NCBI RefSeq assembly: GCF_000758525.1
Contig: NZ_CP009241.1
Location: 5,394,001 to 5,458,000 of the forward strand
DNA: 64,000 nt
Direction: 5' to 3'
Origin: Paenibacillus sp. FSL H7-0357
GTDB taxonomy: Bacteria; Bacillota; Bacilli; Paenibacillales; Paenibacillaceae
Shown: positions 1 through 64,000 of the stretch, piece by piece
How positions within the stretch are numbered: position 1 is the first letter of the stretch
How the letters are laid out: each line of letters starts with the position of its first letter
Position numbers and translations under genes: made by a program
Notes under the pieces: model-generated
What the model was told of the DNA's origin: nothing
What the model saw: the letters and a program-made list of their open reading frames with translations, nothing else
The model's database searches: none

Positions 1-34
1 GGGGTGATACGGCGATGTCTTTTTACGCCACTAC

Positions 35-334
35 TCATTTTTGATTACCTCCCATTCCGTATCTTCTCTCATATTCACTTCGTGTCATCACTAGCTTAAT
101 GGTTGTGCTTTCAGGTAGATTGTGAGGATCTATATCGCTGTCTGGCTGTACTGGTGTGGGGTCAGCCGCTTTTGCCCTCAGTTCCTTTACTTCAGAAACC
201 AGTTCTGTAAGCCAAGTGTACGAATTATCACGAATCATTTTCAGATATCTACCTGACTCCATACGATTTACCGACCAAGTTTTTGTGAGCGTCTTTTCAA
301 TAATTTCAATTTCTTGATCCGACAGTTTAGGCAT
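35..334 (-). CDS. Small prophage protein of unknown function (99 aa)
   Basis: I do not recognise this protein. It is charged and mostly helical at the N-terminus (starts MPKLSDQEIEIIEKTL), with a proline-rich stretch near residues 60-75. I chose the ATG at 334 because GGGGAGGAAACAGACA lies just upstream; the open frame extends further without another ribosome site. Its start overlaps the end of the DUF551-like gene by 8 bases, which places it in the same leftward early prophage transcript. Confidence 0.6.
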   Translation of the reverse strand: MPKLSDQEIEIIEKTLTKTWSVNRMESGRYLKMIRDNSYTWLTELVSEVKELRAKAADPTPVQPDSDIDPHNLPESTTIKLVMTRSEYERRYGMGGNQK

Positions 335-533
335 TGTCTGTTTCCTCCCCTGGTAGGTTGATGTGGGCATAGTGGGTGATTCTATCGGCTATATATCCAT
401 TTGGCGTGTACCACATGAACCTTCCAGCATCTACTTCATCAAGTTCCGCACTTGCTAATTTACCGTTTCCATACACCAAGTAAACCTTGTTGCGTTCTGG
501 TTCGTTCTCAGGGTACTTTATCCAATTGATCAT
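327..533 (-). CDS. DUF551-like small phage protein (68 aa)
   Basis: A short protein resembling the DUF551 family common in phage early regions. It begins with a conserved-looking W-x-x-x-P-x-x-x-P block (MINWIKYPENEPERNKVYLV), has a middle W and ends in an ITHYAHINLP motif. The family function is unknown. AAAGGAAC precedes the ATG. It follows the first copy of a repeated leader element (583-631), so that element lies in its 5' untranslated region. The family call rests on the motif pattern only. Confidence 0.55.
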   Translation of the reverse strand: MINWIKYPENEPERNKVYLVYGNGKLASAELDEVDAGRFMWYTPNGYIADRITHYAHINLPGEETDNA

Positions 534-582
534 GTGGGTTGTTCCTTTCTTTATGGGGAGCCAGATTATGTAAACCTTATCC

Positions 583-631
583 GGCCCCCGCTGCGCTGGG
601 ATTATTCGGTCTGATTCGATGGTCTTCGGCC
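583..631 (-). repeat. Leader repeat, copy A of three (49 bp)
   Basis: This 49-bp block is related to 3742-3792 and 5599-5648. All begin with GGCCCCCG and end with GATG, a short variable segment and CGGCC on the plus strand. Read on the minus (transcribed) strand it lies between the stop at 638 and the gene starting at 533. It can fold into two small hairpins; the 5' one is GGCC-GAAG-ACC, which pairs imperfectly in this copy. Confidence 0.55.
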
Positions 632-637
632 AAGGAG

Positions 638-1030
638 TTAATTCCGCATCAATAGCGCCATGTCGTACCCGGATTCGATGAATTGGATACTCAGCTTCCG
701 GTTTACATCGTTCCCCAGCCGGTCATAGATTTCGTACATTTCATCTTTAGTGAATTTAGTACCCATCACCTCATTGAAACTTCTCAGAACCCGCGGTGCC
801 CAGTATTTGTTTAAACCCTTAGCTATCGGACGGGAAACCCAAGCAAACATCTTACATTTGAAATCAAGCTCTGTACTTAATCCATCCAGCCTGAAGTACA
901 CATTATTTCTTGGTTCAAGGATGATTTCGTTATTGCGGTTTATGAAGGCCTTTGGAAATGCGTGGAGCGCTTGATTGATAATGTTGCTCAATGACGCCTG
1001 ATCCGATAATTGATAGCTTGCTGTGCTCAT
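638..1030 (-). CDS. Prophage protein of unknown function (130 aa)
   Basis: I do not recognise a family. The protein is soluble and mixed alpha/beta, with a basic aromatic middle (WVSRPIAKGLNKYWAPRV) and an acidic C-terminal half. A strong ribosome site, GGGGAGAAGAGGAT, lies before the ATG. It sits directly downstream of the YopX-type gene in the leftward early cluster. No transmembrane or signal segment is visible. Confidence 0.6.
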   Translation of the reverse strand: MSTASYQLSDQASLSNIINQALHAFPKAFINRNNEIILEPRNNVYFRLDGLSTELDFKCKMFAWVSRPIAKGLNKYWAPRVLRSFNEVMGTKFTKDEMYEIYDRLGNDVNRKLSIQFIESGYDMALLMRN

Positions 1031-1045
1031 ATCCTCTTCTCCCCC

Positions 1046-1546
1046 TTATACCTCTATTAGTTCTGGATTCTCGTAGATGTTGCCGATGACTTCAGCCTTA
1101 TATCCCCGCACATCATATCCAGTCCAACCGCCATTCCCGGCATTTATGCGATATGTTTCTGGAGGAACTGCCTTGTATCTTCCTTGATTGCTGTCGTAGC
1201 AGATAATGAACTTTCTTGGTGTGTCGTCGATATATTCATCATCTGAGTGGTCATTCGGGTTGACGTTAGAGAAATAGTCCTCTAAAACAATATCCCCTTC
1301 GTAGATCTCCCGGCCGTTCTTGTCCTTTAATCCGGTGTATTGCATGAGCTCCACATCTTTCCCATGAATATAGTGACCGGATGATGACCAATTGGCGTTC
1401 TCACCATCGAATGGCTTCCTCCATACATGAACGTTTTCTTTTTTGCTGTCTTCCAGTTCTCCGCCTAACTCATAATCAATTTGTGAAGGAACAAACATTC
1501 TTTTGAAACTCTTATCCCACGCCCGGAACTTAATCTCTCTGCCCAT
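1046..1546 (-). CDS. YopX family phage protein
   Basis: A YopX-domain protein, a family widespread in Firmicute prophages (named after SPbeta YopX) with no settled function. It opens with MGREIKFRAWDK and has the family's central LMQYTGLKDKNGREIYEGDI block at about residues 90-110. The C-terminus runs into GWTGYDVRGYKAEVIGNIYE. The length of 166 aa is within the usual range. GGGAGAGGATACACG precedes the ATG. The recognition rests on several family motifs in order. Confidence 0.88.
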   Translation of the reverse strand: MGREIKFRAWDKSFKRMFVPSQIDYELGGELEDSKKENVHVWRKPFDGENANWSSSGHYIHGKDVELMQYTGLKDKNGREIYEGDIVLEDYFSNVNPNDHSDDEYIDDTPRKFIICYDSNQGRYKAVPPETYRINAGNGGWTGYDVRGYKAEVIGNIYENPELIEV

Positions 1547-1576
1547 CGTGTATCCTCTCCCTTTGGGGTCTGCCCC

Positions 1577-1879
1577 CTAAAATTCAACTCTTCCAAACGC
1601 TATATCAATATTCAACTTGCTTCTCCGTTTATCATGGTCCTTCTGGATCATGGCGTGTAGCTTATTGCAGGACGGGCAAAACTCAAACCCTGCTACATTC
1701 GTGGCACACTCTTTACAAATGCCGTTGTCGCAGGTTTCGTGGTGTCCGCCTATCATATGCCCCCTTTGATCTTTTGCTGAGGTCCATAGGTAGCCAACTA
1801 CAAAATCACATAGTTGAGTGGCTTCATTCCTGCGGCAAAAGGTGCAAGGGTATTTTGGCATTTTTGCGACATTGCCCAT
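1577..1879 (-). CDS. Cysteine-rich, probably zinc-binding phage protein (100 aa)
   Basis: I do not recognise a named family. There are paired cysteines at CTFC near residue 12, CDNGICKEC near 50 and CPSC near 69, with histidines between them (HMIGGHHETC). This arrangement suggests one or two zinc-ribbon or treble-clef sites. Small proteins like this are common in phage early operons. AAGGGGGCAGAGAC precedes the ATG. The role is unknown; DNA or protein binding is inference. Confidence 0.65.
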   Translation of the reverse strand: MGNVAKMPKYPCTFCRRNEATQLCDFVVGYLWTSAKDQRGHMIGGHHETCDNGICKECATNVAGFEFCPSCNKLHAMIQKDHDKRRSKLNIDIAFGRVEF

Positions 1880-1891
1880 GTCTCTGCCCCC

Positions 1892-2341
1892 TTATAAGTT
1901 AAGTACCGCTAGTAATGCAGCCTTACCGATGGCTTCAGGTGCTGAACCACCATACACCTTGTAATGCTTTTGGGATTCAGGATCATCAGGTGAAAAAATG
2001 CAAACCCATTGTTCATTTTCTTCACGTTTGTCTGACCAAAAAAGATCGAATGTGTATTTTTTCATGCCTTTCAATATGTTCCATGCTGCGGATATATCTT
2101 TTGACCAACCACGATTTACAAAGTAGGTGAACGGTATGACTCCCTTTGGCGGCAAGTACCTGAATGCTTCTTCTTCACTGGTGATGGTCGGTGGAACAAG
2201 TACATCATTTGAATCACAAGGTCCGTCATAGTCAAAGTTTGGACCTTTCATTCTCCACCAACCAAATACATGTTCAGCAATTAGTGCGTCCAGTTCCGGT
2301 CCCGGAGTGCGGCTTAGTATCTCTTCCCTTGTGAGTGTCAT
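1892..2341 (-). CDS. Phage ABA-sandwich domain protein, paralogue 1
   Basis: Resembles the phage ABA sandwich domain family: an LTREEIL N-terminus followed by xLDALIAEHVFGW, a central DISAAWNILKG segment, and the C-terminal APEAIGKAALLAVLNL block. The function is unknown; the fold is a small alpha-beta-alpha sandwich. Start taken at 2341 because GGAAGGTG lies eight bases upstream; the four-base ATGA overlap with the preceding gene implies coupled translation. The gene at 9974-10336 is a clear paralogue with nearly the same last 16 residues. Confidence 0.75.
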   Translation of the reverse strand: MTLTREEILSRTPGPELDALIAEHVFGWWRMKGPNFDYDGPCDSNDVLVPPTITSEEEAFRYLPPKGVIPFTYFVNRGWSKDISAAWNILKGMKKYTFDLFWSDKREENEQWVCIFSPDDPESQKHYKVYGGSAPEAIGKAALLAVLNL

Positions 2342-2559
2342 GGCCGATACACCTTCCATTCTCCACTATCCAATTTCTGTTGAGCTTGATCTTGAGTAAC
2401 TGTTATGTTAGATCCATCAGCGTAAACAACCAGTATTTTTCCCCAACCTTCACTGTCTACATTGTCATTCCACGAAATCAGCATGCTGCCGAATATCCGA
2501 CTGGAAACAAATTCGCATCCCTCGATATCCGAAATTTGGAATTCTGGTACTTCTGTCAT
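2338..2559 (-). CDS. Small prophage protein of unknown function (73 aa)
   Basis: I do not recognise this protein. The sequence suggests a small beta-rich domain (GSMLISWND, GKILVVYADGS). It overlaps the gene before it and the gene after it by four bases each, the usual mark of an expressed phage early cassette. No metal-binding or membrane motif is visible. Confidence 0.55.
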   Translation of the reverse strand: MTEVPEFQISDIEGCEFVSSRIFGSMLISWNDNVDSEGWGKILVVYADGSNITVTQDQAQQKLDSGEWKVYRP

Positions 2560-2795
2560 TGGTTATCTCCTTCCTCAGCCTGCTTCAGAATCTCGCGCTT
2601 TAAATCTATCAATTGCTGCCGGACAAGCTTTTTAACATCAACCGAACGCCAGCAGTATTTATTCTCATACACGTTGTCACAAAGAGGTATTTTGATTTCG
2701 ATGTTAGCCTGCTCATAAGTCCGGTAATTCGCTGTTTGCTTGTTGCAGACGACGCACGGCTTTGATTCGGAGGAACTGCAGAATCCTTGTTTCAC
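2556..2795 (-). CDS. Small protein with CxxC motif (79 aa)
   Basis: The N-terminus carries a C-V-V-C pair at about residues 14-17 and further cysteines near 39 and 48 (CDNVYENKYCW), a possible zinc site. The C-terminal third is a basic amphipathic helix (VKKLVRQQLIDLKREIL). The start is GTG, supported by AAGGAGGGCGAATAACC immediately upstream. The ATGA overlap with the next gene indicates operon membership. Function is unknown. Confidence 0.55.
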   Translation of the reverse strand: MKQGFCSSSESKPCVVCNKQTANYRTYEQANIEIKIPLCDNVYENKYCWRSVDVKKLVRQQLIDLKREILKQAEEGDNQ

Positions 2796-2797
2796 GG

Positions 2798-3067
2798 TTA
2801 TTCGCCCTCCTTGGGTGCTGGGGCTGCTGGAATCACGATTGGTGTCCAGTGAGTATGATATCCCGGCCAGTCTTCATCCAGTGGGCTACCGCAATACGGT
2901 GACTCCTGAATCGGGAACGTCCACCAGAGTGCATCCCCGTAATCCTCATGCCATTCATCTATTGATTTCGCTTCTGTCAGAGGTTTAAATAATTCATCTA
3001 CAACCCAAGATGGTCCAGATATTTCTCTTTTCATTGTCTTCTTTAACTCTTCGATTAGATCATTCAT
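2798..3067 (-). CDS. Small acidic prophage protein (89 aa)
   Basis: Not recognised. A helical N-terminus (MNDLIEELKKTMKREI) leads into an acidic, tryptophan-rich middle (IDEWHEDYGDALWWTFP) and ends in a proline/alanine tail. The start at 3067 was chosen for GAGGAAGGAGAAAATC just upstream; 18 further in-frame bases upstream lack support. It overlaps the next gene upstream by 8 bases. Confidence 0.55.
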   Translation of the reverse strand: MNDLIEELKKTMKREISGPSWVVDELFKPLTEAKSIDEWHEDYGDALWWTFPIQESPYCGSPLDEDWPGYHTHWTPIVIPAAPAPKEGE

Positions 3068-3317
3068 GATTTTCTCCTTCCTCACTGGTGGGTGCTGGGG
3101 TATCTGGGTATAGGGTGGATATCAGAGTGTCAAATCCAAATGACTTAGCAGCAACGTCAGGCACGTACAGCAGTAGGCCATTGTATGCCTCTTTCAGTCG
3201 TTGTTCCCGGAACTCCGCTGCATCTGCACGTGCTTTTTGACAGTCAAATTCGCATTTCCAGAAGTCCCGATCTTCCTCCATTGCTACCAGGTTCCAGTCC
3301 CTCGGTGTTTGTGTCAT
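3060..3317 (-). CDS. Small prophage protein, coiled-coil N-terminus (85 aa)
   Basis: No family recognised. The N-terminal half is charged and helical with a heptad-like pattern (WKCEFDCQKARADAAEFREQ). The C-terminus is proline/threonine-rich and ends EEGENHE. GGGGAGGAAGCCC precedes the ATG, and the start overlaps the stop of the upstream gene as ATGA. Many phages carry similar short helical proteins between replication genes; no function can be assigned. Confidence 0.55.
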   Translation of the reverse strand: MTQTPRDWNLVAMEEDRDFWKCEFDCQKARADAAEFREQRLKEAYNGLLLYVPDVAAKSFGFDTLISTLYPDTPAPTSEEGENHE

Positions 3318-3682
3318 TGGGCTTCCTCCCCGACTTTCTCAAATTCAGCCTTCAACTTTTCGTACTCCTGTCTGCGGCGTTCTTCTTGCCCTTTGGCCCA
3401 TTGCTGCCGGACAACTTCCCGCTGGCGCTCATATTCTTGGATGTCCTCCATTGTCACAACGCCAGCTTTCAACAGTTCACTTCTCAACCAAATGGTTCCA
3501 AGAATATAATTGCTTGCTTGATGCTCACTTTTGACGTGGATCTCTCCAGATTCATCTCGGCTCTCAATTATTATGATTCCGCCGTCCGTTGTGGCTATGG
3601 TGATGGCTTCGGCAAATTGCGACATGTGAGTGTAGGCAATTGTCTTACCAAGCAGGTCTGCCTGTTTTGTTATAAAGTACAT
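3314..3682 (-). CDS. Prophage protein with charged C-terminal coiled coil (122 aa)
   Basis: Not recognised. The first ~65 residues look like a small alpha/beta domain; residues 75-122 form a strongly charged coiled coil (EYERQREVV, RRRQEYEKLKAEFEKV). A ribosome site precedes the ATG (GGGAGGAAC). The 148-base gap upstream holds leader-element copy B, so this gene probably begins a transcription or translation unit with a structured leader. Confidence 0.55.
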   Translation of the reverse strand: MYFITKQADLLGKTIAYTHMSQFAEAITIATTDGGIIIIESRDESGEIHVKSEHQASNYILGTIWLRSELLKAGVVTMEDIQEYERQREVVRQQWAKGQEERRRQEYEKLKAEFEKVGEEAQ

Positions 3683-3741
3683 GTTTGTTCCTCCCTTAGT
3701 GGGAGAGGAGGGTTACTCCTACTCCCTTAATGATCTGGTGC

Positions 3742-3792
3742 GGCCCCCGCCTGTCGGCTGAGCTTATGCTGTCGAGCGATGGCCTGACGGCC
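3742..3792 (-). repeat. Leader repeat, copy B of three (51 bp)
   Basis: Second copy of the element at 583-631 and 5599-5648. On the minus strand the 5' hairpin is a perfect GGCC-GTCA-GGCC. The second is GCC-GACA-GGC, in which the stem bases are inverted relative to copy C (GGC-GCAA-GCC), a compensatory pattern. It lies between the stop at 3831 and the gene starting at 3682, about 60 bases before that start. Confidence 0.55.
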
Positions 3793-3830
3793 TAGTGCAT
3801 CATCTCTTCGGCACTGTGCATCAGTATTGA

Positions 3831-4001
3831 TTAGATTCTTTCAAGCTCACTGTGATAATAAAAACTAGAGCGTTCTTTTAACGTGTATGTGTACCGTGTA
3901 ATGCCTCTGCCCATTCTAGTAAGCGACCACTCGTTTATCGTGACGGTTTCACCAGTTTTCTTTAACCTGACCTTTTCACCGTCTTCAAAATGTTCCGACA
4001 T
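3831..4001 (-). CDS. Small beta-rich phage protein (56 aa)
   Basis: A short protein beginning MSEHFEDGEKVRLKKTGE and ending in HSELERI. The pattern GEKVRLKKTGETVTI resembles small SH3-like or KOW-like phage proteins, but I cannot name a family. The ATG at 4001 is preceded by AAGGAGGCAGAGACAC; the longer frame back to 4055 has no supported start. It is followed downstream by leader-element copy B. Confidence 0.5.
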   Translation of the reverse strand: MSEHFEDGEKVRLKKTGETVTINEWSLTRMGRGITRYTYTLKERSSFYYHSELERI

Positions 4002-4029
4002 GTGTCTCTGCCTCCTTTTCGTACGGGTA

Positions 4030-4245
4030 TTAACTAATTCCTTTGTACTTATCAATCATCGCGCCCAAGACAGAACGGGCTTCGTTGTACATTAAAATAA
4101 TCTGCGGCTTATTCTCTGCTTCAAAAACATACTGGTAAGGCTTGCCGCTTGTTGTATCCGTATTGGTGAAAGTGCCTTGAAAAATATACTCGCTGCCATC
4201 AATGTTAAAACATCCGCCAATATGCCTTTCAAACCAAGCCCCCAA
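4030..4245 (-). CDS. Small prophage protein of unknown function (71 aa)
   Basis: Not recognised. A central region rich in Thr/Gly (FTNTDTTSGKPYQYVFE) is followed by a helical tail (NEARSVLGAMIDKYKGI). The start is uncertain. AAGGAAGG is correctly spaced for a TTG at 4245; a GTG at 4254 would overlap that site. It overlaps no neighbour but lies in the same leftward cluster. Confidence 0.45.
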   Translation of the reverse strand: MGAWFERHIGGCFNIDGSEYIFQGTFTNTDTTSGKPYQYVFEAENKPQIILMYNEARSVLGAMIDKYKGIS

Positions 4246-4273
4246 ATAATTCACCTTCCTTCGCTATATGCGT

Positions 4274-4615
4274 CTACTGCTTACTACTAAGCGTGATATA
4301 TGCCGCCTCTGCCCTCTCTCGGTGGGTGGCGGTAAAGAAATTAGCAACTCCGGTGTACGAGAATAAGTCGTTATCGCTAAAGCTTAATGGGTCGCCATCC
4401 TCGTCCCATTTAAGACGCTTAGCTAAATTAATCGCATACATCCGGGCATTCGCTTTTATCGCTGCTGTCTGTACCTCTAGAGAGGCAGCAGGGTCCTCAC
4501 AATACTTTGCGATCATGTCATAGTTGACCATTATCGCTGTTGGCTCTGTCCGGCCCATTAATTTCGACAATGCTATGTTAAGGCGTTCGTTGCTCCATTC
4601 CTGTACCTGTGTCAT
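4274..4615 (-). CDS. Phage ABA-sandwich-type protein, paralogue 2
   Basis: The order of blocks fits the phage ABA-sandwich group: EWSNERLNIALSKLMG at the N-terminus, YCEDPAASLEVQTAAIKANA in the middle and FTATHRERAEAAYITLSS at the C-terminus. The function is unknown. The ATG at 4615 follows AAGGGGAGGCACAGCC and overlaps the stop of the upstream 59-residue gene as ATGA. It is more divergent from the copies at 1892 and 9974 than those two are from each other. Confidence 0.7.
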   Translation of the reverse strand: MTQVQEWSNERLNIALSKLMGRTEPTAIMVNYDMIAKYCEDPAASLEVQTAAIKANARMYAINLAKRLKWDEDGDPLSFSDNDLFSYTGVANFFTATHRERAEAAYITLSSKQ

Positions 4616-4791
4616 GGCTGTGCCTCCCCTTCCTCCGGCTGCCACTCTATTTGAACAAAGAGGCCGTCAACATAGGTTTTGACCTGGAAAGCATTCAGCG
4701 CACCCAGGATCGCATAACGTTGAGCCTGATCCTTTATCAACACCCGTTTGCCCGCCTTAAGCTTCTTCAGAATCGTCAGTAATTGGTTCAT
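4612..4791 (-). CDS. Short basic phage protein (59 aa)
   Basis: A 59-residue frame starting MNQLLTILKKLKAGKRVLIK and ending in an acidic tail (EWQPEEGEAQP). It fills the gap between two genes exactly, overlapping both by four bases, and GGGAGCGACAAGGC lies before the ATG. This tight fit is the main support. The amphipathic basic N-terminus and hydrophobic YAILGAL segment do not identify a function. Confidence 0.6.
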   Translation of the reverse strand: MNQLLTILKKLKAGKRVLIKDQAQRYAILGALNAFQVKTYVDGLFVQIEWQPEEGEAQP

Positions 4792-4943
4792 GCCTTGTCG
4801 CTCCCTTTCTCCAGGGCTTCCAGAACGCTCTTGTCAGAATGTTCTTCACAAAACCAAACTTTTCCACCGGATTTGTCAAAGGTTGAGAACATGAACTCTT
4901 CCCATATGGTCCGGCCACAGACTATGCATTTCTGTTCATACAT
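4788..4943 (-). CDS. Small zinc-finger-like protein (51 aa)
   Basis: A 51-residue protein with a C-I-V-C pair at residues 6-9 and F-C-E-E-H near residues 32-36, a likely CxxC...CxxH zinc site. GGAGAAATGACAG precedes the ATG. It overlaps neighbours on both sides by 4-8 bases. Similar tiny zinc proteins are common in phage early regions; the role is unknown. Confidence 0.6.
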   Translation of the reverse strand: MYEQKCIVCGRTIWEEFMFSTFDKSGGKVWFCEEHSDKSVLEALEKGSDKA

Positions 4944-5304
4944 CTGTCATTTCTCCTTCCTGTCTCTCCCTGATTAATTCGCCCCGAGCAATTGCCTGTA
5001 TGCTCACATATACACTGCCTACTATCTTCATATCCGCAATCAGTGTCAGCGCCTCCCGTTGCCGGGCTATGGTCTGTTGTGCCTCTGCTAACTCCTTTTT
5101 TGTTGAAAGCAGTTCAGCCTCCATCAGAGCCATTGTCATGCCCAAATCATCCCGTTCTTGCATCCGCAAATACTTCCGGTCTTTCTGGCGTTCTGCTTCC
5201 TTCTGTGCCTCTTCTAGAGCAGCCAGCAACTTTGAGTTCAGTATTTCTGCTTCTCTCAATGCCATCTTCATTCCAGATTCTTTAACCTGTTCTTCTGGTG
5301 TCAT
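4936..5304 (-). CDS. Coiled-coil prophage protein (122 aa)
   Basis: Almost the whole protein is predicted coiled coil: two long charged helices (LREAEILNSKLLAALEEAQ and ALMEAELLSTKKELAEAQQ), which are themselves similar and look like an internal duplication. The C-terminus (SVYVSIQAIARGELI) is compact. No catalytic motif is present. It lies in the overlapping gene cassette. A structural or adaptor role is inference. Confidence 0.55.
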   Translation of the reverse strand: MTPEEQVKESGMKMALREAEILNSKLLAALEEAQKEAERQKDRKYLRMQERDDLGMTMALMEAELLSTKKELAEAQQTIARQREALTLIADMKIVGSVYVSIQAIARGELIRERQEGEMTDV

Positions 5305-5583
5305 TCAATTATCTCCTTCGTTGTTAGATGATGTATTAAGGGCTTTACGGGCGACATCCCATGGTCCTTCAAGCGATGTATATTCAAATGGATTTACCGC
5401 ATAAGTCCCGTCAATATCTGTTGTTAACCAAACTTCTTCGTTAGCGTAGAACGCTAGGGCTTTGTCCTTTTCTTCTAGGAGAGAAAGTAGGTAGCCGTAC
5501 CAGTCCATTGGGATTGTTGTGTATGTTCCGGGAGTGGCTTTGCACTTTTCATAGTCATTCTTAATCTGTGTTAGTTTATTCAT
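5305..5583 (-). CDS. Prophage protein of unknown function (92 aa)
   Basis: Not recognised. An N-terminal helix (MNKLTQIKNDYEKCKA) is followed by WYGYLLSLLEEKDKALAFYA and an acidic C-terminus. AGGGGGTTCCC directly precedes the ATG. Leader-element copy C (5599-5648) lies 15 bases upstream of the start, so the ribosome binding region directly follows the structured element. Confidence 0.55.
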   Translation of the reverse strand: MNKLTQIKNDYEKCKATPGTYTTIPMDWYGYLLSLLEEKDKALAFYANEEVWLTTDIDGTYAVNPFEYTSLEGPWDVARKALNTSSNNEGDN

Positions 5584-5911
5584 GGGAACCCCCTATACGG
5601 CCCCCGGCTTGCGCCTGAGTAGATTCAGTCGATTGATGCCCTTCGGCCTGTGAGTCTCCTTTTATGCGTTTAATGGTGGTACGGGCTAAATATCCTCTGT
5701 CGTTGTCTATTTGATTAGTTGGTTGGTGAACACTTTTATACTTTTTTATGCTCCCGTACCACTCCAATGTCTTCACCGCTTCGTCTAGTTGTCTCTCTGT
5801 GATTTCTAGCCGGTCTACCAGTCCAATTAATTGATTTATGGTTTGATTGTATTCAAAAAGTAACTGCTTTGATTTTAGCCGTTCCTTTACCGCTTGGATT
5901 AGATCATCCAT
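5576..5911 (-). CDS. Prophage protein whose C-terminus reads through leader repeat C (111 aa)
   Basis: The first ~85 residues form a helical domain (MDDLIQAVKERLKSKQLL, VDRLEITERQLDEAVKTLEW). The last ~25 residues (polar, Q/S/T/G-rich) are encoded by the leader repeat at 5599-5648, so the frame runs through an element that is non-coding in its two other copies. The start at 5911 is chosen for GAGAGGGTG six bases upstream. Function unknown; the odd tail suggests the repeat was inserted or captured at the 3' end. Confidence 0.55.
   Translation of the reverse strand: MDDLIQAVKERLKSKQLLFEYNQTINQLIGLVDRLEITERQLDEAVKTLEWYGSIKKYKSVHQPTNQIDNDRGYLARTTIKRIKGDSQAEGHQSTESTQAQAGGRIGGSHE
5599..5648 (-). 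repeat. Leader repeat, copy C of three (50 bp)
   Basis: Third copy of the element at 583-631 and 3742-3792. On the minus strand it shows GCC-GAAG-GGC and then GGC-GCAA-GCC, the latter a GNRA-type tetraloop. It lies 15 bases upstream of the gene starting at 5583 and inside the reading frame of the gene above. Confidence 0.55.
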
Positions 5912-5936
5912 TCCCTTCACCCTCTCACCAATTTTT

Positions 5937-6368
5937 TTACCGGAACATTGCATTGAATTTATTTACTTGTTCGCCAATCGCCTTGTTTTGTTCGCGTTCC
6001 TTCGCTCGTCTTTTCTGTTCAATTTTCTCGTCATGTTCAACAATTTCACGTTCGATGTTCCGAAAGTATTGCAGGATTGGTGTTACCCATGTTCCTTTGT
6101 GCAACCACCCATAAGTTTCTGTCCATCCAGGATTACCGCCTATAATTCCATATACTTTGAACAGGTCTTTACCATCATCGTCGATTAGATAGATGAAGAA
6201 TGTTTCCCCTCTGGCATGCGAAGCAGTTACATAAAGGATATTTCCGTTTCGATAGCATTCTGCATCTCCGCCATGGTGTACATATCCAAATTTCGTTTTT
6301 TCTAAATCCCCAAGTTTTCTATCACTGGCCTTTTTAATTAGTCTGTAATATTCAGTTGCACCTTTCAC
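5937..6368 (-). CDS. Prophage protein of unknown function (143 aa)
   Basis: No family recognised. The middle looks like a small beta domain (FGYVHHGGDAECYRNGNILY, FFIYLIDDDGKDLFKV); the last 45 residues are a charged helix (IEREIVEHDEKIEQKRRAKE). The GTG at 6368 is preceded by AGAGGGTGG; a GTG at 6377 is also open but would overlap that site. It overlaps no other confirmed start, since the next gene begins at 5911. Confidence 0.55.
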   Translation of the reverse strand: MKGATEYYRLIKKASDRKLGDLEKTKFGYVHHGGDAECYRNGNILYVTASHARGETFFIYLIDDDGKDLFKVYGIIGGNPGWTETYGWLHKGTWVTPILQYFRNIEREIVEHDEKIEQKRRAKEREQNKAIGEQVNKFNAMFR

Positions 6369-6446
6369 TCGTACCACCCTCTCACATTCTGTACGCCCCG
6401 TAGAGCGCTGATTATGGTTGACCCTAACTTGTGCCTGCCCTTGCGG

Positions 6447-6752
6447 TTATAACGTCTGTGTGGGGCTTGTATTAGCTGTGCGGTCTATTAACAACCCTCT
6501 TCCCCAACACTTCATAATTGGACGAATCATTAAATATTCTGCCGGATCAATGTCATATACTGGTGGTTCATAGTACGATCCGTGATCTGTGCATACAATA
6601 TCTCCAGCGTGACACTTAATGCCGATCGGTTTAGCTCCAAACTGTTTCTCGCTATAAGCAACCGGATATTTATAATCATTTGGATATCGCCATACTCCTG
6701 GATGGTCAACCGGCATATAGTGATAGTTGATATCTCCATATTCGTACTTCAT
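6447..6752 (-). CDS. Tyrosine- and proline-rich prophage protein (101 aa)
   Basis: Not recognised. The N-terminal half is unusually rich in Tyr and Pro (YHYMPVDHPGVWRYPNDYKY) with scattered His and Cys (KCHAGDIVCTDHGS), which could bind metal. AAAAGGGAGAAAACAGGG precedes the ATG. It stands slightly apart from its neighbours (gaps of 68-78 bases). Confidence 0.5.
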   Translation of the reverse strand: MKYEYGDINYHYMPVDHPGVWRYPNDYKYPVAYSEKQFGAKPIGIKCHAGDIVCTDHGSYYEPPVYDIDPAEYLMIRPIMKCWGRGLLIDRTANTSPTQTL

Positions 6753-6819
6753 CCCTGTTTTCTCCCTTTTTCTCTCGCGCGTAGAGTGGCTTGCTTATCT
6801 CTGAGAGGCCCCTCTCGTT

Positions 6820-6927
6820 TTACTCTCTGCCGCGATATACTGTCTTTCCACACCGTTTACACCGTTGTTTCCATATCCTCATGTTGTAGTCGTATTTATG
6901 ACCGAATATTTTGCATAGGAGATGCAT
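6820..6927 (-). CDS. DUF1660-like zinc-ribbon phage peptide (35 aa)
   Basis: A 35-residue peptide with the pattern of DUF1660 prophage proteins: MHLLCKIFGHKY at the N-terminus and CKRCGKTVY near the C-terminus, giving a single C...H...CxxC site. AGAAAAGGAGCCTAACCC precedes the ATG. It overlaps the 3' end of the 46-residue gene upstream in another frame. The family call comes from motif memory. Confidence 0.65.
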   Translation of the reverse strand: MHLLCKIFGHKYDYNMRIWKQRCKRCGKTVYRGRE

Positions 6928-7036
6928 GGGTTAGGCTCCTTTTCTCTGCGTCTTCCTTGAATGCTTCGATTCCCCGGCGCTGCCATTCTTCAAAGTCCAG
7001 GTCGTAGAGGTCGTAGTCGTCTATGGGTTTGGTCAT
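6896..7036 (-). CDS. Small acidic phage protein (46 aa)
   Basis: A 46-residue frame beginning MTKPIDDYDLYDLDFEEWQR. GGAGATAGG precedes two consecutive ATG codons (7039 and 7036); either may be used. The ATG pair overlaps the stop of the upstream gene. The acidic N-terminus followed by a helical segment is typical of uncharacterised early phage proteins. Confidence 0.5.
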   Translation of the reverse strand: MTKPIDDYDLYDLDFEEWQRRGIEAFKEDAEKRSLTHASPMQNIRS

Positions 7037-7320
7037 CATCCTATCTCCAAATCAGTTCCATACTTTTCATTCACCGCATTCAAGTGATGCTTTAAGTCCA
7101 CAATAGCTTTGTCATATCCTTCTTGATCTTGTATTTGGTCGAAGTTAACCTTTGTTCCTTTTGCGGTAGGCTTAAGCCACCGTGTCGGCAGCATGCCATC
7201 ACCAAGCATCTTGTGCCATATAATAGCTTTTCTTACTTCGTAATCCTTTTCAGCGACTTTATTAGTCAGATATTTAAACTCAATTTGTCCACCGACAACT
7301 TTAATTTCTGATACGCTCAC
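7036..7320 (-). CDS. Prophage protein next to the replication genes (94 aa)
   Basis: Not recognised. It has an N-terminal beta segment (SEIKVVGGQIEFKYL) and a mixed C-terminal helix (YDKAIVDLKHHLNAVNEKYG). It lies directly downstream of the DnaC-like loader gene with a 21-base gap, so it is probably co-expressed with the replication module. No nuclease or helicase motifs are visible. Confidence 0.55.
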   Translation of the reverse strand: MSVSEIKVVGGQIEFKYLTNKVAEKDYEVRKAIIWHKMLGDGMLPTRWLKPTAKGTKVNFDQIQDQEGYDKAIVDLKHHLNAVNEKYGTDLEIG

Positions 7321-7341
7321 TGTTCATCCATCCTCTCTTAT

Positions 7342-8262
7342 TTAAGCCGGTTCACTCTTGCTTTGTGGTCTGCGATCCGGTCCCAGCATTTCAATTTGTT
7401 CTGCCTTGCCGTTTATCCGACTTCCGATCTTCCCGCCGTTCATCGGTAACCGTTCTCTGATGCGACCTAATGCATAGTTGCTGGTCATGATCGTAACCTT
7501 GTTGTTCTTCATTCGCTCGTCAATGATGTTGTATAGCATCCCTTCGGCCCAATCCTTGTACTGAGCTGTGAAAATGTCGTCTATCATCAGGATCGGCACG
7601 TTGTAGTATCGCTGTAGCACATCAATTTCAGATTCTTCGCTATCTCGGCTGTATGTCGCTTTAATCTCTCCGTACAATTTTGACTCTGTGACGTATATTG
7701 CCGGGATCTTCCGGTATGAGAATGCATTTGCCATACACTGCATGAGGTAGGTCTTGCCAGTACCGTAGGCGTTTAAGATAGCTCCCTTTTCCTTAGAAGC
7801 TTCTGCTACCCGGGCATCGTCACCGAAGATGTACAGCCATGTGCCAAGCTCCATATGCCTCTTGATGTCACGAACAAATTCTATAGCCACCCCAAACTGT
7901 TCGCGGTTCAGATTGTCGACCGTTGCAGTTTTAAAGGTGTATCCTCGCTCTTTTGGGCTGAAGCTCTCGGCTGCGTTGTACTTTTGGAACATCCGGTCCA
8001 TGTGGCAGCTGCAGTTTTCCACCACGGCCACTTGCATCGGAATCGGGTATCCTTCCGGCTGCTCCCATCGGAATGAGTTTATCGTTCCGGTGTAATCACA
8101 TTTTGGACATCCTTCAGTCGAAGTTGCTGGCGATCCGCTGAACTTCTTCGGTGGTAAGTCCTGATTCTCGTCCAGGGCTTCCGATGAAGGTTTCAGCGCC
8201 TCGGCTCGCAGCCTTTCGACTCGCTTCAGAAACTCCTGCATAGCCGGCTTGATACTTTCCAC
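7342..8262 (-). CDS. DnaC/DnaI-like helicase loader ATPase
   Basis: A phage helicase loader that would deliver a replicative helicase to the phage origin. Residues ~1-55 are a charged helical region, residues ~50-85 contain a cysteine cluster (CPKCDYTG ... CSCH) likely to bind zinc, and the AAA+ core follows. A Walker A-like segment reads GTGKTYLMQCMANAF and Walker B reads VPILMIDDIF; a sensor-like MTSNYALGRIRERL segment lies near the C-terminus. The start is GTG at 8262 with GGGGAGGCGGGAACG upstream; an ATG at 8241 is an alternative. The first 149 bases overlap the initiator gene out of frame. Confidence 0.82.
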   Translation of the reverse strand: MESIKPAMQEFLKRVERLRAEALKPSSEALDENQDLPPKKFSGSPATSTEGCPKCDYTGTINSFRWEQPEGYPIPMQVAVVENCSCHMDRMFQKYNAAESFSPKERGYTFKTATVDNLNREQFGVAIEFVRDIKRHMELGTWLYIFGDDARVAEASKEKGAILNAYGTGKTYLMQCMANAFSYRKIPAIYVTESKLYGEIKATYSRDSEESEIDVLQRYYNVPILMIDDIFTAQYKDWAEGMLYNIIDERMKNNKVTIMTSNYALGRIRERLPMNGGKIGSRINGKAEQIEMLGPDRRPQSKSEPA

Positions 8263-8935
8263 CGTTCCCGCCTCCCCTGACCAAAGTTAGCTTTCTTTCG
8301 TCTTCCTCAACTCTAGTGACCACCCAGTTTAAAATGGCTCGGTAATCGCTGGTGTACTTCTTTCCGGTTGAACCTTTGTAATTGTCTAAGGTTTCAATGA
8401 TCCGGTTAAGCTTGTCCTGTCCATGGGCTTCAAGGAGTTTGTCGTATTCTTCTTGAGTCATTGAGACGAATTCAGCAAATTTAATTTTAGGTATAATATC
8501 TTTTTTCTTTACCTTCTCAACATTCTTATCATTCTTTACATTCTTGTTTGTGTTCACTTGTTGTTCAGTTGTTGTTCGTTTGTTGTTCACTAGGTGTTCA
8601 TTTTGTTGTTCACTATCTTGGTAATCTATCCATGAAAGTATTGATACTAAGCGGTTTTTATTGCCGTTTTGTTGTTCAATCTGTTGTTCGATTTCGAAGC
8701 TTTTTAGTATTCGTTGTACCTTACTTTCTGAAATATTGAATTTCTCAGCGATCACCTTTCTGCCGGTTATAAGTTGCCCGGGCTGAAGGATGATCTTGAT
8801 CCCTTTGAACACTGTAGGGTACTCCTTATGAGTCGCATTCAGCAGTAAGTAAGTCCATACAGCGATGTGATCACTGTCCTTACAGACGATAGGGTTGTCC
8901 AGGATCTTACGATGTAATTTTATCCACCCATCCAT
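8114..8935 (-). CDS. Phage replication initiator, DnaD-like winged-helix protein
   Basis: The opening GWIKLHRKILDNPI is typical of Firmicute phage replication-organiser proteins. A winged-helix region follows (GQLITGRKVIAEKFNISES, then KVQRILKSF), then a Gln/Asn-rich linker at ~95-145, and a DnaD-like C-terminal helical part (YDKLLEAHGQDKLNRIIETL) at ~160-215. It probably binds the origin and recruits the loader encoded just downstream. The linker-coding DNA carries an 11-bp iteron array, as expected for an origin inside the initiator gene. The last 149 bases also code for the loader's N-terminus. Confidence 0.78.
   Translation of the reverse strand: MDGWIKLHRKILDNPIVCKDSDHIAVWTYLLLNATHKEYPTVFKGIKIILQPGQLITGRKVIAEKFNISESKVQRILKSFEIEQQIEQQNGNKNRLVSILSWIDYQDSEQQNEHLVNNKRTTTEQQVNTNKNVKNDKNVEKVKKKDIIPKIKFAEFVSMTQEEYDKLLEAHGQDKLNRIIETLDNYKGSTGKKYTSDYRAILNWVVTRVEEDERKLTLVRGGGNGGKYQAGYAGVSEASRKAASRGAETFIGSPGRESGLTTEEVQRIASNFD
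8547..8690. repeat. 11-bp iteron array, candidate phage replication origin
   Basis: On the plus strand the core GTTC recurs at 8552, 8563, 8574, 8585, 8596 and 8608, i.e. at 11, 11, 11, 11 and 12 bases, within a unit close to TGTTGTTCACT. Two more copies lie at 8674 and 8686. Eleven is not a multiple of three, so the periodicity is not explained by protein repeats. Iterons in the initiator gene are the classic phage origin design (lambda O). Origin function is inference. Confidence 0.6.
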
Positions 8936-8946
8936 ATGCCCACCGC

Positions 8947-9135
8947 CTAAACGGCCTTATTTTGTGCAGCCCGTAATTCATACCAGCGGTTTTGGCAAGA
9001 TTTCGCTGTCCGGTCAAGTGCTTCCGCTGCCTCGTTGAACCGGTCCAATACCTTTTTCCGGTTGTCTTTGGTCATAATCTCAGTTAGTAGAGCATCTTCA
9101 TTGCTTGTCCAACTGTGGTAATAGAACCTTGGCAT
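8947..9135 (-). CDS. Myb/SANT-like small DNA-binding protein (62 aa)
   Basis: The spacing of aromatic residues fits a Myb/SANT-type helix-turn-helix: WTSNEDALLTEIM at the N-terminus and AKSCQNRWYELR at the C-terminus. Similar domains occur in RsfA-like and phage regulators. AAGGAG lies nine bases before the ATG at 9135. It is the first leftward gene after the divergent control region at 9136-9254, so it is a likely target of the ribbon-helix-helix protein encoded opposite. Confidence 0.65.
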   Translation of the reverse strand: MPRFYYHSWTSNEDALLTEIMTKDNRKKVLDRFNEAAEALDRTAKSCQNRWYELRAAQNKAV

Positions 9136-9174
9136 GTTGTTCAACTCCTTATTTCGTTTTCCTTGATCTCACTA

Positions 9175-9229
9175 TATCCTACTTTATCCTACTTAGCAAG
9201 ATAAATGTTTAGGTTATCGGATAAAATGC
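9175..9229. promoter_or_regulatory. Tandem operator repeats in a divergent promoter region
   Basis: Two perfect tandem copies of TATCCTACTT (9175-9184 and 9185-9194) are followed by GATAAA at 9200 and an inverted GGATAAA near 9219. The region separates the leftward gene at 9135 from the rightward ribbon-helix-helix gene at 9255. Ten-base direct repeats are the usual operator form for ribbon-helix-helix dimers, so autoregulation is likely (inference). Confidence 0.55.
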
Positions 9230-9254
9230 TATACTTTTTTTGAGGTGTATTTAT

Positions 9255-9410
9255 ATGGTGAGACAAACCAATAAAGAAAAGTTATCAATAACGCTCGACC
9301 CGGATGTATTTGAGTTTATAAGTGAAGCAGCCGCTGAGGATGACCGGTCGGTTAGCTCAAAGATCAATATCATCCTCCGCGACTATATGAAAGCTAATAA
9401 GAAGGACTAA
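9255..9410 (+). CDS. Ribbon-helix-helix (Arc/MetJ-type) repressor (51 aa)
   Basis: A 51-residue protein with the ribbon-helix-helix layout: a polar N-terminal strand (KEKLSITLDPDVFEFI), helix A (SEAAAEDD) and helix B (SVSSKINIILRDYMKA). GAGGTG precedes the ATG. It is a lone rightward gene inside a long leftward cluster and ends by overlapping the stop of the convergent gene at 9407. Tandem 10-bp repeats upstream suggest it represses its own and the leftward promoter. Confidence 0.75.
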   Translation: MVRQTNKEKLSITLDPDVFEFISEAAAEDDRSVSSKINIILRDYMKANKKD

Positions 9411-9601
9411 GCACTCTTTAACTGCTGCAACTCAGCCTCTAACTCCGCAATCTTGCGTCGGGAAAACTCAATCATGTGTTCGTTATAATGTATACCGCCA
9501 AAGTCTCCGTATTTGATCGCATCTGGCATATCACTTGCGTAGATTGCGGCGGTGTTTTCCCATACCTCGATTTCGGATTTGATGCGTTCCTCGCGGGTCA
9601 T
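9407..9601 (-). CDS. Small helical phage protein (64 aa)
   Basis: Not recognised. It begins MTREERIKSEIEVWENT and ends with a leucine-rich coiled helix (RRKIAELEAELQQLKSA). Its stop overlaps the stop of the convergent ribbon-helix-helix gene by three bases. The start overlaps the stop of the upstream zinc-ribbon gene, indicating coupled translation. Confidence 0.5.
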   Translation of the reverse strand: MTREERIKSEIEVWENTAAIYASDMPDAIKYGDFGGIHYNEHMIEFSRRKIAELEAELQQLKSA

Positions 9602-9759
9602 ACCTGTTCACCTCGCTTATAAACGCGCACTTGTTCAAGTCCACACTTGTTGCATGACATCACGACTAATGTTGAACCGTCTCTATATTCACAATAGTGT
9701 TTCTTATCACAAAAGCAGTGAACGTGCTTGATGTTGAATATGGCGTAGATCCACTTCAT
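9598..9759 (-). CDS. Zinc-ribbon-like small protein (53 aa)
   Basis: A 53-residue frame with cysteine pairs at C-F-C (residues 15-17) and C-N-K-C (near 37-40), plus histidines, consistent with a zinc ribbon. It fits exactly between its neighbours with ATGA overlaps on both sides. A purine-rich stretch (GAAAGGGGTGAGCGC) lies before the ATG. Function unknown. Confidence 0.55.
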   Translation of the reverse strand: MKWIYAIFNIKHVHCFCDKKHYCEYRDGSTLVVMSCNKCGLEQVRVYKRGEQV

Positions 9760-9977
9760 GCGCTCACCCCTTTCTTCTGCTTCCGCCGCGCCCGTACATC
9801 TGCTTCCAGTACATCCGCAATTCGTAGTAGCTTCTTACCTGTGGCACACTTAGTGTTACAATGCTTCTGCAGCCGGTTATAGGATGGGTTGGCCCATTTC
9901 TTATCCGTTCGCTTGGGGCATACCTTGCACACAGCTAGGTACTGGTCCAAGTCTTGCAAAGCCTCTTTACGATTCAT
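9756..9977 (-). CDS. Zinc-finger domain protein (73 aa)
   Basis: Resembles the short Firmicute zinc-finger family (DUF2602-like): MNRKEALQDLDQYL, then C-K-V-C near residues 17-20, and C-N-T-K-C near 40-44 followed by ATGKKLLRI. The C-terminus is a basic helix (ADVRARRKQKK). It overlaps genes on both sides by four bases. The molecular role of the family is not known. Confidence 0.65.
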   Translation of the reverse strand: MNRKEALQDLDQYLAVCKVCPKRTDKKWANPSYNRLQKHCNTKCATGKKLLRIADVLEADVRARRKQKKGVSA

Positions 9978-10336
9978 AAGTTAAGTACCGCAAAAAGTGC
10001 AGCCTTACAGATCGCTTCAGGCGCTGTTTTTGAAACAGCCTGCGAGGAAAGACCAAGTTCATCAAAGTCAGCGCCCCACTCTTGTTCATTTGGATAAAAC
10101 TCCAGCGCCAGACCGTGGGATTCTCGTTTATTGATATGCTCTACTACTTCCCATGCTGCGGATATATCGACTGAAGGAGAAAACACAGCCCATCCAACAT
10201 GCGTGTTCCCATCTGACCAAAACCAACCGTTTCCTTTGGGCGTTAATTCAACTTTGTGCCATTTCAACACTGTTTCAATTACAATATGATCTAACTTTTT
10301 CCCCGGCTCCATCGCCATTATCTCTTCCCTTGTCAT
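9974..10336 (-). CDS. Phage ABA-sandwich domain protein, paralogue 3
   Basis: Same block order as the gene at 1892-2341: MTREEIMAMEPGKKLDHIV, a central VDISAAWEVVEHI and a C-terminal APEAICKAALFAVLNL. The terminal coding DNA of the two genes is also similar, indicating a duplication inside this prophage. GGGAAGAGATAATG-like overlap places it in the ATGA-coupled chain. Function unknown. Confidence 0.75.
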   Translation of the reverse strand: MTREEIMAMEPGKKLDHIVIETVLKWHKVELTPKGNGWFWSDGNTHVGWAVFSPSVDISAAWEVVEHINKRESHGLALEFYPNEQEWGADFDELGLSSQAVSKTAPEAICKAALFAVLNL

Positions 10337-10533
10337 TTCCCTTTCGCCTCTTTCAATAGATTTGTAAGTACTGCCGTCTGTTCATTATCCAGACTCCACA
10401 CGGTTGATAGTTCAGACTGCTTCAGGGAGCGATTCACGCCACGTTGGAGTATTAGTGACAGTTCGATAAACGAAGCGTCCTTGGACTGATTCTGTGCGTC
10501 TGGTGATGTGCTGGATAGGAATCGCTTGAACAT
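10333..10533 (-). CDS. Small prophage protein of unknown function (66 aa)
   Basis: Not recognised. It has a serine-rich N-terminus (MFKRFLSSTSPDAQNQSKD), then a mostly helical body (FIELSLILQRGVNRSLKQSEL) and a basic tail. It directly follows the HNH nuclease gene and overlaps it by one base, and overlaps the next gene by four. Confidence 0.5.
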   Translation of the reverse strand: MFKRFLSSTSPDAQNQSKDASFIELSLILQRGVNRSLKQSELSTVWSLDNEQTAVLTNLLKEAKGK

Positions 10534-10910
10534 CAGGCTTCCTCCTTGTACTGAATCCGGTCAAGTTCATCGAACCAGAAGTTTTCTCCGTACTTTTCAC
10601 GCTGCAGCTCAATGTATTTGTTCAGCACGGACGTTTTTTCGTGAATCATCTTGTGGCAGTAGTTGCAGACGCGCAGCCCGTTTTCTTTAACGCCCCGGCC
10701 GGATCTGCTCCGGGGCATGATGTGGTGCGTTTGAGTACCGCGGCTAACGAAGCAAACTTGGCATAGGCCGTTAGATTCGCTGATCAGTTCAGCCACTACG
10801 TTTAAAGGGAACTCGGCACGCTGTGAACGGGTCTTATTCTTTTTGTGGTTTTTGAAAATTTCCTTTTTTAATGGTGACAAGACTTTTTTCTTCTTCTTTG
10901 GGATTCCCAT
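10533..10910 (-). CDS. HNH endonuclease
   Basis: An HNH-type nuclease of 125 aa. The zinc-structured core starts with LCQVC near residue 70, the catalytic block is QTHHIMPRSRSG (first H pair), and the second half reads GLRVCNYCHKMIHE with paired Cys and the final His. The first ~45 residues are strongly basic (KKKKKVLSPLKKEIFKNHKK), suited to DNA binding. It lies next to the recombination genes, not beside a terminase, so it probably serves recombination or replication rather than packaging (inference). Confidence 0.8.
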   Translation of the reverse strand: MGIPKKKKKVLSPLKKEIFKNHKKNKTRSQRAEFPLNVVAELISESNGLCQVCFVSRGTQTHHIMPRSRSGRGVKENGLRVCNYCHKMIHEKTSVLNKYIELQREKYGENFWFDELDRIQYKEEA

Positions 10911-10913
10911 TTG

Positions 10914-11246
10914 CTACACCTCATTTTGATATTTGATGATGCTCTGCAATGCGGATATCTGCGTCTGTATGGCTCCAATGGACTCTATAGCAGCCTTCCA
11001 AATCGTTTCGTCATAGTCTCGCTTGAATAGGTAATCCCCGACATTTCCCTTGGCAACATCACCGATCATGCCGATGCTCATGCCTTCTGTTTTAAGCTTG
11101 ATCATTTCCTGTGCCAACTTGACGCGGTACGCCTGCTCTGATTCAGCCTTTGACTTTCCCAGCGCATACAGTGTATCTGCGGCCTTGCTCAATCGCTGAG
11201 AGGCCGCATAGATTTCCTGGTTAATCTGGATGATATCTATTGCCAT
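10914..11246 (-). CDS. Helical prophage protein beside the recombination genes (110 aa)
   Basis: I do not recognise a named family. It is helical throughout (QEIYAASQRLSKAADTLYAL, VKLAQEMIKLKTEGMS) with a conserved-looking IGDVAKGNVGDY loop. It sits directly downstream of the RecE-like nuclease and annealing protein, with a 12-base gap, so a role in recombination or replication is possible but unproven. Confidence 0.55.
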   Translation of the reverse strand: MAIDIIQINQEIYAASQRLSKAADTLYALGKSKAESEQAYRVKLAQEMIKLKTEGMSIGMIGDVAKGNVGDYLFKRDYDETIWKAAIESIGAIQTQISALQSIIKYQNEV

Positions 11247-11258
11247 AAGTCACCTCCG

Positions 11259-12053
11259 TTATATGGCCTCAAGCAAATCAAGGTAATGTGTCATGCTGCT
11301 CAATCTTTTTTTAGCTTTGCAGTAATTACAGCGTCCGCATCCGGTTGGCTTAACATTTCCGAATTTAACATCCAGAATATGAGGTAGTTTTTGTTCTACT
11401 TCTCTAAGCTTTTCTTGGATGATTTGATCGTCAAACCAAATGATTTCTTTGTCTGGAACCTCTTCCTTAGAAACAGCCAGTAGTGTAGGCTCGAGATATT
11501 CAAATTTCATTTCTCCGCTCAATCTCTCGATCTCGGCATACATTGCCATTTGAACGTCATATCCGTACATCTGGATGAAGGACACATATTTTGTTCCGTC
11601 CCAATATTTTTCCCGAATTCCTTTAACTGTTTTAATATCAGTGAACCGCCCGTTATCCCGAGATAAAACATCTATCTTCGATTTCCACATAGTGCCGAAT
11701 ATATCAGCTGTAAGAATGACCTCTTTCTCACCTTCAAGCACCTTATTGCATAGATCGTCAGCTAAAACCACGTCAATCATGTTGTTTGCTGACTTATATG
11801 GTGCTTTAAGTTCCTTTTTAGCTGTGTAAATATCTGGTGTTGATGATTTAAAAGCTTCAAAAGCTTCATTGCTTTCTAGCGCTGCATGTACATATGAGCC
11901 AACCAATAACGCTTCATGTTTCATGTCCGTGTATGATCCATTGAGTTTTGCCATAGCTGCGGATTCACATTTTATGAAATCTTTGTATTGCGAAACGCTC
12001 ATATATTCCTGGTTCGCTTCAGGAGAGTAATAGTTTTCAGCCGTTAGTTCCAT
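11259..12053 (-). CDS. PD-(D/E)XK nuclease-like (RecE/DUF3799-type) exonuclease
   Basis: Probable 5'-3' exonuclease partner of the annealing protein. MELTAENYYSPEANQEYMSV followed by SQYKDFIKCESAAMAKL is typical of the DUF3799 group. The PD-(D/E)XK core shows ILTADIFGTMWKSKIDVLS and FTDIKTVKGI (D-IK). A Cys cluster near the C-terminus (TGCGRCNYCKAKK) may bind iron-sulphur or zinc. The ATG at 12053 follows GGAGGTAAACGTG; the frame overlaps the annealing gene by 17 bases. The pairing matches phage lambda-Red-like modules. Confidence 0.78.
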   Translation of the reverse strand: MELTAENYYSPEANQEYMSVSQYKDFIKCESAAMAKLNGSYTDMKHEALLVGSYVHAALESNEAFEAFKSSTPDIYTAKKELKAPYKSANNMIDVVLADDLCNKVLEGEKEVILTADIFGTMWKSKIDVLSRDNGRFTDIKTVKGIREKYWDGTKYVSFIQMYGYDVQMAMYAEIERLSGEMKFEYLEPTLLAVSKEEVPDKEIIWFDDQIIQEKLREVEQKLPHILDVKFGNVKPTGCGRCNYCKAKKRLSSMTHYLDLLEAI

Positions 12054-12681
12054 CACGTTTACCTCCTGTAGCAAGTTGTTCAGTCAATTTGTTCAGGAAT
12101 GATTCAGCCATTTCATCGTCCAATTGCATCAAAGGGACACCGTATAGAGCGGAACTCTGATCATCCAGTCGGTTAGCTCTCATTCCTAATGTGGCCCATG
12201 CTGCCTTGATCTTCGACAAAACCTCTTTAGATGCTTTCTGACCGAACTTGTTTTGGAATGCGTCTGGATCGTCCTTATCCGTCGGGATGTTGAAGAATTT
12301 AAGCGTGAAATATTTTTCTGCGTATGTGAGAGCTTTACCTACGCCTTTTTCGCCCGCAATATCAACACCCTGGGAATACCATGGGCATTCTATTTTTTCC
12401 TCTGGATTGTCTGCATTTACCCATGTAAATGTCATATTCAACTCCGTAAAATAGGTGGTTGTCTTTTTTGGCTTATCCCGGTCCATATATTCAATTGTTT
12501 CTGACAGAAGGTTCTTATCCGTGATTCTTGGTATCAACAACAAACCCATATCATTAATTTTGTCGCGAACAGATGCCAACACTTGGGCGCTACCTGTATA
12601 GTCGTATTGATTTGATTTCGATTCTTTCTTGAGATAATCAACTGACTTACGAACCTCAACCAATTTTTGATAGATGTTCAA
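12037..12681 (-). CDS. ERF family single-strand annealing protein
   Basis: An Erf-type recombinase that would anneal single-stranded DNA during phage recombination. The start MNIYQKLVEVRKSVDYLKKE and the motif GVGKALTYAEKYFTLKFFNI followed by PTDKDDPDA are characteristic of the family. Length of 214 aa is normal. GGAGGTAGTACACATTG lies at the start region. It is co-transcribed and overlaps with the RecE-like nuclease downstream. Confidence 0.88.
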   Translation of the reverse strand: MNIYQKLVEVRKSVDYLKKESKSNQYDYTGSAQVLASVRDKINDMGLLLIPRITDKNLLSETIEYMDRDKPKKTTTYFTELNMTFTWVNADNPEEKIECPWYSQGVDIAGEKGVGKALTYAEKYFTLKFFNIPTDKDDPDAFQNKFGQKASKEVLSKIKAAWATLGMRANRLDDQSSALYGVPLMQLDDEMAESFLNKLTEQLATGGKRDGTNG

Positions 12682-12721
12682 TGTGTACTACCTCCTAAAG
12701 TTTTGGTATAATTGTCGTAAC

Positions 12722-12889
12722 TTAATTTTCAAACAGTCTTTCCCGGGCAGCCAGTGCAATGGCTGCTTCTTCTCTGCGTTTAGCCCTAACCATGCTCATA
12801 AAGTAAACTCTCAATAACGTGTCAGTTAGCGTCCCCTTCGCCTTTGCGATCTTCGCAAGCTCTAGAAATGTCAGTCTGTTTGGTATCAT
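12722..12889 (-). CDS. Small basic phage protein (55 aa)
   Basis: A 55-residue frame beginning MIPNRLTFLELAKIAKAKG, helical and basic in the middle (MVRAKRREEAAIALAARE). GGAGGGAAAGGAGG lies directly upstream of the ATG. It occupies most of the gap between the annealing protein gene and the gene ending at 12937. Not recognised. Confidence 0.5.
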   Translation of the reverse strand: MIPNRLTFLELAKIAKAKGTLTDTLLRVYFMSMVRAKRREEAAIALAARERLFEN

Positions 12890-12936
12890 CCTCCTTTCCC
12901 TCCTTCCCGTAATGCTCTAAAATGTCCAGTACCGTT

Positions 12937-13167
12937 TTAAGCAGATTCTTTCAGCTCTCTTTCCAGGAATGCTTTGCTCATTTCCATCAGTTCTTCAAGC
13001 TCTCGCTGCTCGTCCAAGGTGCGGATTTCCTTAGCCCGGTAACCTTTCTCATGGATGCGGATAATCAGGCTCTCCATGTCTACAGCTGCCCATTGGAAGA
13101 TCCGTCCACACTCTGTTGTAAAGTAGAACTGCACAGATGGTGCTGGTGGTGGATACTTAGCTTGCAT
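12937..13167 (-). CDS. Small prophage protein of unknown function (76 aa)
   Basis: It begins MQAKYPPPAPSVQFYFTT and contains a helical C-terminal half rich in Glu (LDEQRELEELMEMSKAFLER). The ATG at 13167 follows AGGAGGGTTTGACG. It overlaps the upstream gene's 3' end by 11 bases. No family recognised. Confidence 0.5.
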   Translation of the reverse strand: MQAKYPPPAPSVQFYFTTECGRIFQWAAVDMESLIIRIHEKGYRAKEIRTLDEQRELEELMEMSKAFLERELKESA

Positions 13168-13399
13168 CGTCAAACCCTCCTAATTCCCGCACGAAAGGCC
13201 GCGGTATGCTGGTTAATGCTTCATCCTTGCAGGCTGTACAATGGGGCTGTAGGATGTCGTATACTTCCCATTCTGCTTCCCGGCCGCAGCCACATGTTGG
13301 TGAGTAGAAACGGTATGGACTTGGTTTCGGCTTGTCTGGTGTTTTAAATGGGATCAGCGTCAACATCGGGTTTCTGAGGTCTTCGATTTTTTTAGCCAT
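13157..13399 (-). CDS. Cysteine-containing phage protein (80 aa)
   Basis: A C-G-C-G motif near residue 37 and C-T-A-C near residue 57 suggest a zinc site (CGCGREAEWEVYDILQPHC). The ATG at 13399 is supported by AAGGAGGGACAAGCC; the upstream 90 in-frame bases lie in another gene's 5' region and have no supported start. Unknown function. Confidence 0.5.
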   Translation of the reverse strand: MAKKIEDLRNPMLTLIPFKTPDKPKPSPYRFYSPTCGCGREAEWEVYDILQPHCTACKDEALTSIPRPFVRELGGFDDAS

Positions 13400-13412
13400 G
13401 GCTTGTCCCTCC

Positions 13413-13634
13413 TTATTTGAAATATGGTTCCATGAATTTGAACGCCATTTTTGCTGCATTCTCTTTTTCACCCATTGGTGCAGCAGCACAACTTGCTAGC
13501 TTAAGAAGCTTTTCAATTCTAGAATCTTTTATCTGTGCTTCCTTGATGCTTTTGATCATTAACGTTATAAGGTTATCCACACTACCAAATGTAAATAGTG
13601 CACCTTCCCACATTTTATCCAGTCGTTTAGCCAA
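13413..13634 (-). CDS. Small prophage protein of unknown function (73 aa)
   Basis: Mostly helical with a hydrophobic core (SVDNLITLMIKSIKEAQIK; RIEKLLKLASCAAAP). Start is TTG at 13634, preceded by AAGGAGTGAAGAAAG, overlapping the 3' end of the excisionase-like gene by eight bases. Not recognised. Confidence 0.5.
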   Translation of the reverse strand: MAKRLDKMWEGALFTFGSVDNLITLMIKSIKEAQIKDSRIEKLLKLASCAAAPMGEKENAAKMAFKFMEPYFK

Positions 13635-13902
13635 CTTTCTTCACTCCTTTTTCTCCTTTGATAAGCGCGTATCGACGGTCTTGTTTGTCGCGTTGTTCTT
13701 TCTTCTTCGACTCAAGCCAGAGAATGAAATCTTCTTTAATAGTTCGACGACCGTTTCCAATCTTCATATTTGGGATTCCTCCAAACTCGATCGGCATATC
13801 GTAGAGGTCGTATACAGTGTTCCGAGCCATAATTAGGTAATCAGCAATGTCTTGCGCTCTTAGCACTGGTGGTAATTCTTCGAGGCTTACTCGCTTCTTC
13901 AT
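13627..13902 (-). CDS. Excisionase-like helix-turn-helix protein (91 aa)
   Basis: A MerR-like/HTH_17-type domain of the kind found in excisionases: PPVLRAQDIADYLIMARNTV, then YDLYDMPIEF, and the wing-like IPNMKIGNGRRTIKEDFILW. The C-terminus is basic. The ATG at 13902 is preceded by AAGGAGGTACATC. It is among the first leftward genes after the main divergent switch, where an excisionase or an early regulator would be expected. Which of the two cannot be decided from sequence. Confidence 0.65.
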   Translation of the reverse strand: MKKRVSLEELPPVLRAQDIADYLIMARNTVYDLYDMPIEFGGIPNMKIGNGRRTIKEDFILWLESKKKEQRDKQDRRYALIKGEKGVKKVG

Positions 13903-13979
13903 GATGTACCTCCTTGGAATTATTATCCTTTTAAGTCGTTTGGTGTCGTGTATAATTGACTTGTGAGTCATGTCGTTCT

Positions 13980-14207
13980 TTATGCTGTTCGGTCATGTAT
14001 TTCTTGTATTACATTATCTACAAAAAAAATATCTCTCTCAGCTTTTTTTAAAGCATCCGCAATTGAAAACATTAAAGATCCTGAAATGTTTTTCCGATCA
14101 CCTTTTTCTATCGCGTGAATGGTTTGTCTGCTTGTCTTAGCTCGTCTCGCTAACTCTGCAACACTCATACCAGTTTCAGTTCTATACTCTTTTACTTTGT
14201 TCTTCAT
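13980..14207 (-). CDS. Cro-like XRE helix-turn-helix regulator (75 aa)
   Basis: A short XRE protein, HTH at residues ~6-60: RTETGMSVAELARRAKTS then RQTIHAIEKGDRKNISGSL. It has only a short C-terminal tail and no oligomerisation domain, as for Cro. AAGGAGGTGTAACAC precedes the ATG. It is divergent from the repressor-like gene at 14329, with four GAATTAC repeats between them. The arrangement matches a lysis-lysogeny switch; which protein favours which state is inference. Confidence 0.8.
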   Translation of the reverse strand: MKNKVKEYRTETGMSVAELARRAKTSRQTIHAIEKGDRKNISGSLMFSIADALKKAERDIFFVDNVIQEIHDRTA

Positions 14208-14240
14208 GTGTTACACCTCCTTGTTAATAAGGTAACATAT

Positions 14241-14317
14241 GAATTACTTAAGTGTCAAGTATGAATTACACATTTAGATTTTTATTTTGGAATTACATAA
14301 TGTAATGTAAGAATTAC
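14241..14317. promoter_or_regulatory. Operator array of the main prophage switch
   Basis: GAATTAC occurs at 14241, 14263, 14290 and 14311 (spacings 22, 27 and 21), all in the same orientation, between two divergent HTH genes. The region also contains GTAATGTAA at 14302. Related words recur at 15269-15312. The roughly two-turn spacing suits cooperative repressor binding. Confidence 0.65.
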
Positions 14318-14328
14318 ACGGAGGTGCA

Positions 14329-14757
14329 ATGGTGGTTAATTTAGGTGAATTGTTACGCCAATTACGAGGTAAGGAATCTTTGCGAAGCGTTTCTAAACGT
14401 GCAGGGATTAGTCACAACTACTTAAGCATTGTTGAAAAGGGGGTAGATCCAAGGACAGGCGCGCCTGTAAAAGCTTCTCCTGATACGTTGAGAAGTTTGT
14501 CGCGCGCCTACAATTATCCGTATAAGGATTTGATGCTAGCTGCCGGTTATTCAGAACTTGAAGACCAACATCAAAGAGAAATAGAAAGCGTTACAAAATC
14601 AATAAATGCTATAAGCGACCTGAAAGAATTAATCTTGAGATATGATGATGAGCAAATTCTAGATATGTATCATCACACATCAAATGGAGAAGATTTGAAA
14701 GAAGAAGATGTCAAGAAAATTCTCTCTTATGTTCGATTTGTTCTGAAGGATTCTTAA
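14329..14757 (+). CDS. XRE family prophage repressor (142 aa)
   Basis: Likely lysogeny repressor. The N-terminal HTH (residues ~5-65) reads LGELLRQLRGKESLRSVSK, then AGISHNYLSIVEKG; an insert RTGAPVKASPDTL lies before helix 4. The C-terminal half is a charged helical domain (EIESVTKSINAISDLKELIL) for oligomerisation; no LexA/CI-type self-cleavage motif is seen, so RecA-dependent cleavage is not expected. GGAGGTGCA precedes the ATG. A divergent Cro-like gene and four operator repeats lie upstream. Confidence 0.78.
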   Translation: MVVNLGELLRQLRGKESLRSVSKRAGISHNYLSIVEKGVDPRTGAPVKASPDTLRSLSRAYNYPYKDLMLAAGYSELEDQHQREIESVTKSINAISDLKELILRYDDEQILDMYHHTSNGEDLKEEDVKKILSYVRFVLKDS

Positions 14758-14836
14758 ATTCCAAGACTGACTTGTCCAATCCTAGTTTTACGAACACTTC
14801 ATACCAGTCGATCACATCTTTCTTTGTTTGTTTCAT
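14711..14836 (-). CDS. Possible 41-aa antisense protein at the repressor's 3' end
   Basis: A leftward 41-codon frame (MKQTKKDVIDWYEVFVKL...) with a good ribosome site (AGGAGAGACTTGC). Its last ~15 codons are antisense to the end of the repressor gene. Either it is a small antirepressor-like or antisense-coupled protein, or a chance frame. The ribosome site is the only positive evidence. Confidence 0.4.
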   Translation of the reverse strand: MKQTKKDVIDWYEVFVKLGLDKSVLEFKNPSEQIEHKREFS

Positions 14837-14927
14837 GCAAGTCTCTCCTGTCGAATCAGAATGTTAATACCATAATATACGAACATAGGTTCCTATACAA
14901 CGTTAAAAAAAATTGAGGAGTACGTGC

Positions 14928-15152
14928 ATGGCCTATATACCGGGTCGATGTCGCCTCCGCCTGTTACTTAGAGAGAGACGCAAGTCTCAGAAATGGTTGT
15001 CCGATAAAACTGGTATAGATAAGTACAGAATTTCTTATTACGCCAATGACCGAGGTTTAATGCACATTTCCACAGCAAAAACCATTGCTAATGCTCTAGG
15101 ATGTCATATTGACGATCTGTATGAATGGATTCAAGGCGGAGGCCATGAGTAG
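14928..15152 (+). CDS. Small XRE-type helix-turn-helix regulator (74 aa)
   Basis: A compact HTH protein: RLRLLLRERRKSQKWLSDKT, then GIDKYRISYYANDRGLMHI and STAKTIANALGCHIDDLYEW. The final CHIDDLYEW segment is typical of single-domain XRE proteins of the phage/YdaS-like Cro class. GAGGAGTACGTGC precedes the ATG at 14928. It is the second rightward regulator of the region, behind the presumed repressor. Confidence 0.75.
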   Translation: MAYIPGRCRLRLLLRERRKSQKWLSDKTGIDKYRISYYANDRGLMHISTAKTIANALGCHIDDLYEWIQGGGHE

Positions 15153-15350
15153 ATTTTCTACTCTCGGCTCGGTGTAAAAGTTGTCACATCTCACAACCAT
15201 TTATTTAAGTGGTAGCGCTGCCACGTGTACAAGAATAATTTACCATCTATAGAGATTGTTTTATAGCGGTAATGTATTACAGTAAATTACTATTTGGAAT
15301 CAATTACATAATTTTTTACATGATGGTGGTAATAAAGGAGGGCATAACCA
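15153..15350. promoter_or_regulatory. Intergenic region with a second operator cluster
   Basis: No gene is visible here. A perfect inverted repeat GAGTAGA/TCTACTC (15148-15164) overlaps the preceding stop, and the near-palindrome GTGGTAGCGCTGCCAC lies at 15209-15224. GTAATGTATTAC (15269-15280), AATTAC (15285) and AATTACATAAT (15302-15312) resemble the operator words at 14290-14317; the last 11 bases are identical to 14291-14301. A second repressor binding region is likely. Confidence 0.5.
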
Positions 15351-15473
15351 TTTACACTATGGATGTTTAGGTTATAATGAGGGTGTAAGGGTTATGCCCT
15401 AGATGGTTGTCACCTAGTTACCTTGGTCGGGCTTAGGTGAACGGATTAGTCGCTGAATAGCGGCTTTTTTTAT
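15351..15473 (+). ncRNA. Probable small structured RNA of about 90 nt
   Basis: A sigma-A-like promoter, TTTACA at 15351, a 16-base spacer and TATAAT at 15373, would start transcription near 15385. The RNA would contain a stem TCACCTA/TAGGTGA (15410-15416 with 15434-15440) and end in a terminator AGTCGCT-GAAT-AGCGGCT with seven T (15448-15472). An inverted repeat AGGGCATAACC (15339-15349) / GGTTATGCCCT (15390-15400) brackets the promoter. No reading frame of useful length exists. The terminator's T-run overlaps the stop of the convergent gene at 15470, so it may act antisense to that mRNA. Confidence 0.55.
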
Positions 15474-16117
15474 TTGACAACATGTAGGTACCTGGGTATT
15501 GCCTTTCTGACTTTTGTAACTTCTCCAGTCTGGCTATTCTCCAAGTACTGCTTTCCCTTTTCATCCGTGTGCATTGTGTAGTATGGTACATCATTTTCAT
15601 CCATGAACTCTTCCATAAGACCTTTTTGTCCTTGTACTCTACGAATATCACTTATCAAGGACATATTATTTACCATGAAATGGGACACATCCCAATTTTG
15701 ATAATCCCATAAAAAGTCATTGATTTTTTCCAATATAGGTGTATTTTCGCCTATTTCCGCTATAGCATTCTTTGTGAAAAAATAATCTTTCCACCCGTTC
15801 TTCTCGCCATCATATTTCTTTTCTATTGGGAAAATGTTTTCAAATTCATTTGGACTAAGTTGACTCATGGCCCCCTTGATGAACTCAAATGCTTCCATTA
15901 TAGATAAAAGCTCATCATAATTTAAACCATCAGTATTTTTAGCATTTAACATTTTCACTCCATAATAAACGAATCTTTTCTTTTCTAATATCTTCAGTTC
16001 ATCAAATAATGAATCTGAGTTATTTAGGCGTTCAACACATTTAGAGAATGCATTGAAATATAGATCAAAGTAGTTAGGCCGTTCCCTTTTGACTCCGTTT
16101 ATAACTTTAAAATTCAT
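15470..16117 (-). CDS. Prophage protein of unknown function beside the antirepressor (215 aa)
   Basis: Not recognised. A helical soluble protein (FNAFSKCVERLNNSDSLFDE, YDELLSIMEAFEFIKGAM) with an aromatic FLWDYQNWDVSHFM segment and a basic C-terminus. It lies 15 bases downstream of the antirepressor gene and was probably acquired with it. Its AT content is higher than that of the replication genes. An immunity or host-interaction role is inference from position. Confidence 0.55.
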   Translation of the reverse strand: MNFKVINGVKRERPNYFDLYFNAFSKCVERLNNSDSLFDELKILEKKRFVYYGVKMLNAKNTDGLNYDELLSIMEAFEFIKGAMSQLSPNEFENIFPIEKKYDGEKNGWKDYFFTKNAIAEIGENTPILEKINDFLWDYQNWDVSHFMVNNMSLISDIRRVQGQKGLMEEFMDENDVPYYTMHTDEKGKQYLENSQTGEVTKVRKAIPRYLHVVK

Positions 16118-16132
16118 TTTTATCCTCCTCCA

Positions 16133-16885
16133 TTAAGCTGCTGGCAAAAACTTATTGATAAAATATATTTGTCCTTTTCCTGTAACTTTTGCAGTAAAAG
16201 TAAGCTTGGTTGTACCTCCAGATCCGCTGCGATATCCGGTTTTGATCTCAAACAATCCCATTTCCATTGAACGTTGTGTAGGCTTGTTGTACTCAGTTCC
16301 AGACTTAATCAGATATCCTTCATCCCTCATCCATTTAAACAATCGAATTTCTCCTATCTCTACACCTTTTTGACGCATCAACTTAGCTAATTGTCCAACC
16401 AGTATGGAATCCTCTGATATTTCAATTGCTTCAGCATAATGTACTTTGTGCTTGTCATTTTCAATTTTCAACTCAAGAACTTTGTTTTTCTCTTGTGCTT
16501 CTTTCAATACATTTCCTAGTTGTATTAGAAAATCTGGGTTGGTTGTAATTTTTTCAATTGTGTCTGGAGTCATATATGCTCCGTGTTTTCTAATTGATGG
16601 GAGTATTTCGTCTGCTACTCTTGCCTGAAACGCAATGCCTTTTTCGTTTTCTGACTTCATCGACAATCTATAGAAGACGTTTTCTGGTATATACTCTTTC
16701 CCCACAAGTGGAGAAAATCCCAATTCAATCAAATATCCATTTACTCTTTCCCAACGAATGTATTCTACCTTCCCTTTTTGTTGAGTAAAACCAAGGCCTC
16801 GAGACACATCATCCAAATTCAATTGCGCTACTCCGTTTTCGTCAATAAACCCTCTTACCCCGTTAATAGTAATTAATTGATTCAT
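16133..16885 (-). CDS. Phage antirepressor (BRO-N plus KilA-C/ANT-type domains)
   Basis: A two-domain antirepressor of 250 aa. The N-terminal BRO-like domain (~1-110) shows IRWERVNGYLIELGF and FQARVADEILPSIRKHGAYM. The C-terminal domain (~150-250) has ISEDSILVGQLAKLMRQKG, then RLFKWMRDEGYLI and TAKVTGKGQIYFINKF, the usual phage ANT layout. Such proteins counteract a repressor to favour induction. A perfect dyad at 16899-16918 lies just upstream of the start. Confidence 0.85.
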   Translation of the reverse strand: MNQLITINGVRGFIDENGVAQLNLDDVSRGLGFTQQKGKVEYIRWERVNGYLIELGFSPLVGKEYIPENVFYRLSMKSENEKGIAFQARVADEILPSIRKHGAYMTPDTIEKITTNPDFLIQLGNVLKEAQEKNKVLELKIENDKHKVHYAEAIEISEDSILVGQLAKLMRQKGVEIGEIRLFKWMRDEGYLIKSGTEYNKPTQRSMEMGLFEIKTGYRSGSGGTTKLTFTAKVTGKGQIYFINKFLPAA

Positions 16886-16898
16886 TATTAATCCTCCC

Positions 16899-16918
16899 TT
16901 GTAAAATATAATTTACAA
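16899..16918. promoter_or_regulatory. Perfect dyad TTGTAAA-N6-TTTACAA upstream of the antirepressor
   Basis: The inverted repeat TTGTAAA / TTTACAA with a six-base AT spacer sits between the antirepressor start (16885) and the end of the next HTH gene (16942). Its position just before the antirepressor ribosome site suggests an operator for one of the local HTH proteins. Confidence 0.5.
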
Positions 16919-16941
16919 ATGCTACAATAAACACGGAGTTG

Positions 16942-17148
16942 TTACGATACATCTCTGAGCAGTTCTTCAATGCATGTCAGGTTAAATATTACCTTGAGCG
17001 AATCCGCCATATCCAGATTAATTTTCGAAGTGCCTTTCTCGATTTTGTGATAGAACTGTTGCGAAACTCCCAACTTCTCAGCCACTTCTTTTTGAGATAA
17101 AAAGTTGATTTTTCTCAGATACTCTACTCTTGTTTTTGGCTGTGCCAT
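16942..17148 (-). CDS. Small XRE helix-turn-helix regulator of the second switch (68 aa)
   Basis: Single-domain XRE protein: KTRVEYLRKINFLSQKEVAE, then KLGVSQQFYHKIEKGTSKI. The ATG at 17148 is supported by GGGAGGTGGAAAACA. It is divergent from another XRE gene at 17219, forming a second Cro/repressor-like pair 2.9 kb from the first. Its HTH closely resembles that of the divergent partner (GVSQQFYHKIEKGT versus GVSQQYYNKFEKGT), suggesting a common ancestor and shared operators. Confidence 0.75.
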   Translation of the reverse strand: MAQPKTRVEYLRKINFLSQKEVAEKLGVSQQFYHKIEKGTSKINLDMADSLKVIFNLTCIEELLRDVS

Positions 17149-17218
17149 TGTTTTCCACCTCCCATAATTAAATAATACAACCATATGTTTATTAAATCAA
17201 TGCCAAGGAGATGTTTTT

Positions 17219-17767
17219 TTGAATTTATTTTCCGCACGTTTAAAATGGCTAAGAGAACGCATGAATATTTCTCAAAAGGAAATGGCACAAAAAATAGGTG
17301 TTTCCCAGCAGTACTACAATAAATTCGAAAAGGGGACTGGACAACCGAATCTTGAAACCTTGTATAAAATCAGGCATACAACTGGTGAATCACTAGATTT
17401 TATTATTGGGTATACTTTTGAAGATAAGGAAGCAACTCTTCTTTACGAAATTTATATTGACCACAGGGATCAAAGAGAAAAATTGGAAAACGATATAGAA
17501 CATCTCAGTAACGATACTTTTGCAATGGGAAAAATGAACCTTGAAGAGAGGATGTCACTTGTTAGCAAACTAAGAGAGGGTGTTTTGGATTATTTAAAGA
17601 GGGAAGAAAGAGCTTTAGATATGTTCATAACTCATATTTCTGAACTACCAGGTTTTGATGATCACATGAATAAAGAACACTGGAAAAATGAGTACGAATC
17701 TTATAAAAACAACCATAATGTTTTTTTTACTGACTTTGCAAAGAAATACACGGATATTTTTGATTGA
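17219..17767 (+). CDS. XRE family repressor of the second switch (182 aa)
   Basis: N-terminal HTH at residues ~5-60 (LKWLRERMNISQKEMAQKI, GVSQQYYNKFEKGTG) followed by a long charged helical C-terminal region (DHRDQREKLENDIEHLSND). No peptidase motif is seen. Start is TTG at 17219 with AAGGAGATG upstream. It precedes the integrase in the same direction with a terminator between them. Whether it is the primary immunity repressor or a superinfection or excision regulator cannot be told. Confidence 0.75.
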   Translation: MNLFSARLKWLRERMNISQKEMAQKIGVSQQYYNKFEKGTGQPNLETLYKIRHTTGESLDFIIGYTFEDKEATLLYEIYIDHRDQREKLENDIEHLSNDTFAMGKMNLEERMSLVSKLREGVLDYLKREERALDMFITHISELPGFDDHMNKEHWKNEYESYKNNHNVFFTDFAKKYTDIFD

Positions 17768-17770
17768 ACA

Positions 17771-17805
17771 AAAAGACCATACTCACTTCGGGTATGGTTT
17801 TTTTG
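17771..17805 (+). terminator. Rho-independent terminator after the second repressor
   Basis: ACCATAC (17776-17782) pairs with GTATGGT (17792-17798), followed by seven T. An A-run on the 5' side could make it bidirectional. It separates the repressor gene from the integrase. Confidence 0.75.
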
Positions 17806-17854
17806 TTACCCCTACCCTACAATACAGACATAGAGAGAGTTAGGAGTGATCCAG

Positions 17855-19198
17855 GTGAAAGGTCATTATTATAAGCCTCATTGTAAATGCCCAGGGTTGC
17901 AGAAAAAGAAGTGTAAGTGTGGTGCCAAGTGGGCGTTTTTGCTAGACTTGGGGAAGAAACCGGACGGATCCCGGAACCAGAAGAAGCGCGGAGGATTTGA
18001 CACCAAAGACGACGCAGAGGCCGCAGCAGCCATCATGATGGAGCAACACAAGACTAACACCCTGCCAGAAGATGTGGCCCGTAGAGAGGCTGAGGAACAG
18101 CGCAAACTTGAAGAGGAGAAAAAGGAAGAACAACGACTTAACATTAGCTTTGAAGATCTGGCCGAACAGTGGTACGAAGTATATAAGTCCACGGGAAAAC
18201 GAAAACGAGTTAATACGCTTAAGAATAGAAGAAACGATAAAGTCAGACTTGTTGCATGCTTCGATAAACCAGCGCGCGAAATAACGCATGATGAATATCA
18301 GGATACCCTGATACAGTTGAAAGATGGCTCTCACGAAAAGCATAAAAGAAAATTTACTACAAATACTTTAAGCAACACACACGTGACTGCAAAGATGATA
18401 TTCGAGTTTGGGATTAAGCATAAATTTTTAGAAGAAAACCCAGCTAAAGGCGCTCACGTACCTAAAGATTACCAAACAGTCGAAGAAATAGAATCCTGGG
18501 AAGACATACCTGATTTTTTGGAGCGTGACGAGCTTCTGATTTTCCTTGATACTGCCTACCTACATGGAAACCCATTAGACTATGAAATATTCACCACTTT
18601 AGCGTATACTGGTATTCGGATTGGTGAATTAGAAGCGCTTCAGGAACCTGCCTTTAATCCAGCATTAAATAAGATAAAAATTATAAAGAACTATATAAAT
18701 TATAACAATTACACAAAGTTCGAATTGGGTCCTCCTAAGACAACCTCTTCTATTCGTGAATTAGATATTGACCCAGAGATCACAACCATGATGTTAGGAT
18801 TAATCGAGCAACACAAGGTAATTAAATCCACCAACAGTTCACATCTTGACCAAGGATTTATATTCGGGCAGAAAGTAGGGAGGTATATTGGTTATCCGAT
18901 TCCTGAAGGCATTATTAACCAAAGGATGAAACGCATATTGCGTATTTCCGGTTTAGACAAAGACCTGTCGCCCCATTCAATGCGGCATACATTCACGTCA
19001 TTGATGGCAGAAGCAGGAGTTAGCCTGGAACAGGTAATGGAGATGTTGGGACATGCTGGCGATGAAATGACGAGACGAGTTTACCTACACACCACCAAGA
19101 CGAAGAAAAAAGATGCAGTAGAAAAATACAGCAATTTGCTCCAAAATACGATCAATCGAGAGCAAAATGTTACCCAATTGTTACCCAAGCTTGTTTGA
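17855..19198 (+). CDS. int: Tyrosine recombinase (phage integrase)
   Basis: Site-specific recombinase that would integrate and excise the prophage. The N-terminus has a cysteine-rich arm-type region (CKCPGLQKKKCKCGAKW) at ~8-24, then a charged helix and a SAM-like core-binding domain (~105-200). The catalytic residues are visible: Arg in YTGIRIGELEAL, His-x-x-Arg in HSMRHTFTSL, His in MLGHAGDE and the nucleophile Tyr in RRVYLHTT. Start is GTG at 17855 (AGGAG eight bases before). At ~447 aa it is of normal length. It lies at the right edge of the element, reading outward toward tdk. Confidence 0.93.
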   Translation: MKGHYYKPHCKCPGLQKKKCKCGAKWAFLLDLGKKPDGSRNQKKRGGFDTKDDAEAAAAIMMEQHKTNTLPEDVARREAEEQRKLEEEKKEEQRLNISFEDLAEQWYEVYKSTGKRKRVNTLKNRRNDKVRLVACFDKPAREITHDEYQDTLIQLKDGSHEKHKRKFTTNTLSNTHVTAKMIFEFGIKHKFLEENPAKGAHVPKDYQTVEEIESWEDIPDFLERDELLIFLDTAYLHGNPLDYEIFTTLAYTGIRIGELEALQEPAFNPALNKIKIIKNYINYNNYTKFELGPPKTTSSIRELDIDPEITTMMLGLIEQHKVIKSTNSSHLDQGFIFGQKVGRYIGYPIPEGIINQRMKRILRISGLDKDLSPHSMRHTFTSLMAEAGVSLEQVMEMLGHAGDEMTRRVYLHTTKTKKKDAVEKYSNLLQNTINREQNVTQLLPKLV

Positions 19199-19231
19199 AC
19201 CTTGATTTTGCTTGATTTATAAGCGTTTTAT

Positions 19232-19254
19232 GACTTTCTAATAAAGTCGCATTT
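19232..19254 (+). terminator. Weak hairpin after the integrase
   Basis: GACTTT (19232-19237) pairs with AAAGTC (19243-19248), followed by GCATTTTT. It may terminate the integrase message. The prophage's right attachment site should lie in 19199-19294 but cannot be identified without the left end. Confidence 0.4.
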
Positions 19255-19294
19255 TTCGGTACACTATTACACAGGTTGAAGAACGAAAGGATAG

Positions 19295-19870
19295 ATGGAC
19301 GTGGCACAGTTGTTTTTCAAGTATGGAGCAATGAACAGCGGCAAATCCATTGAGATTCTCAAGGTAGCCCATAATTACGAGGAGCAGGGCAAGTCGGTGC
19401 TCATCTTCACTCCATCCCTGGACGATCGGGACGAGGTCGGGTATATTTCCTCCCGCATCGGACTGCGCAAGCAGGCCATAGCTATCGACGAGAGCACAGA
19501 TATATACAGTATAGTCAGCAGCAATCTGCCGAAGCCCCACTGCGTGCTGATCGACGAATGCCAGTTTCTGACCAAGGACTGTATTCTCCAGCTTGTGCGT
19601 ATTGTGGATGAGCTGAACATACCGGTAATGGCTTTTGGACTAAAAAATGATTTTCAGAACAACTTATTCGAAGGCAGTAAATATATGCTGATCTACGCGG
19701 ATAAAATTGAAGAGATGAAGACGATCTGCTGGTTCTGTGAACGGAAAGCCACAATGGCGCTACGTGTAGAGAACGGCCAACCCGTATACAGCGGCAAGCA
19801 AATCCAGATCGGCGGCAATGAAGCTTATTATCCGGTCTGCCGCAAATGCCACAAGAATCCGCCCTTGTAA
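19295..19870 (+). CDS. tdk: Thymidine kinase
   Basis: Phosphorylates thymidine to dTMP in the salvage pathway. The P-loop [12 protein letters not shown] lies at ~11-22, the Walker B/lid segment VLIDECQFL near 85, and two zinc-binding Cys pairs are visible (CWFCERKA and CRKCHKNP). Length of 191 aa matches the type II family. AAAGGATAG precedes the ATG. It is the first host gene beyond the integrase and is followed by a strong terminator. Confidence 0.93.
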
Positions 19871-19874
19871 ATAT

Positions 19875-19918
19875 AAAAGCATTCCAGCCTCTTCATAAAG
19901 AGCCGGAATGCTTTTTTT
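19875..19918 (+). terminator. Terminator after tdk
   Basis: AAAAGCATTCC (19875-19885) pairs with GGAATGCTTTT (19904-19914), with an inner CTCTT/AAGAG stem and a run of seven T. The A-run on the other side also suits the leftward gene ending at 19922. Confidence 0.85.
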
Positions 19919-19921
19919 GGT

Positions 19922-20104
19922 TTAGACCGAAGACGATTGTATCTCCTTCAGCGCTCTATGTTCGTCTTCCCTGCTCACAAACAGCTCGTGCTGCACTGCC
20001 ACGTTCCCTCCATAATTTGCGCGGTTGGTTGCAGCCCGCATGCCTCCATTAATCTTGGAACGGTGGCGGATGCCCGCTGCGGTAAGACGGCTCTTCACCC
20101 GCAA
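19922..20104 (-). CDS. Small protein coupled to a DinB gene (60 aa)
   Basis: A TTG start directly abuts the TAG of the DinB-family gene (no spacer), implying coupled translation. The sequence RVKSRLTAAGIRHRSKINGG ... ELFVSREDEHRALKEI resembles short DUF2007-like ACT-type proteins (an ageing helix followed by a strand and an EDEHRAL helix). The family call is tentative. It ends at the tdk terminator. Confidence 0.5.
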   Translation of the reverse strand: MRVKSRLTAAGIRHRSKINGGMRAATNRANYGGNVAVQHELFVSREDEHRALKEIQSSSV

Positions 20105-20623
20105 CTAATTCAAGTAACGCTCGTTCAACACATTCAAATGATGAAGTTCATGTCCGATAATGAGGCAGGCCTGTGCTCTGACCGACATTGCTGTCGAATG
20201 GAACATTCCTCTCCGGGTCCAGGCGTCTTCCGGCAGACTGTCCAGCAGAGCCAGCGTAGACTCGCGGACCAGTTTGTACTGGCTGACCAGTTCCTGAAGA
20301 GTGAAGCGGTCAAAATCACCTGCGCCCACATAATCATTTTCCTCGTACCCGGGCAGCGGTGCTTGTTCTCCTCTGGCAAAACAAAGCAAGCGGTAAGACA
20401 TAATCCGGTCATTGTCGGTCAGGTGGCCAATCATCTGCTTAATGCTCCACTTCTCCGGTGCATAACGGTAGTTCCCCTGCTCTTCGCTTAAGGCTCCCAG
20501 CAAATCAAAAAAGCTTCCGGATTGCTCCCTCAGAATGGCTGCCAAATCTCCGTCAGCTGGCACTAGAGCGATATATCGCTCCTGAACCTCAAGATACTCA
20601 TTTTTTTCCAGACGCTGATTCAT
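20105..20623 (-). CDS. DinB family protein
   Basis: A DinB/YfiT-like four-helix metal-binding protein, probably a thiol-dependent (bacillithiol) transferase-type enzyme; the exact substrate is unknown. Family signatures are PEKWSIKQMIGHLTDNDRIM (first His ligand) and IIGHELHHLNVLNERYL (HxxxH-like pair) at the C-terminus. The ATG at 20623 follows AGAGGTATTATTTG; the extension to 20647 begins with TTG and is less likely. Length ~172 aa is typical. Confidence 0.8.
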   Translation of the reverse strand: MNQRLEKNEYLEVQERYIALVPADGDLAAILREQSGSFFDLLGALSEEQGNYRYAPEKWSIKQMIGHLTDNDRIMSYRLLCFARGEQAPLPGYEENDYVGAGDFDRFTLQELVSQYKLVRESTLALLDSLPEDAWTRRGMFHSTAMSVRAQACLIIGHELHHLNVLNERYLN

Positions 20624-20683
20624 CAAATAATACCTCTTCTCCAACAATATTAAGAAAAATTTGGTGAAAAGAACAAAATCTTA

Positions 20684-20712
20684 TTGTTGTATTTTAGTTC
20701 ATTAGGTATAAT
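20684..20712 (+). promoter_or_regulatory. Sigma-A promoter of the agr-like operon
   Basis: TTGTTG at 20684-20689 and TATAAT at 20707-20712 are separated by exactly 17 bases. An imperfect dyad (GAACAAAAT at 20671 with ATTTTAGTTC ending at 20700) overlaps the -35 region and could bind the LytTR protein encoded at the end of the operon. Confidence 0.7.
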
Positions 20713-20760
20713 ATTTGCAAGATTAAAGGTTGAGTTAATCTGACCTTCGGGAGTGTCGGT

Positions 20761-21417
20761 ATGCTGGATTCTGTACTTTTTATTGTGTTTTCGGTACTCG
20801 AAAGTACCGCATTATTTTATCTGGCATTTAAGATATTTAAGATTGATCTTTATCCGAAGGAAATGGTTTTTGCTGGTTTAATTATGGCTTTCTTCTCTTA
20901 TGTCATTCGGGTGAATAACGGTTTTGCAGGGATTGATGTATTTACCCAATACCTGCTTGTTTTTCTCTTTTTATGGCTGCTATTTCGAATTCATGTTTTT
21001 TATGCAGCTATTATGACAGGTATGTCCTACCAGCTCTACATGCTTATCCAATCTATACTATATTTGTTAATGAGCACTTCAGGAATTACAGATTTTAAAC
21101 TTCACTCAATATCGATAGGAGTATATTTAATGCAGACGCTATCTGCCTTGACAGCATTCTCTATCGGACACTATATTGGGAGGAAAAGGAAAGGCTTTGA
21201 TTTTGTTCCGGACAAGCCCGAAGAGAGAATCGTTTTAGGACATCAGGAAAAAGTCCTCTTTACATTAAGTCTACCTTCTATTCTTATTGTTTATTTAATG
21301 ATTTATGTTTCTGAGAATTCCTCTCAGTTATTTATTCTCATCCCTCTCGCTTACGCTGTGCTTTTGTTCGGATATTTAGATTTTTCGATCAAGAAGAACC
21401 GTGGTGATGAATTTTGA
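20761..21417 (+). CDS. Membrane receptor-like protein lacking a kinase domain (218 aa)
   Basis: About seven hydrophobic segments (around residues 3-26, 34-50, 60-80, 82-108, 118-142, 165-185, 190-210) fill the protein. This is the size and topology of the sensor half of AgrC-type histidine kinases, but the frame stops after a short basic tail (FSIKKNRGDEF) and no HisKA or ATPase domain follows. Its stop overlaps the start of agrB. By position it is the presumed peptide receptor of the agr-like locus; this is inference, since the family cannot be named from sequence alone. Another possibility is an accessory transporter. Confidence 0.65.
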   Translation: MLDSVLFIVFSVLESTALFYLAFKIFKIDLYPKEMVFAGLIMAFFSYVIRVNNGFAGIDVFTQYLLVFLFLWLLFRIHVFYAAIMTGMSYQLYMLIQSILYLLMSTSGITDFKLHSISIGVYLMQTLSALTAFSIGHYIGRKRKGFDFVPDKPEERIVLGHQEKVLFTLSLPSILIVYLMIYVSENSSQLFILIPLAYAVLLFGYLDFSIKKNRGDEF

Positions 21418-21938
21418 ACAGTTTGGCTATTAAAATTTCAGCCGCAATAAAGCGGGCCAATCCAGAGGAAACCTGTTCTGAAGAAATAATGCAGTATGCC
21501 TTGAATATTATTTTAAACACTCTTCTAACCATCACAGCTTCCCTTGTCATTGGCGGGTTGTTAAATAATTTCACTGAAACCTTGATTTTTTATATATGTT
21601 TTAGCATACTGCGCATATGTTCAGGCGGTTTTCATTTACGGACGGCGACTGCCTGCAATATTGTTACTACATTAATTTGTGTTCTCACCCCATTTCTTTT
21701 GAATTTCACTGGATCTTCACTTTGGATAATAAATGCTTTTAGTTTAATCATTATGTTTTTATTTGCCCCAAATCCGGATAAAAATGCCCAAATTCCGCTC
21801 AGATGGTTTCCCGGTCTGAAGATGGCTTCCATAGCACTTGTTGGTTTTAATTTTATTATTGGTTCGTCTGTCATCGGACTGGCTTTTCTGGTTCAGTCCT
21901 TAACAGTAATTCCATGGAAAGGGAGGTTGAAGTTATGA
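21414..21938 (+). CDS. agrB: AgrB-like autoinducer-processing peptidase
   Basis: Membrane cysteine peptidase that trims and cyclises the AgrD propeptide. The catalytic pair is visible in ICSGGFHLRTATACN: His, then Cys seven residues on, as in AgrB (His77/Cys84). Around it lie six hydrophobic segments. The N-terminal amphipathic part (ISAAIKRANPEETCSEEIMQ) is also typical. At 174 aa it is slightly short. Start is TTG overlapping the upstream stop; its own stop overlaps the agrD-like ATG as ATGA. Confidence 0.88.
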   Translation: MNSLAIKISAAIKRANPEETCSEEIMQYALNIILNTLLTITASLVIGGLLNNFTETLIFYICFSILRICSGGFHLRTATACNIVTTLICVLTPFLLNFTGSSLWIINAFSLIIMFLFAPNPDKNAQIPLRWFPGLKMASIALVGFNFIIGSSVIGLAFLVQSLTVIPWKGRLKL

Positions 21939-22054
21939 AGTCATACATTGCGAAACAAGCATCCTCAGCTCTTGAGGCTTCCGCACGATTCTTTGTCTCT
22001 GTTATGAAAATTGGTTTACACAGCCCTGAAGCACCAAAAGAATTGCGGAAGTAA
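21935..22054 (+). CDS. agrD: AgrD-like cyclic lactone autoinducer propeptide (39 aa)
   Basis: A 39-residue peptide with an amphipathic N-terminus (MKSYIAKQASSALEASARFF), a middle SVMKIGL and the C-terminal tail PEAPKELRK, which matches the AgrD PxxPKEL tail. It follows AgrB with an ATGA overlap and GGGAGG before it. There is no cysteine anywhere, so a thiolactone cannot form. The Ser in FVSVMKIGL is the plausible ring residue (as in serine-lactone AgrD peptides). The mature peptide is not determinable from sequence. Confidence 0.78.
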   Translation: MKSYIAKQASSALEASARFFVSVMKIGLHSPEAPKELRK

Positions 22055-22075
22055 TTAAACAAGGATGGGGAAAAC

Positions 22076-22441
22076 ATGCGTGTCTTACAAAACGACGGCT
22101 CCTCCCTGGACATCCAGGAAGAAGAAATATTGTATTTTTCCAGCTACAAAAATGCAATATTCGTCCATACGAAAGAAGGCGAGTTTGTTCTCCCCACTAC
22201 TCTTTCCGATCTATGGGTTGCTTATAAGGGTAAAGGATTTGAGCGTCTTGACCGCAGCAATGTCGTGAGTCTCAGCAATGTGGACAGTTATGATGCGGAG
22301 CGGAAGATCGTTCTTTTTAATCAAGGAGAACAATTTGCCACTGTATCTGAGTCCAATGAAGCCCGCCTCAAAAAACATTTAGCAGGACGCAAAAAAGACT
22401 CCTCGCAAGAAGAGAACAAAGACAGCAACAATAAGCAGTGA
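22076..22441 (+). CDS. Stand-alone LytTR DNA-binding protein (121 aa)
   Basis: A LytTR-type regulator, the DNA-binding domain of AgrA/LytR, without the CheY-like receiver. It begins directly in the domain (MRVLQNDGSSLDIQEEEILYF, with FERLDRSNVVSLSNV further on) and ends in a charged tail (KKDSSQEENKDSNNKQ). GGATGGGGAAAAC precedes the ATG. As last gene of the receptor-agrB-agrD operon it is the likely output regulator. With no phosphoacceptor Asp, activation must work by another route than phosphorylation. Confidence 0.78.
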   Translation: MRVLQNDGSSLDIQEEEILYFSSYKNAIFVHTKEGEFVLPTTLSDLWVAYKGKGFERLDRSNVVSLSNVDSYDAERKIVLFNQGEQFATVSESNEARLKKHLAGRKKDSSQEENKDSNNKQ

Positions 22442-22478
22442 TCCCGGTGCACATTAGCACTGGGATCGTTGCTTTTAT
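22440..22478 (+). terminator. Terminator after the LytTR gene
   Basis: GATCCCGGTGC pairs with GCACTGGGATC (one G-T pair) around a six-base loop, followed by GTTGCTTTTATT. It overlaps the stop of the LytTR gene. Confidence 0.7.
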
Positions 22479-22639
22479 TCAACATCCTTCGACCCAATCC
22501 TTCATTTTCCCATATCATTCATTTTTTGTAAAGGGGAATTCACGCTGTGAATACCAGGAGACGGATTTCTTTCCAAATGGTACCATTTAGATAGATTACT
22601 ATAATTTAAGTCATTCTAAATAACCGATGGAGGAATCTA

Positions 22640-22819
22640 ATGGATTATTACTTTCATCCTTCTCCGCGCCCCTCATCCCTTGAAATGTTATCTGACGAAC
22701 AGTTATTGAACATCTATGAATTGGCGGTGGAGGCGAAGGCTTCGCCTGATTTTATTGAAATTATTAAAAATGTACTGAACGGGAGAAAATTAATGGACTC
22801 AGAGCACCTGGATGCTTGA
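22640..22819 (+). CDS. sda: Sda-like sporulation checkpoint protein (59 aa)
   Basis: Sda blocks autophosphorylation of sporulation histidine kinases when replication is perturbed, keeping Spo0A~P low. The core LSDEQLLNIYELAVEAKAS followed by DFIEIIKNVLNGRKL has the two-helix hairpin pattern of B. subtilis Sda (LSDELLIESYFKATE...RDFIELIENEIKRRSL, from memory). A 16-residue N-terminal extension (DYYFHPSPRP...) is unlike Sda. GGAGG lies before the ATG. A promoter-like TATAAT lies near 22600. spo0A is 6 kb away. The gene follows the agr-like operon. Confidence 0.8.
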   Translation: MDYYFHPSPRPSSLEMLSDEQLLNIYELAVEAKASPDFIEIIKNVLNGRKLMDSEHLDA

Positions 22820-22890
22820 TGCTGCTATAATCTCAGCATATTATTACATAGTTTCTACTTTTTGGAATAGGCCTTGCCCGATAAACAGCA

Positions 22891-22934
22891 AAGAAGCCAT
22901 CCTCACTTTAATGTGCAGGATGGCTTCTTTTATT
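22891..22934. terminator. Bidirectional terminator
   Basis: AAGAAGCCATCCT (22891-22903) pairs with AGGATGGCTTCTT (22917-22929), with T-runs in both directions. It closes the sda transcript and the leftward gene ending at 22974. Confidence 0.8.
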
Positions 22935-22973
22935 GGGATGATTAATGATTAGATAAAGGAGAGTACTTCAGGA

Positions 22974-23282
22974 CTACTCGATGAATTCTGTCTTGAAGAC
23001 GTTGTCGAGCTTTCCGCCCAGTCTTTTTTTGAGAGGCACCTTGATATCCCGGCCCAGTTCTTTGAAGAAGGTTTCGATATCACACTTCACATTCTGTGCC
23101 ATGGCGATTATGGTTCCGTCCCCCACGATATTCTGGTTCACTTCGAGAGGCACGTCCACTTCGATATCATATTTCTTAGTCAATGTTTTGATGTATCTCG
23201 CAAAGATCTCCAGCAGCTCTTCGTTGTTGAAATTTTCGATTGCCGCTTTTCCCTTGCTGGTAAATTTCATGTTAACTCTCAT
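22974..23282 (-). CDS. Protein of unknown function (102 aa)
   Basis: Not recognised. A soluble, basic/acidic protein beginning MRVNMKFTSKGKAAIENFNN; the second M is an alternative start. A short hydrophobic VPLEVNQNIVGDGTIIAMAQ segment precedes a charged C-terminus. AAAGGGGATATC precedes the start. It lies downstream of, and in the same direction as, the HTH regulator at 23403, so it may belong to its target region. Confidence 0.5.
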   Translation of the reverse strand: MRVNMKFTSKGKAAIENFNNEELLEIFARYIKTLTKKYDIEVDVPLEVNQNIVGDGTIIAMAQNVKCDIETFFKELGRDIKVPLKKRLGGKLDNVFKTEFIE

Positions 23283-23402
23283 TTGAGATATCCCCTTTTC
23301 TGTGTAACCATTTTTGTTGTTGGTTTATGGATCAAGATGAATAGATGGCTGCAAGAAAGGGCAACATTATTCATTTTTGAAAACAATAGAACGGACGCAC
23401 GC

Positions 23403-24062
23403 TCATTTAAACGCGCCCTTAACCTGCTGCACCTTAAATTGGGTAAACTCCTTAAGTGCCTGGATAACCTCGTCCTGCTCCTCATCCTTCAGCTCATAGA
23501 TGCATTCCCGCAGCCACTCGCCGAAGATATAGGCCTGTCGGCCTTTTCGGGGCTGCTTACGGAGTGAATCCAGATTGCCTTCAAATTTGTCGTTGAGCAC
23601 ATCAGTAAGGTTATATTTCTCAATTTTTTCTATTACCATTCCTGCCCCATATTCCGTTTCATAAACGATGACCTCATCGGAATCAAACGAAACGTACGAA
23701 GTTTCTTTCCCTTCCTTGGACCGAAACTCCTTCAGCTTGTTAAATGCCGTCTCATATATATAATCCTGGGACTGATTAAGGACAGGCAGCTTGTAGCCCT
23801 GCTTAAGTGTCTTGATGTATTCAATATCCGGCATATAGTCGGCCAGATGATACATGCGGTTCTTAAGATCCGCTCCAAGCGCTTCAATGATCTTATCCAG
23901 GTTATCTTTGAGAGGAATACTTTCCCCGCGTTCAATCTTGCTGAGCTGAGAGTAACTGATGCCGCTCTTCTCTTCCAGTCCTCTTAAGGTCAACCCGCGT
24001 GCTTTTCTGAAGTGCCGGATAAAATCCCCCAGCTCATCAGGATAGTTATCGAAATCGTTCAT
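23403..24062 (-). CDS. XRE family transcriptional regulator (219 aa)
   Basis: N-terminal HTH at ~8-65 (FRKARGLTLRGLEEKSGIS, SQLSKIERGESIP), then a larger C-terminal domain of unknown fold (~100-219) with an acidic patch (YETEYGAGMVIEKIEKY). The ATG at 24062 is chosen for AGAGGTGACTCCC just upstream, over a GTG at 24071. A dyad, AACACAA/TTGTGTT, lies in its promoter region and suits autoregulation. The role is unknown; a prophage or stress regulator is possible. Confidence 0.75.
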   Translation of the reverse strand: MNDFDNYPDELGDFIRHFRKARGLTLRGLEEKSGISYSQLSKIERGESIPLKDNLDKIIEALGADLKNRMYHLADYMPDIEYIKTLKQGYKLPVLNQSQDYIYETAFNKLKEFRSKEGKETSYVSFDSDEVIVYETEYGAGMVIEKIEKYNLTDVLNDKFEGNLDSLRKQPRKGRQAYIFGEWLRECIYELKDEEQDEVIQALKEFTQFKVQQVKGAFK

Positions 24063-24086
24063 GGGAGTCACCTCTACCTATATCAT

Positions 24087-24109
24087 AACACAAGATAACA
24101 CTTTGTGTT
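24087..24109. promoter_or_regulatory. AACACAA-N9-TTGTGTT dyad upstream of the XRE gene
   Basis: Inverted heptamers AACACAA (24087-24093) and TTGTGTT (24103-24109) lie 25 bases upstream of the XRE start, within three ATAACA words. It may be the operator for that protein and for the divergent FlxA-like gene at 24234, which is preceded by CCGATAA at 24183, similar to the -10 element of flagellar (sigma-D) promoters; the matching -35 is poor. Confidence 0.5.
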
Positions 24110-24233
24110 TCAATATAACAATTAATCCCTAAAATACTTGCTGCTTATTTAAGCATTATTCTCATTTTAGCGCCCTGCTTTACCGATAAAACATTTATAT
24201 GGTAAATAATTCTTTGATTTGGAGGAAATACCC

Positions 24234-25025
24234 ATGAATTCCATCCCCTCAATCTCAAGTAACGTTAACACTAATACCGCAAACCAAACCATTGCTTCCC
24301 CCCGTGGCAAGGAGATCCAAAGCTTATTAAGCCAAAAAAGCAAATTAAATGAAGAAATCAGCGCGGTTAAGGCCGATAAAGATTTGGACACGAAGATGAA
24401 GGCCGAACGGGTTCAGTCCCTGAGGACCTCAATCCAAAACATTGATGCCCAAATTGCCGAGCTCAAAGCCCAAGAAATGCAAGAAAAAGCTGAACGCAAC
24501 CGGCCCGAGCAGCAGGACAGCAAACCAACGTCAACAGACAGCTCTGCAGCAGTGCTGGACGTTGTTTTAAAGCACAGCACGACTTATGACCGCCTGGGCA
24601 AGCTGGTGGGCCTGAGCAAGAAGCTGGAAGGCTCTATAGATCCGTTAAAGAGCGAATCCAAGATGGAGCACGACAGACTGGCTAACAACCCTACCAAAGA
24701 TATCGGCAGATACGAAATGCTGGAGAATGCAGAATATACCGTCCTGCAGACCAAACGGGAACGGATACTGGATATCCGCTCTACCATACATAATGTCGAT
24801 CAAAAAATTGGCGAGTTGGTTTCCGAGCTCAAAGAGGATAACTCCCGCTTGTCACAAGCAAACAAAGCCGTACCGGAAATTTCCGGACTTGAGGAAGATA
24901 CGGACAGTGATAAGAAGGCTACCAAAGACAGCACTTCGAAAGATAAATCGCTCTCGGGAGACGAAAAAACTGTGGATGATGCTGGAGCTTCCGGGGCGGT
25001 AAAATCAATTGACGTACGGGTGTGA
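24234..25025 (+). CDS. FlxA-like coiled-coil protein (263 aa)
   Basis: Resembles the FlxA-like family of flagellar-regulon coiled-coil proteins in Paenibacillus and other bacteria. A polar Asn/Thr-rich N-terminus (NVNTNTANQTIAS) leads into two long coiled-coil segments (LLSQKSKLNEEISAVK and LRTSIQNIDAQIAELKAQ; then a repeat-like TIHNVDQKIGELVSELK). The C-terminus is a disordered, Asp/Lys/Ser-rich tail. GGAGGAAATACCC precedes the ATG. It may be secreted or surface-linked, though no signal peptide is visible. Function uncertain. Confidence 0.6.
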   Translation: MNSIPSISSNVNTNTANQTIASPRGKEIQSLLSQKSKLNEEISAVKADKDLDTKMKAERVQSLRTSIQNIDAQIAELKAQEMQEKAERNRPEQQDSKPTSTDSSAAVLDVVLKHSTTYDRLGKLVGLSKKLEGSIDPLKSESKMEHDRLANNPTKDIGRYEMLENAEYTVLQTKRERILDIRSTIHNVDQKIGELVSELKEDNSRLSQANKAVPEISGLEEDTDSDKKATKDSTSKDKSLSGDEKTVDDAGASGAVKSIDVRV

Positions 25026-25048
25026 AGGCTTTCGAGGAGATTAACAAA

Positions 25049-25091
25049 AACCGCTATTCACTTCGATTGGTTAATCAAATGAATAGCGGTT
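25049..25091 (+). terminator. Hairpin after the FlxA-like gene
   Basis: AACCGCTATTCA (25049-25060) pairs perfectly with TGAATAGCGGTT (25080-25091) over a 19-base loop. No T-run follows, so termination is likely but unproven. Confidence 0.55.
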
Positions 25092-25123
25092 CAGCTAGAC
25101 TAAGATTTATTTCATTGAAGATT

Positions 25124-25843
25124 TCAACTAAAATTCTGATCAAAACATATATTAGTTTCACATTTAATTTTGTACCATTTACCACCATAGCCCTCGTTTT
25201 CTTGTACAATCAGTCTATTTCCGCATCGTAGGCAATTCTTTGTTACGCTGCTATCTAACTTATACTCTTTAACGTATTCTTCGGCATGTTCTACCTCTTT
25301 GATTTCTTGTCTAAGTGCCTGGTCACTGATGTCGAATTCTTTCATGTCTCCTCTACTAGCATGTATAGACCGGCCAAATGCACCAAACCCTCCAACCAAT
25401 TCGTGATGATGCGTACTAATCCGTCCTCCACCTCTTTCAAACAACTTGATGATTGGCTCATATGTATCATGAAATTTAACAGCAATCGGGTCGCCGGCAT
25501 CAAGCAGTATGCACCATTGAATATAATTGGAGCAAATCATTTTTAAAACCGTTAAATTTATCGGCTCAAGATTAGGACAAATTTTAAACAGATTATCAAA
25601 ATCGAGAAGCTCTATTTCATTATTAATGATTTTCGCCATGCCTGCATAAATACTAACGCCTTCTATAGACATAAATTGTAATAAAACACCAACTCTACGA
25701 TAGTATTCAGCGATAAGTGTAGCATCTGCAGTATATTCACCTTTGGACCTTACATCTTCATACCTTTTATTAGAGATATCTATATAATACTTAGCATCAA
25801 TATTGTTAATTCGATTTACGGCTCTTGTATAATGAGTCTCCAT
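25124..25843 (-). CDS. Zinc-ribbon protein of unknown function downstream of an RNA ligase (239 aa)
   Basis: Not recognised. An N-terminal helical region (YYIDISNKRYEDVRSKGEYT), a middle with ERGGGRISTHHHELVGGFG, and a C-terminal zinc ribbon with C-L-R-C (near 214-217) and CETNIC (near 230-235). Gap of 23 bases to the RNA ligase upstream; GGGGAG precedes its ATG. The histidine-rich loop and zinc ribbon suggest nucleic acid or ribosome contact, but no family is recognised. AT-rich, unlike its neighbours. Confidence 0.6.
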   Translation of the reverse strand: METHYTRAVNRINNIDAKYYIDISNKRYEDVRSKGEYTADATLIAEYYRRVGVLLQFMSIEGVSIYAGMAKIINNEIELLDFDNLFKICPNLEPINLTVLKMICSNYIQWCILLDAGDPIAVKFHDTYEPIIKLFERGGGRISTHHHELVGGFGAFGRSIHASRGDMKEFDISDQALRQEIKEVEHAEEYVKEYKLDSSVTKNCLRCGNRLIVQENEGYGGKWYKIKCETNICFDQNFS

Positions 25844-25866
25844 AATAACTCCCCTATTTTGATCAG

Positions 25867-26643
25867 TTATTTTCTAAACGTTCGTTCATAATCCTCGAAA
25901 CGGATCTTTCTAATTTGTTTACGGTCAGTTGTTCTAACAATGATTCCTTCTGATTTGCCTGTTGCCTCGATCCCTACTTGCGTATTTTCGAACCTTGTTA
26001 AGTAAGAATATGTACTCTCAAGAGAAGTTGGAAATTGGGAACCCTTGATGGTTTCCAGAAGTGGTGCGGACTGCAAATCCATGCGCTCTACAAATCTCTT
26101 CTTCTCAATCTCATTATAAAATGGCTGATTACCATGATCTCGCCACTCCGCAATTTTCTCCTGCGATAACTCTAGTAGTCTATCTAATTCATCCTTATCC
26201 AAGGAGAACACATCAAATACACGATACCCTTGAGTTCTTCTGTCAGAATAGTTCTTGGATGCTTTAGTTTTTCCTCCATAAGATTCCTGATAAATTACGG
26301 TTAATGCCCAGTCACCCTGTGAAAAGATATCTGCTGTTACTTTCTCTGCTAACGGTTTAAGGAATTCCGCAATGTTCCCGTAAGGATTACCGATTCTGTC
26401 TCCTTTTGCATATAACAATTCTTCTCTGGAACCAATCAGATAATCAACTTCGTTATAATCATTTTTAAATAGAATGATTCTTGAATTTTCACCATCTACT
26501 TTTTCGTAAACAAAAACATCGTCTGATTCTGAGAAGCCTTTGGACTCAGTTAATACATCATTCAAGCGACCCCGTTCACCTAATTGATGATAGGTAAGAA
26601 TGCTTGGGTACTTTGTTAAAGAATTAAATTTCTTCAAATTCAA
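25867..26643 (-). CDS. RNA ligase family nucleotidyltransferase
   Basis: An ATP-dependent RNA-repair ligase. The nucleotidyl-lysine motif I is EKVDGENSRI (Lys in KxDG), motif III is near YRVFDVFSLDK, motif IV is KSEGIIVRTTD and motif V is RKIRFEDYERTF. The N-terminal KYPSILTYHQLG ... RGRL is typical of small RNA ligases. I take the start at the TTG at 26643, since GAGAGGAAG lies eight bases before it; the longer frame to 26769 has no ribosome site. It is co-directional with the unknown zinc-ribbon gene and divergent from an ABC-F gene. AT-rich. Confidence 0.82.
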   Translation of the reverse strand: MNLKKFNSLTKYPSILTYHQLGERGRLNDVLTESKGFSESDDVFVYEKVDGENSRIILFKNDYNEVDYLIGSREELLYAKGDRIGNPYGNIAEFLKPLAEKVTADIFSQGDWALTVIYQESYGGKTKASKNYSDRRTQGYRVFDVFSLDKDELDRLLELSQEKIAEWRDHGNQPFYNEIEKKRFVERMDLQSAPLLETIKGSQFPTSLESTYSYLTRFENTQVGIEATGKSEGIIVRTTDRKQIRKIRFEDYERTFRK

Positions 26644-26816
26644 AATATAACTTCCTCTCTCAATGAAAGTATTTTTCAATTTCACGAACAACTTTAATGC
26701 GAAATGATTGAAGTTGGTTGTAAACAGTGTTACTCTATCAACGGTAAACTCAAAATCTATGATCTTCAATACATCTATTAATCGTCACTAATTTAGTTAT
26801 AAAGAAAGGTAATACT

Positions 26817-28556
26817 ATGATAAAAGTTGATAACTTATCCTTCTCATTTCCGCAAAAAGAACTATATAAAAATATTTCATTTACGTTAGAAGAGGCACAA
26901 CATTGCGCTTTTATAGGAACAAGTGGCAGTGGGAAAAGTACACTGATAGATATACTGATGGATCCAGAAAGATATATTTTCGATGGCATGTTAGAGATGG
27001 ACCCAACTTGCACAATTGGGTATGTAAGTCAGTTCTCCCAACTGGACAAATCTAAAGAAACAACAGTTTTTGAATATATTGGACAAGAATTTATTAAGAT
27101 CCAAAATGAAATAAAATCTATTTGCACTGAAATGGAAACATCATCGGAGATTGATTCGTTACTAGAAAAGTATCAATTAGCTTTAGACGCATTTGATTCA
27201 ATTGGCGGGGATGATTTTGAAAGCAATATTAATAAGAAACTAAATCTAGCAAACCTCATGAAGCTAAAAGATCTTAGGGTATCCGACCTGAGTGGCGGAG
27301 AATTCAAACTTATTCAAGTGATGAAGGAAATGCTTAGTAGTCCAGACTTAATGATTATGGACGAACCAGATGTATTTTTAGACTTTGAAAACCTAAATGC
27401 GCTTAAAAATCTTATTAATTCCCACAAAGGAATGCTGCTAGTTGTTACGCACAACCGATATCTATTGAATCATTGTTTCAACAAAATTATACACCTTGAA
27501 AACATGGAAATCCAAGAATTTAATGGGCGATATATTGATTATAACTTCTCATTACTTCAAACTAAAATTGAGTTACAAGAACTCACGGTCGCTGAGAATG
27601 AAGAAATTGAGAGAAACGAGAACATCATCAATAATCTTAGAGTTATCGCAACCTATAACTCAGAAGCATCTAGAGGGAGAGCTTTAAAAGCTAGAGTTAG
27701 GTTTCAAGAGAGATTGGAAGCGCGTAGAATTAAAGCGCCATTCGTAGATATTAAGCAACCGAATATCAGTTTAGGTATTGATAATGAAATTGAAGACAGC
27801 GTTGTTGTAAATGTCAATAATTATAGTGTTTCCTTTGATGAATTGCTTTTAGAAAATGTTAACTTTGAGATAAAATCTACGGATAAAGTAGCTCTTATCG
27901 GTTCAAACGGTACTGGGAAAACGACTTTACTCCGAGAAATCTTTAAAAATAATCATGATTCAATTGAAATAAACACTGATGTTAAAATGGCTTATTTATC
28001 TCAGCTTCAAAGCGAAATACTAAAGGATTCTAATACAATACTGGAAGAATTCATCGATGCCGGGTTTAAAACTAATGATGAGATAAGATCGTATATTTCA
28101 AACTATGGCTTTGAAGGAGAAATCGTTACTCAAAAGATAGAATCTTTATCTGGTGGAGAAAAAAACATGCTTCAATTGGCTAAAGTTTCTGCCAGGAAAG
28201 CAAACGTATTGCTTCTTGATGAACCGACAAGCCATCTAGACACCTATACACAAATAGCACTGGAGAAAGCCATTGAAGACTATAAAGGTGCGATTCTCAT
28301 GATTTCTCATGATTTCTATTCTGTGGTAAATGGTATGGATTATGTTTTAATCATTGCCGATAAGACGATTAGAAAAATGAGTATGCGAAAATTCAGAAAG
28401 ATGATTTATGCTAGTCATTTTGATAGAGACTATTTAGAAACTGAACAAAAGAAAAAATCAGTTGAAATGAAAATAGAATTGGCTTTAAAAGATACTGATT
28501 TTGAACTTGCAAAAGTATTGGTTGATGAGCTGGAAGAGCTGATTAAGTTGCTTTAA
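26817..28556 (+). CDS. ABC-F family ATPase (ribosome-associated)
   Basis: A tandem ABC protein with no membrane domain. Domain 1: Walker A GTSGSGKST (near 37), signature LSGGEFKL, Walker B LMIMDEPDVFLD. A linker (P-site tRNA interaction motif region) spans ~245-320. Domain 2: Walker A GSNGTGKTT, signature LSGGEKNML, Walker B VLLLDEPTSHLD. The first Walker B reads DEPD where T is usual. Such proteins either protect ribosomes from antibiotics (Vga/Lsa-like) or rescue stalled ribosomes. AAAGAAAGG precedes the ATG. It is divergent from the RNA ligase, with a short shared promoter region. Confidence 0.85.
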   Translation: MIKVDNLSFSFPQKELYKNISFTLEEAQHCAFIGTSGSGKSTLIDILMDPERYIFDGMLEMDPTCTIGYVSQFSQLDKSKETTVFEYIGQEFIKIQNEIKSICTEMETSSEIDSLLEKYQLALDAFDSIGGDDFESNINKKLNLANLMKLKDLRVSDLSGGEFKLIQVMKEMLSSPDLMIMDEPDVFLDFENLNALKNLINSHKGMLLVVTHNRYLLNHCFNKIIHLENMEIQEFNGRYIDYNFSLLQTKIELQELTVAENEEIERNENIINNLRVIATYNSEASRGRALKARVRFQERLEARRIKAPFVDIKQPNISLGIDNEIEDSVVVNVNNYSVSFDELLLENVNFEIKSTDKVALIGSNGTGKTTLLREIFKNNHDSIEINTDVKMAYLSQLQSEILKDSNTILEEFIDAGFKTNDEIRSYISNYGFEGEIVTQKIESLSGGEKNMLQLAKVSARKANVLLLDEPTSHLDTYTQIALEKAIEDYKGAILMISHDFYSVVNGMDYVLIIADKTIRKMSMRKFRKMIYASHFDRDYLETEQKKKSVEMKIELALKDTDFELAKVLVDELEELIKLL

Positions 28557-28587
28557 ACTACAACCTTCTGGAATGAAATGATTACAA

Positions 28588-28626
28588 CAAAAAAGACACT
28601 GATGAATAGGATCTCAGTGTCTTTTT
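28588..28626. terminator. Terminator after the ABC-F gene
   Basis: AAAAAGACACTGA pairs with TCAGTGTCTTTTT, with A- and T-runs on the two arms; usable in both directions. Confidence 0.8.
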
Positions 28627-28708
28627 ACTGCATTCATTTCCGAATAGCTCTTGCCGCTAGAAAATCATAAAATCCCCTTACCACTCACGCTCACTGATCC
28701 TAACCCTT

Positions 28709-29527
28709 TCAAGAAACCTTATGTTCAATCCGCAGCTTGTCGGCTACCATGGCAATAAATTCTGAGTTAGTCGGCTTGGATTTGGAGATATTAATGGTAT
28801 AGCCGAACAGGTGGGAGATGCTGTCGATGTTGCCACGGGTCCAGGCCACTTCAATGGCATGACGGATCGCGCGTTCTACGCGTGAAGGCGTGGTCTTGAA
28901 TTTCTCGGCGATGGCCGGATAAAGTGTCTTGGTGATGGCACCGAGGATTTCGATATTGTTGTACACCATCGTAATGGCTTCACGTAAATATTGGTAACCC
29001 TTAATATGGGCCGGAACGCCGATTTCATGAATGATTGAGGTAATGTTGGCATCCAGATTTTTGCCTTTGGAGAGCGGCACAACATTGTTGTTACTTCTGG
29101 AGCCGGAATAATTGGACATGCTGGAGGAGGAGCTCATACTGCCTTGGGTACCAACAAGCTGACGCACACGATTGGCCAGTACCTCCATATCAAACGGCTT
29201 AAGAATATAATAGGACGCGCCAAGCTGCACAGCTCTTTGAGTGATGTTCTCCTGCCCAAAAGCAGTCAGCATAATGATCTTCGGTTGCGGATTCAAATCC
29301 ATATCACGCAGGCGTTCCAGGACGCCAAGTCCATCTAAATGCGGCATAATGATATCAAGAATTAGCACATCCGGAACTTTACGTGCCCCGCTAAGCATTT
29401 GAAGCACTTCTTCACCATTATAGGCAATGCCCGTCACGGTCATGTCTTCCTGTTCCGTAATGTATTCGGCAAGCAAGTTCGTAAACTCTCTGTTATCATC
29501 GGCCAACAACACTTCAATATTCTGCAC
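28709..29527 (-). CDS. spo0A: Sporulation response regulator Spo0A
   Basis: Master regulator of sporulation entry, activated by the phosphorelay. The receiver (residues ~5-125) has the acidic pocket LLADD, the phosphoacceptor Asp in [12 protein letters not shown] (near 56-58) and the switch Lys in YILKPFD. A serine-rich linker ([19 protein letters not shown]) follows. The C-terminal DNA-binding domain carries [21 protein letters not shown], the recognition region of the family. Length of 272 aa is normal. The upstream region has TGTCGAA-type 0A boxes, implying autoregulation. It follows spoIVB. Confidence 0.97.
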
Positions 29528-29592
29528 TGGCTGCTTCCTCCTTATTAATAACTGCTATTCGAAAATAACATTTATCTTGTCTCCCTTACATT

Positions 29593-29711
29593 TTCGACAT
29601 GCAGTTTGAATATCCTTCTGTCGAAAATTATTTTTCTTTATTTTTTTTCGGCATTGGATTATAATTAAATATTTTGTTTCATGTTTCGATCTTTCTCGCT
29701 TAGCTTCGACA
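29593..29711 (-). promoter_or_regulatory. Three 0A boxes between spoIVB and spo0A
   Basis: TGTCGAA (Spo0A binding consensus TGNCGAA) occurs at 29619-29625 on the plus strand and as TTCGACA at 29593-29599 and 29705-29711. The spo0A start lies at 29527, so Spo0A autoregulation is likely. Sigma-H elements were not identified with confidence. Confidence 0.7.
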
Positions 29712-29743
29712 AAAAAATCTTAAGGCTAAACCGCCTTAAGATT
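29711..29743 (-). terminator. Terminator overlapping the spoIVB stop
   Basis: On the minus strand AATCTTAAGGC pairs with GCCTTAAGATT, followed by seven T. The last codons and stop of spoIVB lie inside the hairpin. Spo0A therefore needs its own promoter. Confidence 0.85.
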
Positions 29744-30859
29744 GTAGGGAGTAATATTGCTCTGCTGAGCCACACCAGAGTCTTTCAGCATCCATTCGAT
29801 GAAGCAGCCATACCCTGACTTCGGGTCATTAACGAATACATGGGTCACTGCGCCGATTAAACGGCCATTCTGCACAATCGGACTGCCGCTCATGCCTTGA
29901 ACGATTCCTCCGGTTTTGTCAATCAGACGGGGATCGGTAATGCGCAGCACCAGACCTTTGGTTGCCGGGGTCTGCTGATGGGCAACATGGATGATCTCTA
30001 CATTGAATCGCTCGACCTGCTGTCCGTCAACCACTGTAAGAATTTGCGCGGGCCCTTCCTTGACTTCACTGCTCATGGCAATCGGTATCGGCTGCTTATA
30101 CAGGCTGTGCTCCGGATTGCGGGTCATTTTGCCAAAGATCCCGAAGTCCGTATTGCTTTGAACATTGCCAAGCACTTGGCTTTCTTTTAGAAATACAGCA
30201 CGTTTCTCGCCGGGATCACCGTCCTGGCTCTTGGAGATTGAGGTCACACTGGACTGGACGATGTGACCGCTGCCGACGACAATCGGTGTTCCGGTATTCA
30301 TGTCCGTAATGACATGGCCCAGAGCGCCATATACGCCCTGCTCAGGAGCATAGAACGTTAAGGTGCCGACACCGGCTGCTGAATCGCGGATGTACAGCCC
30401 CAATCTCCACACCTTGTCATTACGGTCATAAGCAGGCTTCAGCTTCGCCGTATGTTCTTTCCCGTCGCGTTTGTACACGATGGTCAGCGGCTCATTTGCC
30501 ATTCCTGCACGTTCCACAAGCTTGGCTACCTTAGATACCTCGTCCAGCTTGTTCCCGTCAATCGAGATCATCAGATCACCCGGTACCAGACCGCTGTTCT
30601 CTCCTGGTGAAAGCTTGGACTGCTCAGATACTTCAATAAGATGATGGCCCACAACCAGAACACCTGCTGACTTCACTTTGACGCCAATCGTCTGGCCTCC
30701 AGGGATGACTTTCAGCTCCCCGTCAATTCCTTGTACCGGCTTGTCAGGCGGAATATCCAGCGGTGATGCATAGGCCTGGAGTGATCCCGTCATTCCTGAC
30801 ATGCTGAGAAAGAAGGCAAATAAAAGGCCGGGCATTAACTTCCTGAGGTTCGGCTTCAA
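29726..30859 (-). CDS. spoIVB: SpoIVB serine peptidase
   Basis: A forespore-secreted S55 peptidase that triggers pro-sigma-K processing. An N-terminal membrane/signal segment (residues ~7-30) is followed by a PDZ domain (~85-150, GENSGLVPGDLMISIDG) and the peptidase domain; the His lies in GALGHVITD and the nucleophile Ser in GMSGSPIVQ. At 377 aa it is slightly shorter than B. subtilis SpoIVB (about 425). Start is TTG at 30859 with GGAGCGTGAC upstream. It lies between recN and spo0A, the same order as in Bacillus. Confidence 0.95.
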   Translation of the reverse strand: MKPNLRKLMPGLLFAFFLSMSGMTGSLQAYASPLDIPPDKPVQGIDGELKVIPGGQTIGVKVKSAGVLVVGHHLIEVSEQSKLSPGENSGLVPGDLMISIDGNKLDEVSKVAKLVERAGMANEPLTIVYKRDGKEHTAKLKPAYDRNDKVWRLGLYIRDSAAGVGTLTFYAPEQGVYGALGHVITDMNTGTPIVVGSGHIVQSSVTSISKSQDGDPGEKRAVFLKESQVLGNVQSNTDFGIFGKMTRNPEHSLYKQPIPIAMSSEVKEGPAQILTVVDGQQVERFNVEIIHVAHQQTPATKGLVLRITDPRLIDKTGGIVQGMSGSPIVQNGRLIGAVTHVFVNDPKSGYGCFIEWMLKDSGVAQQSNITPYNLKAV

Positions 30860-30973
30860 TGGCTGTCACGCTCCCTTTTGCTTCTTTCGCTTGACGAAAA
30901 AGGTGGTCGCCAATTGCGTACCTATAAGATAACCCTGCCCCCAGGCTTTTATTACTGTCAATCATTGTCCCGC

Positions 30974-32701
30974 TTACCCTAAAGCTGCTTTGCTGGCCTC
31001 GGCCAGACCAAGCATCTCCTGTGCGTGATGCAATGTTTTTTCGGTAATTTCCACACCGCCCAGCATCCGGGCCAGCTCCATCACCCGGCCTTCCGCTGAG
31101 AGGGACTCCACTTCGGTCATCGTGCGTCCGTCCTCGACTTTTTTGCGAATTAAATACTGATGATCGGCCATGCAGGCCACCTGCGGTAAATGCGTAATTG
31201 AAAACACCTGGCAAGAAGATGACAACCTGAACAGCTTATCCGCTATGGACTGGGCGGCCCGGCCGCTGACACCGGTATCCACTTCATCAAAGATAAGAAC
31301 CGGAATCGCATCGGTCCGCGCGAATATGCTTTTCATCGCCAGCATAATCCGCGACAGCTCCCCGCCTGAGGCAATCTTGCCCAGCGGTCTCAGCGGTTCT
31401 CCCGGGTTCGGGGAGATCATAAATTCGGCGCTGTCGATTCCCTGTCGGGTCAGACGGTAACGCCGCCCCTGATATTCGATACCCCGGGGGTCCTCCAGAG
31501 GTTCCAGCTTGACCTGCAGCGAGGTCCGTTCCATCTGCAGATCCTTCAGTTCACCTTCAACCTGGGTAGACAGATCCACCGCACACTGGCTGCGCGCGAC
31601 GCTGAGCTTCCCGGCTGCCTCCATCAGAACGTTCAGCAATCCATCGCGCTTCACGGTGAGCTTCTCTATATATTCGTCTTTATTCTCCAGAAGGTCGGTT
31701 TCCCGCTCAATCTGCTCATAATAAGCCAGAATCTGCTCTACACTTTCCCCGTATTTGCGCCGCAGACCGGTAATCTGATCCAGACGGTTTTCAATTTCCT
31801 CCAGCCGGACCGGATTGAACTCGATTTCCTCACGATAGTCACGCAGCTGGAACGCAGCATCCTCAAGCTGATAATAAGAAGACTGCAGCTGATCAAGCAC
31901 TGCCCGGAGACCCTTTTCATCATATCGTACCGCGTCCTCCAGCTTCGAGATCACGTTACCAATTGATTCCAATCCCTGCCTGTCATACAGCAGCTCGTAT
32001 GCGCCGGATACGGAATCCATCATTTTCTCGCTGTGGGATAGTTTGACCCTTTCTTCAGCAAGTAATTCATCTTCTCCGGGTTTTAATCCTGCAGAAGAAA
32101 TTTCCTCTAATTGAAAGCGGTACAAATCGAGCATTTGGTAAGCTTTTTGGCTTGATTCCTGCAGCTCCCGCAGTTCTTTCTCTACTTTGGCAAAAGCGGA
32201 ATATTTCTCTTGATAATCAGCCTTAAGAGGGCCGATCACGGCATCTCCGTATGTATCCAGCAATCCCAGGTGACGATCTGCCTTCAGCAGGTTCTGGTGC
32301 TCATGCTGCCCGTGAATATTGACCAGCTGTTCGCCGATCTCACGCAGCATGCTGAGATTCACCATTTGCCCGTTGACCCGCGAAGTGCTTTTGCCAAGGG
32401 AGGTGATTTCACGGCGGATAACCAGATGCTCCTCCCGGTCGGCTCCGATGCCAAGACGATCTAGGGTTTCCCATACCGGATGGCTGGCGGGTAAGCTGAA
32501 TAACGCTTCCATTTCTGCCTTCTCACAGCCGTAGCGGATCGAATCCGCTGATCCGCGTCCGCCTGCAATAAGTCCAAGCGCATCTATAATAATCGATTTA
32601 CCTGCCCCGGTTTCCCCTGTAAGCACATGAAAACCGGGATAAAAATGCACATCTACCGCTTCAACAACGGCAAGATTGCGGATCGACAAGGTTTCTAACA
32701 C
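30974..32701 (-). CDS. recN: DNA repair protein RecN
   Basis: SMC-like ATPase that acts early at double-strand breaks. Walker A is GETGAGKSIIIDALG (near residue 30), the signature is IASGGELSRIMLAM, and Walker B is VLIFDEVDTGVSG near residue 485. Between lie two coiled-coil arms with the hinge region. At 575 aa it is of normal length. GTG start with GGAGGTGTTGTATTC. It lies downstream of argR in the same direction. Confidence 0.96.
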   Translation of the reverse strand: MLETLSIRNLAVVEAVDVHFYPGFHVLTGETGAGKSIIIDALGLIAGGRGSADSIRYGCEKAEMEALFSLPASHPVWETLDRLGIGADREEHLVIRREITSLGKSTSRVNGQMVNLSMLREIGEQLVNIHGQHEHQNLLKADRHLGLLDTYGDAVIGPLKADYQEKYSAFAKVEKELRELQESSQKAYQMLDLYRFQLEEISSAGLKPGEDELLAEERVKLSHSEKMMDSVSGAYELLYDRQGLESIGNVISKLEDAVRYDEKGLRAVLDQLQSSYYQLEDAAFQLRDYREEIEFNPVRLEEIENRLDQITGLRRKYGESVEQILAYYEQIERETDLLENKDEYIEKLTVKRDGLLNVLMEAAGKLSVARSQCAVDLSTQVEGELKDLQMERTSLQVKLEPLEDPRGIEYQGRRYRLTRQGIDSAEFMISPNPGEPLRPLGKIASGGELSRIMLAMKSIFARTDAIPVLIFDEVDTGVSGRAAQSIADKLFRLSSSCQVFSITHLPQVACMADHQYLIRKKVEDGRTMTEVESLSAEGRVMELARMLGGVEITEKTLHHAQEMLGLAEASKAALG

Positions 32702-32743
32702 GAATACAACACCTCCGAAAAGATGATCACTGAGTTTTTTAAA

Positions 32744-33193
32744 TTAAGAGATATAACCCATAATTTGCGAAATAACATCTTTGCTGTCCTCCGGCTGACG
32801 GCAAATAATCAGAATAGTGTCGTCACCGGAAATGGTGCCCATAATTTGCGGCCAGTCAATATTGTCGATCAGAGCCGCTACTGAATTGGCAGTACCCGGA
32901 AGACATTTCATCACCACGAGGTTGGCGGAGAAATCAATATGAACAAAGTTGTCCACCAGCACGCGCTTCAGCTTCTGAATCGGGTTGTAGCGCTGGTCGG
33001 TCGGAAGAGAATATTTGTATCTGCCGTCATCCATGGGAACCTTGATCAGCAGCAGTTCCTTGATGTCACGCGATACCGTAGCCTGAGTGACCTGGAAACC
33101 GGCGCCGCGCAGTGCCTCTACCAGATCATCCTGCGTTTCAATATCCCTCTGTGTAATAATTTCACGTATCTTAATATGCCTGTGTCCCTTCAT
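32744..33193 (-). CDS. argR: Arginine repressor ArgR
   Basis: Arginine-responsive regulator (AhrC/ArgR). Winged-helix N-terminus: [19 protein letters not shown], then [13 protein letters not shown]. The C-terminal oligomerisation/arginine-binding domain contains [14 protein letters not shown], with the conserved GTxxGDDT. Length of 149 aa is normal. GGGAGGCAATA precedes the ATG. In Bacillus, argR and recN are adjacent in the same order. Confidence 0.96.
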
Positions 33194-33222
33194 TATTGCC
33201 TCCCGTATTTAAAAAATGAACT

Positions 33223-33693
33223 TTAATTCGATTCCCCATCATCTTTGCCAAGTTTGATGAGATGTATGGCCGAAGCAGACGTGTTAACATACAGAACACC
33301 GCTGCATTCGGGATAAATCAGCAGATAAGGCAGCAGGGTATCCCTAAGGCCGCTGCCGGTAAACTCCAGCCCTTTGCGCGGGCGGGATAAAATCACCAGG
33401 TAAAAATTGTCCTCTTCTTTACTGGCAACGTAGTCAATGAACAGCCTGCTGTACATCGGAGACCCGTCCACCTGAAAGGATAACGGAATCTTCAGTTTGC
33501 CACCAATCACCTCATATCCAGCCGCCTCCAGCAGATCTATGGCAGGATGGGGAAGAATGTCTTTATTGAGGGGCAGCCGGTCCTTGATGAACGAACGCGG
33601 AGAGCTCTGCAGCCATATAAATATCCGGTAAATCAGGAAGATCGATACCGCCACTCCAATGAGTATCATAACCGCTTTATCAGAGCTCGCCAA
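33223..33693 (-). CDS. Membrane-anchored protein of unknown function (156 aa)
   Basis: One N-terminal transmembrane segment (AVMILIGVAVSIFLIYRIFI) then a soluble alpha/beta domain of ~130 residues. I do not recognise a family, but it sits between tlyA and argR as uncharacterised proteins do in other Paenibacillus genomes (memory). The start is TTG at 33693, because GAGGTG precedes it by six bases; a GTG at 33702 is open. It is just downstream of the tlyA terminator. Confidence 0.6.
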   Translation of the reverse strand: MASSDKAVMILIGVAVSIFLIYRIFIWLQSSPRSFIKDRLPLNKDILPHPAIDLLEAAGYEVIGGKLKIPLSFQVDGSPMYSRLFIDYVASKEEDNFYLVILSRPRKGLEFTGSGLRDTLLPYLLIYPECSGVLYVNTSASAIHLIKLGKDDGESN

Positions 33694-33779
33694 AGCAATC
33701 ACCTCGGTGATTTATTCGCTTGAGGATCGCTGAAATCCTGCTTGTCGTACTTAGCCGTGGTTATTTGTTGCTGAACTAG

Positions 33780-33811
33780 CAAAAGAAACTCATCGTTTCT
33801 TCGATGAGTTT
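33780..33811 (-). terminator. Terminator overlapping the tlyA stop
   Basis: AAACTCATCG (33786-33795) pairs with CGATGAGTTT (33802-33811) on the minus strand, followed by CTTTTG. The TGA of tlyA is inside it. The genes after it (33693 onward) probably have their own promoter. Confidence 0.7.
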
Positions 33812-34662
33812 CCAGTGGTATTGGCAGTAAATGTCGCCGCCGCTTCCTTAATTACGGCATCAGCAAGCTCTGCAAACGAAGTCCCCGGGTCCGCTGCCGA
33901 TGCTGTTTCCACAGCTTCCGGCAGCAGCTTCCAATGGGCCAGAAATTCGATATTTCCTTCTCCGCCAGTAATCGGTGAGAATGTCAGACCTTCCAGCCGG
34001 TAGCCCAGCCCTGAAGCCATGGTCAGCACATTCACCAGCACCTCTTTATGAACGGCCGGATCACGCACCACTCCTGATTTGCCTACCTTTTCACGGCCAG
34101 CCTCGAACTGCGGCTTGATGAGTGCGGCGATGTCCGCAGGGCGGTTAACCAGCGCTTTGAGCGGCGGGAGAATGATTTTGAGCGAGATAAAAGAGACATC
34201 TATGCTTGCAAAATCAGGCACCGGCCCGATCAGATCAGGTGGCGTCATGTAGCGGAAGTTGGTCCGTTCCATCACGCTGACCCGCTCATCATTGCGCAGA
34301 CCCCAATCCAGCTGGTTATAACCGACATCAATCGCATAGACATGGCTTGCACCATTCTGCAGCGCGCAATCGGTGAACCCTCCGGTAGAAGCGCCAATAT
34401 CCAGCATGATTCTCCCGGTCAGTTCGATTCCAAACTGGCGGAGCGCCTTCTCCAGCTTCAGTCCCCCGCGGCTGACATAAGGATGCACAGCTCCCTTAAC
34501 CTTCAGGGTTGCACCGCGCGATACCTTCATGCCCGCCTTCTCGATCCGTTCTTCATCCGCAAGCACCAGGCCAGCCATAATGGCAGCCTTGGCCTTCTCG
34601 CGGCTTTCATAAAAGCCTTGTTCAACTAACAGTACATCTATACGTTCTTTAGGGTGTTCCAT
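33790..34662 (-). CDS. tlyA: TlyA-type rRNA 2'-O-methyltransferase
   Basis: A methyltransferase with an N-terminal S4 RNA-binding domain (MEHPKERIDVLLVEQGF ...) and a Rossmann (FtsJ-like) fold, motif I in LDIGASTGGFTDCALQNGA. TlyA proteins methylate 16S/23S rRNA cytidines in mycobacteria; the Bacillales homologues are poorly studied. ATG at 34662 has GGGAG before it; the frame begins at 34668. It is downstream of dxs, whose operon it probably shares. Confidence 0.88.
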   Translation of the reverse strand: MEHPKERIDVLLVEQGFYESREKAKAAIMAGLVLADEERIEKAGMKVSRGATLKVKGAVHPYVSRGGLKLEKALRQFGIELTGRIMLDIGASTGGFTDCALQNGASHVYAIDVGYNQLDWGLRNDERVSVMERTNFRYMTPPDLIGPVPDFASIDVSFISLKIILPPLKALVNRPADIAALIKPQFEAGREKVGKSGVVRDPAVHKEVLVNVLTMASGLGYRLEGLTFSPITGGEGNIEFLAHWKLLPEAVETASAADPGTSFAELADAVIKEAAATFTANTTGNSSKKR

Positions 34663-34706
34663 GTTCATCTCCCGATCATTGGGCTCCCAAGTTCAGCTTC
34701 CTTCAT

Positions 34707-36611
34707 TCAGGAAGTAGAAGTCGTCTTGTAAGTATATTTGCTTAAAGCCTTCATTGTCTTAATGCGTGCGCACAGCGCTTCCACGGTAAGTCCCGTCTCC
34801 TGGCGCTGCTCTTTAATCGAGCCGTGTTCAATAAACAGATCCGGCACACCCATTAAGTGAACGCGGGCATCATAAATTTCATGTTCGGCATAAAATTCAA
34901 GCACAGCACTGCCCAGAGAACCGGCCTGGCTGGCTTCCTCCAGCACTACCATGCTGGTTGCGGCATGGGCAAGCTCAAGCAGCATAGAGTTGTCGAGCGG
35001 TTTCAGGAACCGGGCATTCACAACACCTACCTGGATGCCTTCACGCTTCAGAATCTCTGCCGCTTCCTCTGCAACCTGGACCATCGGTCCGCAGGCAAGC
35101 ACCGCATAATCGTCACCCGGGCGCAGACGCTCCCAAGAGCCGATAGGCAGGCTGCGCAGCTCGGCGTCCAGTTGAACTCCGGTTCCGTCAATCCGCGGAT
35201 AACGGTAGGCAATCGGACCGTCATTGTACTCCAGCGCCGTCTTCATCATATGGCGCAGCTCATTCTCATCCTTCGGCATCATCATGACCAGATTCGGAAT
35301 ATGGCGCATAAAGGCGATGTCATACACCCCTTGATGCGTCTCACCGTCAGCGCCGACGAAGCCGGCGCGGTCAATCGCGAACATTACGTTGGCGTTATGC
35401 CGGCAGATATCGTGAACGATCTGATCGTACGCCCGCTGCATAAAGGTCGAATACACGGCAAATACCGGTTTCATGCCTTCCATTGCAAGTGCCGCACAGA
35501 GTGTCGCCGCATGCTGCTCGGCGATCCCGACATCAATCATCCGATCCGGAAACTCCTTGGCAAACGGGAATAAACCCGAACCCCCAGGCATCGCCGGGGT
35601 AACGGCAATGAGGCGTTTATCCTCATGACCGAGTTCAATCAGTGTCTGCCCGAATACTTCAGTGTACATCGGATTGCCCACAGCCTTTAGGGACTGTCCG
35701 GACTCAATCTTGTAAGGAGAAATGGCATGCGATTTATAGTAATCGGTTTCAGCCGGTTTATAACCTTTGCCCTTAGTGGTCAGCACATGCACCAGAACAG
35801 GTCCTGACACATTATCCGCCTGATGGAAGGTATCAATCAGCTTCTCCAGATCATGCCCGTCTACCGGTCCAAGATAGGTAAAGCCCAGTTCTTCAAACAG
35901 CACTCCGGGAACCATCATATATTTAAGACTGTCCTTGATCTTCTCAACGGTCTTGGCCAGCTTGCCGCCGATCGCCGGAATCTTCTTCAGTGATCTTTCA
36001 ACTTCATCTTTGGCCCGCAGGTAGTGGCGGTCGGAACGGATTTTGCTCAAATAATTGTGCATCGCCCCGACGTTGGGAGCAATGGACATTTCGTTGTCGT
36101 TCAGTATGACCATCAGCTTGCGTTTCTCATGACCGATATGGTTCAAGGCTTCAAAAGCCATCCCGCCGGTGAGCGCGCCATCGCCGATTACAGCAATTAC
36201 CTTGTTGTCTTCGCCCTTCAAATCGCGGGCCATAGCCATGCCCATCGCAGCTGACAAAGAGGTGCTGCTGTGCCCGGCTTCCCATACGTCATGCTCGCTT
36301 TCAGAACGCTTTACAAAGCCGCATAGCCCATCACGTTTGCGCAGCGTATCAAACCGGTCCTGGCGGCCGGTCAGTATCTTATGCACATAAGCCTGATGCC
36401 CTACGTCATATATCATTTTGTCCCGGGGACTGTCATAGCAATAGTGCAAAGCCAGTGTAAGCTCCACTACCCCCAGGTTGGATCCGAGGTGCCCGCCGGT
36501 TACAGTAAGCTTCTCGATCAGAAACCGGCGGATTTCCTCCGCAAGGGTAGCCAGCTCCTCGGTTGACAAGGATTTAAGTTGCTCCGGATCATTTATTTGT
36601 GGAAGCAGCAC
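34707..36611 (-). CDS. dxs: 1-deoxy-D-xylulose-5-phosphate synthase
   Basis: First step of the non-mevalonate isoprenoid pathway: pyruvate plus glyceraldehyde-3-phosphate to DXP, thiamine-dependent. The TPP motif [18 protein letters not shown] lies near residues 150-170, and the transketolase pyrimidine-binding block carries the conserved E in [16 protein letters not shown]. At 634 aa the length is normal. Start GTG at 36611 with GGGGAATACTC upstream. It follows the prenyltransferase ispA, matching the isoprenoid gene cluster. Confidence 0.96.
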
Positions 36612-36665
36612 GAGTATTCCCCGCTTTCCTAGATGTTGTAAAATATATAAAACCCATTATAACAC

Positions 36666-36697
36666 AAACGAAACGGCTGTCGTAACACAGCCGCTCC
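36666..36697 (-). terminator. Hairpin between ispA and dxs
   Basis: CGGCTGT and ACAGCCG pair on the minus strand around a six-base loop, followed by TTTCGTTT. It lies between the stop of ispA and the dxs start, so it may attenuate rather than end the operon. Confidence 0.55.
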
Positions 36698-36707
36698 CTA
36701 AATTTTT

Positions 36708-37655
36708 CTAATGATCGCGAGCCATTAAATACCCCGCGATTTCAAGCAGCCGTGTATTGTCGGCAAATCCGCCCTCAAGCACCGCGCTCCGGGCAGCGTC
36801 CGTTAGGCGTTTCACCTCTTCGCGCGAGGATTCCAGCCCGATGAAATACGGGTAGGTCACCTTTTGCTGCTTGATGTCGCTGCCTGTTTTTTTGCCGAGT
36901 TTGCCTTCGTCGCCGACCAGATCCAGAATATCATCCTGCACCTGAAAAGCCAGACCGATATGGGTGCCGAACTCACGGAGCGCCTCCAGCTGCTTCTTAT
37001 CGGCTCCGGCGATCCGTCCGCCCGCCAGCAGCGAGAAAACGATAAGATCGCCAGTCTTATGAAGATGGATGTACTGCAGCTGTTTCAGATCGGTCAGCCC
37101 CTGCTCACCCTCCATATCGGCAACCTGGCCGCCGACCATGCCGCGGGGACCGGCCATTTCGGCCAGGTCCTCTACGATGGACAGCACCTGCTCCGCAGGA
37201 ATGCCATGGCGGCGGGAAGCCTGTACCACGCTGTAGAACGCATGCGTCAAAAGCGCATCGCCGGCCAAAATTGCCGTCGCTTCACCGAATACTTTGTGAT
37301 TCGTCAATTTGCCGCGCCGGTAATCATCATTATCCATGGCGGGCAAATCGTCGTGAATCAGCGAATACGTATGCACCATCTCAATGGCCGCTGCTACCGG
37401 CAGAGCCGCCTCGCGGCTGCCTCCCAGCGCTTCACAGGCAGCGATGACGAGCAGCGGGCGGAGGCGCTTGCCTCCGGCCTGCAGCGAATAGTCCATCGCT
37501 TCCTTCAAATGGACGGGGACCGTCCAGGCTGCCGGAAGCGTCCGCTCCATCTCAGCTCCAACCAGTTCGCAGACTTCGGCAATGTAATCCTTCAGCGGCG
37601 GTTGCTGGGCCTTACCGGCAGTGCCTGTCTCCAAGTCATGCTCAAAGCGGCTCAT
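36708..37655 (-). CDS. ispA: Short-chain polyprenyl (farnesyl) diphosphate synthase
   Basis: Condenses isopentenyl diphosphate with allylic diphosphates to make C10-C15 prenyl chains. The first Asp-rich motif is DDLPAMDNDDYRRG and the second is FQVQDDILDL, with a short chain length preference consistent with FPP. The ATG at 37655 is preceded by GGAAGGGG; it overlaps the 3' end of xseB by 14 bases. The longer frame to 37706 has no ribosome site. 315 aa is normal. Confidence 0.92.
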   Translation of the reverse strand: MSRFEHDLETGTAGKAQQPPLKDYIAEVCELVGAEMERTLPAAWTVPVHLKEAMDYSLQAGGKRLRPLLVIAACEALGGSREAALPVAAAIEMVHTYSLIHDDLPAMDNDDYRRGKLTNHKVFGEATAILAGDALLTHAFYSVVQASRRHGIPAEQVLSIVEDLAEMAGPRGMVGGQVADMEGEQGLTDLKQLQYIHLHKTGDLIVFSLLAGGRIAGADKKQLEALREFGTHIGLAFQVQDDILDLVGDEGKLGKKTGSDIKQQKVTYPYFIGLESSREEVKRLTDAARSAVLEGGFADNTRLLEIAGYLMARDH

Positions 37656-37911
37656 CGGCATCCCCTTCCAGGCGGGCACCGAACGGTTTTTTGCGCAGCT
37701 CCCCATCCTCCAGGGTAATCATCTCAATCTTGCGTTCCACTTGTTCCAGCTTGCTGCCGCACAGCTGCGAGAGCTTCATGCCCTGCTGAAATAAATCTAT
37801 AGCTTTCTCCAGGGGAACGTCGCCGTGCTCAAGCTCACGTACGATTTCCTCCAGCCGCTCCATAGCTCCTTCAAAATCCAGTTCCGCTTCCTTCGTCATC
37901 GTCTTTGCCAT
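37642..37911 (-). CDS. xseB: Exodeoxyribonuclease VII small subunit
   Basis: Small subunit of ExoVII. A short, almost all-helical protein (MAKTMTKEAELDFEGAMERL, then EIVRELEHGDVPLEKAIDL) with the family block LFQQGMKLSQLCGSKL. The 89 aa length is typical. Overlaps the end of xseA by 41 bases and the start of ispA by 14. Confidence 0.93.
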   Translation of the reverse strand: MAKTMTKEAELDFEGAMERLEEIVRELEHGDVPLEKAIDLFQQGMKLSQLCGSKLEQVERKIEMITLEDGELRKKPFGARLEGDADEPL

Positions 37912-39256
37912 CCTCCTTCATTCCCCATACCTGGCAGCTTAGCTGTCCGTCACTGAGCTTTATATTCACCACATCGCCAAGCTCGACTTCCTTAAGCGAT
38001 TTGATTAAATGCTGTTCCTGTTCGTCGTAGACGAGGCTGTAGCCCCGCGACATAACCTTGAGCGGGCTGAGCGCATCCAGATGGCGCAGCTCGGACACAT
38101 ACCGCGAGCGCTTGTCCTGCAGGCGCGCCTGCATGGCCCCCGCCAGCTGGCGGGTCATGCTCTCCGCCTGCTGGCGGGCAGCGCTGACACTGCCCAGCGG
38201 ATGGAACCGCTGCAGGCTGTGGTGCAGCACCGCCTGGCGCTCACGCGCACGGCGGTTCCGGGTCTCCGCTGCGCGCGTGAGCGCCGTGCGGAGCATATCC
38301 AGCCGCTGCGCGTGCTGGGCCAGCTGGCGGCGCGGGCCGACCAGCGCCAGCGAGCGCTGCAGCGAAGCCAGGCGCTCGCCGCCGCGCTGGGAGCGGCGCA
38401 GCAGGCCCTGGCGCAGCCGCTGCTCTGCCGTGCGCAGCTGCGCGGCCAGTTCGGCCGCACTCGGCACGGCCAGCTCTGCGGCGGCCGTAGGCGTCGCCGC
38501 CCGCAGATCGGCGGCGAAATCGGCGATCGTAAAGTCGGTCTCGTGGCCGACGGCCGAGATGACCGGAATGCTTGACGCCGCGATAGCCCGGGCGACAGCT
38601 TCTTCGTTGAAGGCCCATAGCTCCTCCAGTGAGCCGCCGCCCCGGCCGACGATCAGCACGTCAGCCTCTCCCATGTCATTTAAGGTTTCGATGGCCTTCA
38701 CAATGGAAGGGCCTGCACCTTTGCCCTGGACAAGCACGGGATAGAGCACAATTGCCACCTGCGGAAAACGCCGCTGCAGCGTAATCACAATATCCCTGAC
38801 CGCCGCGCCTGTAGGAGAAGTCACGACCCCGATACAGCGCGGGAACCGCGGCAGCGGCCGTTTGCGCGCTGCCGCGAACAGCCCCTCCTGCTCCAGCTTG
38901 CGCTTGAGCTGCTCGTAAGCCATGTACAGACTGCCGATCCCGTCAGGCTGCATATGCGTAGCATAGAACTGATACTGCCCGTCCCGTTCATACACGGTTA
39001 CATTGCCTCTGGCAATAACCTTGGTGCCTTCCTTCGGGACAAAGGGCAGGCGCTGGTTATGCGAAGCGAACATTATCGCCTTGATCCGGCTGCTCTCATC
39101 CTTCAGCGTGAAATACATATGTCCGCTGCCGTGATGGGTGAAATTCGAGATTTCTCCGCGAATCCACACATCGGACAGCAGGTTGTCGGAATCGAGCTTC
39201 ATGCGGATGTAACGGTTAAGATCCTTTATCGAGTAGACTTGCCGTTCTGCCGCCAT
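37871..39256 (-). CDS. xseA: Exodeoxyribonuclease VII large subunit
   Basis: Catalytic subunit of ExoVII, degrading single-stranded DNA to oligonucleotides. OB-fold N-terminus (~1-100, with VWIRGEISNFTHHGSGHMYF), catalytic core (GVVTSPTGAAVRDIVI; GRGGGSLEELWAFNEE; PVISAVGHETDFTIADFAAD). The C-terminal coiled-coil region (~270-400) is Arg/Ala-rich and encoded by DNA of markedly higher GC than the rest. 461 aa is normal. Confidence 0.95.
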   Translation of the reverse strand: MAAERQVYSIKDLNRYIRMKLDSDNLLSDVWIRGEISNFTHHGSGHMYFTLKDESSRIKAIMFASHNQRLPFVPKEGTKVIARGNVTVYERDGQYQFYATHMQPDGIGSLYMAYEQLKRKLEQEGLFAAARKRPLPRFPRCIGVVTSPTGAAVRDIVITLQRRFPQVAIVLYPVLVQGKGAGPSIVKAIETLNDMGEADVLIVGRGGGSLEELWAFNEEAVARAIAASSIPVISAVGHETDFTIADFAADLRAATPTAAAELAVPSAAELAAQLRTAEQRLRQGLLRRSQRGGERLASLQRSLALVGPRRQLAQHAQRLDMLRTALTRAAETRNRRARERQAVLHHSLQRFHPLGSVSAARQQAESMTRQLAGAMQARLQDKRSRYVSELRHLDALSPLKVMSRGYSLVYDEQEQHLIKSLKEVELGDVVNIKLSDGQLSCQVWGMKEDGKDDDEGSGTGF

Positions 39257-39266
39257 GAGCCCTGAC

Positions 39267-40124
39267 CTATTCCAGGCCGCGGCGGCGTTTGGCCGCTATC
39301 AGCGTGTTGCTCATCAGCATGGTGATTGTCATTGGCCCCACTCCACCCGGTACTGGTGTAATGTATCCGGCAACTTCCTTGGCGCTCTCATAATCGACAT
39401 CACCGGCAAGCTTGCCGTTATCCAGACGGTTCATCCCGACGTCAATCACAACCGCACCGGGCTTGACATAAGATCCGTCAATAAAGTTGGCCCGGCCGAT
39501 GGCTACCACCAAAATGTCTGCCTGGCGGCTAAGCTCAGCGATGTTCGCGGTGCGCGAATGGCACATTGTTACCGTTGCGTTCTCACGCTGCAGCAGCAGT
39601 GAGACCGGTTTGCCGACGATATTGCTGCGCCCGATGACTACAGCATGTTTGCCTGACAATTCAGTGCCGGTACGTTTAATCAGCTCGATGACTCCGGCAG
39701 GCGTACAAGGAAGCAGACTGTCATCGCCGATGACCAAATTGCCGACATTGATAGGATGGAAGCCGTCAACATCTTTCTCCACGGAAATGGCGTCAATGAC
39801 CGCCTTCTCCTCAATATGCTTCGGAAGCGGCAGCTGAACCAGAATTCCGTCAATATCATCACGGCTGTTCAGCTCTGCCACCAGCTTCAGAAGCTCTTCC
39901 TCGGAAGTGGAGGCATCCAGCCTGTGGACTTCCGAATGGAAGCCAAGCTGGGTGCTGGATTTCTCTTTATTGCGGACATACACCTGAGAAGCCGCATCTT
40001 CACCGACAAGAACGACAGCAAGACCGGGCTTCACGCCGCGTTCGGCCAGTCCGGTAACCTCCCGGGCAATGTCGATACGAATTTCGTCGGATACCTGTTT
40101 ACCGCTGATGATTGCTGCTGTCAT
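39267..40124 (-). CDS. folD: Bifunctional methylenetetrahydrofolate dehydrogenase/cyclohydrolase
   Basis: FolD makes 10-formyl-THF in one-carbon metabolism. The active-site Tyr-x-x-x-Lys is in VYVRNKEKS near residue 52. The family signatures are visible: [16 protein letters not shown], then [10 protein letters not shown] and the NADP-binding loop [17 protein letters not shown], and the C-terminal [20 protein letters not shown] block ([12 protein letters not shown]). Length 285 aa. AAGGGGAGAGACTTAC precedes the ATG. It lies between nusB and xseA, as in Bacillus. Confidence 0.97.
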
Positions 40125-40169
40125 GTAAGTCTCTCCCCTTTTGTCTGATTAAGATGTAAATAGAATACT

Positions 40170-40619
40170 TTAAAGGTCTGCTTTGAGCGTATCAATCTCC
40201 TGAATCATCTTGCCGAGTACGCCATTGACGAACTTGCCGGAATCGTCCGTACCGAAGTGCTTAGCCAGATCAATCGCCTCATTGACGGCAACCTTAGCCG
40301 GCACATCATTGGCAAATACCATTTCGAACGTGGCCAGGCGCAGAATCTGCCGGTCCACCCGCGACAGGCGGCTCATCTGCCAGCCTTTAAGATAATGCTC
40401 AAGCATATCGTCGATCGCAACCTTATGCTCCCATACGCCATTCACGTGCATAACGACATACGCCTTCAATTCAATTTCGTCTGTGATGACACGTTCAGTC
40501 TCATTCTCTTCCGAAGCTTCCTCAATCAGCATCTCCACGGCTTCCGCACTGTCTACGTCATTCATTTCCATCTGGTACAGGCTTTGGACAATAATCTCTC
40601 TCGCTAAACGTCTTTTCAT
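40170..40619 (-). CDS. nusB: Transcription antitermination factor NusB
   Basis: Helical RNA-binding factor that with NusE (S10) supports rRNA antitermination. Opens with MKRRLAREIIVQSLYQMEMN and closes with the conserved AVNEAIDLAKHFGTDDSGKF and VNGVLGKM. 149 aa. GTAGGAGGAAACAC precedes the ATG. It is first in the nusB-folD-xseA-xseB-ispA-dxs-tlyA cluster. Confidence 0.95.
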   Translation of the reverse strand: MKRRLAREIIVQSLYQMEMNDVDSAEAVEMLIEEASEENETERVITDEIELKAYVVMHVNGVWEHKVAIDDMLEHYLKGWQMSRLSRVDRQILRLATFEMVFANDVPAKVAVNEAIDLAKHFGTDDSGKFVNGVLGKMIQEIDTLKADL

Positions 40620-40688
40620 GTGTTTCCTCCTACAATCTGATCTCGCATTTTATGTTACACTGCCATGTTTCCACACCAGTCTGTCGCG

Positions 40689-40866
40689 TTGCATTTCGTA
40701 CAATTATTTTAAGCTAAATCAAGCAAATTCTATCCCTAATTGTATTTCGTACAATTAAAAATCAAAAAAAGTTCTTTTCCGTGTTTACTTCTGTATTTAA
40801 TTGTACGAAATACAGTTAAAAAAACTTTTAAGACCAATACTGCAATTTTAAATGCACAAAATGCAA
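40689..40866. repeat. Four copies of a TTGTA-N5-TACAA-like dyad
   Basis: Units at 40689-40706 and 40740-40757 read TTG(C/T)ATTTCGTACAATTA in plus orientation; inverted units lie at 40798-40814 (TAATTGTACGAAATACA) and 40849-40866 (a more diverged TGCA-TTTTG-TGCA version). They fill the AT-rich gap upstream of nusB. No gene is visible in 40620-41076. Confidence 0.65.
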
Positions 40867-41076
40867 TTAAACAAGCGCAAAACTTCATTTTACATTAGTT
40901 AAATAAGCCTGTGGCCTAATCTCAACTACTAGCCAGAGCTAATTGAGCTTACTGCTGCGGGCAAATCCCACAATGTTCCAGCCGATTACCGCCAAAAAAA
41001 CCGCACAGCCCTTCTTCCGGCAAAACAGGCAACTCTAACGAACGGGTTCCAGCTCCGGGAGAAAGACTATAGCGGT

Positions 41077-41322
41077 TCACTTGAAGGGACGCCAGCGTCC
41101 GGACAGCCGCGCTACGAGTTCCTGCCACTGAAACAGGGGACCCTGTGCGGTATCCTTTCTTTTGCCGAACGTATATCCGATGAACACTACCAGTGCAAAG
41201 AACAGCATATCCCAAAAACCGCTAATCAAATAAATCAATCCGAGAACGATGCCGAAGGTGACTCCGGCAATTCTACCCCCGTGACTTTCCCATACTTCTC
41301 TCCAGAACATAGGGAAACTCAC
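41077..41322 (-). CDS. DUF2273 family small membrane protein
   Basis: Two hydrophobic segments with a short basic tail (GGRIAGVTFGIVLGLIYLIS, MLFFALVVFIGYTFG) match the DUF2273 family, which travels with AmaP and Asp23. Function unknown. 81 aa. It starts two bases after the amaP stop, so it is coupled. This trio is the alkaline shock envelope cluster. Confidence 0.85.
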   Translation of the reverse strand: MSFPMFWREVWESHGGRIAGVTFGIVLGLIYLISGFWDMLFFALVVFIGYTFGKRKDTAQGPLFQWQELVARLSGRWRPFK

Positions 41323-41324
41323 CT

Positions 41325-41864
41325 CTATTCCACTCGACTTTTGAAGCTTGGAGACTGAGTAAGGTTGGCAATATATACAGAAACGTCAGCAACCGGAATC
41401 CCGGTCGTTTCCTGCACGAATTCATGCACCTGGCGCTGCACTTCTGTTGTAAGCAGCGGAAGGGAATGCTCGCCGTCCACCACTGCACGGATCATAATTT
41501 CAAGACCGGCCTGTGAAACGCGAATGCGCGATTTCAAATCCCTGATCCCTTTTACTTTACCGGCAGCCTTGAGGCTCAGATTCTCAATGGTCTCTATAGA
41601 GATCTGAATATCCCCATACTCCGTGCGCTGATCCACCGAAGGCATCGAGGCGCGGTCCCGGCGCAAAGAAATGTAGAAGAAACGGATGCTGAGCAAGAAC
41701 AGGATAACAGCCACGGCAATTACGGTTATATACGCTGCAGGGTCATCTGGAATCTCCAGCGTATCCGGAATAGCGCCGCTTAAGAGGAGGATGGCAATTA
41801 CTGATAATATTCCGATACTTAAGCTGTACAGAAACAGCAGAAGTCTGTCCAAAATTTTTGCCAC
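41325..41864 (-). CDS. amaP: Alkaline shock response membrane anchor AmaP
   Basis: Anchors Asp23 to the membrane. Two N-terminal transmembrane segments (residues ~6-30 and ~45-65), then a small cytoplasmic domain similar to Asp23 (YGDIQISIETIENLSLKAAG ... VRDL-like KGIRDLKSRIRVSQAG) ending with the VADVSVYIANLTQ block. 179 aa. It lies between the DUF2273 gene and asp23. A hairpin at 41893-41920 lies before it. Confidence 0.88.
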   Translation of the reverse strand: MAKILDRLLLFLYSLSIGILSVIAILLLSGAIPDTLEIPDDPAAYITVIAVAVILFLLSIRFFYISLRRDRASMPSVDQRTEYGDIQISIETIENLSLKAAGKVKGIRDLKSRIRVSQAGLEIMIRAVVDGEHSLPLLTTEVQRQVHEFVQETTGIPVADVSVYIANLTQSPSFKSRVE

Positions 41865-41892
41865 GAGTCACATAACCTCCTTAAATTAGAGT

Positions 41893-41920
41893 AAACCCTC
41901 GACGGTGCTGTCGGGGGTTT
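41893..41920 (-). terminator. Attenuator-like hairpin between asp23 and amaP
   Basis: AAACCC(T)CGAC pairs with GTCG(G)GGGTTT around six bases; T-rich sequence follows on the minus strand. It may terminate part of the asp23 message. Confidence 0.5.
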
Positions 41921-41938
41921 ATGGAAGAACGCAGGCCC

Positions 41939-42355
41939 TTATTTCACGCGGAGAACCGCATCTGTATCTTCACTCTTGTCTGCAGTGTTGTTGTTTCTGA
42001 ACTGCACATCATGAATATGCACATTCACTTCCACAACGGTCAGACCTGTCATTGTCTCAATGGAACGTTTCACGTTGCGCTGAATTTCTGCAGCCACTTC
42101 AGGGAGACGGTTGCCGTACTCAATAATGACGGACACATCTACAGCCGCCTCACGTTGGCCAACCTCTACCTTAACGCCCTTGGACAGGTTCTTGCGTCCG
42201 AGAAGCTCCACGATTCCTCCGGCAAAGCCGCCGCTCATGCCAGCCACACCTTTAACTTCTACGGTTGCCAAACCTGCGATAACCTCGATCACTTCAGGAG
42301 CGATCTGGATCTCACCGATCTCCGTACGTTCGAATTCTGTCGGCAATGTACTCAT
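41939..42355 (-). CDS. asp23: Asp23/Gls24 family envelope stress protein
   Basis: Alkaline shock/cell envelope stress protein. The EIGEIQIAPEVIEVIAGLAT and VEVKGVAGMSGGFAGGIVEL blocks and the C-terminal GLTVVEVNVHIHDVQF match the family. 138 aa. Start is ATG at 42355: AAAGGTG lies ten bases upstream; the TTG at 42376 overlaps that site. It is upstream of amaP. Confidence 0.92.
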   Translation of the reverse strand: MSTLPTEFERTEIGEIQIAPEVIEVIAGLATVEVKGVAGMSGGFAGGIVELLGRKNLSKGVKVEVGQREAAVDVSVIIEYGNRLPEVAAEIQRNVKRSIETMTGLTVVEVNVHIHDVQFRNNNTADKSEDTDAVLRVK

Positions 42356-42472
42356 TTTGGACTTCACACCTTTCAATCAAAAAGTTGTTCACAATTTCAA
42401 GCGCCAAGCACGTCTCTTATTAAACATACTATATCATTTGCCGAACTTTATGACAAACAATGAGAAGCCGTC

Positions 42473-43816
42473 CTAAATTTCATACTCTTCGAGGAATTTG
42501 ATATCGAAATTGCCGTCCAGAAATACCGGGTGCTCCAGCAGCTTCTGATGGAAAGGAATTGTAGTATGTATGCCTTCCACGGCAAATTCAGCAAGCGCAC
42601 GCTTCATCTTCGCAATCGCTTCCTGGCGCGTAGGCGCCCAGACAATCAATTTGGCAATCATCGAGTCGTAGAAAGGTGAGATTGTATATCCCGGATAAGC
42701 TGCGCTGTCTACACGTACACCCAGTCCGCCCGGAGGCAGATAAAAGCCAATCTTGCCCGGTGAAGGCATGAAGTTACGCTCCGGATCCTCTGCATTAATA
42801 CGGCATTCAATGGACCAGCCGTTAATCACGATATCTTCCTGTGTAAAGGACAGCGGATTCCCTTCAGCCACAGAAATCATTTCCTTGATCAGGTCAACAC
42901 CCGTAACCATCTCCGTTACCGGATGCTCAACCTGAATCCGTGTATTCATCTCCATGAAATAAAACTGTCCGTCCGGACCCAGCAGAAACTCCAGTGTACC
43001 CGCTCCCGAGTAATTGACCGCCAGTGCGGCCCGCACTGCTGCTTGGCCCATAGCTTCGCGGATCTCCGGCGTAAGTACGGAGCATGGAGCTTCCTCCACC
43101 AGTTTCTGGCGGCGGCGCTGCACGGAGCAATCCCGTTCGCCTAGATGGACAACATTGCCGTGGTTATCGGCAATGATCTGAATCTCCACATGCTTCATGC
43201 CGGTCAGGAATTTCTCCAGGTACACGCCTGCATTGCCGAAAGCCTTCTGTGCTTCCTGCTGTGCGGCGGTAATCTGCTTCACGAGTGATTCCTCATCCTC
43301 GGCAATGCGGATGCCCTTGCCTCCGCCGCCTGCGGTAGCCTTTACGATAATCGGATATCCGATATCGCGGCCCAGCATAATAGCCTCCTCCACATCGCCC
43401 ACCAGCCCGTCAGAGCCGGGAATGATCGGCACGCCAGCCAGCTTCATCGTTTCCTTGGCTACAGCCTTGTCGCCCATACGCGTAATCGCGTCGGGGGACG
43501 GTCCGATGAAGGTTATATTGCAGGATCCGCAGATTTCTGCGAAATCGGCATTCTCAGCCAAAAAACCGTAGCCGGGATGAATGGCATCGCATTCAGTAAG
43601 CGTGGCTACACTCATAATATTTGTAAAATTCAGATAACTATCCTTCGACAGCATCGGGCCGATGCAGTAAGCTTCGTCAGCCAGCCGGACATGCAGTGAA
43701 TCCCGGTCAGGCTCCGAATAGACCGCCACGGTGGAAATGCCCAGTTCACGGCAGGCCCTGATAATGCGGACCGCGATTTCGCCGCGGTTGGCAATCAACA
43801 CTTTTTGAATGTTCAT
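42473..43816 (-). CDS. accC: Acetyl-CoA carboxylase, biotin carboxylase subunit
   Basis: Carboxylates the biotin of BCCP in fatty acid synthesis. ATP-grasp fold with the Gly-rich loop [15 protein letters not shown] (near 160), the biotin/bicarbonate site block [18 protein letters not shown] and the RIQVEH catalytic segment. ATG at 43816 is preceded by GGGAGGAAACGC; the frame reaches 43858 without support. 447 aa is normal. It follows accB. Confidence 0.96.
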
Positions 43817-43870
43817 GCGTTTCCTCCCAAAGTTTAACGAAGCTTGCAAGCTCCTCAAGTTCAGCGTGCT

Positions 43871-44380
43871 TTATTCCGGTTTCACCAGAAACAGCGGCTG
43901 GCCGTATTCCACAAGCTGGCCGTTCTCGGCAAGGACGGAGACGATCTCTCCGCGCACTTCAGCCTCCAGCTCATTCATCAGCTTCATCGCTTCAATAATG
44001 CAGACCGTTGATTTCTCGCTGACCCGGTCGCCGACATTAACAAAAGACGGGGTTTCCGGTGAAGCGGCACTATAGAAAGTCCCTACCATCGGTGAGACAA
44101 TTTTATGTAATGCGCCTTCAGCGGGTGAAGATGGCGGCTGCTGTGCAGCAGGGATCTCATAAACGGCCGTAGGTGCAACTTGCTGCGGACTTTGCGGCTG
44201 CGGTGCTTGCGTAAAGGGATAGCCATAAGGAGTCGCCTGTATTGCTGTTCCATCAGCTTCAGGGCGATCCGGTTTTCGAATAGCCAGCTTCATTCCTTCG
44301 CTTTCAATCTCCAACTCGTGTACGGAGGAGGTCTGGTCCAACAATTTAATCAATTCCTTAATTTCGCTTAACTTGAACAT
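43871..44380 (-). CDS. accB: Acetyl-CoA carboxylase, biotin carboxyl carrier protein
   Basis: BCCP: C-terminal biotinyl domain with the biotinylated Lys in EAMKLMNELEAEVRGEI; a Pro/Ala/Gln-rich linker (QPQSPQQVAPTAVYEIPAAQ) precedes it. 169 aa. AAGGAGTGAACTATTAA precedes the ATG. It lies downstream of the spoIIIA operon and upstream of accC, as in Bacillus. A terminator lies before it. Confidence 0.96.
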   Translation of the reverse strand: MFKLSEIKELIKLLDQTSSVHELEIESEGMKLAIRKPDRPEADGTAIQATPYGYPFTQAPQPQSPQQVAPTAVYEIPAAQQPPSSPAEGALHKIVSPMVGTFYSAASPETPSFVNVGDRVSEKSTVCIIEAMKLMNELEAEVRGEIVSVLAENGQLVEYGQPLFLVKPE

Positions 44381-44472
44381 TTAATAGTTCACTCCTTCAG
44401 CTTTCTCTCGAAGCCACTCTTCTGATACGGTCAAGATAACTTTATGTATTATATCACAAACGATAGAAATGG

Positions 44473-44501
44473 AAAGAGCCCGGGGTGCGCCCGGGCTCTT
44501 T
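44473..44501 (-). terminator. Terminator of the spoIIIA operon
   Basis: AAAGAGCCCGG pairs with CCGGGCTCTTT around a GC-rich loop (44473-44501), between the spoIIIAH stop and accB. It separates sporulation from fatty acid synthesis transcription. Confidence 0.75.
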
Positions 44502-44531
44502 CGGCATTTTCTTTGGTTTTCGACAGGCTGA

Positions 44532-45410
44532 TTATTGCTCGCTGACATATTGGACTCTGATCTTATCCTGGGAAACGCTTAGTTCCTTCATCACGAGATC
44601 CACGATTCCAACAGCTTGCTTCACATCCAGCTTCTCGCTCAGCACCACCACGGTATAAGCATCTCCGGATTCTTCTTTGACAATGGCTTCACCGTATTTT
44701 TTCTGCAGTTGCTCTTCAATTCCGGTGATTTTGGTTTCTTTTTCTTCAAGCTTGTTCAGCTGTTCATGGGCAACTGCGTTTTCGGCAGGGGTTTTGTCCA
44801 TGTCATTGATCAGGGCCAGCAAATCGTTGTAATTCTTCAGATTCTGCTGCTCGCGTTCATAGAGGTAGTTGTTGAACAGGCTGCTTGCAGAAACACTCTG
44901 GGAGGCTACCTCATCCAGAATTTCATCGTCGCCCTTGACTGGAGTTTTCTCTGTGGAAGCTGCTGCAGTATCTTTATCGGCTGCTGCGGTTTTCGAATCG
45001 CTTGATTTGTCGTCCTTTGCGGCCGCTGTCTTATCGGTGTCTTCACCTTTGGCATTCGCCGGCAGGGTGCTGTCATCTTTTACTGCGGTATCATCGTTGT
45101 CACCTTTCGCAGTGACAGTGCTGTCATCTGTGCTGTCATCAGCAGTGACAGCTGTGTTGTCGTCCGCTGTACCCTTTGTTCCGGCATCAGCAGTAACTGC
45201 ATCCTTTGTGTCCACTTCATTGATGACCAAGCCGTTATCCAGTACTGATGAATTCGCGCCAGTTTCCTTGAGGTTATCCACTTGAATACTTCCCGCTGTT
45301 TCCTGGGGGACCGAGGCCCCGGAGTCCTCTGTGAATAAATAGTATGCGGAAAGCACAACCATTAAGCTGAGCATGGATACCAACCAAATCGTTTGTCTGT
45401 TGCCCTTCAT
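44532..45410 (-). CDS. spoIIIAH: Stage III sporulation protein AH
   Basis: Mother-cell component of the feeding tube that pairs with SpoIIQ. One N-terminal transmembrane segment (VSMLSLMVVLSAYYLFTE), then an extended linker, and a C-terminal ring-forming domain (~190-292, with TGIEEQLQKKYGEAIVKEES and IVDLVMKELSVSQDKIR). The linker (~40-170) is Asp/Thr/Ala/Lys-rich and expands the protein to 292 aa, against about 218 in B. subtilis. GAGGAATAAAAA precedes the ATG. Confidence 0.93.
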   Translation of the reverse strand: MKGNRQTIWLVSMLSLMVVLSAYYLFTEDSGASVPQETAGSIQVDNLKETGANSSVLDNGLVINEVDTKDAVTADAGTKGTADDNTAVTADDSTDDSTVTAKGDNDDTAVKDDSTLPANAKGEDTDKTAAAKDDKSSDSKTAAADKDTAAASTEKTPVKGDDEILDEVASQSVSASSLFNNYLYEREQQNLKNYNDLLALINDMDKTPAENAVAHEQLNKLEEKETKITGIEEQLQKKYGEAIVKEESGDAYTVVVLSEKLDVKQAVGIVDLVMKELSVSQDKIRVQYVSEQ

Positions 45411-45446
45411 TTTTTATTCCTCCTCAAAGTTTGTGCATGTAATCAT

Positions 45447-46091
45447 TCACTGCTCCTGCTTGCGCGGCACTACGGATATGCGGTAGCTAGGCACGTTCAA
45501 ACCCTTCTCGACAGCCTCTTCAATCAATCCCCGGACGACTTTGTTCTCCGCTCCCTTGGCAACGACGAGAACGCCGCGCACCTGGGGTTTTATCCGTTTG
45601 GTTATAATCGGGGTTTCGTCGCCCGATTGGCTGTAGGTGACGATCTCGCCATCCCTTGTGTATTGTGTGGTGTGCCGTTTGCCTCCGTTGGCATCGGTCT
45701 CTTCGCTCTGCTGCTGGGAATCGTTCATATCCCGGACCACGACAATTTCTTCAGTAGAATCCACAGTGACCATAATATCGACCGTGCCTACACCAACGAT
45801 TTTCTCCAGAATTTCTTTCGTGCGGTTCTCCATTGCCAGCTCAATGCCATCAAATGAATTGGGAGTGCTCAATTCCCCCTGCTGCAGGGTCGCCTGCGAA
45901 CTCTCGCTTACCGGCGGTTCTCTTCCAGTGTTCTCGCTGTCCAGCTTTTTCACGTTCACGAAGGAGTTGAACAGCATAATTGCCGCACCCAGCAGTCCCA
46001 AAATAATCAGCCAGCGGAAGGTATGACTCCTTTTCGGACTGCCGGACCCGCCCCCTGCCCATTGCTCCAGTTTCTTCAGCCAATTGCCCAC
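45447..46091 (-). CDS. spoIIIAG: Stage III sporulation protein AG
   Basis: Ring-forming component of the SpoIIIA-SpoIIQ channel. A transmembrane segment (TFRWLIILGLLGAAIMLFNS) near residues 24-43 is followed by the YscJ/FliF-like ring-building domain (ENRTKEILEKIVGVGTVDIM, RGVLVVAKGAENKVVRGLIE). 214 aa. Start GTG at 46091 with GGAGGAGGG before it. Sits between AF and AH in the standard operon order. Confidence 0.93.
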   Translation of the reverse strand: MGNWLKKLEQWAGGGSGSPKRSHTFRWLIILGLLGAAIMLFNSFVNVKKLDSENTGREPPVSESSQATLQQGELSTPNSFDGIELAMENRTKEILEKIVGVGTVDIMVTVDSTEEIVVVRDMNDSQQQSEETDANGGKRHTTQYTRDGEIVTYSQSGDETPIITKRIKPQVRGVLVVAKGAENKVVRGLIEEAVEKGLNVPSYRISVVPRKQEQ

Positions 46092-46142
46092 TTCTTATCC
46101 CTCCTCCGGTTACCGGCGTATGCCGTATTGGTAGAGCTATAT

Positions 46143-46910
46143 TTATAATTTCTCGGCGCCGTTTTTACCGCCTTGAATATGGATCGCATCGCGGTCTAAA
46201 TTCCAGTTCTGCTCCAGCAGCTTGATGATCAATTCCTCATCGGTATTTGCACTGGGGCTGTCTTCAACCGATGTCCCGGCTTCCGTTCCAACCTCAGCTG
46301 CCTCTCCCTCTTCACCGCCCAGGCTAACCTGCACAGGTTCCACCGGCTGGATGATGATCGGCTCTGCTGTGCCTGCGCCATTGTCTGATTCCGCACCTGT
46401 ACCCCCAGCCTCCACTGCTCCAGCTGCTGCCGGCAGGGAGACGGTCACCGAAGAGATTAACGGAACCTCTTCACCGCCGCCCTCCCCGGGAGCCTTGCCC
46501 ATCCCAAGTGTTACGGTGACTTTCGCCCCGCCTACCCCTGTGCTGCCGGCAATCTGGTCTCTCATCTGCCCAGCCACCTCTTCGGCGGCCAGCTTCAGAC
46601 TTTGTTCCTTCGCTCCCGCAGCCAGCCTCCGCCCGTCCGCCAGGATTTTCTCCAGCGAGTCTGCCCCGTCACCTGCACCGGACAAAAGACCGCCGTGTTT
46701 CTCCTGCTGCACCATCGCCACACTCAGCTCTGCTGCAGCATCTCCTTTCAGAAAAGAGACGATCGGGCTCAGCATAGTAAGCAGGACCAGCAGGCTGAGC
46801 ACCAGCCTGGCATAACGCTCCATCGACTTGCTCGGAAGCAGCATTTCCACGAAGGCGGCCATCAGCACCACCAGAATGAGCTCCCGCAGCCATCCGCCCA
46901 ACCAGGTCAT
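46143..46910 (-). CDS. spoIIIAF: Stage III sporulation protein AF
   Basis: Two N-terminal transmembrane segments (ELILVVLMAAFVEMLLP and YARLVLSLLVLLTMLSPIV) then a long, Gly/Glu-rich soluble region that forms a ring component. 255 aa, longer than B. subtilis AF (about 206) because of a linker rich in Gly/Ala/Val (VSLPAAAGAVEAGGTGAE). GTAGGAGGTAGACA precedes the ATG. Confidence 0.9.
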   Translation of the reverse strand: MTWLGGWLRELILVVLMAAFVEMLLPSKSMERYARLVLSLLVLLTMLSPIVSFLKGDAAAELSVAMVQQEKHGGLLSGAGDGADSLEKILADGRRLAAGAKEQSLKLAAEEVAGQMRDQIAGSTGVGGAKVTVTLGMGKAPGEGGGEEVPLISSVTVSLPAAAGAVEAGGTGAESDNGAGTAEPIIIQPVEPVQVSLGGEEGEAAEVGTEAGTSVEDSPSANTDEELIIKLLEQNWNLDRDAIHIQGGKNGAEKL

Positions 46911-47006
46911 TGTCTACCTCCTACAAGTTTTCTTAGGACTGCATCGCAGAACTCACTTCGACAATACTCACTTCGGAGAAAAAACCGCTTTGAAGCTGTT
47001 CCCTAT

Positions 47007-48269
47007 TCACCTCATCATGACGGTGACATTGCCGGCCGTCAGCATGATCGTGACGGCCAGGAAGAACATCAGTGATACGGCGGCCAGCGCCGCGAATACA
47101 TAAATCATGCTTTTGCCGATCGTCTGCAGGCAGGTTACAATCGGTGTCTCGCCCAGCGGCTGCATGACTGCTGCGGCCACATTGTAGATCAGCGCGAGAA
47201 CCAGGATTTTGATCGCCGGAAAAGCACAAAGGAAGAGGATGATAATGACGCCCGACAACCCGATGGCATTCTTCACCAGCAGTGAGGCCGAGATCACCGT
47301 ATCGGTGGCGTCCGCGAACATTTTGCCGATAACCGGCACGAAATTCCCCGTAATGTATTTGGCGGCACGGATGGTCACCCCGTCCGTAACCGAGCTGGTG
47401 ATCCCCCTGACAGAAATGACTCCGAGGAACACCGTCAGCAGTACGCCGAGCAAGCCCGCTCCGATGTTGCGCAGCAGATTGGCCAGCTGGGTCAGCTTGT
47501 ATTTCTCGGACATTGCGCTCACCAGATGCAGCACCGCCGAGAAGAACAGCAGCGGGAACACGACGGTGTGGATGAGCGTGCCCACCGCATGGATCATGAA
47601 AACGATCAGCGGATGGGTAACCGACACCGTAACGATGTTGCCCATCGAAGCCAGAAGCGCGAAGAGCAGCGGGATCATCGCCATCATGAAATCGATCATC
47701 CGGTCGATGGCATCCTTGGCATAACCGATTGCGATATTGAAGCTGTTGACGGCGATGACCAGCACAACCATGTAACAGAGCATATAGGCGATTTTACTGA
47801 CTGATTTCCGTTCAAAAGCGGTCTGCAGCGTCTCCAGAATCATGCTGAGCACACTGACCATAACGATCGTCACCAGCAGCTTGCCGTTGTACAGCACCTC
47901 GTGCCACATGTAGGAGGTCAGTCCGGTCAGCACGCTTTTGAAGCTGAGTCCCTTCTCCCCCGGCAGCAGCATATCCATCAGCGAAGGAGTCTTCCCGTCC
48001 GGAAAAAATCCTCCGTAATCCTTCATCAGCTGGTCCCAGTACGACTCCACCTTGTCTGTCGGCAGACTTTGCATTTGCCCTTTCACCCACTGATCCACTG
48101 GAGAGGAAGTTCCTCCCTGGGTGGGTGAAGACGTTGGTGAGGTAATTGGCGCATTGGTTGGCGCAGCGGCTGTAGCCCGGGCGGTATCCGCACACCACAG
48201 AAACAGCAGGCAGGGCAGGAGCAGCAGCATTTTTAGTTTTGGCGGACGAAAAATACTGCGTTGACGCAT
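47007..48269 (-). CDS. spoIIIAE: Stage III sporulation protein AE
   Basis: Multi-pass membrane channel component. A signal-like N-terminus (MLLLLPCLLFLWCADTARA) and about six to eight hydrophobic segments (residues ~150-400, e.g. LLVTIVMVSVLSMILETLQ and VIIILFLCAFPAIKILVLAL). ATG at 48269 is preceded by GGGAGGAAAGGAT; the frame to 48314 has no support. 420 aa. Confidence 0.93.
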   Translation of the reverse strand: MRQRSIFRPPKLKMLLLLPCLLFLWCADTARATAAAPTNAPITSPTSSPTQGGTSSPVDQWVKGQMQSLPTDKVESYWDQLMKDYGGFFPDGKTPSLMDMLLPGEKGLSFKSVLTGLTSYMWHEVLYNGKLLVTIVMVSVLSMILETLQTAFERKSVSKIAYMLCYMVVLVIAVNSFNIAIGYAKDAIDRMIDFMMAMIPLLFALLASMGNIVTVSVTHPLIVFMIHAVGTLIHTVVFPLLFFSAVLHLVSAMSEKYKLTQLANLLRNIGAGLLGVLLTVFLGVISVRGITSSVTDGVTIRAAKYITGNFVPVIGKMFADATDTVISASLLVKNAIGLSGVIIILFLCAFPAIKILVLALIYNVAAAVMQPLGETPIVTCLQTIGKSMIYVFAALAAVSLMFFLAVTIMLTAGNVTVMMR

Positions 48270-48317
48270 ATCCTTTCCTCCCGCCTTTCTCTGGCTTTTT
48301 TTACTAAGGGTCACGGA

Positions 48318-48707
48318 TCAGGCGGGCAGGAGCTTCATCACCGTTTCGATAATAATGCTGATGATCGGTACGGCAAGCACCATGATCAGCACCTTGCCGG
48401 TCAGCTCGATTTTGGAGGCGATGGATTCCTGTCCGGCATCACGCACAATCTGCGCTCCAAACTCCGCGATATAGGAAATCCCGATGATTTTAAACACGGT
48501 TTTGAGATAGATCATTTCCATCCCGGAGGACTCCGCCACCCGCTCCAGCGTGCCCAGAATCGTGCCGATCTTGCCGATCAGGAACAGGAAGATCAGAATG
48601 CCTGCCGCAGTGGTCAGCAGAAAGGCGAACATGGGCTTTTGTTCCTTCAGAACAAGGATCAGAACCGTTGACAGGAGCCCTATTCCTACCACTTGAATGA
48701 TTTCCAT
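48318..48707 (-). CDS. spoIIIAD: Stage III sporulation protein AD
   Basis: Small membrane protein of the SpoIIIA complex with about four hydrophobic segments and the conserved ISYIAEFGAQIVRDAGQESIA block. 129 aa, normal. Adjacent to AC and AE. Confidence 0.93.
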   Translation of the reverse strand: MEIIQVVGIGLLSTVLILVLKEQKPMFAFLLTTAAGILIFLFLIGKIGTILGTLERVAESSGMEMIYLKTVFKIIGISYIAEFGAQIVRDAGQESIASKIELTGKVLIMVLAVPIISIIIETVMKLLPA

Positions 48708-48716
48708 AAGGCCTGC

Positions 48717-48920
48717 CTATTGAAAAAGAAAAATCGTTTTGATTTCCTGGAGCAGTCCGTCCAGCATGCGGATCACCATAAACAGCACGATGATGAACCC
48801 GACTATCGTCACCCAATGGGCGATGTCCTCTTTACCCATCTGTTTGAGCACCGTGTGAATCATGGCGATGATGATGCCGATGCCGGCAATCTGAAAGATC
48901 GCATTGACTTCAATATTCAT
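48717..48920 (-). CDS. spoIIIAC: Stage III sporulation protein AC
   Basis: Small two-segment membrane protein: NAIFQIAGIGIIIAMIHTVL, then HWVTIVGFIIVLFMVIRML. 67 aa from the ATG at 48920 (GAGGTGCCAGGA upstream), the size of the B. subtilis protein. Confidence 0.93.
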   Translation of the reverse strand: MNIEVNAIFQIAGIGIIIAMIHTVLKQMGKEDIAHWVTIVGFIIVLFMVIRMLDGLLQEIKTIFLFQ

Positions 48921-48933
48921 TCCTGGCACCTCG

Positions 48934-49452
48934 CTAAAAGATCAAAATGACGATCAATGCTCCAAGCAGCAGACCCAGGCTTTTGCTCATTTTTTCATAT
49001 TTGCCCTGATCTTCTCTGGCCACTGTCTCCTCCTGCTTCAATTGCTGCAAAGCCAGCGCGATATGCGTGCTTTGATTCGACCTGTCGCTGGTGCCGAGCG
49101 TGCAGCTCAGCTGCCGGAGGATCTCCTGCTCCGTTCCCTTCAGGGAGGCGGTTTTGAAGTGGGCATCCATAGCCCGCTGGATGGCTTCCTCGGCGCTGCG
49201 GTCATGTGGCGGGCTCATCTCTTCAGCCGCTCTCATAAAAAACGCCCTCAGCGGATCCTTGGACTGCAGCCCAATCCGGCGCAGTGCTTCCGGGAGCGGG
49301 GTGAAGCCGTACAGAATCTCGGTCTCCAGCCGCTGCAGCGCTGCGATAAGGCCTCTGATGTGCCGGGGCCTGTCAGCATATTGCGCAGCCCGCTTGAACC
49401 CGGCCAGCGTACCCGCCAGCACGATCAGCACGGCTCCGAACAGCTTAAGCAT
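48934..49452 (-). CDS. spoIIIAB: Stage III sporulation protein AB
   Basis: One N-terminal transmembrane segment (MLKLFGAVLIVLAGTLAGF), a helical soluble domain, and a C-terminal hydrophobic segment (KSLGLLLGALIVILIF). The domain resembles GspF-like platform proteins. 172 aa. ATG at 49452 overlaps the AA stop region; the longer frame to 49596 is a shadow of AA. Confidence 0.92.
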   Translation of the reverse strand: MLKLFGAVLIVLAGTLAGFKRAAQYADRPRHIRGLIAALQRLETEILYGFTPLPEALRRIGLQSKDPLRAFFMRAAEEMSPPHDRSAEEAIQRAMDAHFKTASLKGTEQEILRQLSCTLGTSDRSNQSTHIALALQQLKQEETVAREDQGKYEKMSKSLGLLLGALIVILIF

Positions 49453-50446
49453 GGCGGTCACCGCCCAGCCGCTCTTCAGGCGAGACCAGCAGCAGCCCGC
49501 GTTTCTGCCCGTCCAGGATGCGGAACGACAGCCCGGCGTCCGTCCGGTGCAGGATGACGTAACGCTCGAACATATGATGTTCCAGCAATCCGCCAAGGCC
49601 GGGCCGCCGGGCCAGCTCGGCCACTTCCTTGCCGTGGGCCGAGGCCACTACCGAGATGCCGGCGTGCAGCGCTTCGGTGACGGCTTCGGCATCCTCAGGG
49701 CGGCCGATTTCATCGGCGATCAGCACATCGGGCGACAGGGAGCGGATCATCATCATCATGCCTTCCGCCTTGGGACAGCCGTCGAGGATGTCCGTACGCG
49801 GACCCACGTCAAAGGCCGGGATGCCGCGGCGGCTGCCGGCGATTTCCGAACGTTCATCGACGATGCCGACTTTCAGTCCCGGCCGGTTGCCCTCCCGCCC
49901 TCTTGGGCTCCCTGTCGAGATCTGCCTGGCGAGATCGCGCAGCAGGGTAGTCTTGCCATGCTGCGGCGGCGAGAGGATCAGCGTGTGCATGACCCGCTGC
50001 CTCCCCCTTTCCAGCAGGTAGGGCAGAATTCCGTCGGCAATGCCGGGCAGCTCACGGGCGATCCGGACATTGAAGCCGGTGATGTCCCGCAAGTGTTCCA
50101 CGCCGCCGCCGCTTAAGACGGTCCGGCCGGAAAGACCAATGCGATGTCCGCCGGGGATGGTGATAAAGCCTTTGCGCAGTTCTTCTTCCATCGTATAGAG
50201 CGAATGATTGCTGATCAGGTCAAGCAACCGGTGAGTGTCCTCTCGGCTTGGCTTGTACGCTTCTTCGGGTCTTTGGGTCAGACTGCCGTCGCCGGTGAGG
50301 AAATGATATTTGCCGGAATAGTTGATCTCCAGCGGACGCCCTTCGCGGACCCGGATTTCCTCCACCTTGTCCAGCAAATGAACAGGAAGTCCTCTCAGCA
50401 GCGCCCTTACTTTTTCGGGAAACAATAAAAGCCAGTCGTTAGCCAT
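49445..50446 (-). CDS. spoIIIAA: Stage III sporulation protein AA (ATPase)
   Basis: Secretion-type ATPase that powers the SpoIIIA complex. Walker A reads LSPPQHGKTTLLRDLA (SPPxxGKTT) and Walker B DVLIADEIGRPEDAEAV. The N-terminal ~130 residues hold the IPGGHRIGLSGR block. ATG at 50446 is preceded by GGGGGTACTCTGT. 333 aa. The first gene of the operon; yqhV lies just upstream. Confidence 0.94.
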   Translation of the reverse strand: MANDWLLLFPEKVRALLRGLPVHLLDKVEEIRVREGRPLEINYSGKYHFLTGDGSLTQRPEEAYKPSREDTHRLLDLISNHSLYTMEEELRKGFITIPGGHRIGLSGRTVLSGGGVEHLRDITGFNVRIARELPGIADGILPYLLERGRQRVMHTLILSPPQHGKTTLLRDLARQISTGSPRGREGNRPGLKVGIVDERSEIAGSRRGIPAFDVGPRTDILDGCPKAEGMMMMIRSLSPDVLIADEIGRPEDAEAVTEALHAGISVVASAHGKEVAELARRPGLGGLLEHHMFERYVILHRTDAGLSFRILDGQKRGLLLVSPEERLGGDRHA

Positions 50447-50529
50447 ACAGAGTACCCCCAAGTTGTCCTCTACTTTAATAGCTTTATTCCATATTTATGC
50501 TTGTACCTGTGCTTTATGACTATCATCTA

Positions 50530-50793
50530 TCATTTTTTCAGAATCCCGATTAAGAGAAAGGCTACCCCGCAGCCAATCCAGCCCAGCTTGCCCCAGGACA
50601 GCTCCTGCGCCATCCCTGTGAGACCAACCGCCGTCGTTAAGATTAGTATCGTAGGTCCGACCAGAGCCAGCCCGGAATTGACCGCCAGTGCCTTGTCCAC
50701 CTGATTCAGCCGCAGCATGATCAGCGCAGCCGTTATTTCCACACTGCCTGAGAGCAGCCGAAGCGCCGCCATCCAGCTCACATACTTGTCCAA
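50530..50793 (-). CDS. yqhV: YqhV family small membrane protein
   Basis: Three hydrophobic segments in 87 aa (AALRLLSGSVEITAALIMLR, GLALVGPTILILTTAVGL, GWIGCGVAFLLIGILKK). The gene upstream of spoIIIAA in B. subtilis is yqhV (DUF2619), and position and topology match. Start TTG at 50793 with AAAGGAG. Function unknown, possibly sporulation-linked. Confidence 0.8.
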   Translation of the reverse strand: MDKYVSWMAALRLLSGSVEITAALIMLRLNQVDKALAVNSGLALVGPTILILTTAVGLTGMAQELSWGKLGWIGCGVAFLLIGILKK

Positions 50794-51134
50794 TCTGTTC
50801 AACTCCTTTTTTACAATTGGAAATTGAATTGCAACCTGCCAGACTTCACCCGCGGGAAAACTTGCTGTTATCCATGGATATGCTGGACTTGCCTACTTTA
50901 GACAATAAGAAATGGGCGGTTTTCAATTGGAAGATGTGAAAGAAATCATAGTGAATCCCTCTATAAAAAAATATCATCAGTATGATAAAATAAATTTTGC
51001 AGTGCCTGAAAAAAAGGAGCTGGAAAATATAAGGGCGGCCTGTGGGATAAACTACAAGCGTACTTATCGCTTCAAGCTTCTTGTTACATTGTTATAGTTG
51101 GATAAAGACATCGGAAAAAGAGGGGATTTATGTC
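50794..51134. other. Intergenic region without a supported gene
   Basis: A 61-codon frame at 50912-51097 begins with ATG but has no ribosome site and an unremarkable composition. I see no clear hairpin, so it is treated as the divergent promoter region for yqhV and the YitT gene. Confidence 0.5.
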
Positions 51135-52001
51135 ATGCAAGTTCGTAATTTCGTAGTACCGCTTGTTTCAAACACAGTAGCCAAACAGGTGAGGGATGTG
51201 GCCATCATTATTTTCTCGGCCTTTCTGGTGGCGAGCGGACTCCGGCTGTTCCTTATTCCTCATCAGCTGCTAAGTGGCGGGGTAGCAGGGACGGCATCCA
51301 TCCTTGGTTATTTAACGAATCCGAAGTACATCTCACTGTTCTATTTTGGTATCAATCTTCCAATTCTGATCTGGGGCTTCATTGCCGTAGGGAAGAAATA
51401 TATCTGCTTAAGCATGCTCTCGGTACTAGCCACTACCTGGTTTCTGACCGTCATCCCCCTGGTGAAACTGACCAAGGACCCGATCCTTGCCAGTATCTTC
51501 GGCGGGGTAATAATTGCGGGCGGGGTAGGCTTCTCGCTTCGTGCAGGGGGTTCTTCCGGGGGTTTTGATATACTTGGCTCTATTATTACGCGCAAACACG
51601 ATATTCCAATGGGCACCGTACTCTTTGTAATGGATGGTCTGGTAATCCTTAGCCTCGGCTTCTTCAAAAGCTGGGATTCTGCCCTTTACGCTATGCTTTG
51701 TATTTTCGTCAAGAGCCGTGTAGTCGATATGATCCACAGCCGCCACATCAAGCTGACCTGCTTCATCGTCACGAAGGAACGGGAAAAGATGCTGACCCGC
51801 CTCAAGCTTCTGCCTCACGGCGTTACCGTCGTCAATGCGGAAGGCGGCTACAGTCATGAAGGCAATACAATGCTGATGACTGTAACGACCCGATATGAGC
51901 TTGCCGAACTGAGAAAAACAATTCTGGAAACCGATCCAAAGTCCTTCGTCAATGTTCTGCAGACCGTAGAGATTGTCGGCCGGTTCCGGCGTCTCGGATA
52001 A
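51135..52001 (+). CDS. YitT family membrane protein (DUF161/DUF2179)
   Basis: About five transmembrane helices in the first 200 residues (DVAIIIFSAFLVASGLRLF, ILGYLTNPKYISLFYFGI, ...GVIIAGGVGFSLRAGGSSGG), then a cytoplasmic DUF2179 domain (~220-285, with HGVTVVNAEGGYSHEGN). The GGSSGGFDILG motif is typical. ATG at 51135 is preceded by AGAGGGG. The substrate is unknown. It is rightward, unlike its neighbours, and ends at a perfect shared terminator. Confidence 0.9.
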   Translation: MQVRNFVVPLVSNTVAKQVRDVAIIIFSAFLVASGLRLFLIPHQLLSGGVAGTASILGYLTNPKYISLFYFGINLPILIWGFIAVGKKYICLSMLSVLATTWFLTVIPLVKLTKDPILASIFGGVIIAGGVGFSLRAGGSSGGFDILGSIITRKHDIPMGTVLFVMDGLVILSLGFFKSWDSALYAMLCIFVKSRVVDMIHSRHIKLTCFIVTKEREKMLTRLKLLPHGVTVVNAEGGYSHEGNTMLMTVTTRYELAELRKTILETDPKSFVNVLQTVEIVGRFRRLG

Positions 52002-52020
52002 CAGCAGCGGAAAGCTGCCC

Positions 52021-52074
52021 ATAACAAAAAGTCCTATTCACCACTTTTATAGCGGGAATAGGACTTTTTGTTAT
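52021..52074. terminator. Perfect 19-bp bidirectional terminator
   Basis: ATAACAAAAAGTCCTATTC (52021-52039) and its exact inverse (52056-52074) flank a 16-base loop. T- and A-runs on the two arms let it end both the YitT and lysC transcripts; lysC's stop codon lies immediately beyond its edge at 52075. Confidence 0.9.
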
Positions 52075-53328
52075 TTAGCGGCGGTCCTGCGGACCCCCGA
52101 CGAAGGCTTGCTCCTCTGTATCCAGATTGTAGGCGGTATGAAGCGCCTGAATAATCTGCTGCAGATTGCCGGATTCAATCACGCAAGATACCTTGATCTC
52201 GGAGGTGCTGACCATCTTAATGCTTACACCCTCTTGGGAAATGACCTCGAACATTTGCGCGGCCACACCCGGATGGCTGACCATACCTGCGCCTACGATC
52301 GATACTTTGACGAGATTATCCTCTGAAGTGACTTCCCGGTAAGGCAAGGCGCTGTGCAGCCCCTCGATCACTTCCTTGGCCCGTGCGAGCTCGCTAAGCG
52401 CCACCGTAAAGGAGAAATCCGCTTTCTCATTCTGCACGCCGCTCTGTACGATAATATCTACGTCAACGCCTTCTTCGGCCAGCTTGCCGAACACTTGGGC
52501 CAATACGCCGGGAACATCAGGCACTCCCAGAATACTGACCCGCGCCACGTTCTTGTCATAGGCAATTCCGCTAACTACTACTCCCTGCTCCATGCTCGCT
52601 TCCTCCTTCACAACAGTACCTTCATTATGGTTAAAGCTCGATCTGACGACCAGCTTCACTTGATATCGTTTGGCATATTCCACGGCGCGCGGATGTAGTA
52701 CTGCCGCTCCCAGGTTAGCCAGCTCCAGCATCTCATCATAAGAGATTTCCTTCAGCTTGCGCGCTCTCTTCACGATGCGCGGATCTGTGGAGTAGATGCC
52801 GTCCACATCCGTGTAAATTTCGCATACATCCGCTTTGATGGCGGCTGCCAGCGCTACGGCTGTCGTATCCGAACCTCCGCGGCCCAGCGTGGTAATTTCG
52901 CCGCTCTGGGTCATCCCCTGGAATCCGGCTACAATAACGATCTGCTCGCGCTCCAGCGACTCCAGCACGCGGTGGGGATCAATTTCATTGATCCGTGCCC
53001 GGCCGTGAGTCTCATCGGTGACGAAGCCGGCCTGCCAGCCCGTATACGATACGGCATTGCGGCCGATTCCGTGCAATGCGATGGAAAGAAGCGCAACAGA
53101 GATTTGTTCCCCCGTCGTCATCAGCATATCCATTTCACGCGCGGGCGGCTGAGCGTTCAGCTGCTTCGCCTGATCGATTAGATCATCCGTGGTGTCCCCC
53201 ATGGCGGATACAACCACAACACAGCGGTGCCCTTCATCCTGCTTGTCTGCGATGCGTTTGGCGACACGCTGCATGCGTTCAATATCGCCGACGGAGCTGC
53301 CTCCGAATTTCATGACATAAAGTGACAA
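52075..53328 (-). CDS. lysC: Aspartate kinase
   Basis: First step of the aspartate-family pathway (lysine, threonine, methionine, diaminopimelate). The kinase motif is MKFGGSSVGD near the N-terminus, with the substrate block TTLGRGGSDTTAVALAAA. Two ACT domains at the C-terminus (~260-410: VARVSILGVPDVPGVLAQVF; VKVSIVGAGMVSHPG) suggest feedback control. TTG at 53328 is supported by AGGGAG ten bases upstream; a GTG at 53340 is closer to it. No lysine riboswitch is apparent in the 220-base upstream region. The isozyme cannot be assigned with certainty. Confidence 0.9.
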   Translation of the reverse strand: MSLYVMKFGGSSVGDIERMQRVAKRIADKQDEGHRCVVVVSAMGDTTDDLIDQAKQLNAQPPAREMDMLMTTGEQISVALLSIALHGIGRNAVSYTGWQAGFVTDETHGRARINEIDPHRVLESLEREQIVIVAGFQGMTQSGEITTLGRGGSDTTAVALAAAIKADVCEIYTDVDGIYSTDPRIVKRARKLKEISYDEMLELANLGAAVLHPRAVEYAKRYQVKLVVRSSFNHNEGTVVKEEASMEQGVVVSGIAYDKNVARVSILGVPDVPGVLAQVFGKLAEEGVDVDIIVQSGVQNEKADFSFTVALSELARAKEVIEGLHSALPYREVTSEDNLVKVSIVGAGMVSHPGVAAQMFEVISQEGVSIKMVSTSEIKVSCVIESGNLQQIIQALHTAYNLDTEEQAFVGGPQDRR

Positions 53329-53493
53329 AGTCCCATTCACTCCCTATTTCGCTCTATGTAGTAGCTTATATTTGGTTTCCCGCTTTAAACCAGTATAATA
53401 CGAAAACCATATCATGCGTTAATGGTTTCACAAAAAAAGCGCCCAATTCCCGTTTCTTTCCGTGATTTACCAGACTGCCTTACCCGGGTAGCC

Positions 53494-53524
53494 AAAAGCC
53501 TCCCCCGCAGGATGCGAGGGAGGC
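53494..53524 (-). terminator. Terminator after efp
   Basis: On the minus strand GCCTCCCTCGCA pairs with TGCGGGGGAGGC (one G-T pair), followed by TTTTGG. Confidence 0.8.
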
Positions 53525-53560
53525 CGGTTGGTATAAATGTAAGTTAAGGCAGGACAAATC

Positions 53561-54118
53561 TTACGCGCGGGAGATGTATTTACCTTCGCGGGTATCAATC
53601 AGAAGCACGTCGTTTTCATTAATGAAAAGAGGAACCTGAACGTTCAATCCGGTTTCTACCTTAGCAAATTTAGTAGCGCCCTGAGCCGTGTTACCCTTGA
53701 TGCCCGGCTCTGTTTCTACAACCTTCAGCTCAACGCTGGTAGGCAGGTTGATTCCGAGAATTTCGCCCTGGTAGCTGACGATGTTCACAGTCATGTTTTC
53801 TTTAAGGAAATTAAGCTCCCATTCCAATTGCTTGGCAGACAATTCGAATTGATCATAAGTTTCGTTGTCCATAAATACATGTTCCGCACCGCTGGCATAC
53901 AGATATTGCACACCACGGTTCTCGATGATCGCCCGGCCAATAGTTTCACCTGCACGGAATGTACGTTCTACAGTGTTGCCGTTGCGCAGATTCTTCAGTT
54001 TGGAGCGAACAAATGCCGCACCTTTACCTGGTTTAACGTGCTGGAAATCAAGTACGGTAAAGATGTCGCCTTCTACCTCTACGGTCAAGCCTGTTTTGAA
54101 ATCGTTAACTGAAATCAC
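53561..54118 (-). CDS. efp: Elongation factor P
   Basis: Rescues ribosomes stalled at polyproline. The loop Lys at residue 32 ([16 protein letters not shown]) is the residue modified in Bacillus. Three OB-like domains; the C-terminal [20 protein letters not shown] is conserved. 185 aa. GTG start with AGGAGGGATTTTTT. It follows the M24 peptidase, as in Bacillus (yqhT-efp). Confidence 0.96.
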
Positions 54119-54163
54119 AAAAAATCCCTCCTGGAATCAATAATTTACCTGTTCAAGCGATCC

Positions 54164-55234
54164 TTACAATACCGTATAATCTTTGGACGAATGTGTGAGC
54201 AGCGCAATGCCGCTGTCTGTAATCACGATGTCGTCCTCAATGCGCACACCGCCAAGGCCTTCCAAATAAATGCCCGGCTCCACAGTTACTACCATACCCG
54301 GCTGCATAATTTCATCAGCAAGCTTGGACAACCGCGGCCATTCATGGACTTCCATGCCAAGGCCATGGCCTGTGCTGTGGCCGAAATAATCCCCATAACC
54401 ATAACGGGTAATAATGTCACGCGCCAAAGCGTCGCACTCCCGTCCGGTCATACCCGGCTTGATGTTAGCCAGCGTGTGCAGCTGCGCTTCAAGTACAATA
54501 TCATAGATTTCTTTCAGCTTGGGATCCGGAGTTCCCAGCGCAATGGTGCGGGTTACATCCGAACAGTAGCCGTCCAGCAGCGCACCGAAATCGAAGGTTA
54601 CGAATTCGTTGTTCTGGATGACCTTGCTGCTTGCCACGCCATGAGGCATTGCCGAACGTTCACCGGAAGCCACAATGGTGTCAAACGATGAAGAAGTAGC
54701 GCCATGGGTACGCATGTAGAATTCCATTTCCAGATCTACATCACGCTCGGTCATGCCGGGCTTGATCACATTCAGAATATGGCTGAATGTTGCATCCGCC
54801 AAATCCGCTGCCCGCTGCATGACGGCCAGCTCTTCCTTGTCCTTGAACATGCGCAGGTTCTCAACTGCTTTGGAGACTGGAACCAGTTCCGCAGGCTGCA
54901 GAGCCGCAGCATATGCGGTGTAAGCGCTGAAGGTTACATCATCCTGTTCAAAGCCGACACGGATATTGCTGCCCTGCGGCAGCAGTTCGCGTACAGTGTC
55001 AATGAATTTCGCACCATGCTGAACCACTTTAAGTCCGTTCACCTGCTCTGCAGCCTGTGTCATGTACCTAAAGTCGGTCAGCAGATAACTGTCATCACCG
55101 GTCACCAGTACATAACCGGAAGAGCCGGTAAATCCGCTCAAATAGCGGCGGTTGATGCCGCTGGTTATTAACATCGCATCCAATCCCTGTTCCTGCAAAA
55201 CCGTACGCAGCTTGGAGACGCGCTCGTTGCCCAT
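54164..55234 (-). CDS. Xaa-Pro peptidase (M24 family, YqhT)
   Basis: Metal-dependent aminopeptidase. The metal ligands are visible: Asp in DFGALLDGYCSDVTRTI (two Asp), His in FGHSTGHGLGMEVHEWP and the Glu residues in VVTVEPGIYLEGLGGVRIED. N-terminal creatinase-like domain (~1-125). ATG at 55234 (GAGGAGAATGAAA upstream). Adjacent to efp. 356 aa. Confidence 0.93.
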   Translation of the reverse strand: MGNERVSKLRTVLQEQGLDAMLITSGINRRYLSGFTGSSGYVLVTGDDSYLLTDFRYMTQAAEQVNGLKVVQHGAKFIDTVRELLPQGSNIRVGFEQDDVTFSAYTAYAAALQPAELVPVSKAVENLRMFKDKEELAVMQRAADLADATFSHILNVIKPGMTERDVDLEMEFYMRTHGATSSSFDTIVASGERSAMPHGVASSKVIQNNEFVTFDFGALLDGYCSDVTRTIALGTPDPKLKEIYDIVLEAQLHTLANIKPGMTGRECDALARDIITRYGYGDYFGHSTGHGLGMEVHEWPRLSKLADEIMQPGMVVTVEPGIYLEGLGGVRIEDDIVITDSGIALLTHSSKDYTVL

Positions 55235-55308
55235 TTTCATTCTCCTCTCGAAATAGCCACATTGTATTTTAACATAGGGTCATGCCCTTGAGAAGTTTTT
55301 TCGGGCCA

Positions 55309-55800
55309 TTAAGCCAGGCTTGTCTGCTGCTCGCGTTTCCGCTCATCCGTATACTCGATCGCCGCGGTATAGCCGATGAACAAACCCCAGAGTAAAAAGA
55401 TGCAAAATTCACTGATTACAGAGTTCCAAGGCAACCTGAACGGAGGCTGCATGAGAAATTGCCACGACCCGGCAAGAAAGAGCGCGGACCAGCACAGAAC
55501 CCCGTAAATAATCCCCGGCCAGGGGCCCTTCAGCTTGCGGAAGATCAGCACATAAAAGAGTGATGCGGCTACCGAGAACACGATAAAAGACAGGTATCCG
55601 GCCAAATGCCCGGCCGCTGTCATCAGAAATTCATGTTTAAAGAACGGCTCGGCCAAAAAACCAGGAAGAACCTTGGTGAAATGAAAGGCATACATCAGCC
55701 AGCGGATCCCTCCCCAGATTATTCCGGCAAAAAAGCCCAGTTCAATGGCAAAATAAAAAGGGTTCGTATGCTGCGATTTTTGCTTGCCTGCATTATTCAT
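55309..55800 (-). CDS. yqhR: YqhR family membrane protein
   Basis: Four hydrophobic segments (IELGFFAGIIWGGIRWLMYA, AAGHLAGYLSFIVFSVAASL, GVLCWSALFLAGSWQFL, ISEFCIFLLWGLFIGYTAA) match YqhR in size and position between the M24 peptidase and yqhQ. Function unknown, 163 aa. The aroQ gene that lies here in Bacillus is absent. Confidence 0.8.
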   Translation of the reverse strand: MNNAGKQKSQHTNPFYFAIELGFFAGIIWGGIRWLMYAFHFTKVLPGFLAEPFFKHEFLMTAAGHLAGYLSFIVFSVAASLFYVLIFRKLKGPWPGIIYGVLCWSALFLAGSWQFLMQPPFRLPWNSVISEFCIFLLWGLFIGYTAAIEYTDERKREQQTSLA

Positions 55801-55956
55801 CTTACTGCCTCACTTTCAATATATAGGTTGCCCTTAGGCCCCTCCGCTCTCTAAATGCTAGTATGCACAGGAAAAGGCAATCCAACTAGCAATGTGGGCA
55901 TAAATTAGTTACAATGTATTATATAAATCATATTAATACATGGGAAGGTGAATTGG

Positions 55957-56958
55957 TTGTCCCAAGAAACTCCAAGTTACGGCGGCCAAGCCGTTATTGA
56001 AGGCGTCATGTTCGGCGGCAAGCATATCAACGTAACAGCCGTAAGAAGGAAGAATCAGGAAATCACATTTTTGGAGGTGCCGAGAAGCGATAAGAGCTGG
56101 GTCGTTAAACTGCGCAAGATTCCGCTGCTTCGCGGCATTGTCAGTATTATAGATTCCAGCGCCAAAGGCTCCAAACATCTGAATTACTCTGCGGAATCGT
56201 ATGCTGAGGATGAAACAGAGCCGGAAGAGCTTGCCAAGCAACAGAAAGAAAAAGAAAAGAAAAAGGATGAGGGCTGGAGCCTCGGCATGATTTTTGGCGT
56301 GGCGGTTATGGGTATTCTCTCCTTTCTCTTCGGTAAGGTAATATTTACGCTGGTGCCGGTATTCGTTGAAGATTTTTTATTCGGCAATGCATTTGATAAC
56401 TATGTTCTGCACAACCTCGTAGAAGGTGCGATCAAGCTGGTTCTTCTGCTCGTTTATTTATGGGCAATCTCGCAGACCCCGGTGGTCAAGCGGTTGTTCC
56501 AGTATCACGGAGCCGAGCATAAGGTCATCAGCGCTTTTGAAGCCGGTGAGGAATTGACTGTTCAGAATGTACAGAAGTACAGCCGCCTGCATTACCGTTG
56601 TGGAAGCAGCTTTATGATGCTGACTATTGTACTGGGCGTGATCATTTACTCCGTTGTCCCTTGGGATAACCTTACCCAGCGCGTACTGCAGCGGATTATT
56701 CTCCTTCCTGTCGTCATTGGTGTATCGTTTGAAGTGCTGAAGGGCACCAACGCTGTACGCGACATTCCGGGTCTCAAGTATTTAGGTTATCCGGGGCTGT
56801 GGCTGCAGCTGCTCACCACTAAGGAACCAAAGGATGATATGGTGGAAGTCTCCATCGCCTCGTTCAACCGGATGCGGGAGCTTGATGCCGCAATTGAAGC
56901 AGGGGAATATTCAGAAGTGAGAGTGTCAGGCGGCATATTGGATCCTGCGAAAGGATGA
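55957..56958 (+). CDS. yqhQ: DUF1385 family protein YqhQ
   Basis: Multi-pass membrane protein of the DUF1385 family. The opening SYGGQAVIEGVMFGGKHINV and the HGAEHKVISAFEAGEELTVQ block are the family signatures. About four transmembrane segments. Start TTG at 55957 with GGGAAGGTG six bases upstream; the GTG at 55948 overlaps that site. Role unknown, metal-related in some reports (memory). It is followed by yqhP. Confidence 0.9.
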   Translation: MSQETPSYGGQAVIEGVMFGGKHINVTAVRRKNQEITFLEVPRSDKSWVVKLRKIPLLRGIVSIIDSSAKGSKHLNYSAESYAEDETEPEELAKQQKEKEKKKDEGWSLGMIFGVAVMGILSFLFGKVIFTLVPVFVEDFLFGNAFDNYVLHNLVEGAIKLVLLLVYLWAISQTPVVKRLFQYHGAEHKVISAFEAGEELTVQNVQKYSRLHYRCGSSFMMLTIVLGVIIYSVVPWDNLTQRVLQRIILLPVVIGVSFEVLKGTNAVRDIPGLKYLGYPGLWLQLLTTKEPKDDMVEVSIASFNRMRELDAAIEAGEYSEVRVSGGILDPAKG

Positions 56959-56965
56959 GTGGCCT

Positions 56966-57301
56966 ATGAGGCATGCTTTGATTTTTTGGATTTCGGTATC
57001 GCTTGCGGTACTGGGTCTCGTTACAGGAATGTTGAGCGATGTATTCGGAACGTTGTCGGTATTCATTTTTCCTTTGGTGTTATTCGGTCTGCTCTATTAT
57101 GGCTACAAGATGACACCGGCGGGAAAAACACGGACTCCCGGCAGACCACGTACAAAAGTAAAGCCTTCACAGAAAACCATGTCTAAAGTGGCCGGGGTAC
57201 GCAAAGCCCAAACCGCACCCGGTAAACGCAAAAGCTATCCGTTCCAGGTTATCGAGGGCAGCAAGGGTAAAAGCGACGATCAGCTTCCAAAATATCATTA
57301 A
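56966..57301 (+). CDS. yqhP: SA1362/YqhP family protein
   Basis: Two N-terminal hydrophobic segments (ALIFWISVSLAVLGLVTG and GTLSVFIFPLVLFGLLYYG) then a basic, Lys/Thr/Pro-rich tail ending LPKYH. 111 aa. It matches the small SA1362/YqhP type by position after yqhQ. Function unknown. Confidence 0.75.
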   Translation: MRHALIFWISVSLAVLGLVTGMLSDVFGTLSVFIFPLVLFGLLYYGYKMTPAGKTRTPGRPRTKVKPSQKTMSKVAGVRKAQTAPGKRKSYPFQVIEGSKGKSDDQLPKYH

Positions 57302-57342
57302 CAGGTTCTTGCTGCTCAAGCAGAAAACTGTAAGCAAAAGTG

Positions 57343-57382
57343 GAAACGGCTTTGCCGTCCTCAAAAGGACGGTATCCGTTTC
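57343..57382 (+). terminator. Nested hairpin after yqhP
   Basis: GAAACGG (57343-57349) with CCGTTTC (57376-57382) encloses CCGTCC/GGACGG (57355-57372). No T-run follows directly; a true terminator lies 55 bases on. Confidence 0.55.
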
Positions 57383-57437
57383 AGCGAGAAATAGAAGGAT
57401 AATTTATAGCGTGAAACATATAAATTCTTATCTTTTC

Positions 57438-57484
57438 AAAAAGGCATCTCCACGTTGCATAACTGACGTGTGGGATGCCTTTTT
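57438..57484. terminator. Bidirectional terminator
   Basis: AAAAAGGCATC (57438-57448) pairs with GATGCCTTTTT (57474-57484); a second CCACGT/ACGTGTGG stem extends it. It lies between the rightward yqhP and the leftward patatin-like gene. Confidence 0.9.
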
Positions 57485-57516
57485 TAATACCATTGCTGCG
57501 GTGGGAAGATGGAGAC

Positions 57517-58464
57517 TCACTGGGAGAGCTTGTGAACGGGCGGCCTCCAGTTTTTGAAGAATTCCTCCCCCGCCTTATATCCCGCCGCGTACAGATCATC
57601 ACCCTGCACCGGGGAAATATGAAAACTGGTTGTGGAAATCCCCAGTGTCGGAATTTTGACCGTCCGCACAAGTTTCTCTGTTTCGATATAACGTTCATCA
57701 TGGGCCGACAGCATGGTCCCAACCAGCGCCTGCAGCATACTGAAGGGACCGGTGATCCGGTGAGGCTGGGGATCCGTCCTCCCGATCAGCTGATAGCCGA
57801 CTGTAGGGATGTTGTGCCCCGGACTTTTAAAGCCTGCTTGTTTCTCATCGAACAGCCATAACGGAAAATTGCTGAGCAGTCCTCCGTCCACGAAATAAAC
57901 GAATTGTTCAGTGAATGACTTCCCCCGGGCAGCCTGCCCGCTTAAACGCAGCATAACCGGGTCGAAAAAATAAGGAATGCTGCAGCTCATACGGACTGCC
58001 TTGGCGACTTCAAACCCGCCTGGGGTTATGCCGTATTCCTCCAGTCCGTCCGGAAGGACAACAATTCGTCCGTTCGAGATATCCGAAGTAATGATGGACA
58101 GCTTTCCGCGCGGTAAATCACTGAAGGTAACAATGCCTTTCTCCCGCAAAATGCCGCGGATCCAGGATTCCAGCGCCTCTCCTGAGTACAGGCCTTTTTT
58201 AATCATCACCCGCAGCGCAGGGCCTACGAAAGCTGTGTTGTACAACGCTCCCCGTTTCAAAAAAGAAGAAAAAGAAGTTCCTTTTATAATCCGGCTCATG
58301 GCTTCACCGTTATAACCTGCAGCCAGCATCGAGGCGATAATGGAACCCGAGGAGGTTCCGGCTACTTTACGAAAGGTGCGGCCCGCATGTTCCGTCGCCT
58401 CCACAGCTCCCGCGAGCGATATTCCCTTTACCCCACCGCCTTCAAACACAGCATTAATCTCCAT
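57517..58464 (-). CDS. Patatin-like phospholipase (YqhO)
   Basis: Lipid acyl hydrolase. The oxyanion-hole motif GGGVKGISLAGAV opens the domain, the nucleophile Ser is in GTSSGSIIASMLAAGY, and the catalytic Asp follows in YFVDGGLLSNFPLWLF. No signal peptide. 315 aa. Sits next to yqhP and not far from mntR, as yqhO does in Bacillus. Substrate unknown. Confidence 0.88.
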   Translation of the reverse strand: MEINAVFEGGGVKGISLAGAVEATEHAGRTFRKVAGTSSGSIIASMLAAGYNGEAMSRIIKGTSFSSFLKRGALYNTAFVGPALRVMIKKGLYSGEALESWIRGILREKGIVTFSDLPRGKLSIITSDISNGRIVVLPDGLEEYGITPGGFEVAKAVRMSCSIPYFFDPVMLRLSGQAARGKSFTEQFVYFVDGGLLSNFPLWLFDEKQAGFKSPGHNIPTVGYQLIGRTDPQPHRITGPFSMLQALVGTMLSAHDERYIETEKLVRTVKIPTLGISTTSFHISPVQGDDLYAAGYKAGEEFFKNWRPPVHKLSQ

Positions 58465-58473
58465 ACAGAGTTT

Positions 58474-58518
58474 ACCCCCGTTCCATAGATCCTATTGCTT
58501 ATCTATGAGCACGGGGGT
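58474..58518. other. Long hairpin without T-run
   Basis: ACCCCCGT (58474-58481) pairs with ACGGGGGT (58511-58518), with inner ATAGAT/ATCTAT. It lies between the patatin-like and GH10-like genes; it may be a terminator or an mRNA-stabilising stem. Confidence 0.5.
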
Positions 58519-58558
58519 AGTTTCATGACTTCTTATGATTGCAATTGCCGGCAATTCA

Positions 58559-60235
58559 TCAGGATTTGAAATAGAACGTCAATAAGCTGGAGAGTCCGAA
58601 CGGATCACGCACGACGATATCATTCGCACGGAACATAATGCTTCCGGCAACCTCATCGTACTGTTCGTTATATTTGAGCTGGTTGATGATTTGCTCGCCG
58701 CTCTGCCATTCGGCCTTCTGATCACTTGCTCCAACCTTATAAGCTGCCTGACCAATGTACAGCTTCACTCCGGTACCCTTAACTTCATTTACCCACCAGT
58801 CTACCAGCTTGTCATAGCGGGCAGCGGAGAAGGATAAACTCCAGTAAATCTGCGGTGCAATATAATCGATCCAGCCGTTTTTGATCCATGTCCGGGTATC
58901 CGCATACATGTCATCATAGGCTGATACGCCTGCCGTTGTGTCCGAGCCGGTACTGTCGGCCTTCTTGTTGCGCCACACGCCAAACGGGCTGACACCGTAA
59001 GAAACATCTGACTTGGCGCTATGAATCTCCTGGCCTAGCTGGCGGATAAATTCATTGATGTTGTCCCGCCGCCAATCCCCTTTACTCGAGATAGCCTTGG
59101 CGTTATATGTATTGAACGCCGTGTCATCGGCGAAAGAGCCGGAGGGATAAAAATAGTCATCCAAATGCACACCATCAATGTCGTAGCCTTTGACAACCTC
59201 CATCACCGTGTCGATAATATGCTGGCGCGCCTCAGGAATTCCCGGATTAATGTACAGCTTGTTCTCTGCTTTTACAATCCACTCCGGATGGGCCTTGGCC
59301 ACATGATTGCTGGCAAGGCTTGAAGTGCTGGCATCCGTGGTTGCACGGAACGGGTTGAACCAGGCATGAAACTCCATACCGCGTTCGTGTGTGCTGCTAA
59401 CCATGTACTCCAGCGGATCATAACCGGGATTCTTCCCCTGCGTTCCGGTTAACACCTTGGACCAGGGAACAAGCACCGAAGGATACAGGCTGTCCCCTGA
59501 CGGTCTGACCTGGACAAATACGGCGTTATAGCCGGTGGCCTGCAGCTTGTCCAGCATGGTGTTGAACTCTTTCTTCTGTTTGTCGGCATTGTTTGCCGAT
59601 GAGGTCGACGGCCAATCCAGATTGAATACGGTGGAGATCCACGCCCCTTTCATCGCCTTGCCTGTTTTTGCTCCCGGAATGGACGGGATTTCAGGAACGG
59701 TTGGCTTCGGCACCGTTGGCGTTGGCACGGTAGGTGTTGGCACCGCAGGCGCTTCCGGTGTAGTTGGAACCGACGGGGTCACAGGACTGATAATTTCGGT
59801 ATTCGAGTATAGGGCAATATTATTTGCTGCCTTATTCCAGGCCACCTGTAGCCCGAGCTGTTCGCCTACAAAACGAAGCGGCACCATCACCCGGCCCTGC
59901 CGGCTCTGAACTGATGTTTCAAGGCTGATAGAAGCTCCGTCCACGAGGGCCGTTGTGCTGCCGCTGGTCAGCTTCAGCACAGTGCTCCCTTTGCTGATCG
60001 TGGCCGTCTTGCTGCTCTGGTTCCAATCCACTGTCGCGCCAAGTCCCCTGCTGACTACAGCTACAGGCACCAGTGTTACGTTGGAAGCGGTAATGTACGG
60101 CGGCACATCACTGCTTAGTAGTTTCCCATCCAGCTCAATCGTAATAGGCACCGCTGCCGCACGGACACCGGGTAACCCTACAGACAGGCACAAGACAAAA
60201 ACCAGCAATCCTACAATCCATTTTCGGTAATTCAT
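58559..60235 (-). CDS. Secreted GH10-like (DUF187) protein with copper amine oxidase N-like domain
   Basis: A probable cell wall-associated glycoside hydrolase-like protein (YngK type). Signal peptide (WIVGLLVFVLCLSVGLPGV...), a copper amine oxidase N-terminal stalk domain (~30-140), a Pro/Thr-rich repeated linker (PTVPTPTVPKPTVPEIPS) and the family-10-like barrel (~195-558: MKGAWISTVFNLDWPS, GMEFHAWFNPFRA, WIDYIAPQIYWSLSF). Possible spore or vegetative peptidoglycan role. 558 aa. Confidence 0.88.
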   Translation of the reverse strand: MNYRKWIVGLLVFVLCLSVGLPGVRAAAVPITIELDGKLLSSDVPPYITASNVTLVPVAVVSRGLGATVDWNQSSKTATISKGSTVLKLTSGSTTALVDGASISLETSVQSRQGRVMVPLRFVGEQLGLQVAWNKAANNIALYSNTEIISPVTPSVPTTPEAPAVPTPTVPTPTVPKPTVPEIPSIPGAKTGKAMKGAWISTVFNLDWPSTSSANNADKQKKEFNTMLDKLQATGYNAVFVQVRPSGDSLYPSVLVPWSKVLTGTQGKNPGYDPLEYMVSSTHERGMEFHAWFNPFRATTDASTSSLASNHVAKAHPEWIVKAENKLYINPGIPEARQHIIDTVMEVVKGYDIDGVHLDDYFYPSGSFADDTAFNTYNAKAISSKGDWRRDNINEFIRQLGQEIHSAKSDVSYGVSPFGVWRNKKADSTGSDTTAGVSAYDDMYADTRTWIKNGWIDYIAPQIYWSLSFSAARYDKLVDWWVNEVKGTGVKLYIGQAAYKVGASDQKAEWQSGEQIINQLKYNEQYDEVAGSIMFRANDIVVRDPFGLSSLLTFYFKS

Positions 60236-60279
60236 AATTCCTCCCAGGTTTACATTCTGAAATGTGTATAAACAAAAAG

Positions 60280-60319
60280 AAACGGCCCTCTCGTCCTTAA
60301 ATAAGGGAGACGGCCGTTT
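60280..60319 (-). terminator. Terminator after mntR
   Basis: AAACGGCC (60280-60287) pairs with GGCCGTTT (60312-60319), with inner CTC/GAG and CCTT/AAGG stems. On the minus strand it is followed by CTTTTTGTTT, right for ending the mntR transcript. Confidence 0.8.
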
Positions 60320-60413
60320 GCTTTGGAAACGGGGTCATAGAAAAAAAGAACGTTACCCGTTTTGACGTAAAAAAACTGGAAAAGTTGCGCAAAGCAAGAA
60401 AAATCTGCTTCGT

Positions 60414-60839
60414 TTAAGAATCGCTGACCAGCTCATGGTGAATATCGTATAAGGTCTGGAGACGTGCTTCATCGCGCCGGAAATATTCCACCAGCGTTTC
60501 AATCCGCGTGATAGAATCCCAGCTCAAATGATGTTCGATGCCTTCCACATCCTTATAAATATGCTCCTGCTGTACTCCGATCAGGCCAAGAAACTCCTCC
60601 AGCAGCTGATGACGGTCAACGAGACGTTTTCCTACTTTTTTACCTTTGCTCGTTAGGACAAGCCCACGATATTTCTCATAGATGAGATAGTCGTCCTTAT
60701 CCAGTTTTTGGATCATCTTGGTTACAGAGGAGGGGTGTACTTCCAGTCCCTCGGCAATATCCGAAACCCGCGCATATCCTTTCTCGTCGATGAGCTTGTA
60801 TATGCGCTCCAAATAATCCTCCATGCTGGGTGTTGGCAT
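60414..60839 (-). CDS. mntR: Manganese-dependent regulator MntR
   Basis: DtxR-family repressor of manganese uptake. All metal ligands of B. subtilis MntR are present at the same positions: Asp8, Glu11, His77, Glu99, Glu102 and His103. The winged helix reads [20 protein letters not shown]. Length of 141 aa is normal. A likely target, a metal ABC permease, is encoded 2 kb away. Confidence 0.96.
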
Positions 60840-61030
60840 TCAAGTTTACCTCTTTTCTATAATGAGCGTGGCGCGGGGGCCAACCTTGCTCTAACAATGA
60901 TACATGTTTCTGCCGCTCTTTGGCAAGTCCTCCGGCCCCTTGTTGCCCTGCATAGCGATGATTACCATGATTTTATTCCGCCCTTAACCGGCACAATAAC
61001 GATATCCTCATCCCTAAGGAGCGTGAACCC

Positions 61031-62107
61031 ATGACTGTAGTAACGCCCGAACGTCCCGCGGTAAAAAGACAGAAAAAGCCGACCGGTCTTTTCATTCCAG
61101 AGCTGGTTTTTTTCGAGCCGGATTCGCTTAATTATCCCAAAGGAGTACGGATTATGGAATGGGTCAAAGCCCAGAACATCCCCTACCGCATGACGACCTC
61201 GCATAACCGTATTACGAACCTGCCCGGCGAAACCGAGGTTGAGCAATACAAAATCGCCAAAAGAACACTGGTGGTCGGCCTGCGCAAAACGTTGACCTTT
61301 GACCAGTCCAAGCCGTCCGCGGATTATGCGATTCCGATTGCCACCGGCTGCATGGGACATTGCCATTATTGTTATTTGCAAACCACGCTGGGGGCCAAGC
61401 CCTATATCCGTGTCTATGTGAACACCGGGGACGTCATCGAGGCCGCTAAAAAATATATCGAAGAGCGCGCTCCAGAAATCACTACGTTTGAAGCCGCCTG
61501 TACTTCAGATCCGCTCGGGTTGGAGCATATTACCGGCTCCCTGACGGAGCTGATCAGCTTCATGGCCGCAGAGCCGCTCGGGCGGCTGCGTTTTGTAACC
61601 AAATACCAGCATGTTGAGCCGCTGCTTCAACTGAAGCATAACGGCCATACACGAATCCGTTTCAGTGTGAATGCCGACTATGTCATCAAGAACTTCGAGC
61701 CGGCTACTTCACGGTTTGAGGAGCGGATTGAGGCTGCGGGAAAAGTAGCCCGGGCCGGTTATCCGCTGGGCTTTATCATCGCACCGATTATCTGGCATGA
61801 CGGCTGGGAAAAAGGCTATGCGGAACTGCTGGAGAAACTGGCCAAAACCCTTCCGCCGGATGTGGGCAAAGGATTGACTTTTGAGATGATTCAGCACCGT
61901 TTCACCAAAACGGCCAAAACCGTGATTGAGAAACGTTACCCCAAATCAAAGCTGGAGATGGATATTGAAAAGCGCAAAAAGAAATGGGGCCGCTGGGGCC
62001 AGAATAAATATGTGTACCCTGACAAACAGCAAACCGCCCTGCGGGAGTTCATCACAGAGCGGATTTTTGAACATTTCCCGGAAGCGGGAATTGATTATTT
62101 TACCTAA
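61031..62107 (+). CDS. splB: Spore photoproduct lyase
   Basis: Radical-SAM enzyme that directly repairs spore photoproduct after germination. The Fe-S motif CMGHCHYCYLQ (CxxxCxxC) lies near residue 111, and the reaction Cys in FEAACTSDPLGLE. 358 aa, normal. AAGGAG precedes the ATG. Sporulation genes of this type are usually sigma-G dependent; I did not find a convincing site. It ends one base before the convergent ccdA stop. Confidence 0.95.
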   Translation: MTVVTPERPAVKRQKKPTGLFIPELVFFEPDSLNYPKGVRIMEWVKAQNIPYRMTTSHNRITNLPGETEVEQYKIAKRTLVVGLRKTLTFDQSKPSADYAIPIATGCMGHCHYCYLQTTLGAKPYIRVYVNTGDVIEAAKKYIEERAPEITTFEAACTSDPLGLEHITGSLTELISFMAAEPLGRLRFVTKYQHVEPLLQLKHNGHTRIRFSVNADYVIKNFEPATSRFEERIEAAGKVARAGYPLGFIIAPIIWHDGWEKGYAELLEKLAKTLPPDVGKGLTFEMIQHRFTKTAKTVIEKRYPKSKLEMDIEKRKKKWGRWGQNKYVYPDKQQTALREFITERIFEHFPEAGIDYFT

Positions 62108-62108
62108 G

Positions 62109-62822
62109 CTAGAAGATCAGCCAGTCCGGCGTGACTCCCTGCAGCCAGATCGTTATCCGGAACATTTGATCTGTAAACAGCAAAACCCCCATTAAGACCA
62201 TTAGTGCGCCGCCGATCTTCATCAGCACATTGGAATATTTCAGGATTTTTCTCGCCCCGCCCAGGAAGAAGGCCAGTGCGAAAAACGGCAAGGCAAAGCC
62301 GATACTGTATGCGGTAATCATCGTAAACCAAGTTCCCGGATCACTGGCAGACAGCGCGATGATTGCCGTCAGAATCGGCCCGATACAAGGTGACCAGCCC
62401 GCGGAAAAGCCGATGCCAAAAATAAAGGAGCCGGCATAACCCGCCGGTTTCCATTTCAGATCAAGCTTGCGTTCCCGCAGCAGAAACTGTGGCTGAAAAA
62501 TCCCCAGCAGGAACAGTCCCATCACAATGATTAGGATAGCCGACAATTGGCGGATCAGATCACGCTGCCCGTTGAAAAATTGCCCGAACAGCCCGGCCCC
62601 AAAGCCGAGCGTATAAAAGACTACTGAAAACCCCAGGATAAAAGCCAGCGTATGCGACAGGGTGCGGAAACGTACCTCTTTGCTGTTACTGCCGCTCTTC
62701 AGCTGCTGCACGGACAACCCGGTAATATAAGATAAATACGAAGGGTAAAGCGGCAGACAGCAAGGTGATATAAACGACGCCACACCAGCGGCAAAAGCAA
62801 TTCCTGCATTCAGGTTCGACAA
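62109..62822 (-). CDS. ccdA: CcdA cytochrome c biogenesis membrane protein
   Basis: Thiol-reductant carrier across the membrane, needed for cytochrome c maturation and for spore cortex synthesis. Six hydrophobic segments; the two redox Cys are in ISPCCLPLYPSYLSYI and SAGWSPCIGPILTAII. 237 aa. TTG start with GGAAGGAGAGC. Convergent with splB. Confidence 0.92.
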   Translation of the reverse strand: MSNLNAGIAFAAGVASFISPCCLPLYPSYLSYITGLSVQQLKSGSNSKEVRFRTLSHTLAFILGFSVVFYTLGFGAGLFGQFFNGQRDLIRQLSAILIIVMGLFLLGIFQPQFLLRERKLDLKWKPAGYAGSFIFGIGFSAGWSPCIGPILTAIIALSASDPGTWFTMITAYSIGFALPFFALAFFLGGARKILKYSNVLMKIGGALMVLMGVLLFTDQMFRITIWLQGVTPDWLIF

Positions 62823-62870
62823 AGCGGCAGCTCTCCTTCCGGGTTCAGGGTCACTTTGCTAGTTACATAC

Positions 62871-63674
62871 TTACGTGGGCAATCCTTTTTTGCCGATTAG
62901 TGTCAGGGTCAGAAGGGCAATCAGCAGCAGAACGATTGTTGCCCCAGGCGCCAGATTCCACACCCCCGCAACTACCAGACCTCCCACAACAGCAATCTCG
63001 GCAATGATAACCGACAGTACAACCGAAGACTTGAAGCTGCGTGACAGCAGCAGACTGATCGCCACCGGAATCGTCAGCAGCGCAGACACGAGCAGCGAAC
63101 CGACAATCTTAATAGCCGTACTGATCACAAGCGCCGTAAGCACCGTAATGAGCATGTTGAGCAGCTTCACAGGCAGGCCGCTGACACTCGCCGCATCCTC
63201 CTCAAAGCTGAGCAGAAAAAACTCCTTGAAAAACAGCGTCACAACTACAACTACGGCAATCGTCACGATACCCACTACAATCAGATCTGTATTATTGAGC
63301 GTATAGATACTCCCGAACAGATAGCTCATCACATCCGCATTATACCCTTTGCCTAAGGTGAAAAAGAGTGAAGCCAGCGCTACCCCACCTGACATAATAA
63401 TCGCGATGGACAGCTCAGCGTAGCTCTTGTACGCCTTGCGCAGCTTTTCGATGGCAAAGGAGGCCACCACCGCAAAAATCAGACCTGCCCCCAGCGGATA
63501 AAACCCGGTCAGAAAGCCAAGCGCCACACCTGCGATGGTCACATGGGCCAACGTGTCTCCGATCATCGACAATCGTCTGAGCACAAGAAAAACGCCTATA
63601 AGCGGCGCGGTAATGCCGATCATCAGCCCGCCCGCAAGCGCCCGCTGAAAAAAGTCACTGAATAGAATTTCCAA
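62871..63674 (-). CDS. Metal ABC transporter permease (ZnuB/MntB type)
   Basis: ABC-3 family permease with about eight membrane segments and the characteristic SMIGDTLAHVTIAGVALGFL and HVTIAG motifs, plus IVGSLLVSALLTIPVAISLL. Transports zinc or manganese. Start TTG at 63674, preceded by GAGGAGAATATATC; the frame to 63776 is not supported. The ATPase gene expected upstream is not in the window. Zinc versus manganese cannot be told. Confidence 0.9.
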   Translation of the reverse strand: MEILFSDFFQRALAGGLMIGITAPLIGVFLVLRRLSMIGDTLAHVTIAGVALGFLTGFYPLGAGLIFAVVASFAIEKLRKAYKSYAELSIAIIMSGGVALASLFFTLGKGYNADVMSYLFGSIYTLNNTDLIVVGIVTIAVVVVVTLFFKEFFLLSFEEDAASVSGLPVKLLNMLITVLTALVISTAIKIVGSLLVSALLTIPVAISLLLSRSFKSSVVLSVIIAEIAVVGGLVVAGVWNLAPGATIVLLLIALLTLTLIGKKGLPT

Positions 63675-63716
63675 GATATATTCTCCTCGTCTGAAACAAT
63701 TTCGAACCCTCCCAAA

Positions 63717-63736
63717 CCCTCCCTTCCAAGGGAGGG
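63717..63736. repeat. Perfect CCCTCCCTT palindrome
   Basis: CCCTCCCTT-CC-AAGGGAGGG is a perfect inverted repeat upstream of the permease start. Such sequences recur between genes in Paenibacillus genomes (memory, not checked here). Confidence 0.55.
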
Positions 63737-63887
63737 CCCCAAGGGCTCTGCCCTCTGGACACCCGCTTAAGTGCAACTGGCGTGGGAAAGGTGTATTGCG
63801 GTATCTGGTGACTGCGGAGGAATGAACGCTTTTCCTCCCTTACGGGATACGCTTTACCGGTGCGGGATCTGGGTACGGAATAAAGGC

Positions 63888-63979
63888 CAAGATCAAAGGC
63901 TAAGATCAATGACTAAGATCAAAGACTAAGGTCAAAGGCTAAGATCAATGACTAAGGTCAAAGGCTAAGATCAAAAGCC
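63888..63979. repeat. Seven-copy 13-bp tandem repeat
   Basis: Consecutive 13-base units, consensus TAAGATCAAAGGC with point changes (GATCAATGAC, GGTCAAAGGC), run from 63888 to about 63979. The array lies between the permease and whatever is upstream of the window's end. No gene is visible in 63675-64000. Confidence 0.7.
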
Positions 63980-64000
63980 TGGTCATCCTATGTTGTACAA

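Follow-up and report, generated by a model that had tools for sequence, protein, structure and literature searches.

The window, that is, the whole 64,000-nucleotide stretch of Paenibacillus sp. FSL H7-0357 DNA analysed here, belongs to a 7.69-Mb single-contig genome whose nearest named relatives are Paenibacillus, and contains a compact operon encoding, in this order, a membrane protein (hereafter designated REC), AgrB, an AgrD-like peptide, and a bare LytTR-domain protein (Table 1). All four reading frames of the original prediction were found where it had placed them, with overlaps of 4 nt both between the REC and AgrB genes and between the AgrB and AgrD genes. The promoter that it had proposed is present as well, and identical hexamers with identical spacing occur in 24 of 45 upstream regions, a count that is somewhat flattering, having been obtained by a best-match search. 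This promoter was absent from a generic scan, which needs at least 4/6 consensus letters, because its -35 hexamer has 3/6.

Table 1 Features of the agr-like operon and its immediate neighbour in the window.
Feature	Coordinates	Strand	Basis
Operon promoter, TTGTTG-17-TATAAT	20684..20712	+	Sequence; same hexamers and spacing in related upstream regions
REC, seven-helix membrane protein without kinase, 218 aa, no Pfam family	20761..21417	+	ORF, AF2 model, tree, 107 relatives
REC residues 143-152 (RKGFDFVPDK), predicted cytoplasmic loop, candidate docking site	21187..21216	+	Alignment; topology and function inferred
AgrB peptidase-cyclase, 174 aa, TTG start within REC stop overlap	21414..21938	+	PF04647, 92 bits
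AgrD-like signal precursor, 39 aa, Lys class	21935..22054	+	ORF; TIGR04223, 13.8 bits; AgrD register
Predicted signal core K-I-G-L, AgrD residues 25-28	22007..22018	+	Register from conserved P-x-E-L tail; inferred
Bare LytTR-domain protein, 121 aa, no receiver	22076..22441	+	PF04397, 47.3 bits; AF2 model
Terminator-like hairpin, operon end	22436..22471	+	-23 kcal/mol, z -6.3
Sda-family sporulation-inhibitor gene, neighbour, possible target	22640..22819	+	PF08970, 34.5 bits

The co-occurrence of the four genes across genomes was then assessed. Forty-five named loci were found in GTDB genomes, and REC, AgrB, AgrD, and bare LytTR genes follow one another in this order in 43 of them, far above random expectation, so that the arrangement is not a product of chance. 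The two exceptions are L027, where the contig ends, and the Cohnella locus L067, in which a LytTR gene was not found; in L066 the LytTR frame is interrupted by unread bases, and L032 carries the cassette as two tandem copies. AgrB occurs in 96 of 148 Paenibacillaceae genomes, and the REC profile matches in at least 70 of these 148, in at least 111 of 247 genomes of the order (other families included), and in at least 5 of 398 genomes across the phylum, namely three of the genus of the window (the window genome included) and two weak half-length matches. These REC counts are lower bounds, because the search of the own genome missed the receptor of its second locus, L002, even at E ≤ 10, though the same profile scores that receptor at 54.9 bits. 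Two distantly related genomes of the phylum (L219 and L220) encode, directly upstream of AgrB, REC-like proteins of half length (150 and 177 aa).

Among 80 AgrB loci read in Paenibacillaceae, a non-random set consisting mostly of the best-scoring and same-genus part of the AgrB matches, REC immediately precedes AgrB in the same orientation in 69, a GHKL kinase without REC is present in 10 (nine of them also with a response regulator in the stretch), and one has neither. Thus, REC and LytTR occupy the place of kinase and regulator. In the AgrB tree, whose bootstrap is unsettled, a very long branch (3.41; 100/100) separates nine kinase-type AgrBs from those of the REC type, and the tenth (L138) is very distant (branch 4.04) and of unsure placement. 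A bare LytTR gene follows in 61 of the 69 REC loci (55 detected in a first pass and six by a widened profile), eight having no adjacent LytTR; none of the 69 has a kinase on the operon strand, five have a divergent orphan kinase, and at two (L107 and L139) the 8.5 kb read include a response-regulator frame. Twenty further REC stretches, chosen for long frames, arrays, or outlying families, comprised eight with bare LytTR, three with kinase fusions, and nine with neither, which indicates that REC is not bound to LytTR everywhere. Six of these nine (L204, L207, and L211-L214) combine REC with AgrB but contain neither LytTR nor a kinase. In the other three (L206, L208, and L216), neither an AgrB nor a LytTR gene was found in the stretch read, and L208 carries three closely related RECs in tandem (4666-7448).

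REC had been described as a receptor of about seven segments that stops where the kinase of AgrC would continue. The chain length and the seven long helices of the AF2 model (pLDDT 87.5; residues 2-25, 32-52, 56-75, 79-107, 119-142, 161-186, and 193-214) bear out the first part of this description, but "an AgrC that stops" is inexact, since REC shows no sequence relationship to any of the AgrC-type sensors tested. REC gave zero matches to Pfam and NCBIfam at E ≤ 1, and its profile gave none to PDB sequences at E ≤ 10; REC profiles scored near zero or negative against the six GHKL kinases of the own genome, and gave a single chance-level match (E 0.2) when run against the sensor regions of the kinases from the AgrB loci retrieved. 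A Foldseek fold search of the PDB returned nothing clear (best E 0.35); AgrC-type sensors were not among its matches, which is uninformative either way. Judging from the basic loops, the N-terminus would lie outside and the C-terminus inside, the latter being the end where a kinase would join. The 107 relatives span 125 to 250 aa, within length limits of the search that excluded much longer proteins. In the putative docking loop, G145, F146, D147, and P150 are invariant across 40 aligned rows. Moreover, F148 of the GFxF motif in this loop is present in 77 of 88 RECs of LytTR loci and in 13 of 28 LytTR-less or kinase-fused ones (Fisher 2.4e-5), a comparison that is uncorrected for kinship and omits RECs with matches below 150 aa, and so is a hint only.

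The LytTR protein is indeed bare, as predicted: the PF04397 domain covers residues 13-102, there is no Response_reg match, and the LytTR proteins of the 45 sequences (67-136 aa) are too short for a receiver. The 13 best Foldseek matches of its AF2 model (pLDDT 90.5) in the PDB are all LytTR domains, 12 of them at E ≤ 0.001, with a poor superposition (rmsd about 10) and an indecisive second aligner. In the part of PMC4227749 available, the LytTR DNA-binding motif is given as FhRhHRS. The protein of the window reads F-E-R-L-D-R-S, departing from this motif at the His, and the Asp is found in 100 and the Arg in 99 of 101 bare LytTRs, the same position being His in all five aligned response regulators of the own genome. 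Glu92 occurs in 75 of the 101, where four of the five own regulators have Arg and one has Glu. The Asp-for-His replacement marks the bare LytTRs as a subfamily and may entail altered DNA recognition.

Whether REC is ever fused to or neighboured by a kinase bears directly on its role. Three genomes of a single genus, one of them Chengkuizengella sp. SCS-71B (identical record; P0190, "sensor histidine kinase"), encode six proteins, 452-469 aa long, in which REC runs on into a kinase part, with Pfam HATPase_c in all three of the fusions scanned; genomic frames with a REC profile match in these genomes measure 456 to 477 aa. The alignment, which includes five of the six fusions, shows that the stand-alone RECs stop where the kinase part starts. 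The fusions are adjoined by AgrB and by a regulator of 199 aa, which in the one case scanned has a Pfam Response_reg match, and a LytTR gene was not found in the three fusion stretches. A database search for further fusions, run with a narrow word filter, returned the query's own record alone. In the tree of 116 RECs, the six fusions group as a single clade (100/98) whose sister is a stand-alone REC from the same family (100/97), and they fall within a group of 20 rows (99/88) that otherwise holds stand-alone RECs; with midpoint rooting, the fusion is derived unless the root falls inside the fusion clade. REC is accordingly a sensor domain, and the nesting of the fusion clade among stand-alone RECs makes the fusion the apparently derived form. 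The receptor gene is thus not the recent truncation of a kinase that the original prediction had named as counting against it: the kinase-less form is kept across genera, and the fusions are nested among it.

The second locus of the genome, L002, consists of REC, AgrB, and a Ser-class AgrD, followed at 2155-2260 by LytTR remnants, which tblastn with relatives detected as matches of 18-20 residues (85-89% identity) and an N-terminal piece of 21 residues (57%). Because these remnants persist, LytTR appears to have once belonged to L002 too, its output gene seemingly having been lost. Such a loss is what would be expected if the operon were a decayed or neutral agr remnant that recently lost its kinase; nevertheless, this is scarcely conceivable for the operon of the window, since gene lengths and order are conserved in the 43 loci, the same operon is present in full-length relatives down to 35-40% identity, the tree makes the kinase fusions derived, and intact conserved frames in dozens of species largely contradict decay.

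Kinases also lie beside REC without being fused to it. Orphan GHKL kinases adjoin nine REC loci of three families (L114, L120, L145, L146, L155, L205, and L197-L199), divergently in the five loci of one genus and in other orientations in L205 and L197-L199, and carry SPOB_a and HATPase (Pfam) in all six scanned; they are neighbours of the REC loci, not members of the operon. REC also occurs in arrays: genomes G150 and G158 contain 10 and 12 REC matches, and L202 has up to six tandem RECs (11847-16220) in a 19-kb stretch with one AgrB and one LytTR gene. These arrays (L200-L203) could represent eavesdropping receptors. Because the arrays sit near one AgrB, a receptor role suits REC better than that of an export partner. 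REC might instead serve AgrB in peptide making, export, or immunity, with LytTR responding alone or to something else, as could be read from its position directly upstream of AgrB in all 69 REC loci (which were chosen by AgrB), the eight without adjacent LytTR and the six further REC-AgrB stretches included, and from the half-length proteins encoded ahead of AgrB in L219 and L220. We regard this as improbable, since in six kinases REC supplies the sensor half, the kinase-type AgrB loci of Paenibacillaceae have no REC, and RECs occur both in arrays with one AgrB in the stretch and in stretches without AgrB (L206, L208, and L216). Collectively, these observations identify REC as a sensor, the AgrBD peptide being its most likely signal.

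As a further finding that would speak against it, the original prediction had named a full AgrC/AgrA pair elsewhere in the genome that uses this peptide. This holds by half: six GHKL-kinase/LytTR-regulator pairs do exist elsewhere, but none lies near either of the two AgrBs of the genome, and their sensors are unlike REC. Because of these six pairs, a phosphorelay keeps some probability, in which one of them would sense the AgrBD peptide while REC and bare LytTR merely tune the response. Separation of the AgrBs from the pairs is compatible with such a scheme, and in L138 the AgrB is divergent beside a kinase/regulator pair scoring high with profiles from the six. Nevertheless, we consider it unlikely, because the sensor domains of the six kinases have no similarity to REC, the L138 AgrB is very distant and of unsure placement, and it is REC and LytTR, not such pairs, that adjoin AgrB across genera.

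The reading that we prefer, to which we assign slightly less than an even chance, is that the locus is a kinase-free agr-type quorum-sensing operon in which REC, as the peptide receptor, acts on the bare LytTR protein through direct contact. By homology, AgrB would cut and probably cyclise the AgrD-like peptide, export following; REC would bind the peptide at the membrane and, through direct contact, hold and release or present the LytTR protein, which in turn would bind DNA, so that target transcription tracks signal density with no histidine kinase or receiver taking part. For this reading speak the conserved operon without kinase or receiver and the presence of REC as sensor part in kinase fusions that adjoin AgrB in a related family. 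Against it are the 8 of 69 REC loci without adjacent LytTR, the 9 of 20 further stretches with neither LytTR nor fusion, the array RECs that outnumber LytTR genes, the Asp-for-His LytTR motif, the orphan kinases, the response-regulator frames of L107 and L139, the six kinase/LytTR pairs elsewhere in the genome, and the lack of promoter repeats in a weak scan.

Among direct-contact schemes, sequestration and release as in LytTR Regulatory Systems is the likeliest by analogy; in the available part of PMC6193735, the membrane protein of these systems inhibits a bare LytTR regulator. Their examples HdrRM and BrsRM resemble the operon in combining a bare soluble LytTR protein with an integral membrane protein in one kinase-less operon, whereas the present operon has AgrB and AgrD, a membrane gene in first place, and a membrane protein of a different family. 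One may accordingly ask whether it is a classical system of this type with captured agrBD, REC being the membrane inhibitor and LytTR self-activating the operon via direct repeats at the -35 element. The pairing of a soluble bare LytTR with a multi-pass membrane protein does agree with the definition in PMC6193735, but the gene order is reversed, the regulator gene coming first in the available text of that source except in Bacteroides-type LRS-like operons. In addition, direct repeats of the known type (9 bp, 11-13 bp apart, upstream of -35) were detected at p < 0.05 in 0 of 45 upstream regions by a scan that recovered just one of three control operons, and the LytTR motif has Asp-Arg instead of His-Arg. 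Such an origin seems to us distinctly improbable, and since the promoter repeats were not found and the order is reversed, we do not class the operon as a LytTR Regulatory System; the available part of PMC6193735 names neither AgrB nor AgrD nor Paenibacillus.

The prediction of AgrB with His and Cys seven residues apart held fully, His74 and Cys81 each being conserved in 46 of 46 aligned AgrBs. The AgrD-like peptide fared less uniformly: the reading frame and the P-x-E-L tail are present, but there is no Cys or Ser at the ring-closing position of AgrD, and the TIGR04223 score lies under the cut-off of 19. Relative to the P of this tail, position -10 is Cys in the AgrDs called at kinase loci (7/7) and Ser or Cys in those of many REC loci (e.g., ACLFWS/HEPKIPTEL and ASLFMI/HRPEIPEEL), whereas the peptides of the window and of its clade carry Lys at -9, preceded at -10 by L, M, or another residue (VMKIGL/HSPEAPKEL; in the window, M followed by K), with cleavage predicted before H29. 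Among 136 AgrDs called at 149 AgrB places (13 missed), using a register choice whose scoring bonus favoured Ser/Cys and Lys, 59 had Ser/Cys only, 71 Lys only, two both, and four neither, the last having Ser or Cys shifted by one place; without the bonus (n = 127), the counts were 56, 65, two, and four, with 53 unique cores in each of the Ser/Cys and Lys classes. The Lys class has no further Lys at -10 or at -8 to -4. These results show that AgrDs form two nearly exclusive classes, one with Ser/Cys where the ring closes and the other with Lys at the next residue, a division that is new. In the AgrB tree, with its unsettled bootstrap, the Lys class is not a single clade (three changes), and the fusion loci have both kinds of peptide (Lys class in L198 and L199, Ser in L197).

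The one-residue shift may have a chemical meaning. AIP-I is, in the part of PMC4979651 available, a 16-membered thiolactone formed from an acyl-enzyme. By atom count, a five-residue Cys ring (4 + 12) and a four-residue Lys ring (7 + 9) both have 16 members, so that replacing a thiolactone by a lactam without altering the ring size would need just this shift. Because of this match, AgrB may make a lactam signal, although Lys might instead act in recognition, or the product might be linear. A more specific proposal would be a second agr design, in which AgrB closes the ring via the Lys side chain to give a 16-membered macrolactam, here cyclo K-I-G-L, that is read by the kinase-free seven-helix receptor and relayed to the bare LytTR protein by direct contact; taken as a whole, this design is tentative and on balance doubtful.

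Agr is the textbook peptide quorum-sensing circuit, defined by its phosphorelay, in which the AgrC kinase is paired with AgrA (receiver plus LytTR), the staphylococcal gene order being agrBDCA. The present operon shares with staphylococcal agr the His/Cys spacing of AgrB, the P-x-E-L tail, a LytTR output domain, and a multi-pass membrane sensor. Unlike that system, however, it has no kinase or receiver, and hence neither AgrC nor AgrA in the locus; its sensor gene comes first and shows no detectable kinship to the AgrC-type sensors tested; and both the ring-closing position of the peptide and the LytTR motif differ. The Chengkuizengella fusions are alike in having a homologous sensor domain with AgrB adjoining, but there the sensor continues into a HATPase_c kinase and the Response_reg protein is separate. 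To our knowledge, AgrBD of Clostridium perfringens also has no AgrCA of its own, whereas the operon of the window includes a dedicated kinase-less receptor. For C. perfringens, the available part of PMC7492741 proposes VirS, a full kinase encoded elsewhere, as the receptor. A Paenibacillus study (PMC10938842) only counts, in its available part, "cyclic lactone autoinducer" clusters and AgrB genes. Among the matches listed in a search of open-licence literature (titles and abstract openings, preprints being outside its scope), none described this cassette or a naturally occurring lactam autoinducer. The cassette is thus a new agr variant, possibly with a new signal chemistry besides. If correct, the REC/LytTR form would show how a peptide signal reaches DNA without phosphate, and the cassette would link agr to LytTR Regulatory Systems and supply such a system with a ligand. 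Ring closure by lysine to a lactam would likewise be chemistry of a new kind among autoinducers.

As for possible targets, an Sda-like gene follows the operon in 33 of the 45 named loci, mostly within half a kb and up to about 2 kb away. Genes for DinB (26 of 45) and thymidine kinase (27 of 45) are kept upstream, however, and because these are conserved too, the Sda linkage partly reflects shared gene order. Control of sporulation entry by the operon is a guess. No sites common to the operon promoter and the sda upstream region were found by eye. The region upstream of the Sda-like gene contains an inverted repeat, TCTTTCCAAATGGT/ACCATTTAGATAGA (22568-22595), a candidate operator whose core, AAATGGTACCATTT, is exact in 21 of 33 relatives compared. 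Spo0A is encoded at 28709-29527, about 6-7 kb from the operon. On the other side, the thymidine kinase gene and the agr-like locus are closely preceded by phage-like genes at 11259-19198 (DUF3799, a KilAC antirepressor, and an Arm/tyrosine integrase at 17846-19198).
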